A DNA stretch of 64,000 nt from Porphyrobacter sp. ULC335 (GTDB taxonomy: Bacteria > Pseudomonadota > Alphaproteobacteria > Sphingomonadales > Sphingomonadaceae), in contig NZ_CP078091.1 in the NCBI RefSeq assembly GCF_025917005.1, positions 3,224,001 through 3,288,000 of the forward strand, written 5' to 3'. This document shows positions 1 through 64,000 of the stretch, one piece after another (the stretch's first letter is position 1; each line of letters opens with the position of its first letter). Both the position numbers and the translations under genes were made by a program. The notes below the pieces were generated by a model that was given only the letters and a program-made list of their open reading frames with translations, ran no database searches and had not been told where the DNA came from.

Positions 1-504
1 GCTCATGCGCCCTTCGGGCGCGTCGCTGCGGGCGGCCGGTCGGCCTTGCGGTCGCTGTGCGACCGATACCAGCGCTTCATTGAGACGTGGCTTCGGCCCA
101 TAGGGCCGCAAGCGCGACCGGGCCCCCGGAGGAAAGCCAAGCAGCGCGGACGCGCTGCGCCCGGCGTCTGAGGCCCTAAACAAAAAAAAAGCGCTCCGCA
201 GGACCAGTGCGGAGCGCTTTTGTTTTTCGGGGAGGCGCAACCCGGAGACCAGGAAGGGTCGCACCTCTCTTCGAAGACCATTGGGACCGCATTACACTAT
301 GCATGGCGCGTGCCAAACCGAAGAAATGACGGAAATCCGCCATTTTTCCGATGCGGCGTGAAGGGCGCGCGCGCGCGATTGTAAAGCTTCCCGACACCCT
401 CGCCAGCAGGCGTCCACCCCGAAATGCGCCAGCCCGTCAACAAAGCGGCAGTCTTGCGCCTCGGCACTTGGCAATCGGCTGCCGCAAGGCCATCCTTTGC
501 CTTC
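1..504. other. Left-edge region with no gene I can assign
   Basis: Apart from the hairpin terminator at 187-221, this stretch shows no convincing gene. An open frame on the plus strand runs from the window edge to a TGA at 169-171, just upstream of that terminator, so it could be the 3' end of a gene starting outside the window. Its residues are mostly Arg, Gly, Pro and Ala and I recognise no family. From 222 to 504 I see only the upstream region of the NUDIX gene. Confidence 0.4.
187..221 (+). terminator. Strong intrinsic, probably bidirectional terminator
   Basis: Two 14-base arms (187-200 and 208-221) pair perfectly around a 7-base loop. The arms begin with A's and end with T's, and the flanks are A-rich on the left and T-rich on the right, so the hairpin can end transcription in either direction. 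It probably closes whatever gene lies to the left of the window. Confidence 0.85.
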
Positions 505-1299
505 ATGAGCACCGATACAACCAGCGATTCTGGCCCCCAGGGCATTCCCGCCGCGACCATCATCATCTTCCGCAACGCCCCCGATAATGGCGCGCCGGAA
601 GTGCTGATGACCGTGCGCTCGCGCAACATGACCTTTGCGGGCGGGATGGCGGTGTTCCCCGGCGGGCGGGTCGATCCGGCGGACTATGCGCTGGGCGAAG
701 AAGTCTCCGCGCAGCACGGCCTCGCCCCCGATGAAGCCGCGCACCAGATCGCCGCAGTGCGCGAGACGCTGGAGGAGACCGGCCTCGCGCTCGGCCTTGT
801 GGGAGAGATCAACGCGGTCAGCGCCGCAGCGGCGCGTGCCATGCTGGCGGAAGCGGGTGCGCTCGCCCCGGTGCTTGACGCTTTCGGCTGGCGGCTGGAC
901 CTCGCCCAGATTACGCCCTTCGCGCGCTGGTTTCCCAAGAACGAGGCGATCAGCAGGGTCTATGATACGCGCTTCTACCTCGCCGATCTCGGCACCGGAG
1001 CGGTCGACGTGTCGATCGACCATGCGGAGAACACGCACCTGTTCTGGACCACGGCGCAAGGCGCGCTGGACGCGGCGGAGCGCGGCGAGATCAAGCTGAT
1101 CTTTCCCACCCGCCGCAATCTTGAACGCCTCGCCCTGTTCGCCAGCTACGCCGAAGCGCGCGCGCAGGCCGAAGCCATCCCGGTGCGAACGATCATGCCG
1201 CAGGTGGTGGAGCAGGACGGCAAGCCGTGGCTGACGATCCTGGGCGACGCGGGCTATCCCGTGACGCAAGAGCTTCTGGAAACCGTCGCACGCGGGTGA
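505..1299 (+). CDS. NUDIX hydrolase
   Basis: A protein of about 264 residues with a NUDIX fold, expected to hydrolyse a nucleoside diphosphate linked to another moiety; the substrate cannot be told from sequence. An N-terminal beta strand (AATIIIFRN) leads to the glycine-rich segment AVFPGGRVDPAD, and the helix AVRETLEETGLAL carries the RExxEE core of the NUDIX box. The PGG and a long insert before the NUDIX helix resemble the larger NUDT19/NUDT7-like branch. The frame is open back to an ATG at 424. I prefer the ATG at 505 because homology-like sequence begins there and the upstream part is low-complexity. It stands alone, with the xylan locus starting downstream. Confidence 0.85.
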   Translation: MSTDTTSDSGPQGIPAATIIIFRNAPDNGAPEVLMTVRSRNMTFAGGMAVFPGGRVDPADYALGEEVSAQHGLAPDEAAHQIAAVRETLEETGLALGLVGEINAVSAAAARAMLAEAGALAPVLDAFGWRLDLAQITPFARWFPKNEAISRVYDTRFYLADLGTGAVDVSIDHAENTHLFWTTAQGALDAAERGEIKLIFPTRRNLERLALFASYAEARAQAEAIPVRTIMPQVVEQDGKPWLTILGDAGYPVTQELLETVARG

Positions 1300-1340
1300 G
1301 CGTAGGGGATGAGTCGACGCGGACTCTCGCGGCGCCTTTA

Positions 1341-1354
1341 TGGTAGCGCTATAA
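1341..1354. promoter_or_regulatory. XylR-type LacI-family operator A
   Basis: The palindrome TGGTAGCGCTATAA has the core TAGCGCTA shared with four other sites in this window. It lies about 200 bases upstream of the GH3-GH5 pair, next to an AT-rich stretch (1361-1410) that is unusual in this GC-rich DNA. Binding by the LacI-type repressor encoded at 14602-15738 is inferred. Confidence 0.75.
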
Positions 1355-1493
1355 CGGCAAAATCATTAATATAAATTCGTATTTTTCTTATTACTTTTCT
1401 AATATTTACAGAACTTTGGGCGATCCCATTGATCCTGTCTCCCCGCACACCCGCGTAGCCCGATTGACTTCTTCGCACAGATTTCCAACAATG

Positions 1494-1507
1494 ATGTTAG
1501 CGTTAGC
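1494..1507. promoter_or_regulatory. Possible second, imperfect operator before the GH3 gene
   Basis: TGTTAGCGTTAGCA shares the half-site TGTTAGCG with operator D but the right half is imperfect. It lies 30 bases after a TTGACT (1464-1469) that could be a -35 box, and 45 bases before the GH3 start. It may be an auxiliary operator or chance. Confidence 0.3.
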
Positions 1508-1551
1508 AGAAACGCAGGGTACGGCGGGCATCTCCGCCGCGGGAGAGGGAT

Positions 1552-4050
1552 ATGACTGGCCATTCGGGCCCAAAACGCGCCTGCCTTGCGGCAGGCCTGC
1601 TTGCTGCGGCGAGCCTTGCTACGGTGGCGATTGCCGAAACGCCGGAGGCTCCGGGCACCGCGCATCCCGAACTGTGGCCCGCGTATGAATACCCCGTTCC
1701 CACCCGTCCCGAACACGAAACGCTGATCGCCGATCTGATCGCGCGCATGACGATCGAGGAAAAGGTCGGACAGCTGGTGCAGGCCGATCTGTGCTGCGTC
1801 ACCCCGGCAGAGGTGCGCGAATACAAGCTCGGCTCGATCCTCGTCGGCGGTAACAGCGGGCCGAATGGCAATGACCTGTCACCCGCGCCCGATTGGCTGA
1901 AGGCGGCGGATGATTTCTACCTCGCCTCGGTCGACCGGTCGGACGGTGGACTGGGCGTGCCCCTGATCTGGGGTACCGACGCGGTCCACGGCCATTCCAA
2001 CATCATCGGCGCGACGATCTTCCCGCACAATATCGGGCTGGGCGCGATGCGCGACGCAGCGCTGGTCGAAAAGATCGGCGCGGTCACCGCCAAGGAAATC
2101 CGCGTCACCGGTCAGGAATGGACCTTCGCGCCCACCGTCGCCGTGCCGCAGGATTTCCGCTGGGGCCGCGCCTACGAGGGTTATTCCTCCGACCCTGATC
2201 TGGTCGCATCCTATGTCGGCGCGATGGTGCGCGGGCTGCAGGGCCCGCCCACGAATGATAACCTGCTCGCCGGTCCCTACGTGATCGCCTCGACCAAGCA
2301 TTTCCTCGCCGATGGCGGCACCGATAACGGGGTCGATCAAGGCGACAGCACCGCGAGCGAAGCCGCGCTGCGGGATATTCACGGCAAGCCCTATGGCCCC
2401 GCGATTGCCGAGGGCGTCTCCACCGTGATGGTCAGCTTCTCGAGCTGGCAGGGCGTGAAGATGACCGGCAACCACTCGCTGGTGACCGGCGTGCTGAAGG
2501 AGCGTATGGATTTCGGCGGGTTCGTCGTGTCCGACTGGAACGCCCACGGGCAGGTCGCCGGTTGCACCAATGAGGCCTGCCCGCAGGCGCTGATGGCGGG
2601 GGTCGATATGTATATGGCGCCCGATACGTGGAAGCCGATCTATGCCGATCTGCTCGCGCGGGCGAAGGCGGGCACGATCCCGATGGCGCGGATCGACGAG
2701 GCGGTGGCGCGGATCCTGCGCGTCAAGGCGCGGCTCGGGCTGTTCACGGCGGGCAAGCCGTCGGACCGCCCCTACTCCGGCCAATACGAGCTGCTCGGCG
2801 CGCCCGAACACCGCGCCGTGGCGCGCGAGGCGGTGAGGAAGTCGCTGGTGCTGCTCAAGAACCAGGGCGTGCTCCCGCTCGCACCGGGCAAGCGGCTGCT
2901 GGTCGCGGGCGACGGCGCAGATGATATCGCGCGCCAATCGGGCGGGTGGACGCTGAGCTGGCAGGGGACGGGGCTGAACAACGGCCACTTCCCCGGCGCG
3001 ACCTCGATCTGGGGCGGCTTGAAGCAGGCGGTCGAAGCGGGGGGCGGCAGCGCCGTGCTCTCGCCCGATGGCAGCTATGCCGAGAAGCCCGATGCCGCCG
3101 TGGTCGTGTTCGGCGAGACGCCCTACGCCGAGTTCCAGGGGGACCGTGCCGCGCTGCTGCTCGATCCCGAACTGACCGCGCCCTATGCGACGATGAAGAA
3201 GCTTCAAGCACAGGGCATTCCGGTGATCGCGGTGATGATCACCGGGCGGCCGCTTTATGTGAACCCCGCGCTCAATGCCGCTGATGCCTTCGTGGTCGCC
3301 TGGCTGCCGGGAAGCGAAGGCGCGGGCGTGGCCGATGTGCTGGTGGGGGACGCGGCGGGTCAGCCCCGTTTCGACTTTGCAGGCAAGCTCCCCGCCGATT
3401 GGCCGCGCACGGCGCAGATTGCGGAAGGGACGCTGTTCCCGTTCGGCTTCGGGCTCGATTACCGCGCGCCTGCGGGAAGCTGGGCCCCGCTCCCCGAACT
3501 CGATGCCACTGCACTGGGCGGAGATGCCCGTCTGTGGCTGAACGCCGGGACGCCCGCGGCGCGCTGGTCGCTGATGGTCACCGGCACGCAAGGCGAGGTG
3601 GAGACGCGGATCACCACCCTCCCCGCCGACGCGCTGGGCGGACGGGTGCGGGTGACGGCGGAGAATTACAAGGTGCAGGAAGGCGCACGCCGCTTTGCCG
3701 TCACCGGCGGATCGGCGAGTGTGCAGCTCGCCAATTTCGATGCGGTCGATGTCAGCCGAGAAACCAATGGCGATGTGCTGCTGCTGGTGACGATGAAGGT
3801 GTGGGATGCCCCCGCCACCGCGCGGATCGGCGCGACCGGCCCCGAAGCACGCGGGTTCACCGAAGTGACGCTCCCCGCAAGCGAAGGCTATGTCCGCTAC
3901 GGCGTGCCGCTGAAGTGCCTGCGCGACAAGGGCGCGGATGTGAGCAAGCTGGTCCGGCCCTTCGTGCTCGAGACCGAAGGCAAGGCCGACTTCGCCATCG
4001 CCGAAGTGCGGATCGGCAGCGATGCGGAGCAGGTCCTGCCATGCCGGTAA
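1552..4050 (+). CDS. GH3 exo-beta-glucosidase (ExoP-like), exported
   Basis: An 832-residue family 3 glycoside hydrolase, expected to release glucose from beta-1,3/1,4-glucan oligosaccharides in the periplasm. Residues 1-28 form a Sec signal peptide ending near AIAE. The TIM-barrel domain holds the substrate loop KHFLADGGTDNGVDQG and the nucleophile Asp in FVVSDWNAHGQ; the alpha/beta sandwich domain follows (VLLKNQGVLPL). The last ~200 residues form a beta-rich extension, as in the ExoP subgroup, instead of the Fn3 domain seen in the GH3 at 15939. The start has a good ribosome site (GGGAGAGGG). It is followed 55 bases later by the GH5 gene, so the two probably form one unit under operator A. 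A role on xylan side products is possible but beta-glucan fits the pair better. Confidence 0.88.
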   Translation: MTGHSGPKRACLAAGLLAAASLATVAIAETPEAPGTAHPELWPAYEYPVPTRPEHETLIADLIARMTIEEKVGQLVQADLCCVTPAEVREYKLGSILVGGNSGPNGNDLSPAPDWLKAADDFYLASVDRSDGGLGVPLIWGTDAVHGHSNIIGATIFPHNIGLGAMRDAALVEKIGAVTAKEIRVTGQEWTFAPTVAVPQDFRWGRAYEGYSSDPDLVASYVGAMVRGLQGPPTNDNLLAGPYVIASTKHFLADGGTDNGVDQGDSTASEAALRDIHGKPYGPAIAEGVSTVMVSFSSWQGVKMTGNHSLVTGVLKERMDFGGFVVSDWNAHGQVAGCTNEACPQALMAGVDMYMAPDTWKPIYADLLARAKAGTIPMARIDEAVARILRVKARLGLFTAGKPSDRPYSGQYELLGAPEHRAVAREAVRKSLVLLKNQGVLPLAPGKRLLVAGDGADDIARQSGGWTLSWQGTGLNNGHFPGATSIWGGLKQAVEAGGGSAVLSPDGSYAEKPDAAVVVFGETPYAEFQGDRAALLLDPELTAPYATMKKLQAQGIPVIAVMITGRPLYVNPALNAADAFVVAWLPGSEGAGVADVLVGDAAGQPRFDFAGKLPADWPRTAQIAEGTLFPFGFGLDYRAPAGSWAPLPELDATALGGDARLWLNAGTPAARWSLMVTGTQGEVETRITTLPADALGGRVRVTAENYKVQEGARRFAVTGGSASVQLANFDAVDVSRETNGDVLLLVTMKVWDAPATARIGATGPEARGFTEVTLPASEGYVRYGVPLKCLRDKGADVSKLVRPFVLETEGKADFAIAEVRIGSDAEQVLPCR

Positions 4051-4105
4051 GCGCGGGCGGATGACACAACACAAGGCCACAAGAGCCGGGATCAGGGAGA
4101 GATCG

Positions 4106-6268
4106 ATGAACCTCAAGGCATTCACGTCGCTGCTGCCACTGGCGGCCCTGACGCTTGCTCCGCTGGCTGCGGCCCCTGTGCAAGCCGCCCCTGCGGTGAC
4201 CAAGCCGCTGCCGGTCGGCACCTGCATCAACATGGGCAACACCCTGGAGCCCGAAACCGAAGGCGCATGGGGCGGCACGCCCGCCCGCAAGGCCGATTTC
4301 GAGCGGATCAAGGCCGCCGGCTTCGATACCATCCGCCTGCCGGTGCGCTGGCACAACAAGTCCAGCGACAAGCCGCCTTACACCGTCGATCCCAAATGGA
4401 TGGACCGCGTGCAGCAGATCGTCGACTGGGCACTGGCCGAGGATCTCAACGTCATCCTCAACAGCCACCATTTCGACCCGATCCATGATGATCCGCTTGC
4501 GGTGGCCGCATGGCATGGCGGCGTGTGGAAGCAGATCGCGGCGCGTTTTGCAGGCTATCCCGAGGACAGCCTGTGGTTCGAGCTGGAGAACGAGCCGCAC
4601 AAGAACTTCAACCACACCAACCTGCTCGAAACCCTCGCCCCGGCGTTGAAGGAAGTGCGCGCGCTTCACCCCACCCGCGCGGTAATCATCGGCGGCGAGA
4701 ACTGGAGCGGGATCAAGTCGCTGGAAACCCTCCCGCTGCCGGAAGATCCGAATATCCATCCGACGTTCCACTATTACGATCCCTTCGCCTACACTCATCA
4801 AGGCGCGGAGTGGACCAAGCCCGACATGCCGCCCGTCGGTCGCAGCTTCCCGCTGCCCGAGGACACAGCGCAGCTCGCCCGCGATGTGGATGCGGTCCGC
4901 ACCTATGTCGCGCGCACCGGGAAGACCCCTTTCATGGGCGAGGTCGGGGCCTATGACGCCCACATCCCGCTCGCCGAGCGGGTGGCCTATCACCGCACCA
5001 TCGCCGAGGCCTTCGCGCCGACGGGGATCGGGATGTGCATGTGGGCCTATGCCAACACCTTCCCATTCTTCGACCTCGCCAAGGGCCAGTGGCTGCCGGG
5101 GCTGCGCGGCGCGATCGGGCTGAAGGACGACACCGCCGCCCCGCCCGCGCCCGTCCGGGCCACGGCGGCAGCGCAGGTGCCCGCGCCCTCGCCCGCCTCG
5201 GGTAAGGGTAAGCTCCCCCCCGAACTTGCCGCCTTTGACGAACAGGTGCCGGGCGATCTCGTCAATGATCCGACGCGCATCGACTGGGCGAGCTATGGCC
5301 CCGAGCTTGAGGCCGGCTCGCGGCAGGCAGCCGATATCCCCGGCGGCGGCGCGGCGCGGGTGTTCACGATCAAGGCCAAGGGCGCGTTTCCCTATACCAG
5401 CTCGGTCAATGTGCCGCTGCTGGATGACATCAGCAGCGGCGAACAGGTGACGATCGGTTTCCATGCCCGCGCCGTCAGCACCGAACGTTCGGATGGCAAA
5501 GGCATCATCGGGGTGCGGTTTCAGGAGAACGCCGCGCCCTACAGCGGCTTTGGCGACACCAATGTGCTCGTGGGGCCGGAGTGGGAATGGTACGAAGTGA
5601 CCGCCCGCGCCGACAAGCGCATTCGCAAGGCGGACGCCATCGTCACGCTGCAACTGGCAGGGGCAAAGCAGGTGCTTGAGATCGGGCAGACGATCGTGGT
5701 CAAGGGCTCGCCGACGATTGTCGCCAAAACCCAGGTTGCCGCTGCCGCCCCCGCGGCCTCGCTGAAAGATCCGGCCAGCATCGAGATGCCCGATGGCCTG
5801 CGCAGCGTCGGCCAGCTGGTCAACGATCCCACTAACCGCGCCTGGGCGCACGGCGGAGCGGGCGGAAGCTGGCAGGGGCTCGACATCCCCGAGATCTGGC
5901 TCCAGAAAGCGACCCGCTTCACCACCACCAAGGTCGGCGAGAACCGCTGGGATCTGACCACCGCGATCCCCGTCACTCCCGATGTCAAGGAAGGCGACAC
6001 CTTTGTCGTGGCCGTGGTAGCGCGCACCATCAGCGCGCAGACCGATGACGGCAAGGGCCTGGTCTACGCGCGGATGCAGGGCAGCATTCCGCCCTACGAA
6101 GGCTTCGGCGACAAGGTCTTCAAGGTCGGCGACCACTGGCAGATGGTGAAACTGCCCTTCACCGCCACCCGCGGCTTTGGAGCGGGTGATGCGACGGTAA
6201 CGCTGCACTTCGCCGCCGCCGTGCAGAACATCGAGGTGGGGCCGGTCTACGTCTTCAAGACGAACTGA
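4106..6268 (+). CDS. GH5 endoglucanase with two C-terminal CBM-like modules
   Basis: A secreted 720-residue glycoside hydrolase family 5 protein, probably an endo-beta-1,4-glucanase. After a signal peptide (residues 1-28) comes a catalytic domain to about residue 370 with MGNTLE, the acid/base Glu163 in ELENEPH, the HPTFHYYDPF strand and the nucleophile Glu279 in FMGEVGAYD. Two related beta-sandwich modules follow (about 395-545 and 575-720). Each starts with VNDPT and contains GDG/SDGKG, PPYEGFGD or APYSGFGD, and a closing strand (QVLEIGQ, QNIEVG) typical of CBM4/9-like jelly rolls. The ATG at 4106 has a clear AGGGAGAG ribosome site; the frame is open further upstream but lacks one. Co-directional with the GH3 before it, and its end converges on the GH43 gene. 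Confidence 0.88.
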   Translation: MNLKAFTSLLPLAALTLAPLAAAPVQAAPAVTKPLPVGTCINMGNTLEPETEGAWGGTPARKADFERIKAAGFDTIRLPVRWHNKSSDKPPYTVDPKWMDRVQQIVDWALAEDLNVILNSHHFDPIHDDPLAVAAWHGGVWKQIAARFAGYPEDSLWFELENEPHKNFNHTNLLETLAPALKEVRALHPTRAVIIGGENWSGIKSLETLPLPEDPNIHPTFHYYDPFAYTHQGAEWTKPDMPPVGRSFPLPEDTAQLARDVDAVRTYVARTGKTPFMGEVGAYDAHIPLAERVAYHRTIAEAFAPTGIGMCMWAYANTFPFFDLAKGQWLPGLRGAIGLKDDTAAPPAPVRATAAAQVPAPSPASGKGKLPPELAAFDEQVPGDLVNDPTRIDWASYGPELEAGSRQAADIPGGGAARVFTIKAKGAFPYTSSVNVPLLDDISSGEQVTIGFHARAVSTERSDGKGIIGVRFQENAAPYSGFGDTNVLVGPEWEWYEVTARADKRIRKADAIVTLQLAGAKQVLEIGQTIVVKGSPTIVAKTQVAAAAPAASLKDPASIEMPDGLRSVGQLVNDPTNRAWAHGGAGGSWQGLDIPEIWLQKATRFTTTKVGENRWDLTTAIPVTPDVKEGDTFVVAVVARTISAQTDDGKGLVYARMQGSIPPYEGFGDKVFKVGDHWQMVKLPFTATRGFGAGDATVTLHFAAAVQNIEVGPVYVFKTN

Positions 6269-6275
6269 CCGGCGC

Positions 6276-6307
6276 GGCCCCTATCCCGGCGAGAAGGCGT
6301 AGGGGCC
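6276..6307. terminator. Inverted repeat at the GH5/GH43 convergent junction
   Basis: GGCCCCTA (6276-6283) and TAGGGGCC (6300-6307) can pair with a 16-base loop between two convergent genes. There is no T tract, and the repeat overlaps the end of the GH43 reading frame, so termination is only a suggestion. Confidence 0.3.
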
Positions 6308-7933
6308 GACCACCAACCCCGTGAACAATCCGGCGTGGACCGAGGCGAGCGGTTCGACATTGATCGCCCCGCCGACCGGTTGCCATGCGCCTTCCTCGCC
6401 CGCCGCGCGCCAGAACACCCGCGCGCTGCCGCCATCCAGTGCGAGTTTAAGCTCTATCGGGTCGTCAGTGGGAAGCGGTGCCTCGGCCATGATCGCGCCG
6501 CTCGTGCCCTGCTCTGCACTGGTGCGCAGCCGCACCACCAGCCGCCCGCGTTCCTTGCCCGCGGCGAGGAAATGCGTTTCATCCATGAAGGCCAGCAGCC
6601 CGGCAAAATCGCCGCCGCGTTCGGGCGCGAAGGCGATCCGGGTGGTGAACTCCGCCGCATGGTGTCGCAACCGGCGTCCGACAAAGGCGGGCTTGCCGAA
6701 GCTCCCCGCAGCCGCCGGGCCTGCCACAAGCTTGAGCGCGCCATCCTCGACCGCCCATTGCGGCGACGCGCCGGGCGTGCGCAGCCCGATCCATTCCTCC
6801 GAAAGCGGCGCATGGAATTCCTCGCGCCAGCCGGCCCATGCCGAAGCCGCAGAGGCAGGCAGATCGGGCTTTGCGCGTACCAGTGGCACCGCCTCCCCCC
6901 GGTCGAGGAAGCGCGGCCAGCCATCTTTCCATTCTAGCGGCAGGAGAAAGGTCTCGCGACCCATCAGCGTGGATTGCCCCGCAAACGGCCGGGCGGCGAG
7001 GAACACCCCCCACCAGCTTCCGTCATCCAGTTGCACCAGATCGGCATGGCCCGTCGCCTCCACCCGGTCAGGGCGGCCAGCGGGCAAATCGCGCTGGGTG
7101 AGGATCGGGTTGAACGGCCCGGGCTGGTACGGCCCCGTCAGGCTGCGCGAACGGTAGATCGTCTGCGAATGCTGGTCCGCTGTCCCGCCCTCCGCGGCGA
7201 GCAGGTAATACCATTCGCCCACCTTGTAGATGTGCGGCCCCTCGGCCCAGATCGGCTTGGTGGAGGGGTCCACCCCGCCATCCACCAGCAAGGTTCGGCG
7301 CGGCAGCATCGTCATGGCGACCTGATCGAACTGCTGGAGCCACAGCGCGCGGTGGCCTTCGTACTTCGGCTCGCCCGGAGGCGCATCATTGTAGACGATC
7401 CACGCCGAGCCATCGGGTTCGAAGTGCAGCGACGGGTCAATCCCGCCGAATTCGAGCCACACCGGATCACTCCAAGGGCCGCCGGGGTTGTCAGCCGTGA
7501 TGACGAAGTTGCCGCCGCATTCGATGCAGGTGTTGACGATCCAGAACCGCCCGTCGTGGTGGGTGATCGCCGGAGCGAACAGCCCGCGATTGGTGCCCAG
7601 CCCGCTGAAATCGAGCTGCGTCGGCCGGTCGATCGCATTGCCGATGATCCGCCAGTTCACCAGATCGGTGCTGTGCAGGATCGGAAGGCCCGGGAACCAG
7701 CTGAAGGTCGAGGTGACAGCATAGAAATCGCGCCCCACCCGCACGATCGAAGGATCGGGATGGAAGCCGGGGATCACCGGGTTGCGGTATTGGCCTTCAG
7801 GTATCGCCGCTTCGTTCGCGGCGGATTCGTAAGCCAGATAGTCGAACGAAGCGACCACATCGCGCGCCGCCGCTGTCCCGCCAATCCCCGCCAAAGCGAG
7901 CGCGCCCGCCAGCACCGTGTACCTGCCCGTCAT
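6281..7933 (-). CDS. GH43 beta-xylosidase / alpha-arabinofuranosidase, exported
   Basis: A 550-residue glycoside hydrolase family 43 enzyme expected to trim xylose or arabinose from xylo-oligosaccharides in the periplasm. A signal peptide covers about residues 1-24. The five-bladed propeller contains the catalytic base Asp60 in GFHPDPSIV, the pKa-modulating Asp in GGIDPSLHFE and the general acid Glu in IWAEGPHIYK. From about residue 355 (EEFHAPLSEEWIGLRTPG) a concanavalin-like beta-sandwich follows, as in subfamily GH43_12-like enzymes. Two ATGs lie close together; the second (7933) has the better spacing to GGGAGGA, the first (7939) is only 2 bases from it. Divergent from xylX with operator B between them. 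Confidence 0.88.
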   Translation of the reverse strand: MTGRYTVLAGALALAGIGGTAAARDVVASFDYLAYESAANEAAIPEGQYRNPVIPGFHPDPSIVRVGRDFYAVTSTFSWFPGLPILHSTDLVNWRIIGNAIDRPTQLDFSGLGTNRGLFAPAITHHDGRFWIVNTCIECGGNFVITADNPGGPWSDPVWLEFGGIDPSLHFEPDGSAWIVYNDAPPGEPKYEGHRALWLQQFDQVAMTMLPRRTLLVDGGVDPSTKPIWAEGPHIYKVGEWYYLLAAEGGTADQHSQTIYRSRSLTGPYQPGPFNPILTQRDLPAGRPDRVEATGHADLVQLDDGSWWGVFLAARPFAGQSTLMGRETFLLPLEWKDGWPRFLDRGEAVPLVRAKPDLPASAASAWAGWREEFHAPLSEEWIGLRTPGASPQWAVEDGALKLVAGPAAAGSFGKPAFVGRRLRHHAAEFTTRIAFAPERGGDFAGLLAFMDETHFLAAGKERGRLVVRLRTSAEQGTSGAIMAEAPLPTDDPIELKLALDGGSARVFWRAAGEEGAWQPVGGAINVEPLASVHAGLFTGLVVGPYAFSPG

Positions 7934-7993
7934 CACCATTTCCTCCCGCCTATCGCTTGCTTGGGGGCTTGTCGGCCCGCGATTGTGTGCTTA

Positions 7994-8007
7994 TGGTAGC
8001 GCTATCA
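7994..8007. promoter_or_regulatory. XylR-type operator B between GH43 and xylX
   Basis: TGGTAGCGCTATCA lies in the divergent gap between the GH43 xylosidase and the Weimberg operon. For the rightward genes, TTGTCG (7970-7975) and TATGGT (7992-7997) are 16 bases apart and the operator covers the proposed -10 box, which suits repression. It may control both directions. Confidence 0.8.
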
Positions 8008-8029
8008 ATGTGGAGGGCAAGAGCCAGAA

Positions 8030-9154
8030 ATGGCCGACGGAATTCTGGAAAGCCTGCCCGCGGATTATCCGCAAGGGCACTTCATCGGCCGGGCGCTGTC
8101 GCCCGAGGGGCCGTGCGTCATCGCCATCAGCAACGGGGTCCTTTACGACCTCACCGGCAGCGTCAGCACGGTCGCTGGCGCGGTCGCACGGCGGAGCTTT
8201 TCGGGGGGCGTCGATCTCGGCCCGGTCGAGGACGGGCTGCCCGATGGCTGGTCACTGCTCACGCCCATCGACCTGCAATGCATCAAGGCGAGCGGCGTCA
8301 CCTTCGCGCTTTCCGCGATCGAGCGGGTCATCGAGGAACGTGCGCGCGGCGATGCTTCCGCCGCATCCGCAATCCGGGCGCAGCTTGAAGACAAGGTCGG
8401 CGCGGGCATCCGTTCGGTCGTACCCGGCAGCGCGGCCGCAGCGCAGCTGAAGGCGGCGCTGATCGAGGAAGGCATGTGGTCGCAATATCTCGAAGTCGCC
8501 ATCGGCCCCGACGCGGAGATATTCTCGAAGGCGCCTGTCCTTTCCGCCGTCGGCACCGGCGCACCGGTTGGCGTGCGGTCGGATTCGCACTGGAACAACC
8601 CTGAACCCGAAGTCGTGCTGGTCTGCGATGCCCATGGCGAGGTGGTCGGCGCAACGCTCGGCAATGACGTCAACCTGCGCGATTTCGAAGGCCGCTCGGC
8701 GCTGCTGCTGTCGAAGGCGAAGGACAACACTGCCAGCTGCGCGATCGGGCCGTTCATCCGCCTGTTCGACGAGAGCTTCACGATAAACGATGTCCGCGGC
8801 GCCGATGTCGAACTCACTATCGAAGGGCCGGAAGGCTACCGCCTCGAAGGGCGCAACGACATGAGCCAGATCAGCCGCGATCCGCTCGATCTGGTCGCGC
8901 AGTGCCTTTCGGAACATCACTACCCCGATGGCTTCGTGCTGTTCTGCGGCACGCTGTTCGCACCAACGCAGGACCGCGACACGCCGGGAGCAGGCTTCAC
9001 CCACAAGGTGGGCGACGTGGTGACGATCCGCTCGCAAAAGCTGGGGGCGCTCAGGAACACGGTGACGACTTCGCGCGATGCACCGGCATGGACGATGGGC
9101 TTCGGCGAATTCGCGCGCAACCTTGCCGCACGGGGGCTGATCGACCGGATCTGA
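8030..9154 (+). CDS. xylX: 2-keto-3-deoxy-D-xylonate dehydratase (FAH family)
   Basis: A 374-residue fumarylacetoacetate-hydrolase-fold protein. In the Weimberg pathway the FAH-family enzyme XylX removes water from 2-keto-3-deoxyxylonate to give alpha-ketoglutarate semialdehyde. The C-terminal FAH core is visible: SDSHWNNPEPEVVLV with metal-binding Glu residues, GNDVNLRDFEGRSALLLSKAKDN, and the final FCGTLFAPTQD...GDVVTI strand. The assignment rests on the fold plus the neighbours, which are xylose dehydrogenase and xylonolactonase. An alternative is the equivalent L-arabinonate pathway enzyme. First gene after operator B and probable head of an operon with xylB, xylC and the esterase. GGAGGG lies 12 bases upstream of the ATG. 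Confidence 0.83.
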   Translation: MADGILESLPADYPQGHFIGRALSPEGPCVIAISNGVLYDLTGSVSTVAGAVARRSFSGGVDLGPVEDGLPDGWSLLTPIDLQCIKASGVTFALSAIERVIEERARGDASAASAIRAQLEDKVGAGIRSVVPGSAAAAQLKAALIEEGMWSQYLEVAIGPDAEIFSKAPVLSAVGTGAPVGVRSDSHWNNPEPEVVLVCDAHGEVVGATLGNDVNLRDFEGRSALLLSKAKDNTASCAIGPFIRLFDESFTINDVRGADVELTIEGPEGYRLEGRNDMSQISRDPLDLVAQCLSEHHYPDGFVLFCGTLFAPTQDRDTPGAGFTHKVGDVVTIRSQKLGALRNTVTTSRDAPAWTMGFGEFARNLAARGLIDRI

Positions 9155-9260
9155 CCGGACGAAAACACGATTTGACAAGGCGCGGCCCGTGGGGATCATC
9201 GGGCGCGCCATATTGGGATGGGGAATACATAACTTGGACGCGCAATCGAGCAGCGCCGGC

Positions 9261-10019
9261 ATGCATAGCGCGATCTACCCGAGCCTTACGGGCCGCCGGG
9301 TGATCGTCAGCGGGGGCGGTTCCGGCATCGGCGAGGCGGTGGTGGAGGCCTTCGCCCGGCAGGGTGCCGCAGTCGGCTTCGTCGACATTCAGGAAAGTCC
9401 GAGCGAGCAGCTGATCCAGCGCATGGGAGAGGTGGATATCCAGCCGCACTTCCTGCGCTGCGACATCACCGATTGCGATGATTACGTGAACAAGATCAAT
9501 GTCCTCGTCGAGAAGATGGGCGGCTGTGATGTACTGATCAACAACGCGGCAAGCGATGATCGCCATACCATCGCGGATATCACGCCCGCCTATTGGGATG
9601 ACCGGATGGCGGTCAATCTCAAGCACCAGTTCTTCGCCGCCAAGGCGGTCTTGCCTGCCATGCGTGAGGCAGGGGGCGGGTCGATTATCAACATGGGCTC
9701 GATCAGCTGGCATCTGGGATTGAAGGACCTCGTGGTCTACCAGACCGCCAAGGCCGCGATCGAGGGCCTGACCCGCAGCCTCGCCCGCGAACTGGGGCGC
9801 GACAATATCCGCGTGAACGCGATCCTCCCCGGCAACGTCCAGACCCCGCGCCAGATGCGCTGGTACTCGCCAGAGGGTGAGGCCGAAATCGTTGCCGCCC
9901 AATGCCTTGACGGGCGCATCCAGCCAGCCGACATTGCCGCGATGGCGCTGTTCCTCGCCTCGGACGACGCCCGCTACTGCACCGGGCACAACTACTGGGT
10001 GGATGCCGGATGGAGATGA
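9261..10019 (+). CDS. xylB: NAD-dependent D-xylose 1-dehydrogenase (SDR)
   Basis: A 252-residue short-chain dehydrogenase that should oxidise D-xylose to xylono-lactone, the first Weimberg step, in the cytoplasm. It shows the cofactor loop SGGGSGIGEAV, the NAA segment (LINNAASDD), the catalytic Ser in GSISWHLGL, and Tyr and Lys in YQTAK. The unusual stretches SISWHLGL, PEGEAEIVAAQCL and CTGHNYWVDAGWR agree with what I remember of Caulobacter XylB, so the assignment is fairly specific. The frame is open to 9189. The ATG at 9261 gives the expected N-terminus (HSAIYPSL), but it lacks a ribosome site; a TTG at 9234 follows GGATGGGGA and is a real alternative. Its end overlaps xylC. Confidence 0.87.
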   Translation: MHSAIYPSLTGRRVIVSGGGSGIGEAVVEAFARQGAAVGFVDIQESPSEQLIQRMGEVDIQPHFLRCDITDCDDYVNKINVLVEKMGGCDVLINNAASDDRHTIADITPAYWDDRMAVNLKHQFFAAKAVLPAMREAGGGSIINMGSISWHLGLKDLVVYQTAKAAIEGLTRSLARELGRDNIRVNAILPGNVQTPRQMRWYSPEGEAEIVAAQCLDGRIQPADIAAMALFLASDDARYCTGHNYWVDAGWR

Positions 10020-10894
10020 ACCTGCCCGTCAGCGCCGTGCTGGCTGCCGACAGCCTGCTGGGCGAAGGCGTGCTGTGGGATGCGCAGCGCGGCATCGTCT
10101 GGTTCGTCGACATCAAGCGGCATCGCTTGTGGCACTTCGATCCCGCCACCGGCAGCAATGCCTTTACCGAGGCCCCCGAGCAGATCGGCTGGGCCATCCC
10201 CACCGAGGAAGGCCCGCTGCTGTGCGGCCTCAAGGACGGGCTCTACACCTTCGATCCGGAAAGCAGCACTTTTACAAAGCTTTGTGCCGTGCCGGGAGAG
10301 CCCGCCAGCAACCGGCTCAACGATGCCTGCACCGATCCCTGGGGCCGGGTGTGGTTCGGATCGATGGACGATTCCGAAGGGTCCGCCTCGGGCCGGTTCT
10401 ATGTTTTCGACCGGGGCGAGATCCGCCCTGCCGGGCCGAGCGGCATTGCGATCACCAATGGCCCGGCGGTCAGCGCATCGGGCGACCGCATCTACTTCAC
10501 TGATACTTCGAAACAAAAAATCTTCGTTGCGGACCTCTCGGCAGCGGGCGCCGGCGAAGCGCGGTTGTTCGCCGATACCGCCGCGCTGTTCCCCGCCGCC
10601 TATCCCGATGGTCCGGTGGTCGATGCCGAGGATCATGTCTGGACCGGGATGTATCTCGGATCTTGTGTGGCGCGGTTTTCGCCAGATGGTGCTTTGGTGG
10701 CCACGGTTCCGATTCCGGCGCGCGACATTACCAAGATGGCGTTCGGGGGCGGAGACCTGAAAACGGCCTATGTCACATCCGCCATCAAGAACATGTCCCA
10801 ACAGGACATGGCCGGCCTGCCCAAATCGGGGAGCCTTTTTGCCTTCCCCGCGCCCGTCGCAGGCTTTGCCCAAACCCGCGCGAGATTAGGTTAA
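10010..10894 (+). CDS. xylC: Xylono-1,4-lactonase (SMP-30/gluconolactonase family)
   Basis: A 294-residue six-bladed beta-propeller that should open D-xylonolactone to xylonate, the second Weimberg step. The family's divalent-metal ligands can be placed at Glu19 (LLGEGVLWD), Asn150 (IAITNGP) and Asp200 (YPDGPVVD), and the substrate Asn at SNRLNDAC is present. The family usually has 280-310 residues, so it is full length. It overlaps the end of xylB by 10 bases. An ATG at 10016 overlapping the xylB stop as ATGA is an equally possible start. Its stop overlaps the next start (TAATG), so the four genes xylX-xylB-xylC-esterase look translationally coupled. The position after a xylose dehydrogenase favours xylonolactone over gluconolactone. 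Confidence 0.86.
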   Translation: MEMNLPVSAVLAADSLLGEGVLWDAQRGIVWFVDIKRHRLWHFDPATGSNAFTEAPEQIGWAIPTEEGPLLCGLKDGLYTFDPESSTFTKLCAVPGEPASNRLNDACTDPWGRVWFGSMDDSEGSASGRFYVFDRGEIRPAGPSGIAITNGPAVSASGDRIYFTDTSKQKIFVADLSAAGAGEARLFADTAALFPAAYPDGPVVDAEDHVWTGMYLGSCVARFSPDGALVATVPIPARDITKMAFGGGDLKTAYVTSAIKNMSQQDMAGLPKSGSLFAFPAPVAGFAQTRARLG

Positions 10895-12807
10895 TGCGTC
10901 GCCATTTCCGCATCTTGCCCGCCACTCTTGCCATGCTGTGGCCGGTGGCTGCGGCATCCAACCCGGTCCTCGACGCAGGTTACGGGGACAATATGGTGCT
11001 GCAAGCGGGGCAGCCGCTAACCCTGTCAGGACGCACGCAAGCGGGGGTCAAGGTCGAGGCAAGGCTGGGCAAGACGAGGTCGAGCGCCATTTCGGACGGG
11101 TCTGGGGCCTTTTCCGTCACGATCCCCGCACAATCCAACACTACTGCGCCGCAGACGCTGGTGATCAGCGACGAAACCGGATCAACAACCTACGACAATA
11201 TTCTGATCGGGAACGTTTTTCTGTGCGGCGGACAATCCAACATGGAGCTTCCGGTCGCCAGAGCGCTGGATGTCGACAATCAGCTGCGCCTTTCTGCCGA
11301 TAACGGCATCCGCCTGCTGATGATTCCCAAGACCACCGCGCCTTTGCCGCAGACGCAGTTCGCCGCGCCGGTTGCGTGGAAAGCCGCTGACCGCAGCACG
11401 GTGGCCGAATTTTCCGCGGCCTGTTTCTACATGGCAAAGGCGCTGCGCGGCAAAGACCCGGCCACTCCCGTTGGCCTGATCCATTCCAACTGGGGCGGCA
11501 GCGCGGCGCGCGCGTGGTATGATCCGGCAGGCGCGCGCGAGCGCCACGGTCAGGCGGCGCTCGACCAGCTCGCCCTCTACGCCCGCGATCCCTACGCCGC
11601 GGCGCAGGCCTTCGTGCCGCAGTGGTTCGACTGGTGGCGCGCGCAGGACAATGGGCGCGAGCCGTGGAAAAACCCCGCGCTGCTCGATTGGAAACCGATC
11701 CCCAAATTTGCCTTCTGGAACGAATGGACCGGCACCGGCCTCGACACCAATCCCCGCGCCAATGTGTGGCTGAAGCAGACCATCACCCTCACCGCGCAGC
11801 AGGCAAGGGGCGACGGCAGCCTTGCCATCGGCGCGATCGACGATCTCGACCTCACTTTCGTCAACGGCCACCCTGTCGGCTACACCTTCGGCTGGGGGGT
11901 AGAACGCACCTACCATGTGCCCGCCAAGCATCTGAAAGCGGGCGAGAACACGATCCTGATCGCGGCCAACAATATGTGGGACACCGGCGGCTTCTTTGCC
12001 GGGTCGGATCGGCTCGCCTTCACCGCCGCCAATGGCGAGCGCGTGCCGCTGGGCGCGGATTGGGAATATGCCACCACCACCGTCACCGACACGCCCCCGC
12101 GTGCGCCCTGGGATGCCAATGCGGGGATCGGCGTGATGCACAATGCGATGATCGCGCCGCTCGGCACAATGAAGCTGGCGGGCGTGGCATGGTATCAGGG
12201 CGAGTCCGATGCGGGCCAACCGGCCTATGACGCAAAGCTTGCCAGCCTGTTTGCCGGATGGCGCCGCCAGTTCGGCCCGCAGACGCGGATGCTGGTGGTG
12301 CAGCTGGCCGACTGGGGCGAGCGCCGCTCGGCTCCCGGCGAATCCGGCTGGGCACAGCTTCGCGACGAGCAGCGCCGCGCCGTCGTGGCCGATGCCAACG
12401 CCGCGCTGGTCACCGCGATCGACATTGGCGAGCCCACCGATATTCACCCCGCCAACAAGAATGATCTGGGCAAGCGGCTGGCCGAGGGCTTTGATGGCCG
12501 CGCCATGCCGATGCCCGAAAAGGCCGTGCACGAAGGCGGCACGGTCACCGTCAGCTTCAGCGGCATTGCGGGCGCGCTGACCGTGCAGGGCGGCCCCGCC
12601 CCGCTCGGCGTGGAGCTGTGCGAGGCTGCCCCCGGCACCTGCCAGTTCGTGTTGGCACGGGCCGAGGGGAGCACTCTGCTGATCGCCGTGCCCGATGACA
12701 TGACCCCCACCCGGGTGCGCTATGCCTGGGCCGATGCGCCGCTGGTCAATCTGGTCGATGGCAGCGGAATGCCCCTCCCCGGCTTCGGGCTCGATATCGC
12801 GCGCTAG
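10894..12807 (+). CDS. Sialate-O-acetylesterase-like SGNH esterase, exported (probable acetylxylan esterase)
   Basis: A 637-residue exported esterase of the sialate O-acetylesterase family. After a signal peptide (about 1-21) it has an N-terminal beta domain, the block FLCGGQSNMELP with nucleophile Ser115, WYQGESDA, and near residue 515 the DIHP segment that supplies the catalytic Asp and His. A jelly-roll insertion (about residues 280-400, WLKQTITLTA...FVNGHPVGYT) resembles the beta-galactosidase sugar-binding domain and splits the SGNH core. In this locus the likely job is deacetylating xylan or xylo-oligosaccharides; that is an inference from context. The ATG overlaps the stop of xylC (TAATG) and the gene ends 13 bases from the end of convergent xylD. 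Confidence 0.82.
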   Translation: MRRHFRILPATLAMLWPVAAASNPVLDAGYGDNMVLQAGQPLTLSGRTQAGVKVEARLGKTRSSAISDGSGAFSVTIPAQSNTTAPQTLVISDETGSTTYDNILIGNVFLCGGQSNMELPVARALDVDNQLRLSADNGIRLLMIPKTTAPLPQTQFAAPVAWKAADRSTVAEFSAACFYMAKALRGKDPATPVGLIHSNWGGSAARAWYDPAGARERHGQAALDQLALYARDPYAAAQAFVPQWFDWWRAQDNGREPWKNPALLDWKPIPKFAFWNEWTGTGLDTNPRANVWLKQTITLTAQQARGDGSLAIGAIDDLDLTFVNGHPVGYTFGWGVERTYHVPAKHLKAGENTILIAANNMWDTGGFFAGSDRLAFTAANGERVPLGADWEYATTTVTDTPPRAPWDANAGIGVMHNAMIAPLGTMKLAGVAWYQGESDAGQPAYDAKLASLFAGWRRQFGPQTRMLVVQLADWGERRSAPGESGWAQLRDEQRRAVVADANAALVTAIDIGEPTDIHPANKNDLGKRLAEGFDGRAMPMPEKAVHEGGTVTVSFSGIAGALTVQGGPAPLGVELCEAAPGTCQFVLARAEGSTLLIAVPDDMTPTRVRYAWADAPLVNLVDGSGMPLPGFGLDIAR

Positions 12808-12820
12808 AAGTGTATCGGCA

Positions 12821-14605
12821 TCAGTGGTTATGCCGCGGCAGCTTCCTTGCCGTGCCGCGATATTTGAGCGCGAAGTCCATCACGCCCCCTTCCGCCAGCT
12901 GGCCGGTCTTTTGGCGGTAGAGTTCTTCCCACGGGGTCTGGCTTTCGGGGATCGGCGGGATGGTCTCCTCCGCGCGGCGGCGGGCGATCTCCGCTTCGTC
13001 CACCAGCGCGTCGCAGCGCCTGGCGTTGAGATCGACGCGGATGATGTCGCCGGTGCGCAGCCATGAAAGCCCCCCGCCGACCGCGCTTTCGGGGCTGACG
13101 TTGAGGATTGATGGGCTGTCGCTCGTCCCCGATTGCCGCCCGTCACCCAAAGTCGGCAGCCACGGCTTGCCAGCGCGGATCATCGCATCTGGCGGCTGCA
13201 TGTTGACGACCTCGGCACTGCCCGGCCAGCCGATCACGCCCGATCCGCGGATCACGAGAATGCAATCCTCGTCGATAGCGAGCGCGGGATCGTTGATGCG
13301 GTGATGGTAATCGTCCGAGCCGTCGAAGACGATGGCCCGCGCCTCGAACACGCCCTCGGAGCCGGGGCGCGAAAGGTAGCGTTCGCGGAAGGCTGTGCCG
13401 ATTACGCTGGTCTTGAGGATCGCGAAATCGAACAGGTTGCCCGACAGCACCATGAAGCCCGCCTTGTCGATCAGCGGATCGGCGAAGGGCCGGATCATCT
13501 CGCGGTCAGGGCTTTCGGCACCTGCAAGGTTTTCAGCCATCGTCTTGCCGGTGCAGGTCACAATATCGCCGTGGAGCTTGCCCGCGTTCAGCAGTTCCCA
13601 CATCGCCGCAGGCACGCCGCCCGCGCGGTGAAAGCGTTCGCCCAGATACTTGCCCGCAGGCTGCATGTTGACGAGCAGCGGCACATCATAGCCATGCGCC
13701 TGCCAGACATCGGTTTCGAGGCTCACACCCGCATGCGCCGCCATCGCCATGATGTGCGGCTGTGCGTTGGACGATCCGCCGATGACGCTGACCGTGGCAA
13801 TCGCATTCTCGAAAGCGGCGCGGGTGAGGATGTCCGAGGGCTTCAGATCCTCCAGCACCATCTCAACGATCCGGCGTCCGGTGCGATAGGCCATCTGGCC
13901 GCGCTCCCGGTAAGGCGCGGGGATCGCCGCGCAGCCGGTGAGCGAGAGGCCCAGCGCCTCGGCCACCGCGTTCATGGTGCTGGCCGTGCCCATCGAATTG
14001 CAGTGCCCGGCAGAAGGCGCGCTGTTGCAGGCGCGCTTCAGGAATTCATCCTCGTCGATCTCGCCCGCCGCCAGCTTGCGGCGGCTGCGCCAGATGACGG
14101 TGCCGCTGCCGACCAGCTCGCCTTCGTGCCAGCCATCGAGCATCGGGCCGCCCGACAGGACAATCGCGGGAATATCGACCGTGGAGGCCGCCATGATCTG
14201 GCTCGGCGTGGTCTTGTCGCAGCCGGTGGTCAGCACCACCCCGTCGAGCGGATAGCCGTTCAGCAGCTCCACCAGCCCGAGATAGAGCAGATTGCGGTCG
14301 AGTGCGGCGGTCGGCCGGCGGCAGTTCTCGAAGATCGGGTGGACGGGGAATTCGATCGGGATGCCGCCCGCATCGCGGATGCCGTCACGCGTGCGCTTTG
14401 CAAGGTCCACATGGATGCGGTTGCAGGGGGAAAGGTCGCTGCCGCTTTGCGCGATGCCGATGATCGGCTTGCCGCTTTGCAGCTCCTCGGGCGTCACCCC
14501 GTAATTCATGAAGCGTTCGAGATAGAGCGCCGTCATGTCCATGCGTTCGCGGTTGTCGAACCAGTCGCGCGAGCGCAGGCGGCGGGGTGCGGCTTGATCG
14601 GTCAT
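12821..14605 (-). CDS. xylD: D-xylonate dehydratase (IlvD/Edd family)
   Basis: A 594-residue dehydratase that should convert D-xylonate to 2-keto-3-deoxyxylonate, the third Weimberg step. The three cysteines expected to hold the iron-sulfur cluster are Cys61 (LSPCNRIH), Cys129 (TTGCDKTTPS) and Cys202 (GHCNSMGTAST). The Mg-binding and substrate region GSSNAQPHIMAMAAHAG and the C-terminal SPSILNVSPESAVGGGL are present. The length and the variant GHCNSMG loop fit the pentonate dehydratase branch better than dihydroxyacid dehydratase (IlvD). The start overlaps the stop of the LacI regulator by 4 bases, so regulator and dehydratase are co-transcribed. It converges on the esterase gene. Confidence 0.87.
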   Translation of the reverse strand: MTDQAAPRRLRSRDWFDNRERMDMTALYLERFMNYGVTPEELQSGKPIIGIAQSGSDLSPCNRIHVDLAKRTRDGIRDAGGIPIEFPVHPIFENCRRPTAALDRNLLYLGLVELLNGYPLDGVVLTTGCDKTTPSQIMAASTVDIPAIVLSGGPMLDGWHEGELVGSGTVIWRSRRKLAAGEIDEDEFLKRACNSAPSAGHCNSMGTASTMNAVAEALGLSLTGCAAIPAPYRERGQMAYRTGRRIVEMVLEDLKPSDILTRAAFENAIATVSVIGGSSNAQPHIMAMAAHAGVSLETDVWQAHGYDVPLLVNMQPAGKYLGERFHRAGGVPAAMWELLNAGKLHGDIVTCTGKTMAENLAGAESPDREMIRPFADPLIDKAGFMVLSGNLFDFAILKTSVIGTAFRERYLSRPGSEGVFEARAIVFDGSDDYHHRINDPALAIDEDCILVIRGSGVIGWPGSAEVVNMQPPDAMIRAGKPWLPTLGDGRQSGTSDSPSILNVSPESAVGGGLSWLRTGDIIRVDLNARRCDALVDEAEIARRRAEETIPPIPESQTPWEELYRQKTGQLAEGGVMDFALKYRGTARKLPRHNH

Positions 14606-15738
14606 GGGCTCCCGGGGGGCTTGCTGAAGGATGAGGCGAGGCTGGGCCCCGCATCGGAATTGCGGCGGATCAGCTGGTAGGCGAGCGTCAGCTGCTCGGC
14701 CTTGGCACGGGTGGCGCGCGGCTTCTGCTTGTGGACGCGGGCGATCATGGCGACGGCCTCGGCGGTCATCTCGCGGATCGGCTGGCGGATGGTGGTCAGC
14801 TCCGGCCAGATCGAGCTGGCAAGTTCCGTATCGTCGAAACCGCAGACCGTGATGTCGTTCGGCACGTCGAGATGGCGGCGGTGCGCCATGGCAACGGTGG
14901 CGGCGGCCATGTCGTCGTTGGAGGCGAAGATCGCGGTTGGCGGGTGCTTGGCGCCGAGCAGCTTCTCGGCAGCGACCATGCCCGAACGATAGGTGAACTG
15001 GCCCTGCGCGATCAGGCTCTCGTTGATCGTCAGCCCGGCGTCAGTCATCGCCGCGCGGTAGCCTTCGAGGCGCTGGCCGCTGGCCACCTGTTCGGGGTTG
15101 CCGATGATGAAGCCGACGCGTTCATGCCCCAGGCTGATGATGTGCCGGGTCATGTCATAGGCGGCCTGAAACTCGTCGATCAGCACCGCGCCGTGGCTGC
15201 CGCTGGCCCGGCCGGGGCCGACCGCGACCGCAATCCCGCCGGAGGAGCGGATCAGATCGAGCACGCTCTGGTCATCGCACAGCGGCGGGGGGAGGATATA
15301 GCCCTCGATCCCGCCGTCGAGCAGCTTCTTGATCACCTTCTGCGCCTCGGCGGTGTTCTCGCAGGCCTGCACCACGAGGTAGATGTCGCGGCGGCTCGCC
15401 TCCTCCAGCGCGCCCATCAGGAATTCGCTGAGGTAGGAGGCAGACGGGTTGTCGAACAGCAGGGCGATGCGCAGCTGCGATCCCGCCGCGAGCGATCGTG
15501 CCGCGCGGTTGGGGACGTAATTGAGCTTGGCAATCGCGCCGAGCACCTTCTGCTTGGTGTCCTCGCGCACGTTCTCCTCGCCATTGATGACGCGGCTGAC
15601 GGTCATCGGCGAACACTGCGCCTCGCGGGCGACATCGGTGATCGTCGGCGCGGCATTGCTGCGGCGGGCGGCGCGCTTGCGGCTCTGGGTGGCCGGTTCG
15701 GCCCTGGTCAGGTTGGTTCTGCTCATAGGCCCGGCCAT
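14602..15738 (-). CDS. xylR: LacI/GalR-family repressor of the xylose/xylan regulon
   Basis: A 378-residue transcription regulator. A LacI helix-turn-helix spans about residues 31-55 (TITDVAREAQCSPMTVSRVIN), followed by the hinge helix (NYVPNRAARSLAAGSQ) and a periplasmic-binding-protein-like sensor domain that ends near residue 340. The N-terminal 30 residues are basic and probably disordered. It should repress in the absence of xylose or a pathway intermediate. The palindromes with core TAGCGCTA at 1341, 7994, 15878, 23088 and 31824 are the obvious target sites. Operator C lies 140 bases upstream, so it may regulate itself. The start may also be the ATG at 15726 (MSRTNL); neither has a clear ribosome site. 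It overlaps xylD by 4 bases. Confidence 0.85.
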   Translation of the reverse strand: MAGPMSRTNLTRAEPATQSRKRAARRSNAAPTITDVAREAQCSPMTVSRVINGEENVREDTKQKVLGAIAKLNYVPNRAARSLAAGSQLRIALLFDNPSASYLSEFLMGALEEASRRDIYLVVQACENTAEAQKVIKKLLDGGIEGYILPPPLCDDQSVLDLIRSSGGIAVAVGPGRASGSHGAVLIDEFQAAYDMTRHIISLGHERVGFIIGNPEQVASGQRLEGYRAAMTDAGLTINESLIAQGQFTYRSGMVAAEKLLGAKHPPTAIFASNDDMAAATVAMAHRRHLDVPNDITVCGFDDTELASSIWPELTTIRQPIREMTAEAVAMIARVHKQKPRATRAKAEQLTLAYQLIRRNSDAGPSLASSFSKPPGSP

Positions 15739-15852
15739 ACTGCGTTGCGCCGATTGTCAGCAAGCGGGATGATGTGCGCTATCAGACGCCGCGCGCACGC
15801 GCCCGGCAGCCGAACCCTCCCGCGGGTTGGCGCGAGACCTATCGCAAGCCGG

Positions 15853-15891
15853 TTGACAAGCCCTCTCCCTCTCATCATGGTAGCGCTACCA
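15853..15891 (+). promoter_or_regulatory. Promoter with XylR-type operator C before the GH3-GH10 operon
   Basis: The perfect palindrome TGGTAGCGCTACCA occupies 15878-15891 and is the best match to the consensus in this window. A perfect -35 box TTGACA is at 15853-15858; with 17-base spacing the -10 box would be CATGGT (15876-15881), overlapped by the operator. The GH3 start is 47 bases downstream. Confidence 0.85.
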
Positions 15892-15938
15892 CACTATAGC
15901 GGCCAGTCAAGCCGCCGTGGTCAGGAGAGGGACATCAC

Positions 15939-18347
15939 ATGAAGGCGATCAAGCGGGCCGCGCTGGCGGCAGGGGTGTGTCTGGCGGCGTTCGGCATCAC
16001 CGCTGCACCGGCCATTCACGCACAACCGGTGGCGGTCGAACGGGCAATGAAGGACGCGCCCTACTGGAACGCCGCCCTTCCCACCGAGCAGCGCGTCGAA
16101 GACCTGCTGGCGCGTATGACGCTGGACGAAAAGGTCGCGCAGATCATCACCGTCTGGGACAGCAAGGGCACGCTTCAGGGTGATGGCGACATCTTCGATC
16201 CGGCCAAGACCGCGGCGCGCTTCCCCGACGGGATCGGCCAGATCGCCCGCCCTTCCGACCGGCGCGGCCCTTCCAGCCCGCGCACCGTCCGGCGGCGCGG
16301 GATCGAAGACAGCATCGCCTTCGTCATCGCCGCACAGACATGGGCGATGGAGAACACCCGGCTCGGCATCCCGATCCTGTTTCACGAAGAATCGCTCCAC
16401 GGCCTCGCCGCCAAGGATGCGACCGCTTTCCCGCAGGCTATCGGCCTGGCGAGTAGCTGGGACCCGGCGCTGATCCGCGACATCAATGCGCTGATCGCCG
16501 AGGAAACAGCCGCGCGCGGCGTCCACATGGTCCTCTCTCCCGTGGTGGACGTCGCGCGCGACCCGCGTTGGGGGCGGATCGAGGAAACCTTCGGCGAAGA
16601 CCCGTTCCTCGTCGGCGAGATGGGCGTTGCCTCGGTCGAAGGGCTGATGGGCACCGGCACCACCCGCAAGCTTGCGCCGGGCAAGGTGATGGCCACGCTC
16701 AAGCACATGACCGGCCACGGCCAACCCGAAAGCGGCAATAATGTCGCCCCCGCCCAGATCAGCGAGCGCACCTTGCGCGAGATGTTCTTCCCGCCCTTCG
16801 AACAGGTGGTGAAGCGCACCGCCATCGACGCGGTGATGGCGAGCTATAACGAGATCGACGGTGTGCCCAGCCACGCCAACCGCTGGCTGCTGGAAGACGT
16901 GCTGCGCGGCGAGTGGGGCTATCAGGGCGCGGTCGTGTCCGACTATTACGCGATCGAGGATATGGCCCGCCTCCACCACATCGCGCCCGATAATGCCGCC
17001 GCCGGCGAAATCGCGCTGCTGGCAGGCGTCGATGTCGATCTGCCCGAGGGCGCGGGGTTCAAGGATCTGGCCAAGAGCGTGCGCGAAGGCCGGGTGCCGC
17101 AGGCGGCGGTCGATCAGGCAGTGCGCCGCCTGCTGACCATGAAGTTCAACGCCGGGCTGTTCGACAACCCATGGCCCGATCTGGCCAAGGCGCTTCAGTC
17201 CAACGGCCCCGAAGGCGTCGCGCTGGCACGGCTGGCGGCGGAGCGGTCGCTGGTGCTGCTCAAGAATAATGGCGCGCTGCCGCTGGCTCTGCCCGCTGCG
17301 GGCAGCGGCAAGAAGCCGACCATCGCGGTGATCGGCCCCAATGCCGATGTCGCGCGGCTGGGCGGCTATTACGGCGAACCACGCGCCAGCGTCACCCCGC
17401 TTCAGGGCATCCGCGCCGCCGTGGGCAGCCGCGCCAACATCGTCCACGCGATGGGCGTCGATATTGTCGAGGGCGACAGCGACTGGTGGGATGATGCCGT
17501 CGTCCTGTCCGACCCGGCCGAGAACCGCCGCCGCATCGCGCAGGCGGTCGAGGTCGCCAAGGGTGCCGACACCATCGTGCTGTTCATCGGTGATACCGAA
17601 AAGACGAGCCGCGAAGGCTGGGCTGCAAACCACCTGGGTGACCGCACCAGCCTTGATCTTGTCGGCGAACAGAACGAGCTGTTCCGTGCGATGAAGGCGC
17701 TCGGCAAGCCGGTGGTCGTCGTGCTGATCAACGGCCGCCCACCCAGCTATCCGACCATCGCCGCCGAAGCCGATGCCATCCTTGAAACATGGTACGCGGG
17801 CGAACAGCAGGGCACGGCGATTGCCGACGCGTTGATCGGCACAGTGAACCCCGGCGGCAAGATGCCGGTCTCTACCGCGCGCAATGCGGGGCAGCTGCCG
17901 ATGTTCTACAACCACAAGCCGAGCGCGCGGCGGGGATACCTGTTCGACGAGGTCACGCCGCTTTATCCGTTCGGCTGGGGGCTCAGCTACACCACCTTCA
18001 CCCTCGCCCCGCCGGTGTTGTCGGCCAGCGCGATCAAGCCCGGTGAAGGCGTGACGGTCACCGTCCGCGTCACCAACACCGGCAAGCGCGCGGGCGATGA
18101 GGTGGTGCAGGTCTATCTGCGCGATGATGTCAGTTCGGTCACCCGTCCGGTGAAGGAGCTGGTCGGCTTCAAGCGCGTGACGCTCCAGCCCGGAGAAAGC
18201 CGCGATGTGGCGATTGCCGTTGAACCGCGCGCCTTTGCCATGTGGAACGCCGCGATGGAGCGCGTCACCGAACCGGGGACATTCACGATCATGGCGGGCG
18301 CGAACTCGCAGGACGTGCAGAGCGTGAAGCTGGAGGTGCGCCCGTGA
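15939..18347 (+). CDS. GH3 beta-xylosidase/beta-glucosidase (BglX-type), exported
   Basis: An 802-residue family 3 glycoside hydrolase, probably periplasmic, hydrolysing xylo- or gluco-oligosaccharides. A signal peptide covers residues 1-28. The order is TIM barrel (LHGLAAKDATAFPQAIGLASSW, DVARDPRWGRIEETFGEDP, KHMTGHGQPE), nucleophile Asp in AVVSDYYAI, sandwich domain (VLLKNNGALPL) and a C-terminal Fn3-like domain (VRVTNTGKRAGDEVVQVYLRD). This domain set is that of BglX-type enzymes; the xylanase encoded immediately downstream makes xylobiose or longer xylo-oligomers the likely substrate. The ribosome site is AGGAGAGGGAC. Operator C lies directly upstream, and its stop overlaps the GTG start of the GH10 gene. 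Confidence 0.88.
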   Translation: MKAIKRAALAAGVCLAAFGITAAPAIHAQPVAVERAMKDAPYWNAALPTEQRVEDLLARMTLDEKVAQIITVWDSKGTLQGDGDIFDPAKTAARFPDGIGQIARPSDRRGPSSPRTVRRRGIEDSIAFVIAAQTWAMENTRLGIPILFHEESLHGLAAKDATAFPQAIGLASSWDPALIRDINALIAEETAARGVHMVLSPVVDVARDPRWGRIEETFGEDPFLVGEMGVASVEGLMGTGTTRKLAPGKVMATLKHMTGHGQPESGNNVAPAQISERTLREMFFPPFEQVVKRTAIDAVMASYNEIDGVPSHANRWLLEDVLRGEWGYQGAVVSDYYAIEDMARLHHIAPDNAAAGEIALLAGVDVDLPEGAGFKDLAKSVREGRVPQAAVDQAVRRLLTMKFNAGLFDNPWPDLAKALQSNGPEGVALARLAAERSLVLLKNNGALPLALPAAGSGKKPTIAVIGPNADVARLGGYYGEPRASVTPLQGIRAAVGSRANIVHAMGVDIVEGDSDWWDDAVVLSDPAENRRRIAQAVEVAKGADTIVLFIGDTEKTSREGWAANHLGDRTSLDLVGEQNELFRAMKALGKPVVVVLINGRPPSYPTIAAEADAILETWYAGEQQGTAIADALIGTVNPGGKMPVSTARNAGQLPMFYNHKPSARRGYLFDEVTPLYPFGWGLSYTTFTLAPPVLSASAIKPGEGVTVTVRVTNTGKRAGDEVVQVYLRDDVSSVTRPVKELVGFKRVTLQPGESRDVAIAVEPRAFAMWNAAMERVTEPGTFTIMAGANSQDVQSVKLEVRP

Positions 18348-19552
18348 GCGTGACACGTCGCCATGCGCTCGAAGTGATCGGGGGCAGCCTTGCCGCGCTG
18401 CCGCTGGCGGGTTGCGGTGGAGGGTCAAGTACGCCCGCCCCGGCGCCGGTCAGCGCTCCTCCGCCCACCCCCGCCCCCACCGGGGTGCCGCTGCCGGGGC
18501 TCAACACGCTCGCCGCACGCGGAGGCCGCAAGTTCGGCAGCGCGATTGCCTCGACCCCCGGCAACGCCAACGCCGGATCGATCCAGAACCCGGACTACAC
18601 CGCGATCATCAAGGGCGAATGCGGGATCGTCGTCCCCGAAAACGAGATGAAGTGGCAGGCGGTGCGCCCCGCGCCCACCGTCTACAATTTCGACAGGATG
18701 GACGAGATCGTCCGCTGGGCGCAGGCCAACGCGATTGCGGTGCGCGGGCACACGCTGCTGTGGCACCGCCCGCAATGGTTCCCGAACTGGCTCAACAGCT
18801 ATGACTACGGCGCCAATCCGCGGCGCGAGGCCGAGCGGCTGCTGACCGAGCACATCCAGACCGTCACCCGCCGCTACAAGGGCATCATCACCAGTTATGA
18901 CGTGGTGAACGAGGCGATCGACCATGATCGCAATGCGCCCATCGAAACCAGCATGAGCCGCGCGATGGGCAGCCCCGAGGCGGTGCTGGATCTGGCCTTC
19001 CACACCGCGCGGGCCGAACTGCCGGGCGCGCAGCTCGTCTATAATGACTACATGAGCTGGGAGCCGCAGCACGCGCGCCACTGCGCCGATGTGCTGCGCC
19101 TGCTCGAAGGCTTCCGCAAGCGCGGCACACCGGTCGATGCGCTGGGCATCCAGTCGCATATCGAGATCTTCGCGATCGATCCCGCCACCGGCAACGGGCC
19201 CTATGCCGAACGGGAGTGGCGCCGCTTCCTCGATGAGGTCACCGGCATGGGCTACCGCCTGCTGGTCACCGAGTTCGATGTTAAGGACAAGGCCCTGCCC
19301 GGCAATATCGCGCAGCGCGACGAGAAGGTTGCCGATTTCGCGCGGCGGTATTTCGAAGTGATGTTCGATTACCGGCAGCACCTTGATGATGTGCTGGCCT
19401 GGGGCATGGTCGACAGGTTCAACTGGCTCCAGGGCTTTGACCCCTCAAAGCGGGCGGACGGGCTGGAAGTGCGCGGCACGCCTTACGATTCCACCTACCG
19501 CGCCAAGCCGCTGCGCACCGCGCTGGCCAATGTGACAAGCGCCGCCGGCTGA
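18344..19552 (+). CDS. GH10 endo-beta-1,4-xylanase, probable Tat-exported lipoprotein
   Basis: A 402-residue family 10 endoxylanase. The GTG start overlaps the GH3 stop (GTGA) and has GGAGG 7 bases upstream; the frame is open earlier but that part is out-of-frame GH3 coding. The N-terminus has a twin arginine (Arg5-Arg6), a hydrophobic stretch and a lipobox LAGC ending in Cys24, so it is probably exported folded and lipid-anchored. A Pro/Ala/Thr linker (about 30-50) leads to the barrel. The acid/base is Glu190 (YDVVNEAID) and the nucleophile Glu310 (LLVTEFDVKD); HTLLWHRPQWFP and WGMVDRFNWL are further GH10 marks. It should cut xylan at the outer membrane or in the periplasm. Followed by a strong terminator. 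Confidence 0.9.
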   Translation: MSVTRRHALEVIGGSLAALPLAGCGGGSSTPAPAPVSAPPPTPAPTGVPLPGLNTLAARGGRKFGSAIASTPGNANAGSIQNPDYTAIIKGECGIVVPENEMKWQAVRPAPTVYNFDRMDEIVRWAQANAIAVRGHTLLWHRPQWFPNWLNSYDYGANPRREAERLLTEHIQTVTRRYKGIITSYDVVNEAIDHDRNAPIETSMSRAMGSPEAVLDLAFHTARAELPGAQLVYNDYMSWEPQHARHCADVLRLLEGFRKRGTPVDALGIQSHIEIFAIDPATGNGPYAEREWRRFLDEVTGMGYRLLVTEFDVKDKALPGNIAQRDEKVADFARRYFEVMFDYRQHLDDVLAWGMVDRFNWLQGFDPSKRADGLEVRGTPYDSTYRAKPLRTALANVTSAAG

Positions 19553-19577
19553 TCCTCTCACCGGCAGTTTACCCTGC

Positions 19578-19605
19578 GGCCCGGGCACGTCCCGGGCCTT
19601 TTTTT
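19578..19605 (+). terminator. Intrinsic terminator of the GH3-GH10 operon
   Basis: GGCCCGGG (19578-19585) and CCCGGGCC (19591-19598) form a perfect 8-bp stem with a 5-base loop, followed by seven T's. It lies 25 bases after the xylanase stop. Confidence 0.9.
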
Positions 19606-19635
19606 GTGCGGCCGCGGCGCACGCGTCTCCGCATA

Positions 19636-19672
19636 GCAAAAGGGCCCCCCGGCTGATGCCGGAGAGCCCTTT
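19636..19672 (-). terminator. Intrinsic terminator of the TonB-receptor gene
   Basis: Read on the minus strand, an AAAGGGC-type arm pairs with a GCCCTTTT arm around a 4-base loop with small mismatches, and the stem ends in a T run. It lies 26 bases past the receptor stop codon. Confidence 0.75.
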
Positions 19673-19698
19673 CCTGCGGGGACTTTTCGCCGGGGAGC

Positions 19699-22600
19699 CT
19701 AGAAGTTGCCCCGCAGGATGAAGGAGAAGCGCCGGTCGTTCATGAAGAACGAACGCGGGGCCAGCACGCCGGGATCGCCGGTATAGGCCTGTGTCGTCCG
19801 CGTCACTTCGTCGAGCAGGTTCACCCCTTGCACGCCGACCCGGATATTCTTCGTTACGTTGAAGAAGATCGATGCGTCGAGCTGCCCGGTCGACTCGTTG
19901 AAGATCGAGTAGAACGGGAAGATCACATCCGCCGGGGTCAGCAGGAAGCGCGATCGCCAGTTATAGGCGGCCCGCAGGCTGATCGGCCCCTTCTCGTAGA
20001 AGATCGTCGCGTTCACATTGTGCTTCGATAGCTGTTCGAGCGGCAGGTTGCCCGGCGGGACAGTGGACTGGTCCACCGGCTCGCCCGTGTTGAGGAAGGT
20101 GTTCGGCAGGCCTTCGCTTTCGATGAAGGTGTAGTTGGCGGCCACCCCCAACCCGTCGAGCGGCTTGGGCAGGAAGTCGTAGGTCTGCTGATAGGCGAGT
20201 TCGAAGCCCTTGATCTTGCCGTTCTCTTCGAAGTTGGCCGGACCGCGCACCAGCACGTCGCGGGTAATACCGTTGCTGGTGATCTGCCGGGTGAAGATAT
20301 CCTGGAAGAAGAAGTCCTTGATGTCCTTGTAGAAGGCATTGAAGGTCAGCGATCCGACCGGCGCGAAGTACCATTCGATGCTGGCATCGAACTGCCATGC
20401 CGTAGCCGGGCGCAGGAAGGGATTGCCGGCGGTCGCGGTCAATTCGCTGCCTTCCAGACCGATCGTCAGGAAGTTGCGGATATTGGCATTGTCGGGCCGG
20501 GTCATGACCTTCGACGCGGCCAGCCGGACAATCACATCCTCGGAAACCCCGAGTTTGAGATTCATGCTGGGCAGCCAGAAATCATAGTTCACATCGGCAA
20601 TGTCGCGCGCCCCGCCACTATCCAGCGTCCCGTTTCCGGCAAAGGTCTGGAGCTGGGCATAGCCCTGCGGCCCGAGGTTGCAGACCCCGCCCGGGGTCGT
20701 CGGCAAGGTGCCCGGAGGGGCACCGATCGGGACACCGGCCGCGCAGCGCACGCTGAACGGCTCAAGGATATTCAGCGCCTGCTGGCTCGGAACGCCGACG
20801 GTGCCTTCGGAACGCACTCTGGTGTTGACGTAGCGCACGCCGATGTTGCCCGACAGGCGCATCGACCCGAACACATTATCGGCGCCGAATTCCAGTTGCA
20901 GGTAAGCGGCCGAATCCTGCTGTGCGAGCGGCTGGATATCCTCACGGAGGAACGGCGTACCGGCAATCGCACCCTGCCGGCCGGACAGCGGCACCCACGA
21001 CGGCGTGCTGCCAAGCGAGCGGGAAATGGCCTGCACCGACTGGAAGTCCGCAATCGCGCCTTCGTAATCGCCGATCAGATCGCCCGCGTAGTAGAACCCG
21101 CCCGGAGGCCCGGCGACAGCGCCGCGGAAGAAGTTCGGGAATTCATACCGCTCGGACAGTTCGGCAGGGGTGTCGGCGAAATTGGTCGGACGCGAACCGG
21201 ACCACACCTCGCTCAGCATGCCCCAGTTGTAGGTGGTGTAACGCACCGTCTGTTCGCGATCCTGATAGCGCGCGCCCCACTTGGCCCGGCGCAGGAAGGA
21301 ATCGTCATCGAATTCATAGGCGAGATCGGCCTGGAAGGCATATTGCGTGCCTTCGCTGTCCTCGATGTGATCCATCGCGGCGCGCCAGAACTGGAAGCGC
21401 GGATCGCTGAAATACTGCTCATCGGTGGCCCCGGCCAAGGCTGCGCCCGGCGTCGACCAGTTATAGCCCAGGAACTGCGGCTTGCGCGGAATGATCACCG
21501 GCAAATCGCCAGAAATGTCGAGCTCCTGATCGGCAAATGACGAGCCGAACACGCTGAAATCGAGGTTTTCCTTGCGCGAGGTCGCGTATTGCGCGTCGAG
21601 CTCGATCGTCAGACGATCGGTCAGCTCGGTGCGCATGTTGATCGAGTAGTCCTCGTTGGTGACCTCGTCATTGACCTGACGGCGCGCCAGCGATTGCTGC
21701 AAGCCGCCAATCGGCACGAACGGCGAAGCACCCGGATCGCCGCGCCAGCCATTGTTGGTGTTGACGATATAGCCCGACTGGAACAGCCCGGTGTCGTCAT
21801 AGATGAAATCGGTGAACCCGCCGACCGGGCACTGCGCGCGCGACGTGGGGTCGCCCAGCACGTTGCCCGGATTGATCCGGTTCGGGCCATCGGCATTCTG
21901 CAGGCAGCCGACCGGATAGGTGGTGTACTCCGCCTGATCGGGCGCGGTTTCGAAGGTGTATTCGCCCCACTTGTTGGTCGAGGCAGAGCGGATGAATTCC
22001 GCAGTGATCAGGGTCTTTTCGTCGATCGATTCGAACTGCGCGGACACGGCAAGGCCGTTACGCTCGCGGTCGAATTCCTGCGTGCGGAACTGCCCGCCGA
22101 CCGGCGCGACGCGCGAGGCGGCGTAATCGGCAAAGCCATCAGCCCCGGCAGCCCCGAAATTGCCGCACTGCGCACCGCCGCCCGGCAGGGTGAAATTGTC
22201 GGTCGTTCCCGGCAAGGGATTGCGGCACACCCGCACACCATCGGCATTGGCCGCGGCCACCAGCTGGCCATCGCGGGTCTGATAGTTGGCAACCTGCAAG
22301 CCATCGGCGCGGCTCTTGATCCGCGAATAGGAACCGCTGACCAGCAAGCCGAAGCGGCCCTTGTCGGTATCCCAGGTGTTGCTGATCAGGCCCGACAGCG
22401 TGGGCGTCCATTCCTTGCGGAAATCGCCGTAATTGGCCTCGGCGCTGAACGCGATCTTGAAGCCGTTATTGTCGAACGGCTTGCGGGTGTTGAGATTGAC
22501 CGTGCCGGCAAGGCCGCCTTCGATCATTTCGGCGGTCGCGTTCTTGCTGATGATGACCGAGCCGAGCAGTTCTGCGGGGACATCGGCGAAGTTCAGTGCT

Positions 22601-23073
22601 TGCCCGCCCACCCCGGCGGAGAAGGCCGAACGCCCGTTGAATTCCGAACGCACGAAGTTGAGCCCGCGCACCACCACGCCCGAACCTTCGACCGAGAAGT
22701 GATCGGGATCGTTCGAACCGGCAAAGCGGTTGATGGCAACGCCGGGCACGCGCTGAAGCGCTTCGGTCACCGAACGGTCGGGAAGCGCGCCGATATCCTG
22801 CGCGGTGATCGCGTCGACCACGGTGTCGGCGTCACGCTTCAGGCTCTGCGCGTTGGCGAGCGATTGGCGCAGACCGCTGACGATGATTTCGTTGGTGGGT
22901 TCTTCGACCGGAGTGGTGACTTCCGGTTCTTCCTGCGCATCTTGCGCGATGACCGCGCTGGCGCTGATCGCGCTTCCGACAACCAGTGCCGAAGCCCCGG
23001 CGCGCAAGACGCTTTTAAGCCAAGGCTTCTGGCGCCCCGCCCGAACGCCATGGTGCTGCATCGAAGTGCGCAT
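19699..23073 (-). CDS. TonB-dependent outer-membrane receptor for xylan/xylo-oligosaccharides
   Basis: A 1124-residue TonB-dependent transporter of the large glycan-type class. A long signal peptide (about 1-40) is followed by a TonB box (NEIIVSG), a plug domain (ALQRVPGVAINRF...VVVRGLNFV...LNTRKPFDN) and a beta-barrel ending in the aromatic-terminated strand FSFILRGNF. It should import xylo-oligosaccharides into the periplasm, where GH3, GH43 and GH10 act; the substrate is inferred from the locus. The start is the ATG at 23073, which has GGGAGGG 5 bases upstream; an earlier in-frame ATG at 23088 falls inside operator D and is unlikely. No SusD-like partner is present, as usual in Proteobacteria. 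Divergent from a halogenase operon. Confidence 0.9.
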   Translation of the reverse strand: MRTSMQHHGVRAGRQKPWLKSVLRAGASALVVGSAISASAVIAQDAQEEPEVTTPVEEPTNEIIVSGLRQSLANAQSLKRDADTVVDAITAQDIGALPDRSVTEALQRVPGVAINRFAGSNDPDHFSVEGSGVVVRGLNFVRSEFNGRSAFSAGVGGQALNFADVPAELLGSVIISKNATAEMIEGGLAGTVNLNTRKPFDNNGFKIAFSAEANYGDFRKEWTPTLSGLISNTWDTDKGRFGLLVSGSYSRIKSRADGLQVANYQTRDGQLVAAANADGVRVCRNPLPGTTDNFTLPGGGAQCGNFGAAGADGFADYAASRVAPVGGQFRTQEFDRERNGLAVSAQFESIDEKTLITAEFIRSASTNKWGEYTFETAPDQAEYTTYPVGCLQNADGPNRINPGNVLGDPTSRAQCPVGGFTDFIYDDTGLFQSGYIVNTNNGWRGDPGASPFVPIGGLQQSLARRQVNDEVTNEDYSINMRTELTDRLTIELDAQYATSRKENLDFSVFGSSFADQELDISGDLPVIIPRKPQFLGYNWSTPGAALAGATDEQYFSDPRFQFWRAAMDHIEDSEGTQYAFQADLAYEFDDDSFLRRAKWGARYQDREQTVRYTTYNWGMLSEVWSGSRPTNFADTPAELSERYEFPNFFRGAVAGPPGGFYYAGDLIGDYEGAIADFQSVQAISRSLGSTPSWVPLSGRQGAIAGTPFLREDIQPLAQQDSAAYLQLEFGADNVFGSMRLSGNIGVRYVNTRVRSEGTVGVPSQQALNILEPFSVRCAAGVPIGAPPGTLPTTPGGVCNLGPQGYAQLQTFAGNGTLDSGGARDIADVNYDFWLPSMNLKLGVSEDVIVRLAASKVMTRPDNANIRNFLTIGLEGSELTATAGNPFLRPATAWQFDASIEWYFAPVGSLTFNAFYKDIKDFFFQDIFTRQITSNGITRDVLVRGPANFEENGKIKGFELAYQQTYDFLPKPLDGLGVAANYTFIESEGLPNTFLNTGEPVDQSTVPPGNLPLEQLSKHNVNATIFYEKGPISLRAAYNWRSRFLLTPADVIFPFYSIFNESTGQLDASIFFNVTKNIRVGVQGVNLLDEVTRTTQAYTGDPGVLAPRSFFMNDRRFSFILRGNF

Positions 23074-23087
23074 AAGATCCCTCCCCA

Positions 23088-23101
23088 TGTTAGCGCTATC
23101 A
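23088..23101. promoter_or_regulatory. XylR-type operator D at the TonB-receptor gene
   Basis: TGTTAGCGCTATCA (plus strand) has the TAGCGCTA core and lies 14 bases before the receptor start, overlapping its 5' leader. The divergent halogenase operon starts 140 bases away on the other side, so it could be affected too. Confidence 0.75.
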
Positions 23102-23241
23102 TTTATTGCCAGATAGCTTGCTCTCTTGTGGGATCATGGCTTATCGACGGGCAACGTGCTTGACAATAGGTCTTCGCATTTTTGCAGGGATACTGTGGCA
23201 ATTTGCCAACATCCCCCCTGCAATGATAGGATTGGAGCAGG

Positions 23242-24804
23242 ATGTCTGGGATCAATGGTATCGGTAACGCGGGCCGCCTTGCGCGGGTCGTCATTGTCGG
23301 CGGGGGCACCGCCGGATGGATGGCGGCCGCCGCGCTGTCGCGCTTCTTCAACGATGGGCGGCGCACGGTCACATTGATCGAATCCGACGCCATCGGCACG
23401 GTCGGCGTGGGCGAGGCGACCATCCCGCCAATCCGCAACTTCAATGCAATGCTCGACATTCCCGAGGCTGAATTCCTGCGCGAGACGCGCGGCACCTGCA
23501 AACTGGGTATCGAGTTCGTCAACTGGGGCCGGCAGGGTGATCGCTATTTCCACCCCTTCGGCGAATTCGGGCAGGACCTCCACGGCATCGCCTTCCACCA
23601 GCTGTGGCTGCGCGAACAGGCCCGCAGCGGCACCGCAGCAGGCGGAATCGGCGATTATTCGATGAGCACGGCGGCGGCACGCGCTGGCCGATTCGCGCGC
23701 CCCGCGGCAGGCGCGCAATCTGTGGTACGCGAGATCGCCTATGCCTACCACTTCGATGCCGGGCTCTACGCCGCCTACCTGCGCCGCCTAGCCGAACGCC
23801 AGGGCGTCACCCGGATCGAAGGGCAGATCACCAATGTCACCCGCGACGGCGAGAATGGCGATGTCGCCAGCGTGACGCTCGACAATGGCACCACCGTTGC
23901 GGGCGATCTGTTCATCGATTGCTCGGGCTTCCGCGGGTTGCTGATCGAGGAAGCGCTGGAAACCGGCTACGAGGACTGGAGCCGCTGGCTGCCGATGAAC
24001 CGCGCGCTGGCCGTACCGTCCCGCTCGCCCGGCCCGCCCGATCCCTTCACCCGCGCCACCGCGCACAGCGCCGGGTGGCAGTGGCGCATCCCGCTGCAGC
24101 ACCGCACCGGCAACGGGCATGTCTATTCAAGTGGCTTCATGGAAGAAGAGGCGGCGCGCGACATTCTGCTCGCCCATCTCGAAAGCGAACCGCTGGCCGA
24201 ACCGCGCGGGCTGAAGTTCCTCACCGGAATGCGGCGCAAGGCATGGAACCACAATGTCGTGGCGCTCGGGCTGTCGTCGGGCTTTATCGAGCCGCTCGAG
24301 TCGACTTCGATCCACCTTATCCAGAACGGCATCGCGCGGCTTTTCGCGCTGTTCCCCGACCTGCCGATCCGTCCGGTGGAGCGCGACGAATACAACCGCG
24401 GGATGCGCGAATTGTTCGAGGATGTGCGTGATTTCATCATCCTCCACTACAAGGCCACGCAGCGCGAGGATTCGGAATTCTGGCGCTATGTGAAGCACAT
24501 GGACGTGCCCGACAGCCTCTCGCGCAAGATGGCGCTGTGGCAGCACCGCGGGCGGGTGTTCCGCGAAAATGCCGAACTGTTTTCCGCGCCCAGCTGGATC
24601 GCGGTGATGCTGGGGCAGAATATCTGGCCCGAAACCCATGACCCGATTGCCGACACGCTCGACGAAGGCAAGGTCGCCGCAGCCATGGCGCAGATGCGCG
24701 CCGCCTATGCCGATGTTGCGGGCAGGCTTCCCGTGCACGAGGATTTCCTGCGGCAATCAGGCAGCTGGCACGACGCCCCGCTCGTCCGGGCAGCAAACGC
24801 ATGA
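23242..24804 (+). CDS. Flavin-dependent (tryptophan) halogenase family protein 1
   Basis: A 520-residue member of the flavin-dependent tryptophan-halogenase family. The FAD loop GGGTAGWM, the catalytic Lys87 (in TCKLGIEFVNW), the WxWxIP halogenase signature (WQWRIP, 279-284) and EPLEST with Glu353-Ser354, the positions equivalent to the catalytic Glu and halide-binding Ser of PrnA, are all visible. It should use FADH2, O2 and halide to make a lysine-bound hypohalous species. The natural substrate is unknown; family members found beside TonB receptors have been shown to brominate free indoles in vitro. A ribosome site GGAGCAGG precedes the ATG. It overlaps the next gene by 4 bases (ATGA). Confidence 0.85.
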   Translation: MSGINGIGNAGRLARVVIVGGGTAGWMAAAALSRFFNDGRRTVTLIESDAIGTVGVGEATIPPIRNFNAMLDIPEAEFLRETRGTCKLGIEFVNWGRQGDRYFHPFGEFGQDLHGIAFHQLWLREQARSGTAAGGIGDYSMSTAAARAGRFARPAAGAQSVVREIAYAYHFDAGLYAAYLRRLAERQGVTRIEGQITNVTRDGENGDVASVTLDNGTTVAGDLFIDCSGFRGLLIEEALETGYEDWSRWLPMNRALAVPSRSPGPPDPFTRATAHSAGWQWRIPLQHRTGNGHVYSSGFMEEEAARDILLAHLESEPLAEPRGLKFLTGMRRKAWNHNVVALGLSSGFIEPLESTSIHLIQNGIARLFALFPDLPIRPVERDEYNRGMRELFEDVRDFIILHYKATQREDSEFWRYVKHMDVPDSLSRKMALWQHRGRVFRENAELFSAPSWIAVMLGQNIWPETHDPIADTLDEGKVAAAMAQMRAAYADVAGRLPVHEDFLRQSGSWHDAPLVRAANA

Positions 24805-26336
24805 GCGCGCCGCCCGTCACCAAGATCGTCGTCGTCGGCGGTGGCACGGCCGGATGGATGACCGCAGCCGCGATGGTGCGCGTGCTCGGCCAGATGCCGG
24901 GCCTGTCGGTCACGCTGGTCGAAAGCGAGGCGATCGGCACGGTCGGCGTGGGCGAGGCGACGATCCCGCAGATCATCGGCTTCAACCGCCTGCTCGGCAT
25001 CGACGAGATGGAGTTCATGCGCGAGACCCGCGCCACCTACAAACTCGGCATCGAATTCGTCGACTGGCTGCGGCCGGGCCATTCCTATGTCCACCCCTTC
25101 GGCAGCTTCGGGATCGACATGCTGGGGATCGATTTCCAGCACTTCTGGCTGCGCGGGCAGAGCCTGGGCGATACTTCGCGGATCGATGATTATTCGATTG
25201 CGGCCGCGGCGGGCAAGGCTGGCCGGTTCGGCTGGCCCCGCACAGACAATCCGCGCTCGCCCATGGCGAAGCTGTCCTACGCCTTCCAGTTCGACGCGGG
25301 CCGCTATGCCCGCTTTCTGCGGCGCTATTCCGAGGCGCAGGGCGCCGTGCGGGTCGAAGGGCGCATCACCAATGTCAAGCAGGACCCGGAAAGCGGCTTC
25401 GTCACTTCGCTGGTTCTCGAAGACGGGCGCGAGGTGGCGGGCGAGCTGTTCATCGATTGCTCGGGCTTCCGCTCGCTGCTGCTGGGGCAGACGCTGGATG
25501 TGCCCTTCACGGATTGGAGCAAGTGGCTGCCTTGCGATTCCGCCGTGGCTATCCCCTGCGAGCTGGGCGGCGCGAACGAGCCGCTGACCCGCTCCACCGC
25601 GCGCCCTGCCGGGTGGCAGTGGCGCATCCCGCTCCAGCACCGCATCGGTAACGGGCATGTGTTCTCGTCGAGCCATATGGATCGCAGCGCGGCAACCGAT
25701 CTGCTGCTCGCCAACCTCGATGGCAAACCGCTCGCCGATCCCAACCAGCTTTCGTTCAAGGCGGGGCACCGGGTGCGGGCGTGGGACAGGAATGTGGTGG
25801 CGCTGGGCCTTGCAGGAGGCTTCCTGGAACCGCTCGAATCCACCTCGATCCATCTGGTGCAATCGGGCATCGCGCGGCTGATGGCGCTGTTCCCGGACAC
25901 GGGTTTCGGTCAGGTCGAAATTGACCGCTTCAACCTCGAAACCACCCGCGAATACCGCAATATCCGCGATTTTCTGGTGCTGCATTACCGCGCGAGCGAG
26001 CGCGACGATTCGGAGTTCTGGCGTTATTGCCGCAACCTCCCGCCGCCCGACAGCCTTCGGGAAAAGCTGGACCTGTTCACCAGTTCGGGTCGCATCATCC
26101 GCGAGAACAACGAGCTGTTCACCGAGGATAGCTGGCTGTCTGTCATGCTGTCGCAGGGCGTAACCCCGCAGAGCTACCACCCGGCGGCGTGGATGCTGGA
26201 TGCGGAAGAAACCCGCACCCGCCTCGCGCATATCCGCGCGGTGATCGCCCAGACGGTCGAGCAATTGCCGACGCAAGGCGAATTCCTGCAAGCCAACGGC
26301 GGAGCCATCGCGCACGAGGATTACCTCACCTCATGA
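24801..26336 (+). CDS. Flavin-dependent (tryptophan) halogenase family protein 2
   Basis: A 511-residue paralogue of the preceding gene with all family marks: GGGTAGWM near residue 13, Lys81 in YKLGIEFVDW, WQWRIP at 272-277 and EPLEST with Glu346 and Ser347. The C-terminal helical region (FWRYCRNLPPPDSLREKL...ENNELFTEDSWLSVMLSQG) matches the substrate-covering part of the family. Its residues near the signature differ from paralogue 1, so substrates may differ. It overlaps its neighbours by 4 bases on both sides (ATGA), indicating one coupled three-gene operon with the cupin-like gene. A flavin reductase is not encoded nearby and would have to come from elsewhere. Confidence 0.85.
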   Translation: MSAPPVTKIVVVGGGTAGWMTAAAMVRVLGQMPGLSVTLVESEAIGTVGVGEATIPQIIGFNRLLGIDEMEFMRETRATYKLGIEFVDWLRPGHSYVHPFGSFGIDMLGIDFQHFWLRGQSLGDTSRIDDYSIAAAAGKAGRFGWPRTDNPRSPMAKLSYAFQFDAGRYARFLRRYSEAQGAVRVEGRITNVKQDPESGFVTSLVLEDGREVAGELFIDCSGFRSLLLGQTLDVPFTDWSKWLPCDSAVAIPCELGGANEPLTRSTARPAGWQWRIPLQHRIGNGHVFSSSHMDRSAATDLLLANLDGKPLADPNQLSFKAGHRVRAWDRNVVALGLAGGFLEPLESTSIHLVQSGIARLMALFPDTGFGQVEIDRFNLETTREYRNIRDFLVLHYRASERDDSEFWRYCRNLPPPDSLREKLDLFTSSGRIIRENNELFTEDSWLSVMLSQGVTPQSYHPAAWMLDAEETRTRLAHIRAVIAQTVEQLPTQGEFLQANGGAIAHEDYLTS

Positions 26337-27349
26337 GCGCGCTGCCAGCACCCCGCCCGATGGCGGACGTCACGGGGCCGATCGATGCCGAGCGCTTCGC
26401 CGCAATCCGCGCTGCCGGGCGGCCTGTGGTGCTGCGCGGGATCGTGGCAGATTGGCCTGCGGTCGCCGCCGCCGAGGCGGGAGACGCCGCGATCGTCGCC
26501 TATCTTTGCCGCGAGGGCACATCCCGCCCCGTGGGCGCGATTGCCGCCGCGCCATCGGAAGGCGGGCGGTTCTTCTACACGCCCGATCTCACCCGGCTCA
26601 ACTTCGTGCGCGGGAACGGACGGCTGGAAGAGTTTCTCGGCGACCTGCTGGGCGCCGCGACCATGCCCGATCCGCCCGCAATGGCGGTGCAATCGGAGGA
26701 AATTGCCACCCTCCTCCCCGCGTTCGCGCGCGAAAACCAGCTGGCGCTGTTGCCCGATGTCACGGCGCGCATCTGGATCGGCAACCGCATCCGCGTCGGC
26801 ACGCATTACGATGCCAAGGAGAATGTCGCCTGCTGCGTCGCCGGGCAGCGCCGCTTTACGCTCTATCCGCCGGACCAGATCGCCGGCCTTTATCCCGGCC
26901 CGTTCGAACTGACCCCGGCGGGCGTTCCGGTCAGCATGGTCGATCCGGCCGCGCCCGATCTTGAACGTTACCCGCTGTTCGACGAGGCCGCGCGCCATGC
27001 CGAGATCGGGACGCTCGAACCGGGGGACGCGATCTACATTCCCTATGGCTGGTGGCACGGCGTGGATTCGCTCGCGCCGGTGAGCATCCTGGTCAATTAC
27101 TGGTGGAACCCGGGCCAGCCGGAAGGGGTCGCCAGCCCTTACGAAGCCCTGATCCACGCCATGCTCGCCTACCGGCACCTTCCCGATGACCAGCGCGCGG
27201 TGTGGCGGCATATCCTCGATTACTATGCCTTCGGCACCGGGGTCGATGCTTCGGCGCACCTTCCGGATCACGCCAAGGGCGTGCTTGGCCCGCCCTCACC
27301 GTCGCTGTTTGCGCAGATGAAGGCGATTATCCGGCGGGCGCTCGGTTAG
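26333..27349 (+). CDS. Cupin_8/JmjC-like protein (possible Fe(II) oxygenase)
   Basis: A 338-residue protein with a JmjC/cupin-8 fold. The core shows a HxD motif in THYDAKENVACCVAGQRRFTLYPP and the distal His in GDAIYIPYGWWHGV, which together can make the Fe(II) facial triad of FIH-like 2-oxoglutarate oxygenases. The N-terminal part (GPIDAERFAAIRAAGRPVVLRGIVADWP) is the usual docking segment of the family. The substrate is unknown; cupin_8 proteins are recurrent companions of halogenase genes beside TonB receptors, but no reaction is established that I can name. The ATG overlaps the halogenase stop. Its 3' end overlaps the convergent gene by 23 bases. Confidence 0.78.
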   Translation: MSALPAPRPMADVTGPIDAERFAAIRAAGRPVVLRGIVADWPAVAAAEAGDAAIVAYLCREGTSRPVGAIAAAPSEGGRFFYTPDLTRLNFVRGNGRLEEFLGDLLGAATMPDPPAMAVQSEEIATLLPAFARENQLALLPDVTARIWIGNRIRVGTHYDAKENVACCVAGQRRFTLYPPDQIAGLYPGPFELTPAGVPVSMVDPAAPDLERYPLFDEAARHAEIGTLEPGDAIYIPYGWWHGVDSLAPVSILVNYWWNPGQPEGVASPYEALIHAMLAYRHLPDDQRAVWRHILDYYAFGTGVDASAHLPDHAKGVLGPPSPSLFAQMKAIIRRALG

Positions 27350-28814
27350 CCGAAAGCGCCCGCGCCAACCATTCAGCATAAGGCGGCGCAAAGGCGAGTG
27401 CGGCGCGCGCCTCGCTCTCGAAAGCGGCACGCGCCCGCGCCTCTCCCGCCGCATCCTCGCCGCGTGCGGCAGGCGGCAGGCCGGGCGCCCAGCCGAGCGC
27501 CACCAGCAGCGCGAATTGCTCCTGCCCCAGCAAGGGCAGTTCCTCGCGGAAAGGGATGCGTCCGCGCCGTTCGAACTGGTCGATCACCGCCGCCCCCTGC
27601 CCGGGCACCGGCCTGTCGCCGAACACGGCCCGCGCGCCCGAAGCGGCGTAATGGAGCGCGATCACCTCGCACACGCCGTCCATCATCAGGCCCGACCTGC
27701 GGTTATACTCGGCGCGTTCCAATGGCGAGATGTCGCGGCCGGGCAGCATCTCGATCAGCAGCGCCAGCTGGCGGTGTGCCAGATCGAGGTGCAGCGGCCC
27801 CAGCGGATCGAACCGCGCGGCGGCATCTCCCAGCGCGATGATGTTGCCGATCCACGGCGCAGCGGCGCGGCCCGGGCTCAGCGCCACGGCACCCCGCAGC
27901 GACGCGCCCAGCAGCGCCTCGGCCGCGCCGCGCTCCAGCGGCGCAGCGGTGCCAAGCATGGCGTGCCGCCCGTCACGCCCCGCAACCTCGGCGAGCCAGC
28001 CGGCACTGGCAAGCGTCACCCGGTCCTCCAGCGCGATCACCGGCGCAGACGGCTCGGCCAGATAGACATGGCGGGTCGGCAAGGCGGCCGACCAGTCGGT
28101 GAAGGCAAACCGCGGATGCGCGGCGAGCAGGCTCGCCTGCGGCCCGCTGCAATCGATGAACAGATCGGCGGCGATCATGCCCTGCCCGGTCACGCCGATG
28201 GCAGCGATGGCATCGCCATCACCACTTGCGGCACCCGGCTCGATCCGGTCGATCACGCCCTGGACATAGGCAACCCCAAGCGCCTCGGCGTGCTGGATCA
28301 GCAGCGCGCGGTAGGCCCCCGGATGCCAGCGCAGCGCATAATCGACCGCCGAGATCGGGGTCGGCTCACCCGGCGGCGGCGGGGCGAAACGGCCCGCTTC
28401 GGCCAGCACCTGCGCGATGCTCCCCGCAGGCGGCGCGCCCTCCGCCAGCGGGCGAACCTTGCCCCATGCCCGCGCAAACGCGGTCTTGAGCGCCGGGTCG
28501 AGCGCCTCGCCATAGGCGGTGACGCCCTCCTGCCCTGCCCCGCCCCATCCGGCGTAGCGGGTGACGAGCCGGTATGATCCGCCCGCCTTGGTGACAATAT
28601 CTTCCTCGGCAATGCCCAGCCGGTCGTGCAGCTTGTTGGTGAAGGGCATGGCCGTGGGCGACCAGTCGGCAAAGGCGGCGGGGCTTGGCTGGGTGCCGAT
28701 CACCACCACCTCGCAGCCGGGCAAGCTGCGGCGCAAAGCGATCGCGGCAAGCACGCCCAGCTGCCCGCCGCCCACCACGACGACGCGGCGCAAAGGTGCG
28801 CGCGGCTGGCTCAC
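27327..28814 (-). CDS. Degenerate halogenase-family flavoprotein
   Basis: A 495-residue protein that aligns by eye with the halogenase family but has lost its catalytic marks. A nucleotide-binding glycine loop remains (VVVVGGGQLGVLAA), as does LFIDCSGPQASLL. The catalytic Lys position reads SYRLVTRYAGW (Arg82), the WxWxIP signature is replaced by GWLAEVAGRDG, and EPLEST is replaced by DPLGPL. It may bind FAD without halogenating, act as a partner of the active paralogues, or have another monooxygenase or reductase role. It overlaps the intact halogenase gene 3 by 4 bases and is last in the MFS-halogenase operon. The reading frame is intact, so it is probably not a pseudogene. Confidence 0.75.
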   Translation of the reverse strand: MSQPRAPLRRVVVVGGGQLGVLAAIALRRSLPGCEVVVIGTQPSPAAFADWSPTAMPFTNKLHDRLGIAEEDIVTKAGGSYRLVTRYAGWGGAGQEGVTAYGEALDPALKTAFARAWGKVRPLAEGAPPAGSIAQVLAEAGRFAPPPPGEPTPISAVDYALRWHPGAYRALLIQHAEALGVAYVQGVIDRIEPGAASGDGDAIAAIGVTGQGMIAADLFIDCSGPQASLLAAHPRFAFTDWSAALPTRHVYLAEPSAPVIALEDRVTLASAGWLAEVAGRDGRHAMLGTAAPLERGAAEALLGASLRGAVALSPGRAAAPWIGNIIALGDAAARFDPLGPLHLDLAHRQLALLIEMLPGRDISPLERAEYNRRSGLMMDGVCEVIALHYAASGARAVFGDRPVPGQGAAVIDQFERRGRIPFREELPLLGQEQFALLVALGWAPGLPPAARGEDAAGEARARAAFESEARAALAFAPPYAEWLARALSANRAPAG

Positions 28815-30337
28815 GCCGCCTCGGCCAGGCGCGCGGCTTCGCGGCGGAGATATTCGCGATGGCCGGGCATGGCCGCGACCTCGCCCGTCACCGCCATGCG
28901 CAACCGCTCGGTCGCGCGGGCGAGCGCATCGGGCGCGATCATTGCGGCGCGCGGGTCATGTGCCTCGGGCAGCATCCCCTGCCCGACATAGACCGCGATC
29001 CAGCTGGCATCGTAGAACAGCCCGTCGGAATATTTCTCGATCCGCCCCGCCCTGCGCCACAGTTCCAGCTTGGCTTCAAGGCTGTCCGGCACCGTCATGG
29101 TGCGCACGTGATTCCAGAACTCGGAATCGTCGCGGGTGGTGGCGTGGTAGTGCAGGATCAGGAAATCGCGCACCCGGTCATATTCCATGTCGACCAGCCG
29201 GTTGAATTCGTCCCGGTCGCGCGGGTCGATCTGGCCGGCTGCTGCAGGGAACAGCTCGATCAGATAGGTGATCGCCATTTGCGCAAGGTAGATCGACGTG
29301 GACTCAAGCGGCTCTAGGAACCCGCTGGCAAGGCCGACGCCGATGACATTGTGGCTCCAGGATTGTGCGCGCCGGCCGGGCCGGAACCGCAGGATGCGCG
29401 GATCGGCGAGCGGGGTGCCCTCGGCAGCGGCGCGGATCGCCGCGCAGGCCTGATCCTCGTCGATATGCGCGCTCGAGAACACATAGCCGTTGCCCATGCG
29501 GTGCTGGAGCGGGATCTGCCAGCGCCATCCGGCGGGCATGGCGGTGGCGGTGGTATAGGGGCGCAGGTCTTCGGTTGCGTGGGTGCAGGGCATCGCCGCC
29601 GCCCGGTCGCAAGGGAGCCAGTGCGTCCAGTCCTCCCACGGCACCTTGAGTTCCTGCCCGAGCAGGATCGAGCGGAAGCCCGAGCAGTCGACGAACAGAT
29701 CACCCTCGATCCGCCGCCCGTCTGCGAGCAGCAACGCGACAACATCGCCGCTTTGCGCGTCACGTTCGACGCTGGTCACCTTCCCCTCGTGCCGCTCGAC
29801 CCCGATGGTCAGACCGAATTCGCGCATGAAGGGGCCGAACAGCGTCGCATCGAACTGGTAGGCATAGCCATAGGTCGAGCCGAGGCCGTCGTCCTGCGAT
29901 GGCGGGCGGAAGCGGTTGGCCTTGGCAGCGGCGACCGCCAGCGAATAATCGCCCAGATCGCGCGCCATGCCGTGGCGGGCGAGTTCCAGCCAGTAGTGGT
30001 GGAAGCCCACCCCCGCCACTTCCTCGCCGAAGGAACCGAAGGGGTGAATGTAGCTTTCCCCGATCCGCCCGAAATCGCGGAAGTCGATCCCCAGCTTGAA
30101 GGTCGCGTGGGTGGCTTTCATGAAGGCCGCCTCGTCGATCCCGAGCTTTTCGACGAAACCGCGGATGTGCGGCAGCGTCGCCTCGCCCACGCCGACGATG
30201 CCGATTTCCTCGCTCTCGACCAGTTGGACACTGGCGAGGCCGGGGAGCAGCTTGGCGATGCCTGCGGCGGTCATCCAGCCCGCCGTGCCGCCGCCAAGGA
30301 CGACGACACGGATCGGCCGGGGTGCATCTGACGTCAT
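28811..30337 (-). CDS. Flavin-dependent (tryptophan) halogenase family protein 3
   Basis: A 508-residue halogenase-family flavoprotein. It keeps GGGTAGWM, catalytic Lys81 in FKLGIDFRDFG, the signature WRWQIP and EPLESTSIYLAQ with its Glu and Ser. The ATG at 30337 (MTSDAPRP) gives the normal family N-terminus; the frame is open to 30406, but that extension overlaps the end of the transporter gene and adds no family sequence. It starts 25 bases after the MFS stop on the same strand and overlaps the degenerate paralogue downstream. It is therefore probably transcribed with the sugar transporter from operator E. Confidence 0.85.
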   Translation of the reverse strand: MTSDAPRPIRVVVLGGGTAGWMTAAGIAKLLPGLASVQLVESEEIGIVGVGEATLPHIRGFVEKLGIDEAAFMKATHATFKLGIDFRDFGRIGESYIHPFGSFGEEVAGVGFHHYWLELARHGMARDLGDYSLAVAAAKANRFRPPSQDDGLGSTYGYAYQFDATLFGPFMREFGLTIGVERHEGKVTSVERDAQSGDVVALLLADGRRIEGDLFVDCSGFRSILLGQELKVPWEDWTHWLPCDRAAAMPCTHATEDLRPYTTATAMPAGWRWQIPLQHRMGNGYVFSSAHIDEDQACAAIRAAAEGTPLADPRILRFRPGRRAQSWSHNVIGVGLASGFLEPLESTSIYLAQMAITYLIELFPAAAGQIDPRDRDEFNRLVDMEYDRVRDFLILHYHATTRDDSEFWNHVRTMTVPDSLEAKLELWRRAGRIEKYSDGLFYDASWIAVYVGQGMLPEAHDPRAAMIAPDALARATERLRMAVTGEVAAMPGHREYLRREAARLAEAA

Positions 30338-30362
30338 GGCGTCCTCGATACCAGCAGCGGGC

Positions 30363-31781
30363 TCAGCCCACCATCTCCTCCAGCTCCTTGCCCTTGGTTT
30401 CGACAATGAAACGCTGGACGAGGAAGAAGCTGATCACCGCGCATACGGCGTAGAAGCTGTAGCTTGCGGCAAGCCCGATGCCTGCCGCCATCAGCGGGAA
30501 GGATTGGGCGATGAGATAATTGGCGAACCACTGGAAGAAACCCGCCACCGCCAGCGCCGATCCGCGAATCTGGTTGGGGAACATCTCGGCCAGCATCACC
30601 CACATCACCGGGCCCCAGCTGACGTTGAAGAAGATGACGTAGAGGTTGGCCGCCACAACCGCCGTCGTGCCGAGACCGGCGGAGAGCACGAGGTTACCGC
30701 TCGCATCAAGGCTGCCCTGGCCGAACACGAACACCATGACGAACAATGCCGCTGCCATGCCCGCCGATCCGATCAGCAGCAGCGGCTTGCGCCCCACCTT
30801 GTCGATCACCGCGATCGTCACAAAGCATGCCGCAATCGAAACCGCGCCCGAGACAATGTTGATGAGCAGCGAATCCGCCTCGGTAAAGCCCGCCAGCTGC
30901 CACAGCGTTGAGCCATAATAGAAGATGACGTTGATCCCGACGAGCTGCTGGAACACCGCCAGCATGATCCCCACCCACACGATCGGGCGCATCCCGAGCA
31001 AGCTCTTGGTGCCAGGAGGCGCGAGCACATCGGCAAGGCGGGGCTTGTGATCCTGGGAAAAGCTGGCGCGGATTTCTTCCAGCTTGGTTGCAGCTTCGCC
31101 TGAACCGAACAGGTCGGTCAGCACCTTGGCAGCCTCGTCAAACCGGCCCTTGGCCACCAGATAGCGCGGGCTTTCCGGAATGAAGAACAGCGCGCCAAGG
31201 AAGATGGCGGCGGGCAAGGCCTGCATCAGATACATCCAGCGCCACGCTGCGATCCCGCCCCACAGGGCTGCGGTCGAATCTCCCGCCACTCCGGCCAGCA
31301 CGTAATTGACAAGGAACGCCAGCGTCAGGCCGGTGATGATCATGATCTGCTGCACCGTGGTCATCCGACCGCGAATATTGGCAGGGGCGACCTCGGCGAT
31401 ATAAGCGGGTGATAGCACGCTCGCTGCGCCCACGGCCATGCCGCCTGCGATACGCGCGATGACGAACATCACGTGGCTTTCGGTTAGCCCCTGCACTAGC
31501 GCACCGGCCAGAAACAGCAGCGCGGCGACACGCATGACGTTGCGCCGTCCCATCTGGTCCGCCAGCGTGCCGGCAAAGAACGCGCCGATGAAGCAGCCGA
31601 TCAGCAGCGAACCGACGGTGAAGCCCAGTCCGCCCTCGCTCAGGGCGAAGGCCGCCTTCAGCCCCGGCTGCGTGCCGTTCACCGCCCCGCTGTCATAACC
31701 GAACAACAACCCCCCGATCGTCGCCACAGCCACGATCGCCGAAATCAGCACCATATTGGCGCCGCCACGCGTTGTATCCAA
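30363..31781 (-). CDS. MFS sugar:H+ symporter (XylE-like)
   Basis: A 472-residue inner-membrane transporter with 12 predicted transmembrane helices of the sugar-porter family. Visible family motifs are ADQMGRR, RIAGGMAVGAASVLSPAYIAEVAP, PESPRYL, a QQLVGIN helix-7 segment, KVGRKPLL and MLAEMFPNQIRG. It should bring D-xylose from periplasm to cytoplasm for the Weimberg enzymes; glucose or arabinose are alternatives. The longest start is a TTG with GAGAGGG just upstream; an ATG at 31754 (MVLISA) would remove nine residues. Operator E lies 43 bases upstream. It is followed by two halogenase-family genes in the same direction. Confidence 0.87.
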   Translation of the reverse strand: MDTTRGGANMVLISAIVAVATIGGLLFGYDSGAVNGTQPGLKAAFALSEGGLGFTVGSLLIGCFIGAFFAGTLADQMGRRNVMRVAALLFLAGALVQGLTESHVMFVIARIAGGMAVGAASVLSPAYIAEVAPANIRGRMTTVQQIMIITGLTLAFLVNYVLAGVAGDSTAALWGGIAAWRWMYLMQALPAAIFLGALFFIPESPRYLVAKGRFDEAAKVLTDLFGSGEAATKLEEIRASFSQDHKPRLADVLAPPGTKSLLGMRPIVWVGIMLAVFQQLVGINVIFYYGSTLWQLAGFTEADSLLINIVSGAVSIAACFVTIAVIDKVGRKPLLLIGSAGMAAALFVMVFVFGQGSLDASGNLVLSAGLGTTAVVAANLYVIFFNVSWGPVMWVMLAEMFPNQIRGSALAVAGFFQWFANYLIAQSFPLMAAGIGLAASYSFYAVCAVISFFLVQRFIVETKGKELEEMVG

Positions 31782-31823
31782 GATCCCTCTCCCCGGTTGC
31801 TATGTTGCAACCCACACCAATTA

Positions 31824-31837
31824 TGGTAGCGCTACCT
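31824..31837. promoter_or_regulatory. XylR-type operator E between transporter and xylA
   Basis: TGGTAGCGCTACCT matches the consensus palindrome except for the last base. It sits in the 126-base gap between the divergent transporter operon and xylA. For xylA, TTGCTA (31797-31802) and TATGGT (31822-31827) could be -35 and -10 boxes with 19-base spacing, the latter covered by the operator. Confidence 0.8.
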
Positions 31838-31907
31838 TTCACTGAAAAACGCGCTATGGCAAGCCGCGTTTTCACAGAACAGATTCGAAGCTTTCGGGAG
31901 AATGGGA

Positions 31908-33470
31908 ATGTTGACGGGCCTCAATCTGGTTGCGGGCGAATGGCGCGGCGGTGCACGCAACTTTGCCGCCGTGGAGGCTGCAAGCGGCACGGCGCTGGAA
32001 CCGGCGTTTGCGCAAGCGAGCGCCGCCGATGTGGCCGATGCCTGTGCGGCGGCGGCTGCCGCGCAGCCGGTGTTTGCCGCCCAATCCCTGCCCCAGCGGG
32101 CCGCCTTCCTGCGTCTGATCGCGGAGAAGATCGACGCCCTCGGCGACACGCTGACCCGCCGCGCCATGCTCGAAAGCGGCTTGCCCGAAGCGCGCCTCAA
32201 TGGCGAGCGCGGGCGCACGGTCGGCCAGTTGCGCCTGTTCGCCGACGAGGTCGAGAATGGCGGCTGGCAGGGCCTGCGGATCGATCACGCCATCCCCGAC
32301 CGTGCCCCGCCCAAGCCTGATCTCAGGATGCGGAAAATCCCGCTCGGCCCCGTCGCGGTGTTCGGTGCGAGCAACTTCCCGCTCGCCTTCTCGGTCGCGG
32401 GCGGGGACACCGCATCGGCGCTCGCTGCCGGGTGCTGCGTCGTGGTCAAGGGCCACCCGGCGCACCCCGGAACATCCGAGCTGGTGGCAGGCGCAATCCT
32501 TGCCGCGATCCGTGAAGCAGGGCTGCCGGACGGCGTGTTCAGCCTTGTCAACGGCACCGGTCACGAACTCGGCGAGGCGCTGGTGAAAGACCCGCGCATT
32601 GCCGCTGTCGGCTTCACCGGATCGCGCTCCGGGGGCCTCGCGCTGATGAACCACGCCGCTGCGCGCGCCGTGCCGATCCCGGTCTATGCCGAGATGAGCA
32701 GCGTCAATCCGGTCGTCCTGATGCCGCACCGCATGGCCGAAGCCGCCGAAACGCTCGCCGCCGCCTATGTCGGATCGCTGTCGCTGGGCGCAGGGCAGTT
32801 CTGCACCAATCCGGGGATCGTGCTGGCGGTGCAAGACGAGGCCACCGCCCGCTTCATCGCCGCTGTGGGAGAGGCGCTCGGCGGCATCCCGGCGCAGACC
32901 ATGCTCACCGCAGGCATCCAGAGCGCCTATGCCAAGGGCATCGCAGCCCTCGCCGCACAGTTGGGCGCGGTGCTGGTCGGTAGCGGCGCGCAAGGCTCGG
33001 GCGCTTGCGGGCAGGCGCAGGTCTTCACCGTCGCGGGAGAGGCGTTCCGCTCCAATGCCGTTTTCGGCCACGAGGTGTTCGGCCCCTCCTCGATCATCGT
33101 GGTGTGTTCCGACTTGGCCGAAGTGGCAGCGGTTCTGTCGGCAATGGAAGGCCAGCTCACCGCCACGCTGCACATGGCGACCGCCGACTATCCGGCAGCG
33201 CGCGAGCTTGTCCCGATCCTCGAAAGCCGCGCAGGGCGGATCATCGCCAATGCCTGGCCGACGGGCGTTGAAGTGACCCACGCGATGGTTCACGGCGGGC
33301 CGTTCCCCGCAACGTCGGACGGACGCAGCACGTCTGTCGGCACGCTCGCCATTGACCGCTTCCTGCGACCGGTGAGCTATCAGGACTTGCCCGCCGCACT
33401 GCTCCCCAAGGCGCTGCTCGACGGGCGGGCCGGGGTGCTGCGGCGCGTCGATGGGGCGTGGGACGCCTAG
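31908..33470 (+). CDS. xylA: Alpha-ketoglutarate semialdehyde dehydrogenase
   Basis: A 520-residue aldehyde dehydrogenase that should oxidise alpha-ketoglutarate semialdehyde to alpha-ketoglutarate, the last Weimberg step, feeding the TCA cycle. Family residues seen: Asn in GASNFPLAFS, cofactor loop GFTGSRSGG, general-base Glu in YAEMSSVNPV and the nucleophile Cys in GAGQFCTNPG. The sequence falls in the KGSADH branch rather than betaine or succinate-semialdehyde dehydrogenases, judged by QFCTNPG and the missing usual ELGGK. Two ATGs lie close together; the one at 31908 has the proper distance to GGGAG. The name follows Caulobacter usage (not xylose isomerase). It ends overlapping the next, convergent gene by 4 bases. 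Confidence 0.86.
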   Translation: MLTGLNLVAGEWRGGARNFAAVEAASGTALEPAFAQASAADVADACAAAAAAQPVFAAQSLPQRAAFLRLIAEKIDALGDTLTRRAMLESGLPEARLNGERGRTVGQLRLFADEVENGGWQGLRIDHAIPDRAPPKPDLRMRKIPLGPVAVFGASNFPLAFSVAGGDTASALAAGCCVVVKGHPAHPGTSELVAGAILAAIREAGLPDGVFSLVNGTGHELGEALVKDPRIAAVGFTGSRSGGLALMNHAAARAVPIPVYAEMSSVNPVVLMPHRMAEAAETLAAAYVGSLSLGAGQFCTNPGIVLAVQDEATARFIAAVGEALGGIPAQTMLTAGIQSAYAKGIAALAAQLGAVLVGSGAQGSGACGQAQVFTVAGEAFRSNAVFGHEVFGPSSIIVVCSDLAEVAAVLSAMEGQLTATLHMATADYPAARELVPILESRAGRIIANAWPTGVEVTHAMVHGGPFPATSDGRSTSVGTLAIDRFLRPVSYQDLPAALLPKALLDGRAGVLRRVDGAWDA

Positions 33471-34249
33471 GGCGCGAGCGATTTCACCGTCTGCGCAAAG
33501 GGCGTCTGGTCGACCACGATCGCGCCCGCGCGCGGCCGGTCGAGATCGAGGATGACCCCGAAGGCGAGCGAGATCAGCAGATAGAGCGTGGTCGATGCCA
33601 CCCGATGCCGCGCGCGCGTTCCTGCCAGCGCATAGCCCAGCATCGCGGCAGAGATGACCGCATAGCCAGCCAGCAGCCACAGCACGCGCGACGGCAGGTG
33701 CGCCTGTGTCAGCGCCTGCCGCCGCACCGCCGTATCTTCGACCGCATCGAACGCAGCGGCCAGCGCGACGGCATGCGGCCCGGGCTGGCCCTGTTTCAGC
33801 ACGGCGCGGACTTTGGCGGCGAGGGGTTCGCGCAAGGCGGCGGCCTTGTTCTCGGCTGCGATTCGCGCCGCGCCGTCCGCCAGTTCGGCAGCGTCCAGCC
33901 GGGCGGCTGCATATTGCGCCAGATCGGCCTTGAGCGCGTCCGCCGGTTCCTGCGGCAGTCCTTCGGCAAGCATCGCGAGATAGCCGACCGCACTGGTTTC
34001 CTGCAGCATCAAATCGCGGCGGTCCTCCAACCGGCTCAATGCCATCGAGAAGGAAAAGCCCATCAGCAGCGCCAGCAGGCCGAGCACGCCCGAAAGGATG
34101 AACCCCTCGTCGCTGCTCGCCGCGTCGCTCTCGCCGCTGGTCGCCGACAACCGCCTGTGCAGCCGCATTCCTAGTTCATGCGCCGCCACCATCGCCGCCA
34201 GCAGAAGCGGCACCAGCACGACCAGCGACCAGGACCAGAAGCCGTCCAA
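33467..34249 (-). CDS. DUF4239-like (bestrophin-like) membrane protein
   Basis: A membrane protein of about 260 residues with two N-terminal helices (LVVLVPLLLAAMVAAHELGM; GFILSGVLGLLALLMGFSFSMAL), a helical cytoplasmic or periplasmic middle part and two C-terminal helices (VLWLLAGYAVISAAMLGYAL; TLYLLISLAFGVILDLDRPRAG). This arrangement and the RxxLMLQETSAVG segment fit DUF4239 proteins, whose function is not established. The frame is open to 34306, but that would overlap the tRNA-Arg gene; the TTG at 34249 preceded by a GGGGGGA run is the likely start. No operon partner. Confidence 0.65.
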   Translation of the reverse strand: MDGFWSWSLVVLVPLLLAAMVAAHELGMRLHRRLSATSGESDAASSDEGFILSGVLGLLALLMGFSFSMALSRLEDRRDLMLQETSAVGYLAMLAEGLPQEPADALKADLAQYAAARLDAAELADGAARIAAENKAAALREPLAAKVRAVLKQGQPGPHAVALAAAFDAVEDTAVRRQALTQAHLPSRVLWLLAGYAVISAAMLGYALAGTRARHRVASTTLYLLISLAFGVILDLDRPRAGAIVVDQTPFAQTVKSLAP

Positions 34250-34270
34250 ACATTCCCCCCGCAAAGCCAG

Positions 34271-34347
34271 TGGCGCGCCCGGCAGGACTCGAACCTGCTG
34301 CCTCAAGATTAGAAGTCTCGCGCTCTATCCAGATGAGCTACGGGCGC
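34271..34347 (-). tRNA. tRNA-Arg(UCU)
   Basis: The minus strand folds into a full cloverleaf of 77 bases including an encoded CCA. The acceptor arms GCGCCCG and CGGGCGC pair perfectly, the T-arm reads GCAGG-TTCGAGT-CCTGC, and the anticodon loop CTTCTAA carries anticodon TCT, which reads AGA. A single tRNA gene with no visible phage attachment site or integrase next to it. Confidence 0.95.
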
Positions 34348-34407
34348 GCGCCGCCGCCCCAATAGCGCGCTTTGCCGCACAAGGGAATCGCGCTAACCCG
34401 ACAAGCG

Positions 34408-35298
34408 ATGGAAAACACCGCTCCCGATCCCGCCCTCGATCCTGCCGCCGCATTCGACCGTGATCCCGGCGACGGGATTGTCGCCACTTCGCGTCCGCCG
34501 GTCACGTTCCGCTACTATGATCTGGTGATGGCGGGGTTTGTCACGATCCTGCTGCTGTCGAACATCATCGGCGCGGCCAAACTGACCTTTGTCGATGTGC
34601 CGTTCTGGCCCGAAGGCTGGTGGCCCGCGCCCGACGGCACCTTCATCTACGGCGCGGGGATCCTGTTCTTCCCGCTGGGCTACGTGATCGGCGATGTGCT
34701 GACCGAGATCTACGGCTTCGCCCGCGCGCGGCGGGTGATCTGGGTGGGCACCGCGGCGATGCTGTTCCTCGCATTCATGTCCTATGTCGTCACAGCCCTG
34801 CCCGCCTTTGACGGATGGGAATGCGCGGCCAGCGGCTTTGGCGGCCCCCGCCCGGTTACGTCCACGGCTGACGCAGGCATTCCCGGCGGCGCGATCTGCC
34901 AGAGCACCTATGAAAGCGTGTTCGGCAGCACCTGGCGCATCGTCGTCGCTTCGATCGTCGCCTTCTGGGCGGGCGAGTTCGTCAATTCCTTCGTCATGGC
35001 CAAGATGAAAGTCTGGACCAAGGGCCGCGCCCTGTGGACCCGCACCATCGGTTCGACCTTTGTCGGGCAGGGCGTCGACAGCCTGATCTTCTATCCCGTC
35101 GCCTTCTACGGCATCTGGACGACCGAGGCGGTGCTGACCGTGATGGTCACCAACTGGGCGCTGAAAGTGGTGTGGGAGGCGGTGCTGACGCCGGTGACCT
35201 ATGTGGTGGTGAACAAGCTGAAGGCCGCGGAAGGCGTCGACCTGTTCGACATCGGCACCGACTTCTCGCCGTTCGGAAGCGAAGAAAAGCGCGCCTAA
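34408..35298 (+). CDS. yhhQ: Queuosine-precursor transporter (YhhQ/VUT family)
   Basis: An inner-membrane protein of about 296 residues of the vitamin-uptake-transporter family that imports the queuosine precursors preQ0/preQ1. Six hydrophobic segments are visible (for example DLVMAGFVTILLLSNIIGAA, GILFFPLGYVIGDVLTEIYG, IVVASIVAFWAGEFVNSFVMAKMK). The family motif with GDxLTEIYG and the FWAGEFVNSF and GQGVDSLIF segments are diagnostic. It has a larger insertion (about residues 110-160) than the E. coli protein, as is common in alphaproteobacteria. The ATG at 34408 is preferred to 34372, which adds no family sequence. Stands alone. Confidence 0.87.
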   Translation: MENTAPDPALDPAAAFDRDPGDGIVATSRPPVTFRYYDLVMAGFVTILLLSNIIGAAKLTFVDVPFWPEGWWPAPDGTFIYGAGILFFPLGYVIGDVLTEIYGFARARRVIWVGTAAMLFLAFMSYVVTALPAFDGWECAASGFGGPRPVTSTADAGIPGGAICQSTYESVFGSTWRIVVASIVAFWAGEFVNSFVMAKMKVWTKGRALWTRTIGSTFVGQGVDSLIFYPVAFYGIWTTEAVLTVMVTNWALKVVWEAVLTPVTYVVVNKLKAAEGVDLFDIGTDFSPFGSEEKRA

Positions 35299-36824
35299 AG
35301 CACGATCTCCGGCACGATATCGACCCGCCAGACCAGCCCCAGCCGTCCGGCGAGCAGCTTCAGATCCTTCTCGGTCGGGGCACCGAACAGCGCCTCGTGG
35401 CTCTGCGCGAGTTGCAGCACCAGCACGCCGTCTTCGACCAGCAGGCGGCTGACCTCCAGCGAGCGGGGTGACTGCGCGCCGAGCCTGCGGGCAAGCCGCA
35501 AGGCCAGACCCCAGCGCACCGCTTCCTCGATGGCCTCCTCGCTCGCCAGCGCGCGCACTTCGGCGGGCAGGTTCATCTGGTTGCCATTGGCGGAGATCGC
35601 CGCGGCGAGCATCGCCCGGCCCTTGCCGTCGATGCCGATCCAGCGCTTTTGCAGCGCCCAGTTGATCGCCTGCGGCAGACGGATGTTCGGCTCGATCTGC
35701 ATCGCGGCGAGCGCGAGCATGGTCGCTGCCAGCCGCAGCCGCTCCGACCCGTGTTCGCGCGCCGGTGCGGCGTCCAGCGTCCATGCGGCCATCCGGGTGC
35801 TCAGCGCAGGCTGCGTGCCGCGCTGGCTGGCGAACACCGCCACCCCGGCAATCAGCGGGTCCTGCGCCTTGCTGTGCGCGGGCAGCCGATCATAGAGCAG
35901 CCCTTCGCGCAGGCCCCAGGAGGAGAACACCACCTTTTCGGGTGCCAGCCGCGCCAGAAGCGCCTGCAACAACACCGCGGCGTCAGGCAGCTTTTCGGCG
36001 CGCATCGAGGATATCCGCTCGCGCCCTTTCAAGGCGTCGCTCTCGCTTCCGGCAAGCGCCAAGGCGAGGTCTTGCGCGGCCACGGCATCAATCTCGAACC
36101 CGTGCGGATCGCTCAACGGGTAGCCGCGCGCCGCCATCGCATAGACCGCCATGGCCCGCCACGTGCCGCCCACAAGGTAGAGCGCGCCATTGGCGTCCGG
36201 CGTGTTGGCCGACAGATCCCACCCGCCCTTGCGGATCGCCTTGTCGAGGCTTTTGCGCATCTCCGCCCGGCCGCCCTTGCGGTGTTCGGGCAGGCGCAGC
36301 GTACCGAGCGGGAGCGTGCTCGCACCCTCGGTCTGGCCCTTCGCCACGCGCACAAGTTCGAGGCTGCCCCCGCCAAGGTCGGCCACGATCCCGCGCGCTT
36401 CGGGGAAAGCGCCGATCACGCCGTATGCGCTCAGCAGCGCCTCTTCCTCGCCCGAGATCACCCGGGGTTTGAGGCCGATGGCGCGCAAGGCTTCGACGAA
36501 TTCCGGGCCGTTGGCGGCATCACGCACCGCAGCCGTCGCCACGGTCTCGACATCCTTGATACCGAGATCGGTGAGCAGCAGGGCAAAGCGCTTCAACCCG
36601 CGCAGCGCCAGCGCCATCGCCTCGTCCGCCAGCCTGCCGGTTGCGGCAATCTCGCGCCCCAGCTTGGCGGTGACCTTCTCGTTGAGCAGCACGGTCGGCG
36701 CGCGCATCGTGCCGCCATAGACGACCAGACGCACCGTGTTCGACCCGATGTCGATGATCGCGCGTTCGGCGCTGCCACCGCTGAAGGTGCCTTCGCGCGC
36801 CTCGCGGCGCCGCCGCCAGATCAT
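35295..36824 (-). CDS. ppx: Exopolyphosphatase (Ppx/GppA family)
   Basis: A 509-residue phosphatase of the ASKHA fold that degrades polyphosphate and/or pppGpp. The phosphate-1 loop AIIDIGSNTVRLVVY, the catalytic-Glu region ISGEEEALLSAYGV, the phosphate-2 loop IVADLGGGSLEL and the adenosine-type loop YLVGGTWRA are present, then an all-helical HD-like C-terminal domain from about residue 310. It overlaps the ppk gene by 4 bases and is transcribed after it, so synthesis and breakdown of polyphosphate are co-expressed. No regulatory site is seen directly upstream of the pair. Confidence 0.9.
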   Translation of the reverse strand: MIWRRRREAREGTFSGGSAERAIIDIGSNTVRLVVYGGTMRAPTVLLNEKVTAKLGREIAATGRLADEAMALALRGLKRFALLLTDLGIKDVETVATAAVRDAANGPEFVEALRAIGLKPRVISGEEEALLSAYGVIGAFPEARGIVADLGGGSLELVRVAKGQTEGASTLPLGTLRLPEHRKGGRAEMRKSLDKAIRKGGWDLSANTPDANGALYLVGGTWRAMAVYAMAARGYPLSDPHGFEIDAVAAQDLALALAGSESDALKGRERISSMRAEKLPDAAVLLQALLARLAPEKVVFSSWGLREGLLYDRLPAHSKAQDPLIAGVAVFASQRGTQPALSTRMAAWTLDAAPAREHGSERLRLAATMLALAAMQIEPNIRLPQAINWALQKRWIGIDGKGRAMLAAAISANGNQMNLPAEVRALASEEAIEEAVRWGLALRLARRLGAQSPRSLEVSRLLVEDGVLVLQLAQSHEALFGAPTEKDLKLLAGRLGLVWRVDIVPEIVL

Positions 36825-39025
36825 GCCGCCGCTCCCCGGCGCAGCGAAAGCTTGGGAACCGCGCCCGCTTCAAGCGCGCCGCCGCGACCCGAGAGCGACG
36901 GGTTGGTCATGAAATAGCGGTGGCAGTTGAACGGCTTGGCCCCATCCGCGCCCACTTCGACCCGCGTGTAGCTTCCATCGGGATGCAGCCACCAGCTCTG
37001 CTCGCTGTCGAGCATATTGGCGAGCAGCACCTGCTGGAGCACCTGATCATGCACCGTCCGGTTGAGGATGGGGATCAGCGCTTCGACCCGGCGGTCGAGA
37101 TTGCGGCTCATCATGTCGGCCGAGGCAATGAACACCGCCGCGTGGGCGCTGGGCAGCGGGTGGCCGTTGGCAAAGGCATAGATGCGGCTGTGTTCAAGGA
37201 AGCGGCCGATGATCGATTTGACCCGGATATTCTCCGACAGGCCGACAATGCCCGGACGCAGACAGCAAATGCCGCGCACCACCAGTTCGACCTGCACGCC
37301 GGCACTGCTCGCCGCATAGAGCCGGTCGATGATGCCTTCATCGGTCAGCTGGTTGCACTTGAACCAGATCGCCGCAGGCTTGCCGGCCTGCGCATGGGCA
37401 ATTTCGATATCGATGCGCCGGTAGATCTCCTCGCGCAGATCGATCGGGGCGATGTGGATGCGTTCCAGGCTGTGCGGCTCGACATAGCCGGTGACGAAAT
37501 TGAACATCTTGGCGACATCGCGCCCCAGCTTGGGATCGGCGGTGAAGAAGCTGAGATCGGTGTAAACCCGCGCGGTGACGGGATGGTAATTCCCGGTGCC
37601 GAGGTGGCAATAGGTGCGGAAAGTATCGCCTTCGCGCCGCACCACCATCGCCACCTTGGCGTGGGTCTTCCAGTCGGTGAAGCCATAGATCACCTGCACG
37701 CCCGCGCGTTCCAGCTTGCCTGCCCAATGCAGGTTCTGCTCCTCGTCAAAGCGCGCCTTCAACTCGACCACGGCGGTCACCGATTTGCCGGCCTCAGCCG
37801 CCTCGATCAGCGCGTTGATGACAGCCGATTGCGAGCCTGCGCGGTAGAGCGTCTGCTTGATCGCCACCACATCGGGATCGGCCGCCGCCTGCCGGATGAA
37901 ATCGACCACCACCTCGAAGCTTTCATAGGGGTGGTGGATGATGATGTCCTTCTCGCGGATCGCGGAGAAGGCATCGCCGTCATGCTCGCGGATGCGCTCG
38001 GGAAAGCGCGGCGAGTAGGCATCGAACTTCAGATCGGGCCGGTCTTCGCGGACGATTTCGGCCAGCCCGTCAACGCCCACCATGCCATCCGTCTTGATGA
38101 CCGCCGCCTCGTTGATGCCAAGCTGGTCGAGCAGCAGAGCCTCTGCCGTCGGATCGAAATCCTCCTCGATCTCGAGCTGGATGACCTGCCCGCGCCGCCG
38201 CCGCTGGATCGCAGAGCGGAAGGTGCGCACCAGATCCTCGGCCTCTTCCTCGATCTCGATATCGCTGTCGCGCAACACGCGGAACAACCCGTCGCCCTGA
38301 ATGGTGAAGCCGGGGAACAGCTCCGCAGCATAGCGCTGGATGAGCCGCGCGATGGAGATGTAGAGCGCGCCGTTCTCCCCCGTCACAGTGTCCGGCACGC
38401 GCACGAAACGGGGCAGCGCGCTGGGGATCAGCACCATCTCGGTCAGCTGCTCGCGGGTGGCATCGCGGGTCAGCGTGAACAGCAGGCCCATGCCCTCGTT
38501 CTGGACGAAGGGGAACGGGTGCGCCGGATCGAGCGCCTGCGGCGTGATGATCGGGAGGATTTCATTGAGGAAGAAGCTCTTGAGCCACTTGTGCGCGGCC
38601 GGGCTGACGCGTTCCTCGTCAGCGACGTGAATGTCGGCCTCGGCAAGGCCGCTGCGCACCGTGCGCCAGATCGTCTGCTGCATCGCGCTCAGTTCGGCCA
38701 GCTTGGCACGGATCGCTGCGAGCTGCTGCGAGGGGCTGCGCCCGTCGATCGAGGGGGTATCCAGCCCGCGCTGCACCTGCCCGACCAGCCCGGCGACGCG
38801 GATCATCATGAATTCGTCGAGATTGCTGCCGGAGATCGACAGGAACCGCAGCCGTTCGAGCAGCGGATAGGCCGCGTTGCAAGCCTCGGCCAGCACGCGC
38901 TGGTTGAATTGCAGCCACGAAAGTTCGCGGTTGAAATAGGGGGATTCGTCGGCGGCAAGTTCTGTCATGTGTACAGCGCCCGCGTGCGCAGGCGTTGGTT
39001 CGCTACCAATCGGTGACGTGCTCAT
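36821..39025 (-). CDS. ppk1: Polyphosphate kinase 1
   Basis: A 734-residue PPK1, which moves the gamma phosphate of ATP onto polyphosphate. Domains in order: N domain (YFNRELSWLQFNQRVLAEA), H domain, then two phospholipase-D-like C domains. The autophosphorylated His is in WKTHAKVAMVVRRE and the second active-site His in LEHSRIYAFANG; YCHLGTGNYHPVTARVYTDLSFFT is a hallmark segment. Full length for the family. The ATG at 39025 follows AGGAAAG; longer (39055) and shorter (38968) starts are less well supported. First gene of ppk-ppx. No Pho box was found in the 167 bases upstream. Confidence 0.93.
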   Translation of the reverse strand: MSTSPIGSEPTPAHAGAVHMTELAADESPYFNRELSWLQFNQRVLAEACNAAYPLLERLRFLSISGSNLDEFMMIRVAGLVGQVQRGLDTPSIDGRSPSQQLAAIRAKLAELSAMQQTIWRTVRSGLAEADIHVADEERVSPAAHKWLKSFFLNEILPIITPQALDPAHPFPFVQNEGMGLLFTLTRDATREQLTEMVLIPSALPRFVRVPDTVTGENGALYISIARLIQRYAAELFPGFTIQGDGLFRVLRDSDIEIEEEAEDLVRTFRSAIQRRRRGQVIQLEIEEDFDPTAEALLLDQLGINEAAVIKTDGMVGVDGLAEIVREDRPDLKFDAYSPRFPERIREHDGDAFSAIREKDIIIHHPYESFEVVVDFIRQAAADPDVVAIKQTLYRAGSQSAVINALIEAAEAGKSVTAVVELKARFDEEQNLHWAGKLERAGVQVIYGFTDWKTHAKVAMVVRREGDTFRTYCHLGTGNYHPVTARVYTDLSFFTADPKLGRDVAKMFNFVTGYVEPHSLERIHIAPIDLREEIYRRIDIEIAHAQAGKPAAIWFKCNQLTDEGIIDRLYAASSAGVQVELVVRGICCLRPGIVGLSENIRVKSIIGRFLEHSRIYAFANGHPLPSAHAAVFIASADMMSRNLDRRVEALIPILNRTVHDQVLQQVLLANMLDSEQSWWLHPDGSYTRVEVGADGAKPFNCHRYFMTNPSLSGRGGALEAGAVPKLSLRRGAAA

Positions 39026-39192
39026 CGCTTTCCTGTTCCGCCTCGCGCCCGACATGTCGGTGCAGCGCCCTTATCAGAGCCATGTTCGCTTGCTGGCGTG
39101 GTGTAAATCAGGAAGTTGGGCTTGTCACACCAATGTCGTTCTTGCTGCGCGCGCCTTCGATGGTCCGTGCCGTGCATCGGCGCGGCCGCGCA

Positions 39193-40200
39193 TCAGACCA
39201 GCGAAGCGCTCTCGGCAATCTGGGTGATGCCGCGCTTGCCATTGGCGTCGCGGCCCAGCTGCACGATCACGTCGATCACGCTCGCGGCATAGGCGATGGT
39301 GTCCGACCGGGTCAGGCCGATGCCGGTCTGCATCACCATCAGCGAAAGCTGTTCAAGCGCGCCGCGCAGGGAGTTGGCGTGGATGGTCGAAAAGCTGCCC
39401 GGATGCCCGGTGTTGATCGCACGCAGGAAGCTGACGCTTTCCGCGCCGCGCAATTCGCCCAGCACGATGCGATCCGGACGCAGGCGCAGGGCAGCTTGCA
39501 GCAGTTCATTGGCGGTGACCTTGGCCTCTCCCAGCTCGCCCTTAACCGCCACAAGGCCGACCGCGTTTTCGCCCGGGAACTTCAGTTCGGGCGTATCCTC
39601 GACCAGCACCACACGCTCCTGCGGCGGGATCTCGCCGAGCATGGCGTTGAGGAAGGTCGTCTTGCCGGTGCTGGTGCCGCCCGAAATCAGGATGGTGCGC
39701 CGCGCGCGGATTGCGGCGCGCAAGTAGGCGATGGGCTCGGCCTGCGGATCGGGGAGGACGACATGCCCCTCGCCCACCAGCGGGCCGGTGTCATAGGCGT
39801 CGAGCGGGAGGTCTAACCGGCGGTGGCGGCGGATCGCCATCACCCAATGCTTGCGGCTGGCGGGCGGTCCGCAGAACTGCACGCGCGCGCCATCAGGCAA
39901 AGTTGCGCCGAGCAAGGGATGCTCGCGGTTGATCCCTTGATGCGAAACGCGCGCCACCTGTTCGGCAAGGCGCTGCACGAGCCGGTCATCAATCTCGGGC
40001 GTGGCGATGCGCTGCATTCCGGGGCTGGCGGCATCCTCGATCCACACTTCGCCCGGGCCGTTGACCATGATTTCGGTCACGGTGTCACGGTCGAGCCAGC
40101 GGCGGAAGGGCGCAAGGTACGCGTCGAGATAGACGCTGCGCTCTGCGGACAGAGGCACAGCCCCTTCCCCTTCGCCAAGCCGGTGGATGTCCGCGCTCAC
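39193..40200 (-). CDS. virB11: VirB11 T4SS ATPase
   Basis: A 335-residue cytoplasmic hexameric ATPase of type IV secretion. The N-terminal domain (ITEIMVNGPGEVWIED) is followed by Walker A GGTSTGKTTFLNA, the Asp box VLVEDTPEL, a Walker-B-like RPDRIVLGELRGAE and the His box GHPGSFSTIHANS. The start is GTG at 40200, 6 bases after the virB10 stop. Last gene of the operon; it would power substrate transfer or pilus assembly together with VirB4. Could be named trbB, but gene order is VirB-like. Confidence 0.92.
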   Translation of the reverse strand: MSADIHRLGEGEGAVPLSAERSVYLDAYLAPFRRWLDRDTVTEIMVNGPGEVWIEDAASPGMQRIATPEIDDRLVQRLAEQVARVSHQGINREHPLLGATLPDGARVQFCGPPASRKHWVMAIRRHRRLDLPLDAYDTGPLVGEGHVVLPDPQAEPIAYLRAAIRARRTILISGGTSTGKTTFLNAMLGEIPPQERVVLVEDTPELKFPGENAVGLVAVKGELGEAKVTANELLQAALRLRPDRIVLGELRGAESVSFLRAINTGHPGSFSTIHANSLRGALEQLSLMVMQTGIGLTRSDTIAYAASVIDVIVQLGRDANGKRGITQIAESASLV

Positions 40201-40206
40201 CGCCCG

Positions 40207-41343
40207 TCAGCCGACTGCGCTGAAGTCGAGATCGCGCGCTGTGAAGACGCGGATCGGCTCGCCCATGCGCACGCGGATGGTGGGGCTGATCTGGCCCTGC
40301 GATTGCACCGCCGAATTGGCCGCACCCTGCGCCCCGCCCGCCACGATCACGCCGCCGACACCGCCGGTCGCCAGCGCGCCGAGGCCGCCGACGACCGAGA
40401 GCAGCAGGCCCGAACCGAAGCGTTTGAAGAAGTGGCTGTTGACGTCACCCTCCAACCCCGTCGCCCCGTCAAAACCGACCGCGGGCGAGGCAAGGTTGAC
40501 CGATACGCCATCGGGCCGGATCAGCCGCGTCCAGATCACATAGGCACGGCGTTGGCCCTGCTGCACGCCCGCCTGATACTGCCCGATCAGGCGCGAGGAG
40601 CGCGGGATCAGCACGCGCTTGCCATCGAAGCTGCGCACGTCCTGGCTCACCACGGCGCGGACATAGCCCGGCACATCGGTGTTGATCGCGGTTTCGAGGA
40701 TCGCGGGGATCAGCGTGCCCTCGGTCACGGTGGTCGAGGGATTGGTCATCGCGCGGGCCTGCGCGGGCGCGCCGCCAACCCCGCCAACGCGGCTGGCAAA
40801 TGCCGAAGCGCCGCCCGCTCCCGCGACTTCGGCGCCGGGCGTGCCGGGCGGCACACCGATGGGCGCCTCGGCACCGCGAATGCTGCGCGCCGAGCTGGCA
40901 TCGAAGACCAGTTGCGGGCTGGCATAGGGATTGATCGCCGCGCCGGGGCTCATGGCCGGGTTGCCGGAATAGATCGGCATGGGCGCAGGATCGACCGGCG
41001 GCACCACCGGCACCGCGCCGGGCACCGTCGCCGGATCGACCGGCTGCACCACCACGGGCGCGGCGGCGGCTTGCGGCGGGGCGACGGCGGTGTTGCCGAT
41101 GCCCTGCGGATCGGGCGTGCGCGCGGCGTTCATCGCCCAGAACGTCACCGCGCCCAGCAGGCCGACCACCGCCACGCCGGCAGCGAGGCCCAGCCCGTCA
41201 CCCTTGGCCTTGCGGTCGGTAACCGCCGGAAAGGCCGCACGGCTCGCCAGATCAATGATTTCAGCGGACTCGCGCTCGCGCGGATCGCCCTCGGCAGAAC
41301 TGCCCTCGCCCTTCTTCGGCGGCAAACGCATGGCCAGACGCAT
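40207..41343 (-). CDS. virB10: VirB10 T4SS scaffold protein
   Basis: A 378-residue protein spanning both membranes: a short cytoplasmic part, one transmembrane helix (LGLAAGVAVVGLLGAVTFWAM), a Pro/Ala-rich periplasmic stretch (about 65-120) and the conserved C-terminal beta-barrel domain (GTLIPAILETAINTDVPGYVRAVVSQDVRSFDGKRVLIPRSSRLIGQYQ...IRVRMGEPIRVFTARDLDF). With VirB9 it forms the core channel. The ATG overlaps the virB9 stop (TGATG). A longer open frame reaches 41574 but that part is virB9 coding in another frame. Confidence 0.92.
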   Translation of the reverse strand: MRLAMRLPPKKGEGSSAEGDPRERESAEIIDLASRAAFPAVTDRKAKGDGLGLAAGVAVVGLLGAVTFWAMNAARTPDPQGIGNTAVAPPQAAAAPVVVQPVDPATVPGAVPVVPPVDPAPMPIYSGNPAMSPGAAINPYASPQLVFDASSARSIRGAEAPIGVPPGTPGAEVAGAGGASAFASRVGGVGGAPAQARAMTNPSTTVTEGTLIPAILETAINTDVPGYVRAVVSQDVRSFDGKRVLIPRSSRLIGQYQAGVQQGQRRAYVIWTRLIRPDGVSVNLASPAVGFDGATGLEGDVNSHFFKRFGSGLLLSVVGGLGALATGGVGGVIVAGGAQGAANSAVQSQGQISPTIRVRMGEPIRVFTARDLDFSAVG

Positions 41344-42155
41344 CAGTTGGACTCCCTTGCAGGCTTGGCAATATCGAGCCCCGCGCTGCGCGCGGCAGGC
41401 TTCATCGGGCCGGTGTTGGTGAGCGTCGCAGTCTCGCGGCCGGAGCGCAGGATGATCTGCGCGGGCACCCCGTCGACCACCACGGTATCGCCGCGCACGG
41501 TGTAATTGACCGGGCCTTCGTCGCCATCCTCGTTGGTCACCAGAATGGCTGGAATGGAAATGCCCTGTGGCCATGTCAGGAACACCGCATCGCCATCATC
41601 AAAGGCCCGCGTGGGGAGCAAGGCGGGCGTTCCGGCGGTGGCCCAGGCATAGTTGATCTGCGCGGGATCGTTGACCGCATAGGGGTCAGACGCGGCAGCC
41701 ATCTCGACCGGATCGGCGGCGGCACGCAGGGCCTGCGCCTCGGCCTCGGCGATCGCCGCGAGCCGCGCTTCCTCGGCCGCCTTTTCCAGCTCGGGATAGC
41801 GGAATTGCAGCACGTAAAGCGCTGAATTTCTTGGCGACGCCACCAGTTCGAACAGGTAGGTGCGCTTGTCCGTCACCACCGTCATGTTGGTGCGCGCTGC
41901 CGGATCGAGCGGCTTCACGAACAGGATCGTCTGCGCCTTGTTCGGCTGCACTTGCCATGCGGCGGAATCGCCGATCGCGACATTCTCGATCACTTCGTCG
42001 GGGGCGAACTTGATGGTGGTCTGGACCTTCACCTTGCCATCGATCCGGACCACGGCGTTCTCGTCAAACACGAGCGTTTGCAGGCGGTTATCCTGCGCGG
42101 CGGCGGGAGCCGAAAGCGCAAGGGCAAGCGCGGCGAGCATCACGGCGCGGGTCAT
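41343..42155 (-). CDS. virB9: VirB9 T4SS outer-membrane-complex protein
   Basis: A 270-residue secreted protein with signal peptide (residues 1-20, ending SAPAAAQ). The N-terminal domain shows TTIKFAPDEVIENVAIGDSAAWQVQPNKAQTILFVKPL and TNMTVVTDKRTYLFEL, the C-terminal part FLTWPQGISIPAILVTNEDGDEGPVNYTVRGDTVVVDGVPAQIILRSG; both are VirB9 hallmarks. Normally VirB9 pairs with the small lipoprotein VirB7, for which no gene is seen here. It overlaps the virB6 stop by 4 bases and the virB10 start by one. Confidence 0.92.
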   Translation of the reverse strand: MTRAVMLAALALALSAPAAAQDNRLQTLVFDENAVVRIDGKVKVQTTIKFAPDEVIENVAIGDSAAWQVQPNKAQTILFVKPLDPAARTNMTVVTDKRTYLFELVASPRNSALYVLQFRYPELEKAAEEARLAAIAEAEAQALRAAADPVEMAAASDPYAVNDPAQINYAWATAGTPALLPTRAFDDGDAVFLTWPQGISIPAILVTNEDGDEGPVNYTVRGDTVVVDGVPAQIILRSGRETATLTNTGPMKPAARSAGLDIAKPARESN

Positions 42156-43354
42156 TGATAGGTCTCCGGAGGGGGGGCTTTGGGCGCAGGTGCCGGCTTG
42201 GCAGAGGAGGCGGTGCGGAAGCGGTTGCCGATCCCGCGGGTGCGCGATGCGGCGGCGTTCAGCGCGGTCACCTGCCCGCCCCCGCCGCCGGTCGCATAGA
42301 CGCGGGTTTCACGTGAAACACTGCCCGCAGGCCCCGTGTCATTGGCGGCAAGAGCGGGCTGGAGAGGGGCTACATCGACCCTGCGGGGGGTCAAACCCGG
42401 GTTGGGCGGCGCCACGTTGGTGTTGCGCGGCGCGGTCTGCGCCGGTTGCGGCACTGCCACGGGGCGCGGTCCATCCGACGCCCGCTCGCGGTCGCGCTTG
42501 TCCGGCACCAGCCCGAACACCTGCCAACCTGCCACCATGGTCGAGCCGACCTTCAGTGACAGGATCATCAGCGCCATGTGCACCGCGCCGACGAGGAAGA
42601 ACGCCATCGCCGCGTTCTGGTCGATCTGCCCCGGCACCGCCACCAGCGCCGAGAGGATCGGCACCGACAATTCGAGCATGATCGATCCGCCCAGTACCGC
42701 CAGCAGCGGCGCAATCGCGAGCATCACCAGCCCCTTGAGCCAGCCGGTGAACAGACCGCGCGTGCTTTCGAACAGCGCCAGCACCACGAAGATCGGCCCA
42801 ACCGCCAGCAGCAGCGCCAGCGCGATCCGTGCCGTCACCAGCAGGCCGACCGTGCCAAGCAGCAGCAGCATCGCGCCGAACCACATCATCCCGCGCGGCG
42901 AGAAGGCGCTGATATCCTTGGTATCCCCGCTCGCCTGCTGGACCGCCTGAAACACCACATCCAGCTTCTGCGCGAACACCATCGTCGCATTTTCGCCCTG
43001 TGTGCCGGTAAGGATGCCCGCGATCTGGTCCGGCCCGCCGATGAACACATTGTAGAAGATGGTCGAGAACGCGACGAAGCTGGTGGCAAAGGTCAGCACC
43101 AGTCCCAGCGTCATCATCTTCGGCAGCAGCGCGCGCACCGACAGGTTCGACCGGCCGAGCATCAGCGAAATGCCGAAGAAGCCGACATAAAGCCCCAGCA
43201 CGATCGTCAAGGCGACGGCGAGCTGGCCTTCGGTCCCGAACAGGCGGTTGAAGGCCTGCTCGCTGACATTTGCGGCAATGCAATCCACCGCGGTCAGCGC
43301 GGAGGACACGCCGGTGCCCATCGCCTGGGCTGCGGCGTCGCAGGCGGCGCTCAT
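42152..43354 (-). CDS. virB6: VirB6/TrbL inner-membrane channel protein
   Basis: A 400-residue polytopic protein with about six to seven hydrophobic segments between residues 35 and 275 (for example LAVALTIVLGLYVGFFGISLML, GMMWFGAMLLLLGTVGLLVTARIALALLLAVGPIFVVLALF), then a Pro/Arg-rich cytoplasmic tail of about 120 residues. The segment ALALLLAVGPIFVVLALF is characteristic of VirB6. The ATG at 43354 overlaps the virB4 stop (ATGA); a slightly longer start at 43369 is possible. The tail coding region holds the parS-like palindrome listed separately, which dictates the codons for VSRET. Confidence 0.9.
   Translation of the reverse strand: MSAACDAAAQAMGTGVSSALTAVDCIAANVSEQAFNRLFGTEGQLAVALTIVLGLYVGFFGISLMLGRSNLSVRALLPKMMTLGLVLTFATSFVAFSTIFYNVFIGGPDQIAGILTGTQGENATMVFAQKLDVVFQAVQQASGDTKDISAFSPRGMMWFGAMLLLLGTVGLLVTARIALALLLAVGPIFVVLALFESTRGLFTGWLKGLVMLAIAPLLAVLGGSIMLELSVPILSALVAVPGQIDQNAAMAFFLVGAVHMALMILSLKVGSTMVAGWQVFGLVPDKRDRERASDGPRPVAVPQPAQTAPRNTNVAPPNPGLTPRRVDVAPLQPALAANDTGPAGSVSRETRVYATGGGGGQVTALNAAASRTRGIGNRFRTASSAKPAPAPKAPPPETYQ
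42305..42320. promoter_or_regulatory. parS-like ParB-binding palindrome inside virB6
   Basis: The 14-base perfect palindrome GTTTCACGTGAAAC occupies 42306-42319. With flanking bases it agrees with the widely conserved chromosomal parS consensus TGTTTCACGTGAAACA at 15 of 16 positions. It lies in the sequence encoding the unstructured tail of VirB6, around residue 347. ParB binding is inferred from the motif only; parA and parB are not in this window. Confidence 0.7.
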
Positions 43355-45792
43355 TCGGCGGCCTGCCACATCTGGGCTTCGTCGGCATTATCCGGCCCAT
43401 CCGGCCACGCGCGCCCGGTCAGCGCCGGGAACCACGCGGCAGGCGCATCGCCCACCGCTTCACGCAGCAGATCGAGGCGGCGCACCGCGCTTTCACGGCC
43501 AGAAAGGATCGTCAGCACCTCGGGCGCACCCGACAGATCGAGCCGCACCACCACGCTCGCATCGGGCTGGCGCACGAGGAAGCAGCGGCTGTGCGCGGGC
43601 AGCGAGCGGATCAGCGCGAATTCGTGGCTGGTGAGGCCAAAACCGTCGCAATAATCCTCAGGCCGGGCGCGCGAATTGGGCATGAACACCATCGTCGCGG
43701 TCTGTTCGACCAGCGCGGTCGAAATCCGGCTGTCGAGCGCATCGCGCGCGGACTGGGTGGCGAAACCGACAAGTGCGTTGCGTTTGCGCAGCGTCTTGAG
43801 CCAATCGCGGATGCGCGCGGCGAAGACCTCGTCGTCCAGCGCCTTCCAGCCTTCATCGATCAGGATCATCGTCGGCTGACCGTCCAGCCGCTCGTCGATG
43901 CGGTGGAACAGGTACATCATCACCGGCGTGCGCAGGCGCGGGTTTTCAAGCAGCGCGGTCATGTCGAAGCCGAGCACACGCTCCGCCAAGTCGAGCCGGT
44001 CGCGTTCATTATCGAACAGCCACGCGTGTTCGCCGCCGTCGCCGGAGGGCGAACCGATCCATGCCGCCAGCCGGTCGGCCAGATCGCCGGGCGTCGGGCG
44101 GCGGGCACCGGAGAGCAGTTCCTTGAAGTGGCGCAACCGCCGCAGCGAAGGATCATTGGCATAGGTCGCATCGACCGCCGCGCTGATCGTCGAGAATTCC
44201 TCCGGCCCTTCGGCCTTGAGCAGCACCGCCAGCCAGTCCCGCAGGAAAGCGCGGTTGGCAGGGGTATCAGGCAGCGAAAGCGGGTTGAAGCCGGTCGGCT
44301 CGCCGGGGCTGATCCGGTCGTAACGCCCGCCAATGCCGCGGATGAACAGCTCCGCGCCGCGATCCTTGTCGAACAGGATGGTGCGCGGTTTGAACTTCTG
44401 GGCCTGCGCGGCGAGGAAGTTCATCACCACGGTCTTGCCCGAACCGCTCGGCCCGATGACCGAGAAATTGCCCAGATCGCCGTGGTGGAAATTGAAGAAG
44501 AACGGCGTGGCGCTGGTCGTTTCCAGCAGCGTCACCGCATCGCCCCAGTGGTTGCCGCTCGCCTGCCCAAGCGCAAAGCCGTGGAAGCTGCCGAAGCCTG
44601 CCATATTGGCCGAGGAAATCAGGGCCCGGCGGACGATATATTCCTCGTTGCCGGGGAACTGCGCCCAGAACGCGGGTTCGAGATTGGTGTCCTCGCGCAC
44701 CGCAATCGCGCCGGTATCGGCGAGCGCGGCGGCGCAGGAGGCCATCGCGTCGTCGAGGCGCGCCAGATCACGCTCGCGCACCAGCACAGTCAGGTGATGG
44801 TCGCCAAAGCCCACCGCCCCGTTACCCAGCGCATCGCGCGCGGCCATCATCTCGGCACGTTCGGCCGCCGCTTCCTCGTCCACCGAGCGCGAGCGGCGCA
44901 GGGCGAGGTCGATGCGTTCCTTCGATGTCGTGCGCTCGTTGGGGGCGTAGCTTTCGGTCACCACCATTTCGAACGGCAGGCGCAGCAGGTTGTCGAGCAG
45001 GCCCGGCGACGTCGCCTCGGGATAGTCTTTCAGTCCGAGGATCGCGGCAAAATCGGGCGCAGCGCTACCGCGCAGCTCCATCGCGTCAAGCCCGAAAGAG
45101 GCGCGGCGATAGGGCAGCATGTGGCCGATATCGGTCTCGGGGCTCGGGCGGCGCACCGGGCGCATCTCGCCATTGTAAAGCGCCGAGAGCAGTTCCAGCA
45201 TCTCGGAATTGGTGCCTTCGGCTGATGTGGGTGACTGGTAATCACCCAGCACTGCCGCGCCGTAATTCTGCAAGCTGGCGACCAGCCCGGTGACTGCCGC
45301 CTTGAGGCTGCGCACGTCCTTGGGATCGGCCTCGGGCTCATCCTGCCCAGCCCGCGAGAAGAACTTCGAAAACCGTTCCGGCAGGCCCGTCTTGCCGCGC
45401 GCGGGGCGGCGGATCAGGGTGACGAACTGATCATTGATGAACAGCGATCCGCCCGCCAGCCGCTGCTTCCAGCGCGCGTCGATATGCCGCGACAGGGCAT
45501 CGGGGAATTCGGCATCCAGCTCCACCTCGACCCGGCGGCGGATCACGTGGTGATACATCACGAAGCGCGCATCCAGCGTCGAGCGCAGCATCACCTCGCG
45601 GGTGGCGGCGTGGGCGTTAAGCGCGTCGCTATCCTCGGTTTCGAACAGCAGGCCGGGCACCTGGATCGCGCTCATCACCGATCCATCGCGCAGCAGCACG
45701 GTGTTCTCGTCAATCAGGCGGGCATAGGGCAGCCGGTCGCCGACGCGGGCTTCCTTCGCGCTCCAGGCGGCGGCTCCGATCCATTTCTTCAT
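43351..45792 (-). CDS. virB4: VirB4 T4SS ATPase
   Basis: An 813-residue ATPase, the largest motor of the T4SS. The N-terminal CagE/TrbE/VirB domain (LPYARLIDENTVLLRDGSVMSAIQVPG...) covers about residues 1-400; the C-terminal RecA-like domain has Walker A GPSGSGKTVVMNFL, Walker B TMILIDEGWKALDDE, followed by a RIRDWLKTLRKRNALVGFATQSARDAL segment typical of the family. Full length. It is separated from virB3 by 12 bases and overlaps virB6 by 4 bases. Confidence 0.93.
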   Translation of the reverse strand: MKKWIGAAAWSAKEARVGDRLPYARLIDENTVLLRDGSVMSAIQVPGLLFETEDSDALNAHAATREVMLRSTLDARFVMYHHVIRRRVEVELDAEFPDALSRHIDARWKQRLAGGSLFINDQFVTLIRRPARGKTGLPERFSKFFSRAGQDEPEADPKDVRSLKAAVTGLVASLQNYGAAVLGDYQSPTSAEGTNSEMLELLSALYNGEMRPVRRPSPETDIGHMLPYRRASFGLDAMELRGSAAPDFAAILGLKDYPEATSPGLLDNLLRLPFEMVVTESYAPNERTTSKERIDLALRRSRSVDEEAAAERAEMMAARDALGNGAVGFGDHHLTVLVRERDLARLDDAMASCAAALADTGAIAVREDTNLEPAFWAQFPGNEEYIVRRALISSANMAGFGSFHGFALGQASGNHWGDAVTLLETTSATPFFFNFHHGDLGNFSVIGPSGSGKTVVMNFLAAQAQKFKPRTILFDKDRGAELFIRGIGGRYDRISPGEPTGFNPLSLPDTPANRAFLRDWLAVLLKAEGPEEFSTISAAVDATYANDPSLRRLRHFKELLSGARRPTPGDLADRLAAWIGSPSGDGGEHAWLFDNERDRLDLAERVLGFDMTALLENPRLRTPVMMYLFHRIDERLDGQPTMILIDEGWKALDDEVFAARIRDWLKTLRKRNALVGFATQSARDALDSRISTALVEQTATMVFMPNSRARPEDYCDGFGLTSHEFALIRSLPAHSRCFLVRQPDASVVVRLDLSGAPEVLTILSGRESAVRRLDLLREAVGDAPAAWFPALTGRAWPDGPDNADEAQMWQAAE

Positions 45793-45804
45793 GTCCGGGC
45801 GTCC

Positions 45805-46089
45805 TTACGGGGCATAGGAGTTGCAGCCCCAACGCTTGAAATTGGGAACGCGCGGGCACTTCGAAACCTTCGTGATCCACAGGTCGAAAATGCGCGGTTC
45901 GCGCAGCGAAGCGAAATAGCCGATCACGTGCATCACCGCCGGAACCGGCAGAATCCACCAGCTCTTGAGGATCAGGAAGGCAATCGTCGTCACCATCAGG
46001 TTGATGATGAAGAAGTTCATCGTCACGCCTGCGAACATCTGCGGGCGGGTGAGCGCGCGGTGGACGGGATGGCGGACGAGATCGCTCAT
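45805..46089 (-). CDS. virB3: VirB3 T4SS inner-membrane protein
   Basis: A 94-residue protein with the VirB3 N-terminus (HPVHRALTRPQMFAGV) and one or two hydrophobic segments (NFFIINLMVTTIAFLIL; WWILPVPAVMHVIGYFAS), ending in a Cys-containing tail (FKRWGCNSYAP). The conserved ARPAM-like RPQMFAG and the terminal motif are typical. It assists pilin assembly with VirB4. Four bases separate it from virB2. Confidence 0.88.
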   Translation of the reverse strand: MSDLVRHPVHRALTRPQMFAGVTMNFFIINLMVTTIAFLILKSWWILPVPAVMHVIGYFASLREPRIFDLWITKVSKCPRVPNFKRWGCNSYAP

Positions 46090-46093
46090 GGCC

Positions 46094-46408
46094 TTAACCG
46101 GCGGCCGACTGGATGCCGGCGACGATGGTGGTCGCGCCGAACAGGATGAACACGCCGATGATCACGGTCGCGCCGAAGCGCCAGTTCATGCGGCCCGTCA
46201 GCATCATGAAGCCGATCGCCGCGACCGCCATCACCGCGACAGTGGTCGCCACTGTGCCGAGCAGCGTGCCTTGCAGCCACAGCAGCGCATTGTTGATCGG
46301 CCCCGAACCGGCCGGGTCTGCCGCTTGCGCGAAAGCAGTGCCCGGCGTCAGCGCGAGCGCCAGCATGGCGGTGAAGCGGGCCAAGGAACGGGAGAACAAC
46401 GACGTCAT
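46094..46408 (-). CDS. virB2: VirB2-type major pilin
   Basis: A 104-residue prepilin. A signal peptide ends near residue 27 (GTAFAQA), leaving a mature pilin of about 77 residues with two hydrophobic helices (LLGTVATTVAVMAVAAIGFMML; FGATVIIGVFILFGATTIVAGI) separated by the short basic loop TGRMNWR. This is the standard VirB2/TrbC layout. It should polymerise into the T4SS pilus. Confidence 0.88.
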   Translation of the reverse strand: MTSLFSRSLARFTAMLALALTPGTAFAQAADPAGSGPINNALLWLQGTLLGTVATTVAVMAVAAIGFMMLTGRMNWRFGATVIIGVFILFGATTIVAGIQSAAG

Positions 46409-46447
46409 ATGTGTGTCAGACTTTCACTTGCATGGGCCAGCCGCGCC

Positions 46448-47092
46448 TTATGGCGCAGGCGGACGGGAATGGTTGGCGAGCCGCCCGATGATGGCAGCAA
46501 CATATTGCTTTGTCTCGCGGATATTGGGGATGCCCCCGGCCCGCTCGACCCTGCCGGGACCGGCGTTATAAGCGGCGAGCGCCTTTTCGAGATCGCCGCC
46601 GAACCGGTCGAGCTGTTCGCGCAGATAACGCGCTCCGCCTTCGAGATTGGCAAAAGGATCGCGCGGATCGACGCCGAGATAGCGGGCGGTGCCCGGCATA
46701 AGCTGGGCGAGCCCCTGCGCGCCGACGGGCGAGACCGCGTCCTCGCGCCAGCGGCTCTCCTGCCACACCAGCGCCTCCAGCAGGCTGGGCGACAGGTCGA
46801 AGCGCGCGGCCAGCTCGGCGATCTTGGCCGCGTAGCGCGGCGGAATGCCTGCCGCATGGCGCGCGGGATCGGCGATCACCACATCGGGAAGCGCGGGCGC
46901 TTCAAGCATTTCAGCGTCGGTTGCGGCGGCTGCAGGAGCATAAGGATCGGCCACCGCAGGCTGACCGGCGAGTGGCCCGGACACCCAGCGCGCGCCATCG
47001 CTCCCGAGTTCAAGCACATCGGCCCGAGCCTCGGCCGCAAGCATAATCGCAGCAGCAGTGATGACAGCGCGGCTACCCGCGGCGAGAATCAT
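46448..47092 (-). CDS. virB1: VirB1-type lytic transglycosylase
   Basis: A 214-residue periplasmic SLT-domain muramidase that opens the cell wall for T4SS assembly. The N-terminal 24 residues can act as signal peptide. The SLT core from about residue 98 shows the catalytic Glu112 in LVWQESRW, AVSPVGAQGLAQLMPGTAR, NLEGGARYLREQL and ALAAYNAGPGRV. First gene of the T4SS operon; a consensus Pho box lies 41 bases upstream. Followed after 39 bases by virB2. Confidence 0.88.
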   Translation of the reverse strand: MILAAGSRAVITAAAIMLAAEARADVLELGSDGARWVSGPLAGQPAVADPYAPAAAATDAEMLEAPALPDVVIADPARHAAGIPPRYAAKIAELAARFDLSPSLLEALVWQESRWREDAVSPVGAQGLAQLMPGTARYLGVDPRDPFANLEGGARYLREQLDRFGGDLEKALAAYNAGPGRVERAGGIPNIRETKQYVAAIIGRLANHSRPPAP

Positions 47093-47132
47093 GTCCCGGC
47101 CCTCCAGAATCTCTCCCCATTGTCTAACCTAA

Positions 47133-47150
47133 ATGACAGGCAGGTGACAG
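47133..47150 (-). promoter_or_regulatory. Pho box upstream of the T4SS operon
   Basis: On the minus strand the sequence is CTGTCACCTGCCTGTCAT: two 7-base units that both match the PhoB half-site CTGTCAY, separated by 4 bases, in the orientation of virB1. The virB1 start is 41 bases downstream, leaving room for a -10 box (around TTAGAC) and GGAGGG as ribosome site. PhoB binding is inferred from the motif. Confidence 0.75.
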
Positions 47151-47203
47151 CCTCGGACGATTGCCCGGATGCAGGATTGTCGCAACTGTGCCTTCCGGAC
47201 AGC

Positions 47204-47240
47204 AAAACGGGCGGACTGCGCCTTTCGCAATCCGCCCGTT
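47204..47240 (-). terminator. Intrinsic terminator after the TPR gene
   Basis: AACGGGCGGA (47206-47215) pairs with TCCGCCCGTT (47231-47240), extended by TGCG/CGCA inside. On the minus strand the stem is followed by a short T run. It lies just past the stop of the TPR protein gene and isolates it from virB1. Confidence 0.8.
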
Positions 47241-47262
47241 CGCGTCCCGATAGAGATATGTG

Positions 47263-47673
47263 TCAGTCGCGCAGGGTCAGCTGTCCGGCGCGCGTCGGCG
47301 CGGGGCGGAACTCGCCGCGCTCGAGCATCTTGATCGCCTTCCGCGCAAGGCGGCGCGAATCCGTGGCGCTTCCGTCCGCAGTGTCGAGCTCGATCACTTC
47401 ATGACAGGCCAACGCCTGTTCAAAGGCGGCGCGCGCCTTGGCGTCATCGCCTGCCTGCGCATAGGCAATGCCGAGATTGATCAGCACAGCCGCATCATGC
47501 GGATCGGCGATGCTGGCTTTCTCAAGCGTTGCGAGCGCCTGATCGGCACGCCCGGCAGCAAGCGGTTGCACCGCGAGTTCGGTCGCCTCGGCCAAGGCCG
47601 GAACAGGCATGGCAGGCGCGGCTGCCAGCGGGGTTGCAGCGATCAGCGCGATTGCGAAAGCGGTGACGGACAT
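47263..47673 (-). CDS. Small exported TPR-repeat protein
   Basis: A protein of about 136 residues with a signal peptide (SVTAFAIALIAATPLAAAPAM) and two tetratricopeptide-like helix pairs (AGRADQALATLEKASIADPHDAAVLINLGIAYAQAGDDAKARAAFEQALAC). It probably works in the periplasm as a protein-binding module; the partner is unknown. The ATG at 47673 is preferred; a TTG at 47679 is closer to GGAGG. It is transcribed apart from virB1 (terminator between) and divergently from the lipoprotein gene, whose upstream region has Pho-box-like repeats. Confidence 0.72.
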   Translation of the reverse strand: MSVTAFAIALIAATPLAAAPAMPVPALAEATELAVQPLAAGRADQALATLEKASIADPHDAAVLINLGIAYAQAGDDAKARAAFEQALACHEVIELDTADGSATDSRRLARKAIKMLERGEFRPAPTRAGQLTLRD

Positions 47674-47743
47674 CGGCAAGACTCCTCCAAGAACGAGAGG
47701 GATAATGACTCACACAACGGGCCGATGCAACAAAACTGAAACA

Positions 47744-47761
47744 TTGTAATTTACTTGTAAT
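47744..47761 (+). repeat. Direct repeat TTGTAAT with 11-base period (weak Pho-box-like)
   Basis: TTGTAAT occurs at 47744-47750 and 47755-47761, four bases apart, the spacing of PhoB half-sites. Each unit matches CTGTCAT at only 5 of 7 bases. It lies 220 bases upstream of the lipoprotein gene in a locally AT-rich stretch. Confidence 0.35.
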
Positions 47762-47868
47762 GAAATGCCTTATCACACTGATTTTACGGCATTCCAATGT
47801 TACAGACAGCACGCACCGAGATGGGTCGGCGTTGTCACATTTGTCTTTCTTCAGTCATAATCGCTCGA

Positions 47869-47886
47869 CTGACACAAGACTGTAAT
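47869..47886 (+). promoter_or_regulatory. Probable Pho box upstream of the lipoprotein/TonB-receptor pair
   Basis: CTGACACAAGACTGTAAT consists of two units with 4-base spacing, each matching the PhoB half-site CTGTCAY at 6 of 7 positions, in the orientation of the gene starting 98 bases downstream. The rest of the 310-base gap (47674-47983) shows further isolated half-sites but nothing else that I recognise. Confidence 0.5.
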
Positions 47887-47983
47887 GCTGCAAGAATTCT
47901 GACATGCCCGACCCCTAGCGAGCCCCCAGCGCATCACGACACGCGCCTAAACCGATTCTCGGCTCAAGAGGGGACCGCTCGCT

Positions 47984-49552
47984 GTGAAAAACATTCAACG
48001 CACGCTGATTCTGGGATGCAGTCTGGTCGCTCTGGCCGGCTGCGGCGCGGACGAAATCGTCTCGCCTGGCTCGGGCGGCGACATCATTATCAATAACCCG
48101 GCCCCCACGCCGACGCCGACTCCGACCCCGACGCCGACCCAGTCGCTCGTGACCCCGGCGGCCGGTTGCCCGACCATCGCGTCGACCGGCGGTCTGACCG
48201 ATGAAGGTGTCACCACCGCGACCCCGACCGGCACCTACCGCGTCTGCGCCCTGCCCGCGCGCTTCACCAGCACGGACAACCTGCCTTACATCCGCGGCCT
48301 GCTCTATCGCATTCCGGGCCGCGTCGAAGTCGGCACCGATCGTGGTTTCTCCAGCACCGGCACCACTGTCACCCTGACCATCGCGCCGGGCGTGATCCTT
48401 TACGGCCAGCAAGATTCCTATCTGGTGGTCAATCGCGGCAACACGATCCAGTCCAACGGCACGGCTGACCGCCCGATCATCTGGACCAGCCGCGACAACG
48501 TGCTCGGCATCAATGATGACAACAACCAGCAGCAGTGGGGCGGCGTCGTGCTGCTCGGCCGCGCACCGGTGTCGGATTGCTCGACCGGCGTGTTCAACAC
48601 CGCCGCCAACCCCACCGCCAATGCGACCTGCGAAGGCCGTCTTGAAGGCGCGGCGGTTGCCACCCCGTTCGGCGGCGCCAACGCGGCGGACAGCTCCGGC
48701 TCGTTCCGCTTCAACCAGATCCGCTTCTCGGGCTTCGAACTGGCACCGAACAACGAACTCCAGTCGCTGACCACCGGCGGCGCGGGTTCGGGCACCGTGA
48801 TCGAGAACCTCGTCTCGTTCAACAGCTCGGATGACGGCATCGAGTTCTTCGGCGGCGGCTTCAATGCCCGCAACTTCGCGATCATCGGCGCTTCGGACGA
48901 TTCGCTCGATGTCGATACAGGCGCGATCGTCAATCTCGACACCGTGATCGCGGTGCAGCGTTCGACCACCGGTGACCGGGCGATCGAACTGGACTCGCCC
49001 AACGTCGCCGACCGTACCCCGTCAAACGCGATTCCGCAGACCCGCTTCCAGGTGAACAACTTCACCTTCGTGATGCGTGACGGCGCGCCGCAGGTCATCC
49101 AGGCACGCGGCGGCGCGGCGCTTGGCCTGACCAACGGCGTGATCAATGCCGGCACCAACCACTGCTTCCAGATCGATGAACCCACCACACTGGCGGCGAT
49201 CATCGGCGTGGACTCGGTGGTCGGCGATTGCCCGGCGACCGATCCGATCCGCGGCGGCGCCGGCAATACCAATGCCGACGTGGCAGCGCGCATCAACGGC
49301 GGCACCAACAACAACTTCGCCTTCGCGATCACGCTCACTAACGGCGTCGTCAACGGCGCGGGTGAAACGGGCCGCACGGCGTTCAATGCCAACAGCCGTT
49401 CGACCTTCTTCCCGACCCGCACCTTCGTCGGGGCGATCCAGAACGCGGCGGCCCTGACCAGCACCTTCGGCAACTGGACGTGCAATTCGTCGATCCAGAA
49501 CTTTGCCAGCACGACGGGCAACTGCACCTCGCTGCCGGTCTACCCGGCCTAA
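47984..49552 (+). CDS. Exported lipoprotein paired with a TonB receptor
   Basis: A 522-residue protein of unknown function with a lipoprotein signal (LVALAGC, Cys20), a Pro-Thr repeat linker (about residues 41-53) and a beta-rich body that looks like a right-handed parallel helix (APGVILYGQQDSYLVVNRGNTI, NNFTFVMRDG, many short repeats of Asn/Gly/Thr). Similar lipoproteins occur next to TonB receptors in Caulobacterales and Sphingomonadales and are thought to be surface-exposed ligand-binding partners; no substrate is known to me. Start is GTG with AGAGGGGAC upstream. A hairpin separates it from the receptor gene, 103 bases on. The upstream Pho-like box suggests expression in phosphate limitation. 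Confidence 0.72.
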   Translation: MKNIQRTLILGCSLVALAGCGADEIVSPGSGGDIIINNPAPTPTPTPTPTPTQSLVTPAAGCPTIASTGGLTDEGVTTATPTGTYRVCALPARFTSTDNLPYIRGLLYRIPGRVEVGTDRGFSSTGTTVTLTIAPGVILYGQQDSYLVVNRGNTIQSNGTADRPIIWTSRDNVLGINDDNNQQQWGGVVLLGRAPVSDCSTGVFNTAANPTANATCEGRLEGAAVATPFGGANAADSSGSFRFNQIRFSGFELAPNNELQSLTTGGAGSGTVIENLVSFNSSDDGIEFFGGGFNARNFAIIGASDDSLDVDTGAIVNLDTVIAVQRSTTGDRAIELDSPNVADRTPSNAIPQTRFQVNNFTFVMRDGAPQVIQARGGAALGLTNGVINAGTNHCFQIDEPTTLAAIIGVDSVVGDCPATDPIRGGAGNTNADVAARINGGTNNNFAFAITLTNGVVNGAGETGRTAFNANSRSTFFPTRTFVGAIQNAAALTSTFGNWTCNSSIQNFASTTGNCTSLPVYPA

Positions 49553-49575
49553 GGCCCGAGCCTGTGACACGTACC

Positions 49576-49609
49576 GGGGGAGACGCCGCTTCGACGCAGC
49601 GCCTCCCCC
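49576..49609 (+). terminator. Hairpin between lipoprotein and TonB-receptor genes
   Basis: GGGGGAGACGC (49576-49586) pairs with GCGCCTCCCCC (49599-49609) with one mismatch, followed by ATTTTC. With only four T's and a same-strand gene downstream it may be a partial terminator that lowers receptor expression, or an mRNA-stabilising element. Confidence 0.6.
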
Positions 49610-49655
49610 ATTTTCGCATTCAAGAATGACCAATTTCATGAGGGGGTCCTCACCC

Positions 49656-52394
49656 ATGTCCACCCGCACGCGCCTCGCTGGGCTGCTGCTGCTCACCACA
49701 TCGCTGACCTTGCCGTCGGTGCTCCACGCGCAGGACGCGCTGCAAGAGGAGCCCGAAGCCGAGACCGAGGTCGAAGCCGAAGCGCAGCCGACCGATCCGG
49801 TCGAAGGCGAGAATCCAGTGGAGGATCTGCAGGAGACCGATATCTCTGTGCCGGGCGGCGGGATCATCGTCACCGGGCGGCGCAACCGCGATCCGGCGCG
49901 CAATTCGGGCCAGGTGCTGAACGTGCTGAGCGAAGCCGACATCGCCCGCACCGGTGAAGGCGACATTGCCGGCGCGCTGGCGCGGGTCAGTGGTCTCTCG
50001 CTGGTCGGCAACGGCCGCGTCTTCGTGCGTGGTCTGGGTGACCGCTATTCGCTGGCGCTGCTCAACGGCCTGCCGCTCCCCAGCCCCGAACCGCTGAGCC
50101 GCGTGGTCCCGCTCGACATCTTCCCGACCAGCGTGATCGCCTCCAGCCTCGTGCAGAAGACCTATTCGGCCAACTTCCCGGGCGAGTTCGGCGGCGGGGT
50201 TATCAACCTCACCACCAAGGCGATCCCGACAGAGACCTTCCTCACCGTCGGCTTCTCGGGCAGCGGTGATACCGAGACAACGTTCCAGAACGGCCTCACC
50301 TATTTCGGGTCGGACTGGGACAGCTTCGGCTTCGACAACGGCAACCGCGATTTCCCCAGCGTGTTGCAGGACGCCATCGGCAGCGGCACCCGGATCAACG
50401 ACCTGTCCGCCGCGCAGCAGCGCCAGCTGGCCGGGCAGATCATGCCGCTCAATCTGGTGACGCTCCAGAAGAACGATGTGCTGCCGATCAACTTCTCGGC
50501 CAACCTTACCGGCGGCACCTCGTTCGAGGTGGGTGACGGCAATTACCTCGGCCTGATCGCCACGGCCGGGATTACCAACACCTGGCGCAACCGCAATGTC
50601 ACCAGCCAGCAGTTCGGTGACGCGGAAGCGGGCCAGATCCTGTTCGATTCGCAGAACTTCATCACCGACAACAAGGTGCTGGTGAACGCGCTGATCGGGC
50701 TCGGCCTCGATATCGGCGAACACACCGTCCGCTGGACCAATCTCTACATCCGCGACACCCTGAAGACCGCGCGGCTTGCCACCGGCACCGACAGCTTCAC
50801 CGATGTCGCGCGGCCGTTCGATTTCCAGACCCAGCAGACAGGCTGGTTCGAACGCCAGCTGATGGATTCGCAAATCGTCGCCGAATTCAACTTCGATGCC
50901 TTCGAACTCGATCTGCGCGGCGGCTATGCCCGCACCGATCGCGAGGCGCCCTACAACGCCATCGTGCCCTATATCCGCACCAATATTCCGAACGATCCCT
51001 TCGGCGACAAGTTCGTGGTCGATGTCGGCGCGCTGATCGGCGGGACGGAGCGCATTCAGGTCGGCTTTGAAGACCTGACCGAAGAATTGTGGTTCGGCGG
51101 CGCGGACGTGACCTTCGACGTCACCGATGACCTGTCGCTGACCGCGGGCTATGCCTATTCGGACACCACCCGCCGGTCGCTGTCCTTCATCATCCGCCCA
51201 CTGCTCGGCTCCTCCGCGCAGAACACCACGCTGCTGCGCGCGCTTGGCCTGCGGCAACCGGGCCTGATCCTCAACGGCGCGACGCTGGCGACCGATGCGA
51301 ACGGCACCGGCTTCTTCAACGTCACCGTGTCCGATCCGACCCCCTTCCCGGTGTTCGACGCCGCGCTGACGGTGCACGCGGGCTACGGGCTGGCGCGTTT
51401 CCGCGCGACCGAGCGTCTCAATATCGAGGCAGGCGTGCGCTATGAAGACGGGCTTCAGGTCGCCGCGCCCGATCTGACCTTCGGCGGCGGCAATCTCGCC
51501 AACCCGACGCGGATCGCCAATGACTACTTCCTGCCCGCGGCCACGGTCACGTGGGAGGCGATCGACGATCTGCAACTGCGCTTCGCAGCATCGAAGACCA
51601 TCGCCCGCCCGCAGTTCCGCGAGCTGGTGGAGCAGACCTATTTCGATCCCGAGAGCAACCGCCGTTTCCGCGGGAACCCGTTCCTGCAGGACAGCGAGCT
51701 GATCAACGTGGAAGCGCGCGCCGAATATTACATGGGCGGGCCGAAGAAGGTGAGCCTTGCCGGCTTCTTCAAGAAGATCGACAACCCGATCGAGAACTTC
51801 CTGATCACCGCGCCCGGCATCATCGAGACGAGTTACGCCAATGCGCCCTCGGCGAACCTGTACGGGGCCGAGCTTGATCTGTCCTACGGTATCGATCTGG
51901 CCGATTGGGGCGGGCTGTTCGAGAACAAGCAGTTCCTGATCATCGCCAACTACACCTACACCCAGTCGGAGATTTCCGTGGGTGCGGCCGATCTGGCTCC
52001 GATCCCCGGGGCGACCGGGCAGCTGGCCAGCCAGCTGTTCGACGACGGCTCGCCGCTGGTCGGCCAGTCGGACCACGTGGCGAACCTGTCGCTGGGGATC
52101 GAGGATCTCGACAAGGTCCAGCAGTTCACCGTGCTGTTCAACTACGCCAGCGAGCGCGTGACGCTGCGCGGCGGGGCGCTGCCCGATGTGGTCGAAGACC
52201 CGGGCCTGACGGTCGACCTGGTGGCGCGTTCCGAAGTGAAGCTGGGCGGCGTGCCGCTCGAGGTAAGCCTCGAAGCGCGCAACATCTTCGGGCGCGACAA
52301 TTTCGAGTTCCAGGAGCTCAATGGCAACCGTGCCGAGATCAACACCTTCGATGTGGGGACGGTGTTCTCGATCGGCGTGAAGGCGGAATTCTGA
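49656..52394 (+). CDS. TonB-dependent outer-membrane receptor
   Basis: A 912-residue TonB-dependent transporter. Signal peptide 1-25 (LHAQ), an acidic spacer rich in Glu (26-60), TonB box GGGIIVTGRR, plug domain (DIAGALARVSGLSLVGNGRVFVRGLGDRYSLALLNGLPLPSPEP...FPGEFGGGVINLTTK) and a barrel ending in FSIGVKAEF. The plug segment with LGDRYSLALLNGLPLPSPEP is typical of a receptor clade found paired with the lipoprotein type upstream. The substrate is unknown; if the Pho boxes are real, a phosphorus-containing compound is plausible. The ATG at 49656 has GAGGGGG upstream; earlier in-frame starts have no signal peptide. Confidence 0.88.
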   Translation: MSTRTRLAGLLLLTTSLTLPSVLHAQDALQEEPEAETEVEAEAQPTDPVEGENPVEDLQETDISVPGGGIIVTGRRNRDPARNSGQVLNVLSEADIARTGEGDIAGALARVSGLSLVGNGRVFVRGLGDRYSLALLNGLPLPSPEPLSRVVPLDIFPTSVIASSLVQKTYSANFPGEFGGGVINLTTKAIPTETFLTVGFSGSGDTETTFQNGLTYFGSDWDSFGFDNGNRDFPSVLQDAIGSGTRINDLSAAQQRQLAGQIMPLNLVTLQKNDVLPINFSANLTGGTSFEVGDGNYLGLIATAGITNTWRNRNVTSQQFGDAEAGQILFDSQNFITDNKVLVNALIGLGLDIGEHTVRWTNLYIRDTLKTARLATGTDSFTDVARPFDFQTQQTGWFERQLMDSQIVAEFNFDAFELDLRGGYARTDREAPYNAIVPYIRTNIPNDPFGDKFVVDVGALIGGTERIQVGFEDLTEELWFGGADVTFDVTDDLSLTAGYAYSDTTRRSLSFIIRPLLGSSAQNTTLLRALGLRQPGLILNGATLATDANGTGFFNVTVSDPTPFPVFDAALTVHAGYGLARFRATERLNIEAGVRYEDGLQVAAPDLTFGGGNLANPTRIANDYFLPAATVTWEAIDDLQLRFAASKTIARPQFRELVEQTYFDPESNRRFRGNPFLQDSELINVEARAEYYMGGPKKVSLAGFFKKIDNPIENFLITAPGIIETSYANAPSANLYGAELDLSYGIDLADWGGLFENKQFLIIANYTYTQSEISVGAADLAPIPGATGQLASQLFDDGSPLVGQSDHVANLSLGIEDLDKVQQFTVLFNYASERVTLRGGALPDVVEDPGLTVDLVARSEVKLGGVPLEVSLEARNIFGRDNFEFQELNGNRAEINTFDVGTVFSIGVKAEF

Positions 52395-52424
52395 CGCGCC
52401 CGCGTTCCTGCGCCGAAACCAAAC

Positions 52425-52453
52425 AAGGCCGCCCCTCACCGGGCGGCCTTTTT
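52425..52453 (+). terminator. Intrinsic terminator after the TonB receptor
   Basis: AAGGCCGCCC (52425-52434) and GGGCGGCCTT (52441-52450) form a perfect 10-bp stem with a 6-base loop, followed by T's. It lies 30 bases after the stop. Confidence 0.9.
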
Positions 52454-52557
52454 GCTGGGCCAGGCGATCTGTAGAGGGATCACCGGTCGCGTCCGGTTTC
52501 AGGGCGATGATGCGTGCGGTTTTGTGACCGGAAGTGGGTGGGAAGCGGACAAATCGT

Positions 52558-53589
52558 TCAGTGTGCTTGCTTCATCCGTTCAACAATGAATGCGGCTTTC
52601 GAACGAATGCTGGTGGAGCGATCATTGAGGAATGACCCTGCCAGAGCGATAAGGTCCGTATCATGTGAAGCATGGTCGATGATTGCCTCAAGCGCGACCT
52701 TTCGCACAGCGGTTGAGCGATCACGCAGGCCGCTGCGAATCGCTTCAGAACGATCAGAATGGATGGTCAGAGCCCGCTGCCAGACACGTGGCCGCCAACC
52801 GCTAATTCCCATCGGCTTATCTATCCAGAAGCGCTCCCCTGAGCCGTCAGTTGAGCGAGCATAGCCATACGCCAAGGTTTGTAGGGCGACGGCGCGCACT
52901 CCCGAAATTTTCGCCTCCACTGCGAGCAGCTTGAGGTGGGGGTCGATCCATTCGTATTGGAGTAGAGACCGCAGCCACGAGGGTAGTGGTCCGTTTCGTT
53001 GCCTGAGAAGCTGCGCCACGATCTCTGCTACCGCCTCCGGGCGAGCTACGAGCGCATCCATTGACTGTCGCTCGGCGTCCGACCAGCGCCGCCAAGTCGA
53101 CCTACGCCCTGCCGTCTCAAGAAAGAATACGGATAGCACGTCGGGGCTAGTGAACGGTAGGCACCGATCCATGCAGGCTTTGGCGCTAGAACGAACCTGA
53201 TGAACCCAGTCGTTCCGACGCCACGCCAAAGCGGCGACCAGAAAGGCATTGGGGATGGGGCCTGATATTCTCTCAAGTGCAGCTTGTCGCAGGAATCCGT
53301 TTTTGTGGAACAGAAAGAGAAACGGCAGCCCAGGAACCTCATCCAGCAGATCCCGATCACTCCTTTTCCCAAGGACGTTGCGATCAAACCAGCTTAGCTT
53401 CTGAGACCAGCTCCACAGCCCCGCAGCTGAGGCAATCGCTCCATCTGCATCGGCGATGGATGCCGGGCTTTGATTTTCCGTTGCCGCAATGAAATCGGCA
53501 ATGGGCTTCGCAAGATCGGCCTTCGCCTCGCGCGCTGCCGCATATCGCTCGATTGCAGTGAGCAAAAGTGGCGAAAGTGCCTTGGACAT
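52558..53589 (-). CDS. HEAT-repeat-like hypothetical protein
   Basis: A 343-residue soluble protein with no signal peptide. I do not recognise a specific family. The C-terminal half shows repeating helix pairs of HEAT type (RSEAIRSGLRDRSTAVRKVALEAIIDHASHDTDLIALAGSFLNDRSTSIRSKAAFIVERM), and earlier segments (FLRQAALERISGPIPNAFLVAALAWRRNDWVHQVRSSAKACMD) have the same pattern, so it is probably an alpha-solenoid scaffold. Codon use and base composition are visibly less GC-rich than in the flanking genes, which suggests later acquisition. It stands alone between a terminator and the response-regulator gene. Confidence 0.6.
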   Translation of the reverse strand: MSKALSPLLLTAIERYAAAREAKADLAKPIADFIAATENQSPASIADADGAIASAAGLWSWSQKLSWFDRNVLGKRSDRDLLDEVPGLPFLFLFHKNGFLRQAALERISGPIPNAFLVAALAWRRNDWVHQVRSSAKACMDRCLPFTSPDVLSVFFLETAGRRSTWRRWSDAERQSMDALVARPEAVAEIVAQLLRQRNGPLPSWLRSLLQYEWIDPHLKLLAVEAKISGVRAVALQTLAYGYARSTDGSGERFWIDKPMGISGWRPRVWQRALTIHSDRSEAIRSGLRDRSTAVRKVALEAIIDHASHDTDLIALAGSFLNDRSTSIRSKAAFIVERMKQAH

Positions 53590-53692
53590 TTCTCAGCTTA
53601 GTCGCGCAGCTGTATGGCAGCAATGGGGTCGCTAGCCGAATGTCCCGTTTTGTCGCGCGGCGCGCGATTGTGGACGTTTCCTGTACGCCCGC

Positions 53693-54367
53693 TCACCCCA
53701 GATCGAAGACATATCCCAGGGATCGCACCGTGCGCAGCGGGTTGCCGCCGCCGGCCGATTTGATCGCGCGGCGCAGGCGGCCGATCCATACGTCCACGGT
53801 GCGCTCGTCAATCGGGGGTTCCCGTTTGCCGAGGCCGCTGATCAGATCCTCGCGGGTCAGCACGCGGTTGGGGTTTTCGGCCAGAAAGCGCAGCAGGCGG
53901 AATTCATTGGGCCGCAGTACGATCGGCGTCTCGTTCCAGCGCGCCTGAAGCGCGGCCATGTCGATCGTCAGCGCGCCAAGTTCGAAGCGGCGCGTCGCCT
54001 GCCGCTCGCTGGTGCGCGATTGCAGCGCCAGCACCCGGTCGAGCACAGCCGTGCGGGTGAGCGGCCCGATCACGTAATCATCCGCCCCGGCGCGCAGCGC
54101 CCGGCGACGATCCTCGGGATCGTCCTCCTCCAGCACCATCGTCACATGGGCGTCCATGGTGCGGGTATCGGCGCGCAACCGGCGGCACATTTCGAGACCG
54201 GCAAGTTCGGGCATCACCCAGTCGATAAACGCCCACATCGGCCCTTCGACCAACCGCCGCGGGCCTTCCGCCCCCAGCCTGTCGAAGGTGAAACGCCGCT
54301 GATCGTGGACGAAGTCGTCCAGACTTTCGCCCAACTCGCTCGTCAGGAAGATATTGACGACATCCAT
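53693..54367 (-). CDS. Atypical OmpR/PhoB-type response regulator
   Basis: A 224-residue two-domain regulator. The receiver domain keeps the phosphoacceptor-type Asp49 (FIDWVMPELAG) but lacks the usual acidic pair near the N-terminus (NIFLTSEL) and the conserved Lys (GADDYVIGPLT has Gly101 where Lys is expected). Phosphorylation-independent or non-canonical control is therefore likely. The C-terminal winged helix (about 130-224) is complete: LTIDMAALQARWNETPIVLRPNEFRLLRFLAENPNRVLTREDLIS and DERTVDVWIGRLRRAIKSAG...RTVRSLGYVFDL. No histidine kinase gene is adjacent. The regulated genes are unknown; it resembles PhoB only at the family level. Confidence 0.8.
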   Translation of the reverse strand: MDVVNIFLTSELGESLDDFVHDQRRFTFDRLGAEGPRRLVEGPMWAFIDWVMPELAGLEMCRRLRADTRTMDAHVTMVLEEDDPEDRRRALRAGADDYVIGPLTRTAVLDRVLALQSRTSERQATRRFELGALTIDMAALQARWNETPIVLRPNEFRLLRFLAENPNRVLTREDLISGLGKREPPIDERTVDVWIGRLRRAIKSAGGGNPLRTVRSLGYVFDLG

Positions 54368-54461
54368 GTGCTGCCTGCCCCGCTTTCGAACGAGGATTGG
54401 CGCAGGCTTGTGACGCGATTGTGACTATATCACCTGCGAGTGTAACAATCCGCGCGCAGGC

Positions 54462-55202
54462 TCAGGAGAGGGTCAATCCCCCGTCCACCACCAGTGTCTG
54501 CCCGGTGATGTAAGCCGATAATGGCGAGGCAAGGAACAGCGCCGCGCCCGCCATATCCTCGGGCGTGCCCATGCGGCGCAGGGGGATGGACTTGAGGCTG
54601 GCTTCGAGGCGCTCGGGATGATCGGTGGTGACGCTGGTTAGCTTGGTCGGCACCAGCCCCGGCGCGATGCCGTTGACCCGGATGCCGTCGCGCGCCCAGG
54701 CCTCGCCGAGTGTCTTGGTGAGGCTCGCCGCGCCCGCTTTCGATGCGGCATAGGCGGGCGTGCCGATTGTCGATTTGAACGCGGCGACGCTGGAGACGAT
54801 GATGATCGCGCCCTTGGCGGTCGCCAGCGCGGGGTGGAAGGCGCGGGCGGCGTCCATCACCGAATTGAGGTTGATATCGACCACCGCGTCCCACCCCTCG
54901 CGGGTAAACTCCTGCCGTCCGTAGCGCACGGTGCCTTGGGAGAGGACGAGGACATCGAGCGGGCCGAGGTCACCCGCCAGCCGGTCAGCGGCGGTGCGAT
55001 CGGTCAGATCAATCTGGCGGTAGTCGAGGCCGGTGAAGTCGCTGTCCTCGGCCTCAAGGTAATCGCCGAAATCGGTCCGCGTGCCGGTGACAGTAACGCT
55101 CGCGCCGCGCTGCCGGAACCCGTGCGCAATGCCATTCCCGATCCCGCTCGACCCGCCGATGACGAGGACTTGGCTGCCGGTGAAGTCGAGGGGGTCGGTC
55201 AT
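54462..55202 (-). CDS. Short-chain dehydrogenase/reductase
   Basis: A 246-residue classical SDR. The cofactor loop reads IGGSSGIGNGI; TGTRTD following beta-2 suggests NADP(H) preference. The catalytic Ser is in IIVSSVAAF, Tyr and Lys in YAASKAGA; DVLVLSQGTVRYG replaces the usual NNAG. The C-terminal segment ITGQTLVVDGGLTL is standard. The substrate is unknown. It starts 8 bases after the end of the small lipoprotein gene on the same strand and may be co-transcribed with the acyl-CoA dehydrogenase upstream. Confidence 0.82.
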   Translation of the reverse strand: MTDPLDFTGSQVLVIGGSSGIGNGIAHGFRQRGASVTVTGTRTDFGDYLEAEDSDFTGLDYRQIDLTDRTAADRLAGDLGPLDVLVLSQGTVRYGRQEFTREGWDAVVDINLNSVMDAARAFHPALATAKGAIIIVSSVAAFKSTIGTPAYAASKAGAASLTKTLGEAWARDGIRVNGIAPGLVPTKLTSVTTDHPERLEASLKSIPLRRMGTPEDMAGAALFLASPLSAYITGQTLVVDGGLTLS

Positions 55203-55210
55203 GGCTCTTC

Positions 55211-55669
55211 CTATTGTTGTTCTGTCGGATCCGCCGTTTGGGTTTCGTCGACAGGAAGGTAAACTAAAGAGCGATCTTGCAGCACATCACACTCATTCCA
55301 AACTCCGTCCAACTTCAGCCTCTGTTCGTGGCGGTCATAGACGAAATCGAAGGGAGCAGCTTTCGTCTCGCCGGTCAGACTGCCTTGGAAAACAGCCGTT
55401 CCGCTTACAGAGCCGCCTTGGGGTGAAATTCTTTTCACGTTATAGAAAACGTCTTGCCCAAAAAACTGGAGGCGAAACTGTCCCCTGCTTTCAACAAAGT
55501 CTAGGTGACCCAACACCAGCTGATCACCGCTTTTGCTCGAACAAGCGAACCACGCCGACATCGATTGCGGGGCAGAGCTTTCGCACCCGACCAGCGAGAT
55601 AGAGCCCGTGAGGACTAACGCAAGCCGGAAGCAATATAGCCTCCAGTCGGAACGAAGCGGCTCAGCCAC
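55211..55669 (-). CDS. Small lipoprotein of unknown function
   Basis: A 152-residue protein with a lipoprotein signal (LALVLTGSISLVGC, Cys29) and a beta-rich body (FRLQFFGQDVFYNVKRISPQGGSVSGTAVFQGSL, PFDFVYDRHEQRLKLDGVWNECDVL). I recognise no family. The start is GTG, 1 base after the acyl-CoA dehydrogenase stop, with GGAG 9 bases upstream. The base composition is clearly less GC-rich than its neighbours, so it may be a recent insertion. Confidence 0.6.
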   Translation of the reverse strand: MAEPLRSDWRLYCFRLALVLTGSISLVGCESSAPQSMSAWFACSSKSGDQLVLGHLDFVESRGQFRLQFFGQDVFYNVKRISPQGGSVSGTAVFQGSLTGETKAAPFDFVYDRHEQRLKLDGVWNECDVLQDRSLVYLPVDETQTADPTEQQ

Positions 55670-55670
55670 C

Positions 55671-56813
55671 TCAAATACTCCGCGAGATCACTTCCTTCAT
55701 GATCTCGTTCGTCCCGCCGAAGATCCGCGTCACGCGCGCGTCGCGCCACAGGCGGGCGATGGCGTATTCGTTCATGTAGCCCGCCCCGCCGTGGAGTTGC
55801 AGCGACGCATCGCACAGATCCCATTGCAGATCGGTGTGCCACAGCTTGGCCGCGGAGGCCTCGGCGGTGGTGAGTTCGCCTGCGAGATGCTTGCGGATCG
55901 CCCAGTCGAGGTGCGCCCAGCCCACTTGCAGCTTGGCCTTGAGGTCCGCGAGGGTGAACTTGGTGTTCTGGAATTCGAACACGGTCTTGCCGAAAGCCTT
56001 GCGGTCCTTGGTGAAGGTCACCGCCTCGTCAAACGCCCGCTGCGCCGCCGCCTGCGCGCCGACCGCGATGCCGAGGCGTTCCTGCGGCAGTTCCTCCATC
56101 AGGTGCACAAACCCCATGCCTTCCGCGCCGAGGATGTTGGTCATCGGCACGCGGCAATCGTTGAAGAACAGTTCGGAGGTATCGGCGGCGTGCTGGCCGA
56201 TCTTGTCGAGATTGCGCCCGCGCTCGAAGCCGGGGGTGTCGGCGTCGACCAGAACAAGGCTGATGCCCTTGGAGCCCAGCTCGGGATCGGTCTTGGCGAC
56301 CACGATCACGCAATCGGCGTTCTGACCGTTGGTGATGTAGGTTTTCGAGCCGTTGATGACGAGGTGGTTGCCGTCCTTCTTGGCGGTGGTGCGGATGCCC
56401 TGAAGGTCGGACCCTGCGCCCGGTTCGGTCATGGCGATCGCGGTGATGATATCGCCGCTGACCATGCCGGGCAGGTACTTGGCGCGCTGTTCGGGGTTGC
56501 CGAGGCGCTCGAAATAGTTCGCCGTGATGTCGTTCTGGAGCGTGAAGCCCGCGGACGAGCCGAGGTAGCTGAGTTCCTCGGTCAGCACGCAGTTGAAGCC
56601 GAAATCGAGGCCAAGGCCGCCGTTTTCCTCCTTCACCGTCATGCACAGCATCCCGGCGTCGCCCATTGTCTTCCACACATCACGCGGGACGATGCCGTTG
56701 GCCTCGTGCTCCTCCATGTGCGGGGTGAGGTGTTCGGCAAAGACCTTGCGGACGGTGTCGCGGAAGGCCTCGTGGTCTTCGTTATAGGCGGTGCGATAGG
56801 AGGTCGCGAGCAT
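55671..56813 (-). CDS. Acyl-CoA dehydrogenase
   Basis: A 380-residue FAD enzyme of fatty-acid or related acyl-CoA oxidation. Motifs: AMTEPGAGSDLQGIRTTA (FAD/substrate binding), YITNGQNADCVIVVAKTD, QERLGIAVGAQAAAQRAFDEAV, LQLHGGAGYMNEYAIARLWRDARVTRIFGGTNEIMKEV. The Glu expected as catalytic base in medium/short-chain members lies in the GYMNEY segment. This profile is common in long-chain-type members of sphingomonads. It is the first of a three-gene same-strand run with the small lipoprotein and the SDR. Confidence 0.9.
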   Translation of the reverse strand: MLATSYRTAYNEDHEAFRDTVRKVFAEHLTPHMEEHEANGIVPRDVWKTMGDAGMLCMTVKEENGGLGLDFGFNCVLTEELSYLGSSAGFTLQNDITANYFERLGNPEQRAKYLPGMVSGDIITAIAMTEPGAGSDLQGIRTTAKKDGNHLVINGSKTYITNGQNADCVIVVAKTDPELGSKGISLVLVDADTPGFERGRNLDKIGQHAADTSELFFNDCRVPMTNILGAEGMGFVHLMEELPQERLGIAVGAQAAAQRAFDEAVTFTKDRKAFGKTVFEFQNTKFTLADLKAKLQVGWAHLDWAIRKHLAGELTTAEASAAKLWHTDLQWDLCDASLQLHGGAGYMNEYAIARLWRDARVTRIFGGTNEIMKEVISRSI

Positions 56814-56951
56814 GGGGGTTCTCTCCGGCAGATGGGTTTTGATTTGCCATGAGTGAACAGGGGGTGGGGGCTAGGGTCAAGTGCGAAATTGGGGGTGGGG
56901 CTTGGCTTGCTAGCCATTGCCATCACTCTCCGCCTGCGCCATCATGCTGTG

Positions 56952-57416
56952 ATGAAAGCGATTTCTGCAATTCTTGTGCTCGCCGCCGGAACGGCATGCT
57001 CAGCGCAATCCTCGGAGCAGGCTACCATTATGCGGGCGATCGAGGCGGCAGTGGTTCTGCCAGAGGGAGCGGGCGCGCTCGATGAGTATTCGCGCAATTA
57101 CGCCTTGGGGCCGGATGGCAAAATCTTGGCCGTCTATGTCAGCCCGAGCGAGCCTCCGATTGCAAACGCCGAGTATGGCTGCGAGGTGATGCTCGAGGAT
57201 CTCGAATCGCGTCCCTGCACCGAAGAGGAAGTGGCCGAGTTGGTCCGCGACAATGAGGCTAGCGCGGAAAGAATGGGCAAGGCGGGCCAATCGCGCTGGT
57301 TTGACAACTATGGCGAGATGCCTCGCGTTCTCGATGGAGGGTGTGGCTTCATCGAGATCGTGTACGATCCGCAGACAAGGCGGATCGAGCGCGCGGAATG
57401 CAACGGGGAAGCCTGA
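56952..57416 (+). CDS. Small exported protein of unknown function
   Basis: About 154 residues with an N-terminal signal resembling a lipoprotein signal (AISAILVLAAGTACSAQ). The body is acidic with several Cys residues (YGCEVMLEDLESRPCTEEE, DGGCGFIEIVYDPQTRRIERAECNGEA), which could form disulfides in the periplasm. I recognise no family. The ATG at 56952 is chosen over 56853 because it gives a proper signal sequence. Locally lower GC than the surroundings. Confidence 0.55.
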   Translation: MKAISAILVLAAGTACSAQSSEQATIMRAIEAAVVLPEGAGALDEYSRNYALGPDGKILAVYVSPSEPPIANAEYGCEVMLEDLESRPCTEEEVAELVRDNEASAERMGKAGQSRWFDNYGEMPRVLDGGCGFIEIVYDPQTRRIERAECNGEA

Positions 57417-57428
57417 AGTTCAAACGTT

Positions 57429-57510
57429 CGTCATCCCAGCGGAAGCTGGGACCTAGGGCGGCAAGCGCTGCACCTAGAGGCTCTAGGCCCCAGCTTGCGC
57501 TGGGGTGACG
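57429..57510. repeat. Palindromic repeat element 1 (REP-like)
   Basis: Arms at 57429-57456 and 57483-57510 are largely complementary and begin and end with CGTCA/TGACG; a spacer of 26 bases separates them. This layout, in the gap after a gene, is that of short dispersed REP elements in many alphaproteobacteria. Confidence 0.65.
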
Positions 57511-57536
57511 AGGAACCAGGCAAATTTACTCCCCGT

Positions 57537-57616
57537 CCCGGGCTTGACCCGGGACCCAGCTTGTTCTGTCCAATGGCCGAACTCGAAAGGCAGCGGGGCC
57601 CCGGGTCAAGCCCGGG
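57537..57616. repeat. Palindromic repeat element 2 (REP-like)
   Basis: Perfect 17-base inverted arms (57537-57553 and 57600-57616, CCCGGGCTTGACCCGGG and its complement) surround 46 bases. Directly follows element 1; together they fill most of the 267-base gap between two genes. Confidence 0.7.
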
Positions 57617-57625
57617 GCGGGGGAA

Positions 57626-57661
57626 CTACCCCACAAACGCCCGCTCGATCACGAAATGGCC
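57626..57661 (-). pseudogene. Copy of the last codons of the ferredoxin-NADP reductase gene
   Basis: Read on the minus strand this encodes GHFVIERAFVG and a stop. The intact fpr gene ends in GQFVIERAFVG and a stop at 58131-58167; the two segments share a run of 23 identical bases. The fragment lies 0.5 kb downstream of fpr, with the small exported-protein gene in between. Confidence 0.75.
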
Positions 57662-57683
57662 GCGCGTAACCGTAAAGCCCCAA

Positions 57684-58055
57684 TCAGGCCCGGTTGCAGA
57701 CCACCAGTACATGAAGCGCTGTGCCATCCTCACTCAGCACCGGAGTCGCCATGCCGTTCGGCAGGTTTCGGAGCACCGGACGCAGCTGCGGGGGCAGCTC
57801 TGTCTCGTGGACGAAGTTCTTGCGCTCCACCCTCGCATCCAGCGCCTTGCCGAGCTTCACCGCATCTCCGCACGAGTTGATTTCCATCGTGCGCGCCTGA
57901 AATTCCTCGATCGGAACCGCACTGGCCGCGACCGAGAGCTGAACGAGGTTATAGTTCGGGAGCGGCGACATGCGCACATCCGTCTGGCCAGTCGCGGCGA
58001 CGGGCGCGAGTGCGGCAGCAAGCATGGCGGCGGCGGGGATCAAGCGGTGCAGCAT
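57684..58055 (-). CDS. Small exported protein resembling the end of a parvulin isomerase
   Basis: A 123-residue protein with signal peptide (residues 1-23, PVAATGQ). The C-terminal part LPPQLRPVLRNLPNGMATPVLSEDGTALHVLVVCNR resembles the end of the SurA-type peptidyl-prolyl isomerase domain, and EEFQARTMEINSCGDAVKLGKAL a preceding helix. It may be a shortened SurA paralogue or an unrelated periplasmic protein; isomerase activity is doubtful because most of the domain is absent. It lies between fpr and the copied fpr 3' end. Confidence 0.55.
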   Translation of the reverse strand: MLHRLIPAAAMLAAALAPVAATGQTDVRMSPLPNYNLVQLSVAASAVPIEEFQARTMEINSCGDAVKLGKALDARVERKNFVHETELPPQLRPVLRNLPNGMATPVLSEDGTALHVLVVCNRA

Positions 58056-58130
58056 GGCAGTCTCCCTGTTTCGGGAAAGCTGCCTTTTGGATACTGAACC
58101 ATCTGTGAATGCTGCGGAATAGACCGCACC

Positions 58131-58946
58131 TTACCCCACAAACGCCCGCTCGATGACAAACTGCCCCGGCTTGTTGTTCGCGCCTTCTTCAAAGCCGCGG
58201 CGTTCCAGATCGGCCGCGTGATCCTTGATCATCGCCATCGAGCCGCACAGCATCACGCGGTCCTCGTCCGGCACAAACCGCTGCGGGCCCTTCGACTGCT
58301 CGAACAGCCGCCCATCGTCGATCAGCGCCTGAATGCGGCCCTGCGTGCGGAAGGGCTCGCGGGTCACCGTCGGCACGTAGATCATCTTCGCGCGGTCTTC
58401 GTCTTCGAGCAGCGGATCGCCTTCGAGCTTGCTTTCCAGCAGCTCGCGATAGGCCAGCTCGTTCACGTTGCGCACGGAATGGACGACGATCACTTCCTCG
58501 AACATCTGGTAGACCTCGGGATCGCGCACGAGGCTCATGAAGGGCGCAAGGCCGGTGCCGGTCGAGAGCATGAACAGCCGCTTGCCCGGCAGCAGCGCGT
58601 CGGTCACCAGCGTGCCGGTCGGCTTCTTGCCGAGGTAGATCGGATCGCCGACCTTGATGTGCTGCAGCCGCGAGGTCAGCGGGCCGTCCTGCACCTTGAT
58701 CGAGAGGAACTCCAGTTCCTCCTCATAGGAAGGCGAGGCGACCGAATAGGCGCGCAGCAGCGGCTTGCCGTTGTCACCGGGCAGGCCGATCATCACGAAC
58801 TCGCCCGAGCGGAAGCGGAAGCTCGCCGGGCGCGTCATCTTGAGCGTGAACAGCCCTTCGCACCAGTGGTGCACATAGGTGATGGTCTCGACAGAGAGCG
58901 CCGCGCTTTCGGTGAACTGGTCGCGGGTCAGAGTGGGCTGGTTCAA
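58131..58946 (-). CDS. fpr: Ferredoxin/flavodoxin-NADP+ reductase
   Basis: A 271-residue single-domain FAD enzyme that exchanges electrons between NADPH and ferredoxin or flavodoxin in the cytoplasm. The FAD motif RAYSVASPSYEEELEFLS, the flavin loop QDGPLTSRL, the NADP loop STGTGLAPFMSLVRDPEVY and MLCGSMAMIKD are present, and the C-terminus FVIERAFVG is that of bacterial type (subclass I) reductases. The start is TTG at 58946 with GAGG 6 bases upstream. In phototrophs and others it supports oxidative-stress and iron-sulfur metabolism. Confidence 0.92.
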   Translation of the reverse strand: MNQPTLTRDQFTESAALSVETITYVHHWCEGLFTLKMTRPASFRFRSGEFVMIGLPGDNGKPLLRAYSVASPSYEEELEFLSIKVQDGPLTSRLQHIKVGDPIYLGKKPTGTLVTDALLPGKRLFMLSTGTGLAPFMSLVRDPEVYQMFEEVIVVHSVRNVNELAYRELLESKLEGDPLLEDEDRAKMIYVPTVTREPFRTQGRIQALIDDGRLFEQSKGPQRFVPDEDRVMLCGSMAMIKDHAADLERRGFEEGANNKPGQFVIERAFVG

Positions 58947-59087
58947 AACGGGCCTCGGATACAGGTGTGCGCTGCCCGGAGGGGCGGCAGGACATGGGGG
59001 CGCAAATGGACTAGACCTGCGCCCCCTTCAAGACAGTTTAGTGTTAAGGGGTGAAAGCGGGCCTTGATGTGCCGCAATCCCGCCGCA

Positions 59088-60125
59088 TCAGTTCCAGCGC
59101 GCGGCGTTGTAAAGCTCGACCGCTCTGGCCTCGTTTTTGCCGATCTCGGCTGCGCCCAGCGGGTCCGCCTTGAACGTGCCGAGCGCCTCGACCGCCGAGG
59201 TCGGCGCAACGCCCTTGGCCGCGGGGTATTCATTATTGCCGTTGGCGAGATATTTCTGGGCACTCTCGGACGAGAGGTATTCGAGGAACAGAATCGCATT
59301 CGCCCGGTTCGGCGCGGTCTTCACCACCCCTGCCCCGCTCATGTTCACATGGGTGCCCGTGCTTGCCTGATTGGGGAAGATGATGCCGATCGCGTCCAGC
59401 ACCTTGCGCTTATCCGGCGTGTCGAAGCGCGCGAGGTAATAGGTGTTGACCAGCGAGATGTCGCATTCGCCTGCCGCCACGGCCTCGATGTTCGACATGT
59501 CGTTGCCCTGCGGGGGCCGCGCGAAGTTGGCGACCACGCCCTTGGCCCAGGCGCCCGCCTTCTCCGGCCCGTCATGCACGATCATGCTGGAGAGCAGCGC
59601 GATGTTGTACACGCTGGAGGACGAACGCATGCAGATGCGGCCCTTCAGCGCGGGGTCCGCGAGACCCTCGTAAGTGTCGAGGCCTGCGGGCTTCCCCTTG
59701 GCCTTGTTGTAGATGATGATCCGCGCGCGGGTCGACAGGGCGAACCAGCGCTTTTGCGGATCGCGCAGGTTGGCGGGGATGCGCTCTTCGAGGATCTTTG
59801 AATCCACCGGCGAGAGGATTCCCGCTTCCTCGGCGCGCCACAGGCGTCCGGCGTCGACCGTGATGAGCAGGTCCGCCGGACTGAACTCGCCCTCGGCCGC
59901 GATCCGCTCGATCAGCGCGTCGGCATCGGCCTCGATGCGGTTGACCTTGATGCCGGTGGCCTTGGTGAAATCCTCGTACAGCGCCAGATCGGTATCGTAA
60001 TGGCGCGAGGAATAAATGTTGATCTCGCCGGTGACCGGCACGCCTTCGCTGGCGCTTTCGTCGGCGCAAGCGGACAGGGCAAGCAGGCCGACAAACGCCA
60101 GGGCGGCTTGGAACAGTCTGATCAT
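59088..60125 (-). CDS. fbpA: Ferric-iron ABC transporter substrate-binding lipoprotein
   Basis: A 345-residue periplasmic Fe(III)-binding protein. The signal ends in a lipobox LSAC, so it is probably lipid-anchored. Family marks: INIYSSRHYDTDLALYEDFTKATGIKVN, STRARIIIYNKAKG and the adjacent tyrosines of NTYYLARF, the classical iron ligands of FbpA. The ATG at 60125 begins the signal peptide; the longer frame to 60185 is not needed. It is transcribed after the ATPase gene, 63 bases away, and a Fur-like palindrome lies in that gap. Confidence 0.9.
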   Translation of the reverse strand: MIRLFQAALAFVGLLALSACADESASEGVPVTGEINIYSSRHYDTDLALYEDFTKATGIKVNRIEADADALIERIAAEGEFSPADLLITVDAGRLWRAEEAGILSPVDSKILEERIPANLRDPQKRWFALSTRARIIIYNKAKGKPAGLDTYEGLADPALKGRICMRSSSSVYNIALLSSMIVHDGPEKAGAWAKGVVANFARPPQGNDMSNIEAVAAGECDISLVNTYYLARFDTPDKRKVLDAIGIIFPNQASTGTHVNMSGAGVVKTAPNRANAILFLEYLSSESAQKYLANGNNEYPAAKGVAPTSAVEALGTFKADPLGAAEIGKNEARAVELYNAARWN

Positions 60126-60148
60126 GGGGAGCGGCTTTCCGTGATTAC

Positions 60149-60165
60149 TTGCGAATGACTTGCAA
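60149..60165. promoter_or_regulatory. Fur-like palindrome upstream of fbpA
   Basis: TTGCGAATGACTTGCAA is an imperfect palindrome resembling the TGCAAAT-type Fur boxes of alphaproteobacteria, in the gap directly before an iron-transport gene. Regulation by iron is inferred. Confidence 0.45.
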
Positions 60166-60188
60166 TATAATCGCGGGTCGCGCAAGCG

Positions 60189-61208
60189 CTAACTGCGGGG
60201 GAAGGCGCGCACGCTCTCGGCGTCGGGGACGAGGCTATAGGTCTTGGAGGGATCGACCGTCAGCGCGGTTTCGACCGTTATCGTCGCCCCGTCCGCACCA
60301 TCCAGCAGCACGCGGCTACGCGCGCCCATCGGATGCACGTCGCGCACAGCGCATCCGCGCACATCGGGCACCGGCACCAGCCGGTCGGCCTGCACCAGCA
60401 GATCGAAATGCGACACATCGGGCAATTCCGTGCCGAGGCTGGCCAGCGGCCACAACCCGAAAGGCGTGTCCAGCCCCTCCTCTGCGCGGCTTCCCGCGAT
60501 TACCTGCGCCCCGCTGAAAATCGCGCCCACGGCAGCGTTGGCGGGGGCTTCGTGGAGTTCCTGCGGCGTACCGAACTGGACGATCCGCCCGCTCTCCATC
60601 ACCGCAATCCGGTCACCGATATCGAGCGCCTCGGCCGGGTCATGCGTCACCAGCACCACCGTGACCCCGGCCTCGCGCAGCAGGATGCGGCATTCGCGCC
60701 GCAGCTTGCGCCGCAACACGATATCGACGCTGGCGAAGGGCTCGTCCATCAACAGAACCTGCGGCCCCGGCGCCATCGCCCGGGCAAGCGCGGCGCGCTG
60801 CTGCTGCCCGCCGGAAAGCTCGTGCGGATAGCGCGCGCCCATCCCGGCAAGCCCCACCTTGGCGAGCCAGCTGTCCGCCTCGCCCCGAAGCGCCTTGGGC
60901 AGGCCGAAAGCGACATTGGCGGCGAGCGTCATGTGCGGAAACAGCGCCCCGTCCTGAAACACCAGCCCCACCGGCCGCGCTTCGGGCGGCGGGCTGCGCT
61001 GCGCATCGGCCAGCACTTCGCCGCCCAGTGCGATCTCGCCCTGCTGTACCCGCAACAAGCCTGCCGCGAGGCCGAGCAGTGTTGACTTCCCGCAACCCGA
61101 CGCGCCAAGCAGGCACGTGATCTCGCCGGCCGGCGCGCTGAAAGAAATGTCCTCCAGCGCCCGCACCTGACCATAAGCATGGGCAATATGACGAAATTCG
61201 AGGCTCAA
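60189..61208 (-). CDS. fbpC: Ferric-iron ABC transporter ATPase
   Basis: A 339-residue ABC ATPase of the iron/spermidine/sulfate type. Walker A LLGASGCGKSTLLG, signature LSGGQQQRAALARAMA, Walker B VLLMDEPFASVD and the switch His in LVTHDPAEAL are intact. A C-terminal TOBE-like domain from about residue 245 completes the protein. It is divergent from the permease gene, with only 47 bases between, so a shared promoter region is very small and one promoter probably lies inside a coding region. Confidence 0.92.
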   Translation of the reverse strand: MSLEFRHIAHAYGQVRALEDISFSAPAGEITCLLGASGCGKSTLLGLAAGLLRVQQGEIALGGEVLADAQRSPPPEARPVGLVFQDGALFPHMTLAANVAFGLPKALRGEADSWLAKVGLAGMGARYPHELSGGQQQRAALARAMAPGPQVLLMDEPFASVDIVLRRKLRRECRILLREAGVTVVLVTHDPAEALDIGDRIAVMESGRIVQFGTPQELHEAPANAAVGAIFSGAQVIAGSRAEEGLDTPFGLWPLASLGTELPDVSHFDLLVQADRLVPVPDVRGCAVRDVHPMGARSRVLLDGADGATITVETALTVDPSKTYSLVPDAESVRAFPRS

Positions 61209-61255
61209 ACGCTGATCCTGCCTATGGGGCGCGACGGTTTCACGGGGGAGCCCCG

Positions 61256-62914
61256 TTGAGCCGCCTTAGGCAATTTGCAGGCCGGGACGCAAGCGGCGGC
61301 AACGGATGGAGCATCGCCGCGCTGGCGATTGCCGCGCTGGCCGGGTTGCCGATTGCCGCGATCCTGTGGGCCTCGCTTGCGGGCGGAGGGGAGGCGCTGG
61401 GCGACCTCGCGGCGACTGTGCTGCCGACCTACATCGCCAACACCGCGCTGCTGATGCTGCTGGCGGGCGGGATCGCAGCCGTAACCGGGACCGGCTGCGC
61501 CTGGCTGGTCGCAGCGACGCGCTTTCCGGGGCGCAGCGTACTGAGCTGGGCGCTGGTGCTGCCGCTGGCCCTGCCCGCCTATCTTGCCGCCTATCTTTAC
61601 GCTGACCTGCTGGATTATGCCGGGCCGGTGCAAAGCGCGCTGCGCGATGCGACGGGATGGAGCGCGGGGCAGTACTCCTTCCCCGATATCCGGTCTTTGG
61701 GCGGCGGGGCGTTTGTGCTGGGCTTCGTGCTCTATCCCTACGTCTATCTCCTCGCCCGCACTGCCTTTGCCACGCAGAGCCTGACGCAGTTCCGCGCCGC
61801 GCGGAGCCTCGGCGCGGCCCCGGCGCGCGCGTTCTGGCGGGTGGCTCTCCCCGCTGCGCGTCCCGCCATCGCGGGCGGTCTTGCGCTGGTGCTGATGGAG
61901 GTGCTCGCAGATTTCGGCGTGGCCGAATACTTCGCGATCCCCACCTTCTCCACCGGCATCTTCCGCAGCTGGCTGGCGATGGGGGACAAGGCCGCCGCCC
62001 TGAAACTTGCCGCCGTGATGCTGGTCTTCGTCATCGCGCTGGTCGCATGGGAAGCGCAGACGCGCGCCGGTCGCAGTGACAGCCGCGATGGCCTCGCTGC
62101 ACGCGGGGCGGATGAAGAACCACTTGTGGCGCTCACCCCAACGGGCAAGGCGCTGGCCTTCGCCGCCTGCCTGACCCCGGTGCTGCTCGGCTTCGTCCTG
62201 CCTGCCGGGTATCTTGCCACGATGGCAATGACCGAGACTGCGCAGGCCGCTGCCGGAGAGCTTGGCACCTATATCCGCGACAGCCTGTGGCTCGGCCTTG
62301 CCGCGGCGGGCCTGTGCCTTGCCGCCGCGCTGCTGCTTGCCTTTGCCCGCACGCGATCGACCTCGCGCGTCACTGCCAGCGCGATCCGGCTGGCAACCTT
62401 GGGCTATGCGCTGCCCGGCGCACTGCTGGCGGTGGGTCTGCTCGCGCCCCTGGGGGCCTTCGACGTCGCGCTCACCCGCTTTGCGCGCGACAGCCTCGGC
62501 TGGAGCGGCGGGTTGCTGCTGACGGGGACGAGCGCGGTGCTGGTCTATGCGCTGTCGGTGCGGTTCATGACGGTCGCCTATAACAGCGTCAGCGGCGGTA
62601 TCGCGCGCATTCCTCCGGGGCTTGACGCTGCTGCCCGCAGCCTCGGCGCTGCACCGTCACGCGTCCTTGCCCGCATCTATGCGCCGCTCCTCGCCCCGAG
62701 CCTTGCGGGCGCCGCCGCGCTGGTGTTCATCGACACCCTGCGCGAACTGCCCGCCACGCTGATCCTGCGCCCCTTCAACCTCGAAACCCTCGCCACCCGC
62801 ACATACCGCCTCGCGGGCGACGAGCGGCTGGTGGAGGCGGCTATCCCTGCGCTGATCCTGCTGGCGGCGGGACTGCTGCCGGTGCTGGTGCTCAACCGGC
62901 TGGGCAAGCGTTAG
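61256..62914 (+). CDS. fbpB: Ferric-iron ABC transporter permease (fused double permease)
   Basis: A 552-residue inner-membrane protein with about 12 transmembrane segments: two homologous permease halves in one chain. Each half has an EAA loop for contact with the ATPase: SLGAAPARAFWRVALPAARPAIAGG near residue 200 and SLGAAPSRVLARIYAPLLAPSLAG near residue 470. This is the FbpB layout. The start is TTG at 61256 with GGGGGAG 5 bases upstream. It is transcribed away from fbpC-fbpA, unlike the usual single operon. Confidence 0.9.
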   Translation: MSRLRQFAGRDASGGNGWSIAALAIAALAGLPIAAILWASLAGGGEALGDLAATVLPTYIANTALLMLLAGGIAAVTGTGCAWLVAATRFPGRSVLSWALVLPLALPAYLAAYLYADLLDYAGPVQSALRDATGWSAGQYSFPDIRSLGGGAFVLGFVLYPYVYLLARTAFATQSLTQFRAARSLGAAPARAFWRVALPAARPAIAGGLALVLMEVLADFGVAEYFAIPTFSTGIFRSWLAMGDKAAALKLAAVMLVFVIALVAWEAQTRAGRSDSRDGLAARGADEEPLVALTPTGKALAFAACLTPVLLGFVLPAGYLATMAMTETAQAAAGELGTYIRDSLWLGLAAAGLCLAAALLLAFARTRSTSRVTASAIRLATLGYALPGALLAVGLLAPLGAFDVALTRFARDSLGWSGGLLLTGTSAVLVYALSVRFMTVAYNSVSGGIARIPPGLDAAARSLGAAPSRVLARIYAPLLAPSLAGAAALVFIDTLRELPATLILRPFNLETLATRTYRLAGDERLVEAAIPALILLAAGLLPVLVLNRLGKR

Positions 62915-62985
62915 CCACAAAGTGTAACGCCAGCCTGTCACTTGGGCTTGTCCAAAGCCGCCCGAACGTCCACAAGGCAAAGTAC

Positions 62986-63987
62986 ATGGCACGCTTCCCT
63001 TTCTCCGCAATCGTCGGTCAAGACGAAATGAAACAGGCGCTGCTGATCGCCGCCGTCGATCCCAGTATCGGCGGGGTGATGGTGTTTGGCGATCGGGGGA
63101 CGGGCAAGTCCACCGCCGCCCGCGCGCTCGCCAGCCTGTTGCCGCCGATCATGGCGGCGGAAGGCTGCCCATACGGCTGCTCCAAGGACGATCAGGCGCG
63201 CTACCCCGATGTGTGCGGCAGCGGCAAGATGGTCAAACGCGCCGTGCCCTTCGTCGACATGCCGCTGGGCGCGACCGAGGACCGGGTGATCGGCAGCCTC
63301 GATCTCGAACGCGCGCTGCGCTCGGGCGAGAAGGCGTTCGAACCCGGCCTGCTCGCCAAGGCGCACCGCGGATTTCTTTATATCGACGAGATCAACCTGC
63401 TCGAAGACCATCTGGTCGACCTGCTGCTCGATGTGGCAGCCTCGGGCGAGAATGTGGTCGAGCGCGAGGGGCTTTCCGTCCGCCACCCGGCCAAATTCGT
63501 GCTGATCGGCAGCGGCAACCCCGAAGAGGGCGAGTTGCGCCCGCAGCTGCTCGACCGTTTCGGCCTGTCGGTGGAAGTGCGCACGCCCAAGGATATCGAG
63601 GTGCGGATCGAGATCATGCGCCTCGTCGCCGCCAACGAGGCTGACCCGCAGGCCTTTGCCGCGCGCTGGGCGGAGGACGACGCAGCGACCCTCAACCGCG
63701 TGGCCAAGGGCAAGGCGCGGCTCGCCAAGCTTGCGCCGGGCGAGGACGTGCTGCGCGATGCCGCCGAATTGTGCCTTGCCGTCGGCGCGGATGGCCTGCG
63801 CGGCGAGCTGACCCTGATGCGCGCCGCCCGCGCGCTGGCGGCGCTTGAAGGCGCGAAGAAGGTCACGCGCAAGCATCTGATCGCCATCGCCCCTTCCGCG
63901 TTGCGCCACCGGCTGCGGCGCGATGTGCTCGACGAGACGGGCTCCACCGTGCGCATTACCCGGGCGATTGCCGAGCTGTTCGGATGA
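62986..63987 (+). CDS. bchI: Magnesium-chelatase ATPase subunit I
   Basis: A 333-residue AAA+ ATPase. With BchD and BchH it inserts Mg into protoporphyrin IX, the first committed step of bacteriochlorophyll synthesis. Features: FSAIVGQDEMKQALLIAAVDP, Walker A GDRGTGKST, the CPYGCS insert, Walker B LYIDEINLL, sensor 1 (VLIGSGNPEEGELRPQLLDRFG) and sensor 2 (LRGELTLMRAARA). Full length for BchI; the stop overlaps the next start (ATGA), as usual for bchI-bchD. This marks the organism as probably phototrophic. The 71 bases upstream contain no clear regulator site. Confidence 0.95.
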   Translation: MARFPFSAIVGQDEMKQALLIAAVDPSIGGVMVFGDRGTGKSTAARALASLLPPIMAAEGCPYGCSKDDQARYPDVCGSGKMVKRAVPFVDMPLGATEDRVIGSLDLERALRSGEKAFEPGLLAKAHRGFLYIDEINLLEDHLVDLLLDVAASGENVVEREGLSVRHPAKFVLIGSGNPEEGELRPQLLDRFGLSVEVRTPKDIEVRIEIMRLVAANEADPQAFAARWAEDDAATLNRVAKGKARLAKLAPGEDVLRDAAELCLAVGADGLRGELTLMRAARALAALEGAKKVTRKHLIAIAPSALRHRLRRDVLDETGSTVRITRAIAELFG

Positions 63988-64000
63988 CGCCCCCCGCCCC
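63984..64000 (+). CDS. bchD: Start of a partial gene, probably bchD
   Basis: An ATG at 63984 overlaps the bchI stop as ATGA and opens a frame that runs off the window after five codons (MTPPA). By gene order in phototrophic proteobacteria, the magnesium-chelatase subunit D is expected here. Only position supports the name. Confidence 0.5.

Follow-up and report, generated by a model that had tools for sequence, protein, structure and literature searches.

The substrate of the tryptophan halogenase MibH is a lanthipeptide precursor. MibH and other peptide tryptophan halogenases resemble the enzymes described here in their open site and in the proposed acceptance of peptide-bound tryptophan, but they are distant in sequence, and no lanthipeptide precursor gene of the MibH type was seen at this locus. 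Much closer are BrvH and Xcc4156, which have solvent-open active sites, do not use free tryptophan and have been proposed to act on peptides; the native substrates of both are stated as unknown (PMC5945002, PMC7336383). Free indole is brominated by BrvH in vitro, weakly, and a second halogenase gene adjoins the BrvH gene (PMC5945002). The catalytic residues of BrvH and Xcc4156 are the same as those of HalA, one of the halogenases of the present locus, but the enzymes here are inherited with one receptor clade each, the dead member of the set included.

The CUT loci of Xanthomonas and Caulobacter group a TonB receptor with glycoside hydrolases, an inner-membrane transporter and a regulator, as the present locus does, and xylose-induced receptors with a conserved palindrome have been described for them (PMC1790865). 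The present locus differs in its halogenases, which are absent from the text of PMC1790865. Among the openly readable papers searched, none was found that connects halogenases of this kind with TonB receptors.

Gene organization and the xylose regulon

The window analysed, a stretch of 64,000 nucleotides, contains an oxidative xylose regulon with a LacI regulator, a xylonate dehydratase, a dehydratase of the FAA-hydrolase family, an SDR, an aldehyde dehydrogenase and glycoside hydrolases of families GH3, GH5 and GH43. Three intact halogenase genes, one degenerate paralogue and a JmjC/cupin-like gene lie between the TonB receptor and the sugar transporter (Table 1), as stated in the original prediction. 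Its description of the two transcription units was also borne out: HalA, HalB and the cupin_8 gene are joined by ATGA overlaps on the plus strand, and HalD and HalC, on the minus strand, belong to the transporter unit behind operator E. The gap between the transporter and HalD is 25 nt, and the three genes of this unit form a single tight array. All four proteins of the halogenase family score above the curated PF04820 cut-off of 21 bits in the profile search. Elsewhere in the window, three neighbouring ORFs (41343-45792, minus strand) resemble the type IV secretion genes VirB9, VirB6 and VirB4 by eye.

Table 1. Coordinates of the regulator, receptor, halogenase, oxygenase and transporter genes and of two operators in the window
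Feature	Position	Strand	Details
LacI-family regulator, presumed XylR	14602-15738	-	PF00356 and Peripla_BP_3
TIGR01782 TonB receptor ORF	19699-23088	-	Likely start codon at 23073, behind GGGGAGGG
Operator D, XylR-type palindrome TGTTAGCGCTATCA	23088-23101		Receptor promoter, divergent receptor/HalA intergenic region
HalA, flavin-dependent halogenase	23242-24804	+	PF04820, 645 bits; closest solved structure BrvH, 6FRL
HalB, flavin-dependent halogenase	24801-26336	+	PF04820, 623 bits; ATGA overlap with HalA
Cupin_8/JmjC-like 2-oxoglutarate oxygenase	26333-27349	+	PF13621, 208.5 bits; ATGA overlap with HalB
HalC, dead halogenase paralogue	27327-28814	-	PF04820, 165 bits
HalD, flavin-dependent halogenase	28811-30337	-	PF04820, 598 bits; stop overlaps HalC start
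MFS sugar transporter	30363-31781	-	PF00083, 373 bits; first gene of the transporter-HalD-HalC unit
Operator E, TGGTAGCGCTACCT	31824-31837		Upstream of the transporter-HalD-HalC unit

Five intergenic sites of the window carry the palindrome TGGTAGCGCTACCA. Since a genome-wide search (3.6 Mb) for TGKTAGCGCTAYCA, allowing up to one mismatch per strand, gave no match outside these five sites, the operator palindrome is far from a chance occurrence. The sites in the receptor and transporter promoters are kept in relatives with an orthologous locus, wherever those stretches were retrieved. The regulon was assigned to the XylR type (the Caulobacter kind) from its LacI regulator, oxidative xylose genes and shared palindrome. 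The predicted co-regulation with the xylose genes is well supported by comparison with relatives for HalD and HalC, because the operator sites recur there. For HalA, HalB and the cupin gene, control by operator D is plausible only, because HalA lies 140 nt away from this operator, compared with ~15 nt for the likely receptor start (23073).

Catalytically complete halogenases and a conserved dead paralogue

The catalytic lysine (K79 type), the catalytic glutamate (E346 type) and the WxWxIP motif are all present in HalA, HalB and HalD, which are thus catalytically complete and look active. Of the halogenases that were scored in the genus-level loci, 92 keep the same three features. A PDB search with HalA returned BrvH (6FRL), 9LUQ and Xcc4156 (6Y1W) as the best solved relatives, all matched over the full length with 509-519 bits. 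Because the alignment of HalA with BrvH is free of gaps through BrvH residues 432-444, the stretch that replaces the tryptophan-covering loop and is described in PMC5945002, HalA is expected to have an open substrate site as in the BrvH/Xcc4156 group.

In HalC, the catalytic lysine is replaced by arginine and the catalytic glutamate by glycine, and both the WxWxIP motif (WLAEV- instead) and VGEATIP are lost; the same changes are found in every relative examined. Judged from these residues, HalC is a halogenase-fold pseudoenzyme and not a halogenase. Its AlphaFold2 model (pLDDT 87) has the halogenase fold, with BrvH as the best PDB match (TM 0.83). The HalC reading frame is open in all but one relative examined, and its dN/dS among close relatives is 0.22, compared with 0.09-0.14 for the active halogenases and 0.15 for the receptor. 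HalC is under purifying selection. The original prediction called this paralogue degenerate, which is accurate for its catalytic site but not for the state of the gene, as HalC is conserved. A decaying pseudogene was considered and ruled out by the open frames, the purifying selection and the recurrence of dead paralogues, although the frame is split in one relative. In that relative (G022), HalC (L113:12041-13493) is divided into two overlapping ORFs, as is the second starch-type halogenase (L114:12578-14102); in each case, the split is either a real frameshift or a sequencing error.

Dead paralogues stand beside active halogenases in more than 20 distant loci of Alpha- and Gammaproteobacteria, including those of Sphingomonas, Caulobacter, Asticcacaulis, Oceanicaulis, Gilvimarinus, Cellvibrio, Aestuariibacter and Aliiglaciecola, usually in the order active-dead-active(-active). 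In the tree, 31 of the 33 dead proteins cluster together, separate from the active halogenases; the active genes located immediately before a dead one make up a group of their own, the class to which HalD belongs. A single origin of the dead halogenases is likely rather than proven, because long branches may help to pull the dead proteins together. The arrangement in the window is a rearranged cassette, with HalD-HalC shifted behind the transporter.

Association of the halogenases with glycan receptors

The genome contains 11 PF04820 genes, which are all located in four loci, and each of these loci has a single TIGR01782 receptor. The receptor of the window matches the TIGR01782 model with 636.8 bits (cut-off 310), and the other three linked receptors of the genome also match. 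The first locus is the xylan locus of the window, with three complete halogenases, the dead HalC and the cupin gene. The second (L013:5041-16849) is marked by genes for a ROK regulator, a ROK kinase and an MFS sugar permease, and beside its receptor it repeats the whole cassette: three complete halogenases (of the HalD, HalA and HalB types), a dead one of the HalC type and a cupin gene. The third, of the GH16/GH3 beta-glucan type, contains one halogenase, and the fourth, with an amylase and an alpha-glucosidase (starch, GH13), contains two.

A sample of 29 genomes at genus and order level contained 96 intact halogenases in 52 clusters, and a TIGR01782 receptor adjoins 50 of these clusters. The halogenases without an adjoining receptor are contig-end fragments (G006:C150, G011:C268) and one isolated gene (G005:C1:1241922). 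In the same genomes, 48 of the 98 TIGR01782 receptors are without an adjacent halogenase. Sugar genes or regulators were found at 47 of the 50 halogenase-linked loci versus 9 of the 43 loci of related receptors without a halogenase, which upholds the expected link to sugars rather than to random receptors. The association extends further afield: of the 56 distant halogenase loci that had complete flanks (Alpha-, Beta- and Gammaproteobacteria), 52 contain a TIGR01782 receptor. Close matches of the present locus to loci of Erythrobacter/Porphyrobacter (L226, L235, L236) suggest that its host belongs to, or is closely related to, the Erythrobacteraceae.

In the receptor tree, the halogenase-linked receptors form one clade in which all members are linked (32/32), and into which the window receptor falls, a second such clade (17/17), and two singles outside; the other groups are unlinked. 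Neighbouring halogenases were also found for all 22 close relatives of the receptor in 21 other genera of the family; these relatives came from family-level sampling, and receptor-based sampling of the whole class gave 2 of 115 genomes. The halogenase tree mirrors the receptor groups, with HalA, HalB and HalD each having its own sister in the glucose-type locus and with the glucan- and starch-type halogenases as groups of their own. Distances between receptors and between their nearest halogenases are correlated with a Mantel r of 0.88 (maximum over 2000 permutations 0.215). The permutation leaves the within-group species relatedness uncorrected, but the main signal lies between paralogous groups in the same genomes.

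This comparison shows the BrvH-type halogenases as near-obligate, co-diversifying companions of two glycan-receptor clades, independent of the sugar, and the larger set (HalD, dead HalC, HalA, HalB) as an old cassette that has co-diversified with its receptor. Such linkage and co-diversification amount to functional dependence, not to an enzyme-substrate relation. On this view, the sugar regulators control the cassette because they control the receptor.

Two further arrangements were observed. A third receptor group (L088, L108, L120) is accompanied by three active halogenases and one short dead halogenase (345-400 aa), with no recognised sugar gene nearby. Some TIGR01782 receptors without a halogenase are adjoined by a phytase gene (L135:8023-9072 and seven similar loci); the receptor family is therefore not confined to sugars.

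Candidate target site and possible roles

A [N/T]W-x6-W motif (WGxxSxxW in the window receptor) is invariant in all 32 receptors of the first clade, within an otherwise variable loop, and is found in one receptor of each of 17 distant cassette loci (17/17). It is present in none of 46 unlinked receptors and none of 17 starch-type receptors. In the window receptor, the motif corresponds to W622/W629 (ORF numbering), at the start of a long loop (618-717) that follows strand 599-617 in the AlphaFold2 model (mean pLDDT 80). The loop is predicted to be extracellular, because the other end of this strand is a short turn. As a modification site the motif is a lead, and it could equally be a glycan-binding surface. 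There is no single shared target site, because the starch-type receptors are equally linked but lack W-x6-W; these receptors must use another target. Glucan-type receptors carry the motif with only one halogenase. No tryptophan or tyrosine common to all linked receptors and missing from the unlinked ones was found, and no N-terminal target common to both linked clades was seen. Linked receptors contain 10-16 tryptophans each, compared with 3-8 in unlinked receptors. Tryptophan invariance was also considered as a general sign of linkage and set aside; it was not clearly above the level expected from sequence similarity, and thus only the loop motif was kept as a lead.

The joint inheritance of the halogenases with receptors for several sugars suggests that the enzymes work on the receptor and not on products of xylan breakdown. 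We infer that their substrate is either the receptor or a component that strictly accompanies it. The genes may well constitute a receptor-dedicated maturation module rather than a pathway for xylan aromatics, a reading that we hold tentatively from the comparison of sequences. Of the targets named in the original prediction, a receptor or surface component is favoured, since the presence of halogenases follows the receptor clade and not the sugar.

Unlikely, by our estimate, is a target other than the receptor within the envelope machinery used for uptake by this receptor class, such as a TonB/ExbB variant, a surface lipoprotein or a glycan. It would explain why both receptor clades have halogenases without a common tryptophan site, but no recurrent extra envelope gene is present in all linked loci, and a shared substrate serving the whole genome would not predict locus-specific halogenase orthologues. 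It is distinctly unlikely that the halogenase product is a diffusible small molecule, a halogenated indole for example, released as a signal or deterrent upon glycan sensing, although BrvH brominates free indole weakly in vitro (PMC5945002) and TonB receptors can take part in signalling. The one-to-one co-diversification is with a receptor protein, no recurrent biosynthetic or export genes were found among the neighbours, and a single small product would not readily account for the presence of several different halogenases in a locus.

The profile search also gave weak matches to the models of QhpG and LodB, which are FAD proteins required for the maturation of peptide or protein substrates, and a 2-oxoglutarate oxygenase is often encoded nearby (cupin_8 here, DUF6445 in starch loci). 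The weak matches also speak for a maturation module. Both observations would fit flavin monooxygenases of the QhpG/LodB kind whose action on a protein side chain is hydroxylation or crosslinking instead of halogenation; however, the halogenase lysine, glutamate and WxWxIP motif are kept in all intact proteins and the closest characterized relatives brominate, and we regard this reading as improbable. Very improbable is the originally proposed action on xylan-derived or lignin-like aromatics (ferulate, coumarate, lignin fragments), in detoxification or catabolism. The genes do belong to a complete xylose/xylan regulon whose operators are conserved, but one-to-one orthologues of the cassette, the dead one included, accompany a glucose/glucan-type receptor in the same genome, related halogenases occur with starch (GH13) and GH16 beta-glucan receptors, whose glycans are without aromatics, presence tracks the receptor clade and not the sugar, and none of the scanned locus genes was identified as one for the catabolism of aromatics.

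In a receptor-dedicated maturation module, the halogenases would be cytoplasmic, as FAD enzymes with no obvious export signal. The substrate admitted by their open active sites would be a polypeptide, and most likely the receptor precursor ahead of its export; tryptophans such as those of the invariant W-x6-W motif, in the loop predicted to be extracellular, are candidates for the modified residues. HalC may assist HalD, HalA or HalB as a non-catalytic partner, by holding the substrate or presenting it to them; this role, and a contact between HalC and HalD, are purely conjectural. The FIH-like oxygenase would modify that substrate in a second way. The module would be expected to influence how the receptor loop binds glycan, folds or is protected, and the sugar regulon would set the timing only.

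If the module reading is right, proteobacterial glycan uptake includes an overlooked step of receptor maturation. The search for substrates of BrvH/Xcc4156-type enzymes is narrowed to glycan receptors and components that strictly accompany them, with the W622/W629 loop as a candidate site, and the conserved dead halogenase points to a heteromeric enzyme complex. The most specific proposal, that the enzyme set, with the ancient pseudo-halogenase as an obligate partner, post-translationally halogenates (and perhaps also hydroxylates) tryptophans of outer-membrane glycan receptors before export, is somewhat unlikely as a whole; if true, it would provide the native function of the large orphan family of BrvH-type halogenases and, for Gram-negative envelopes, a protein modification of a new kind.

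In the cupin_8 protein, the HxD...H iron ligands (GTHYD ... WWH) are intact, and the PDB search matched it to FIH and JMJD5. The iron site is the feature that it shares with JmjC protein hydroxylases of the FIH/JMJD5 type, but the homology is limited to the catalytic core. In 14 starch-type loci (L014; L080:11556-12299, plus strand), a DUF6445 (PF20043) gene is located between the receptor and the second halogenase. Its sequence displays an HxD...H pattern as in 2-oxoglutarate oxygenases, in parallel to the cupin_8 gene of the window.
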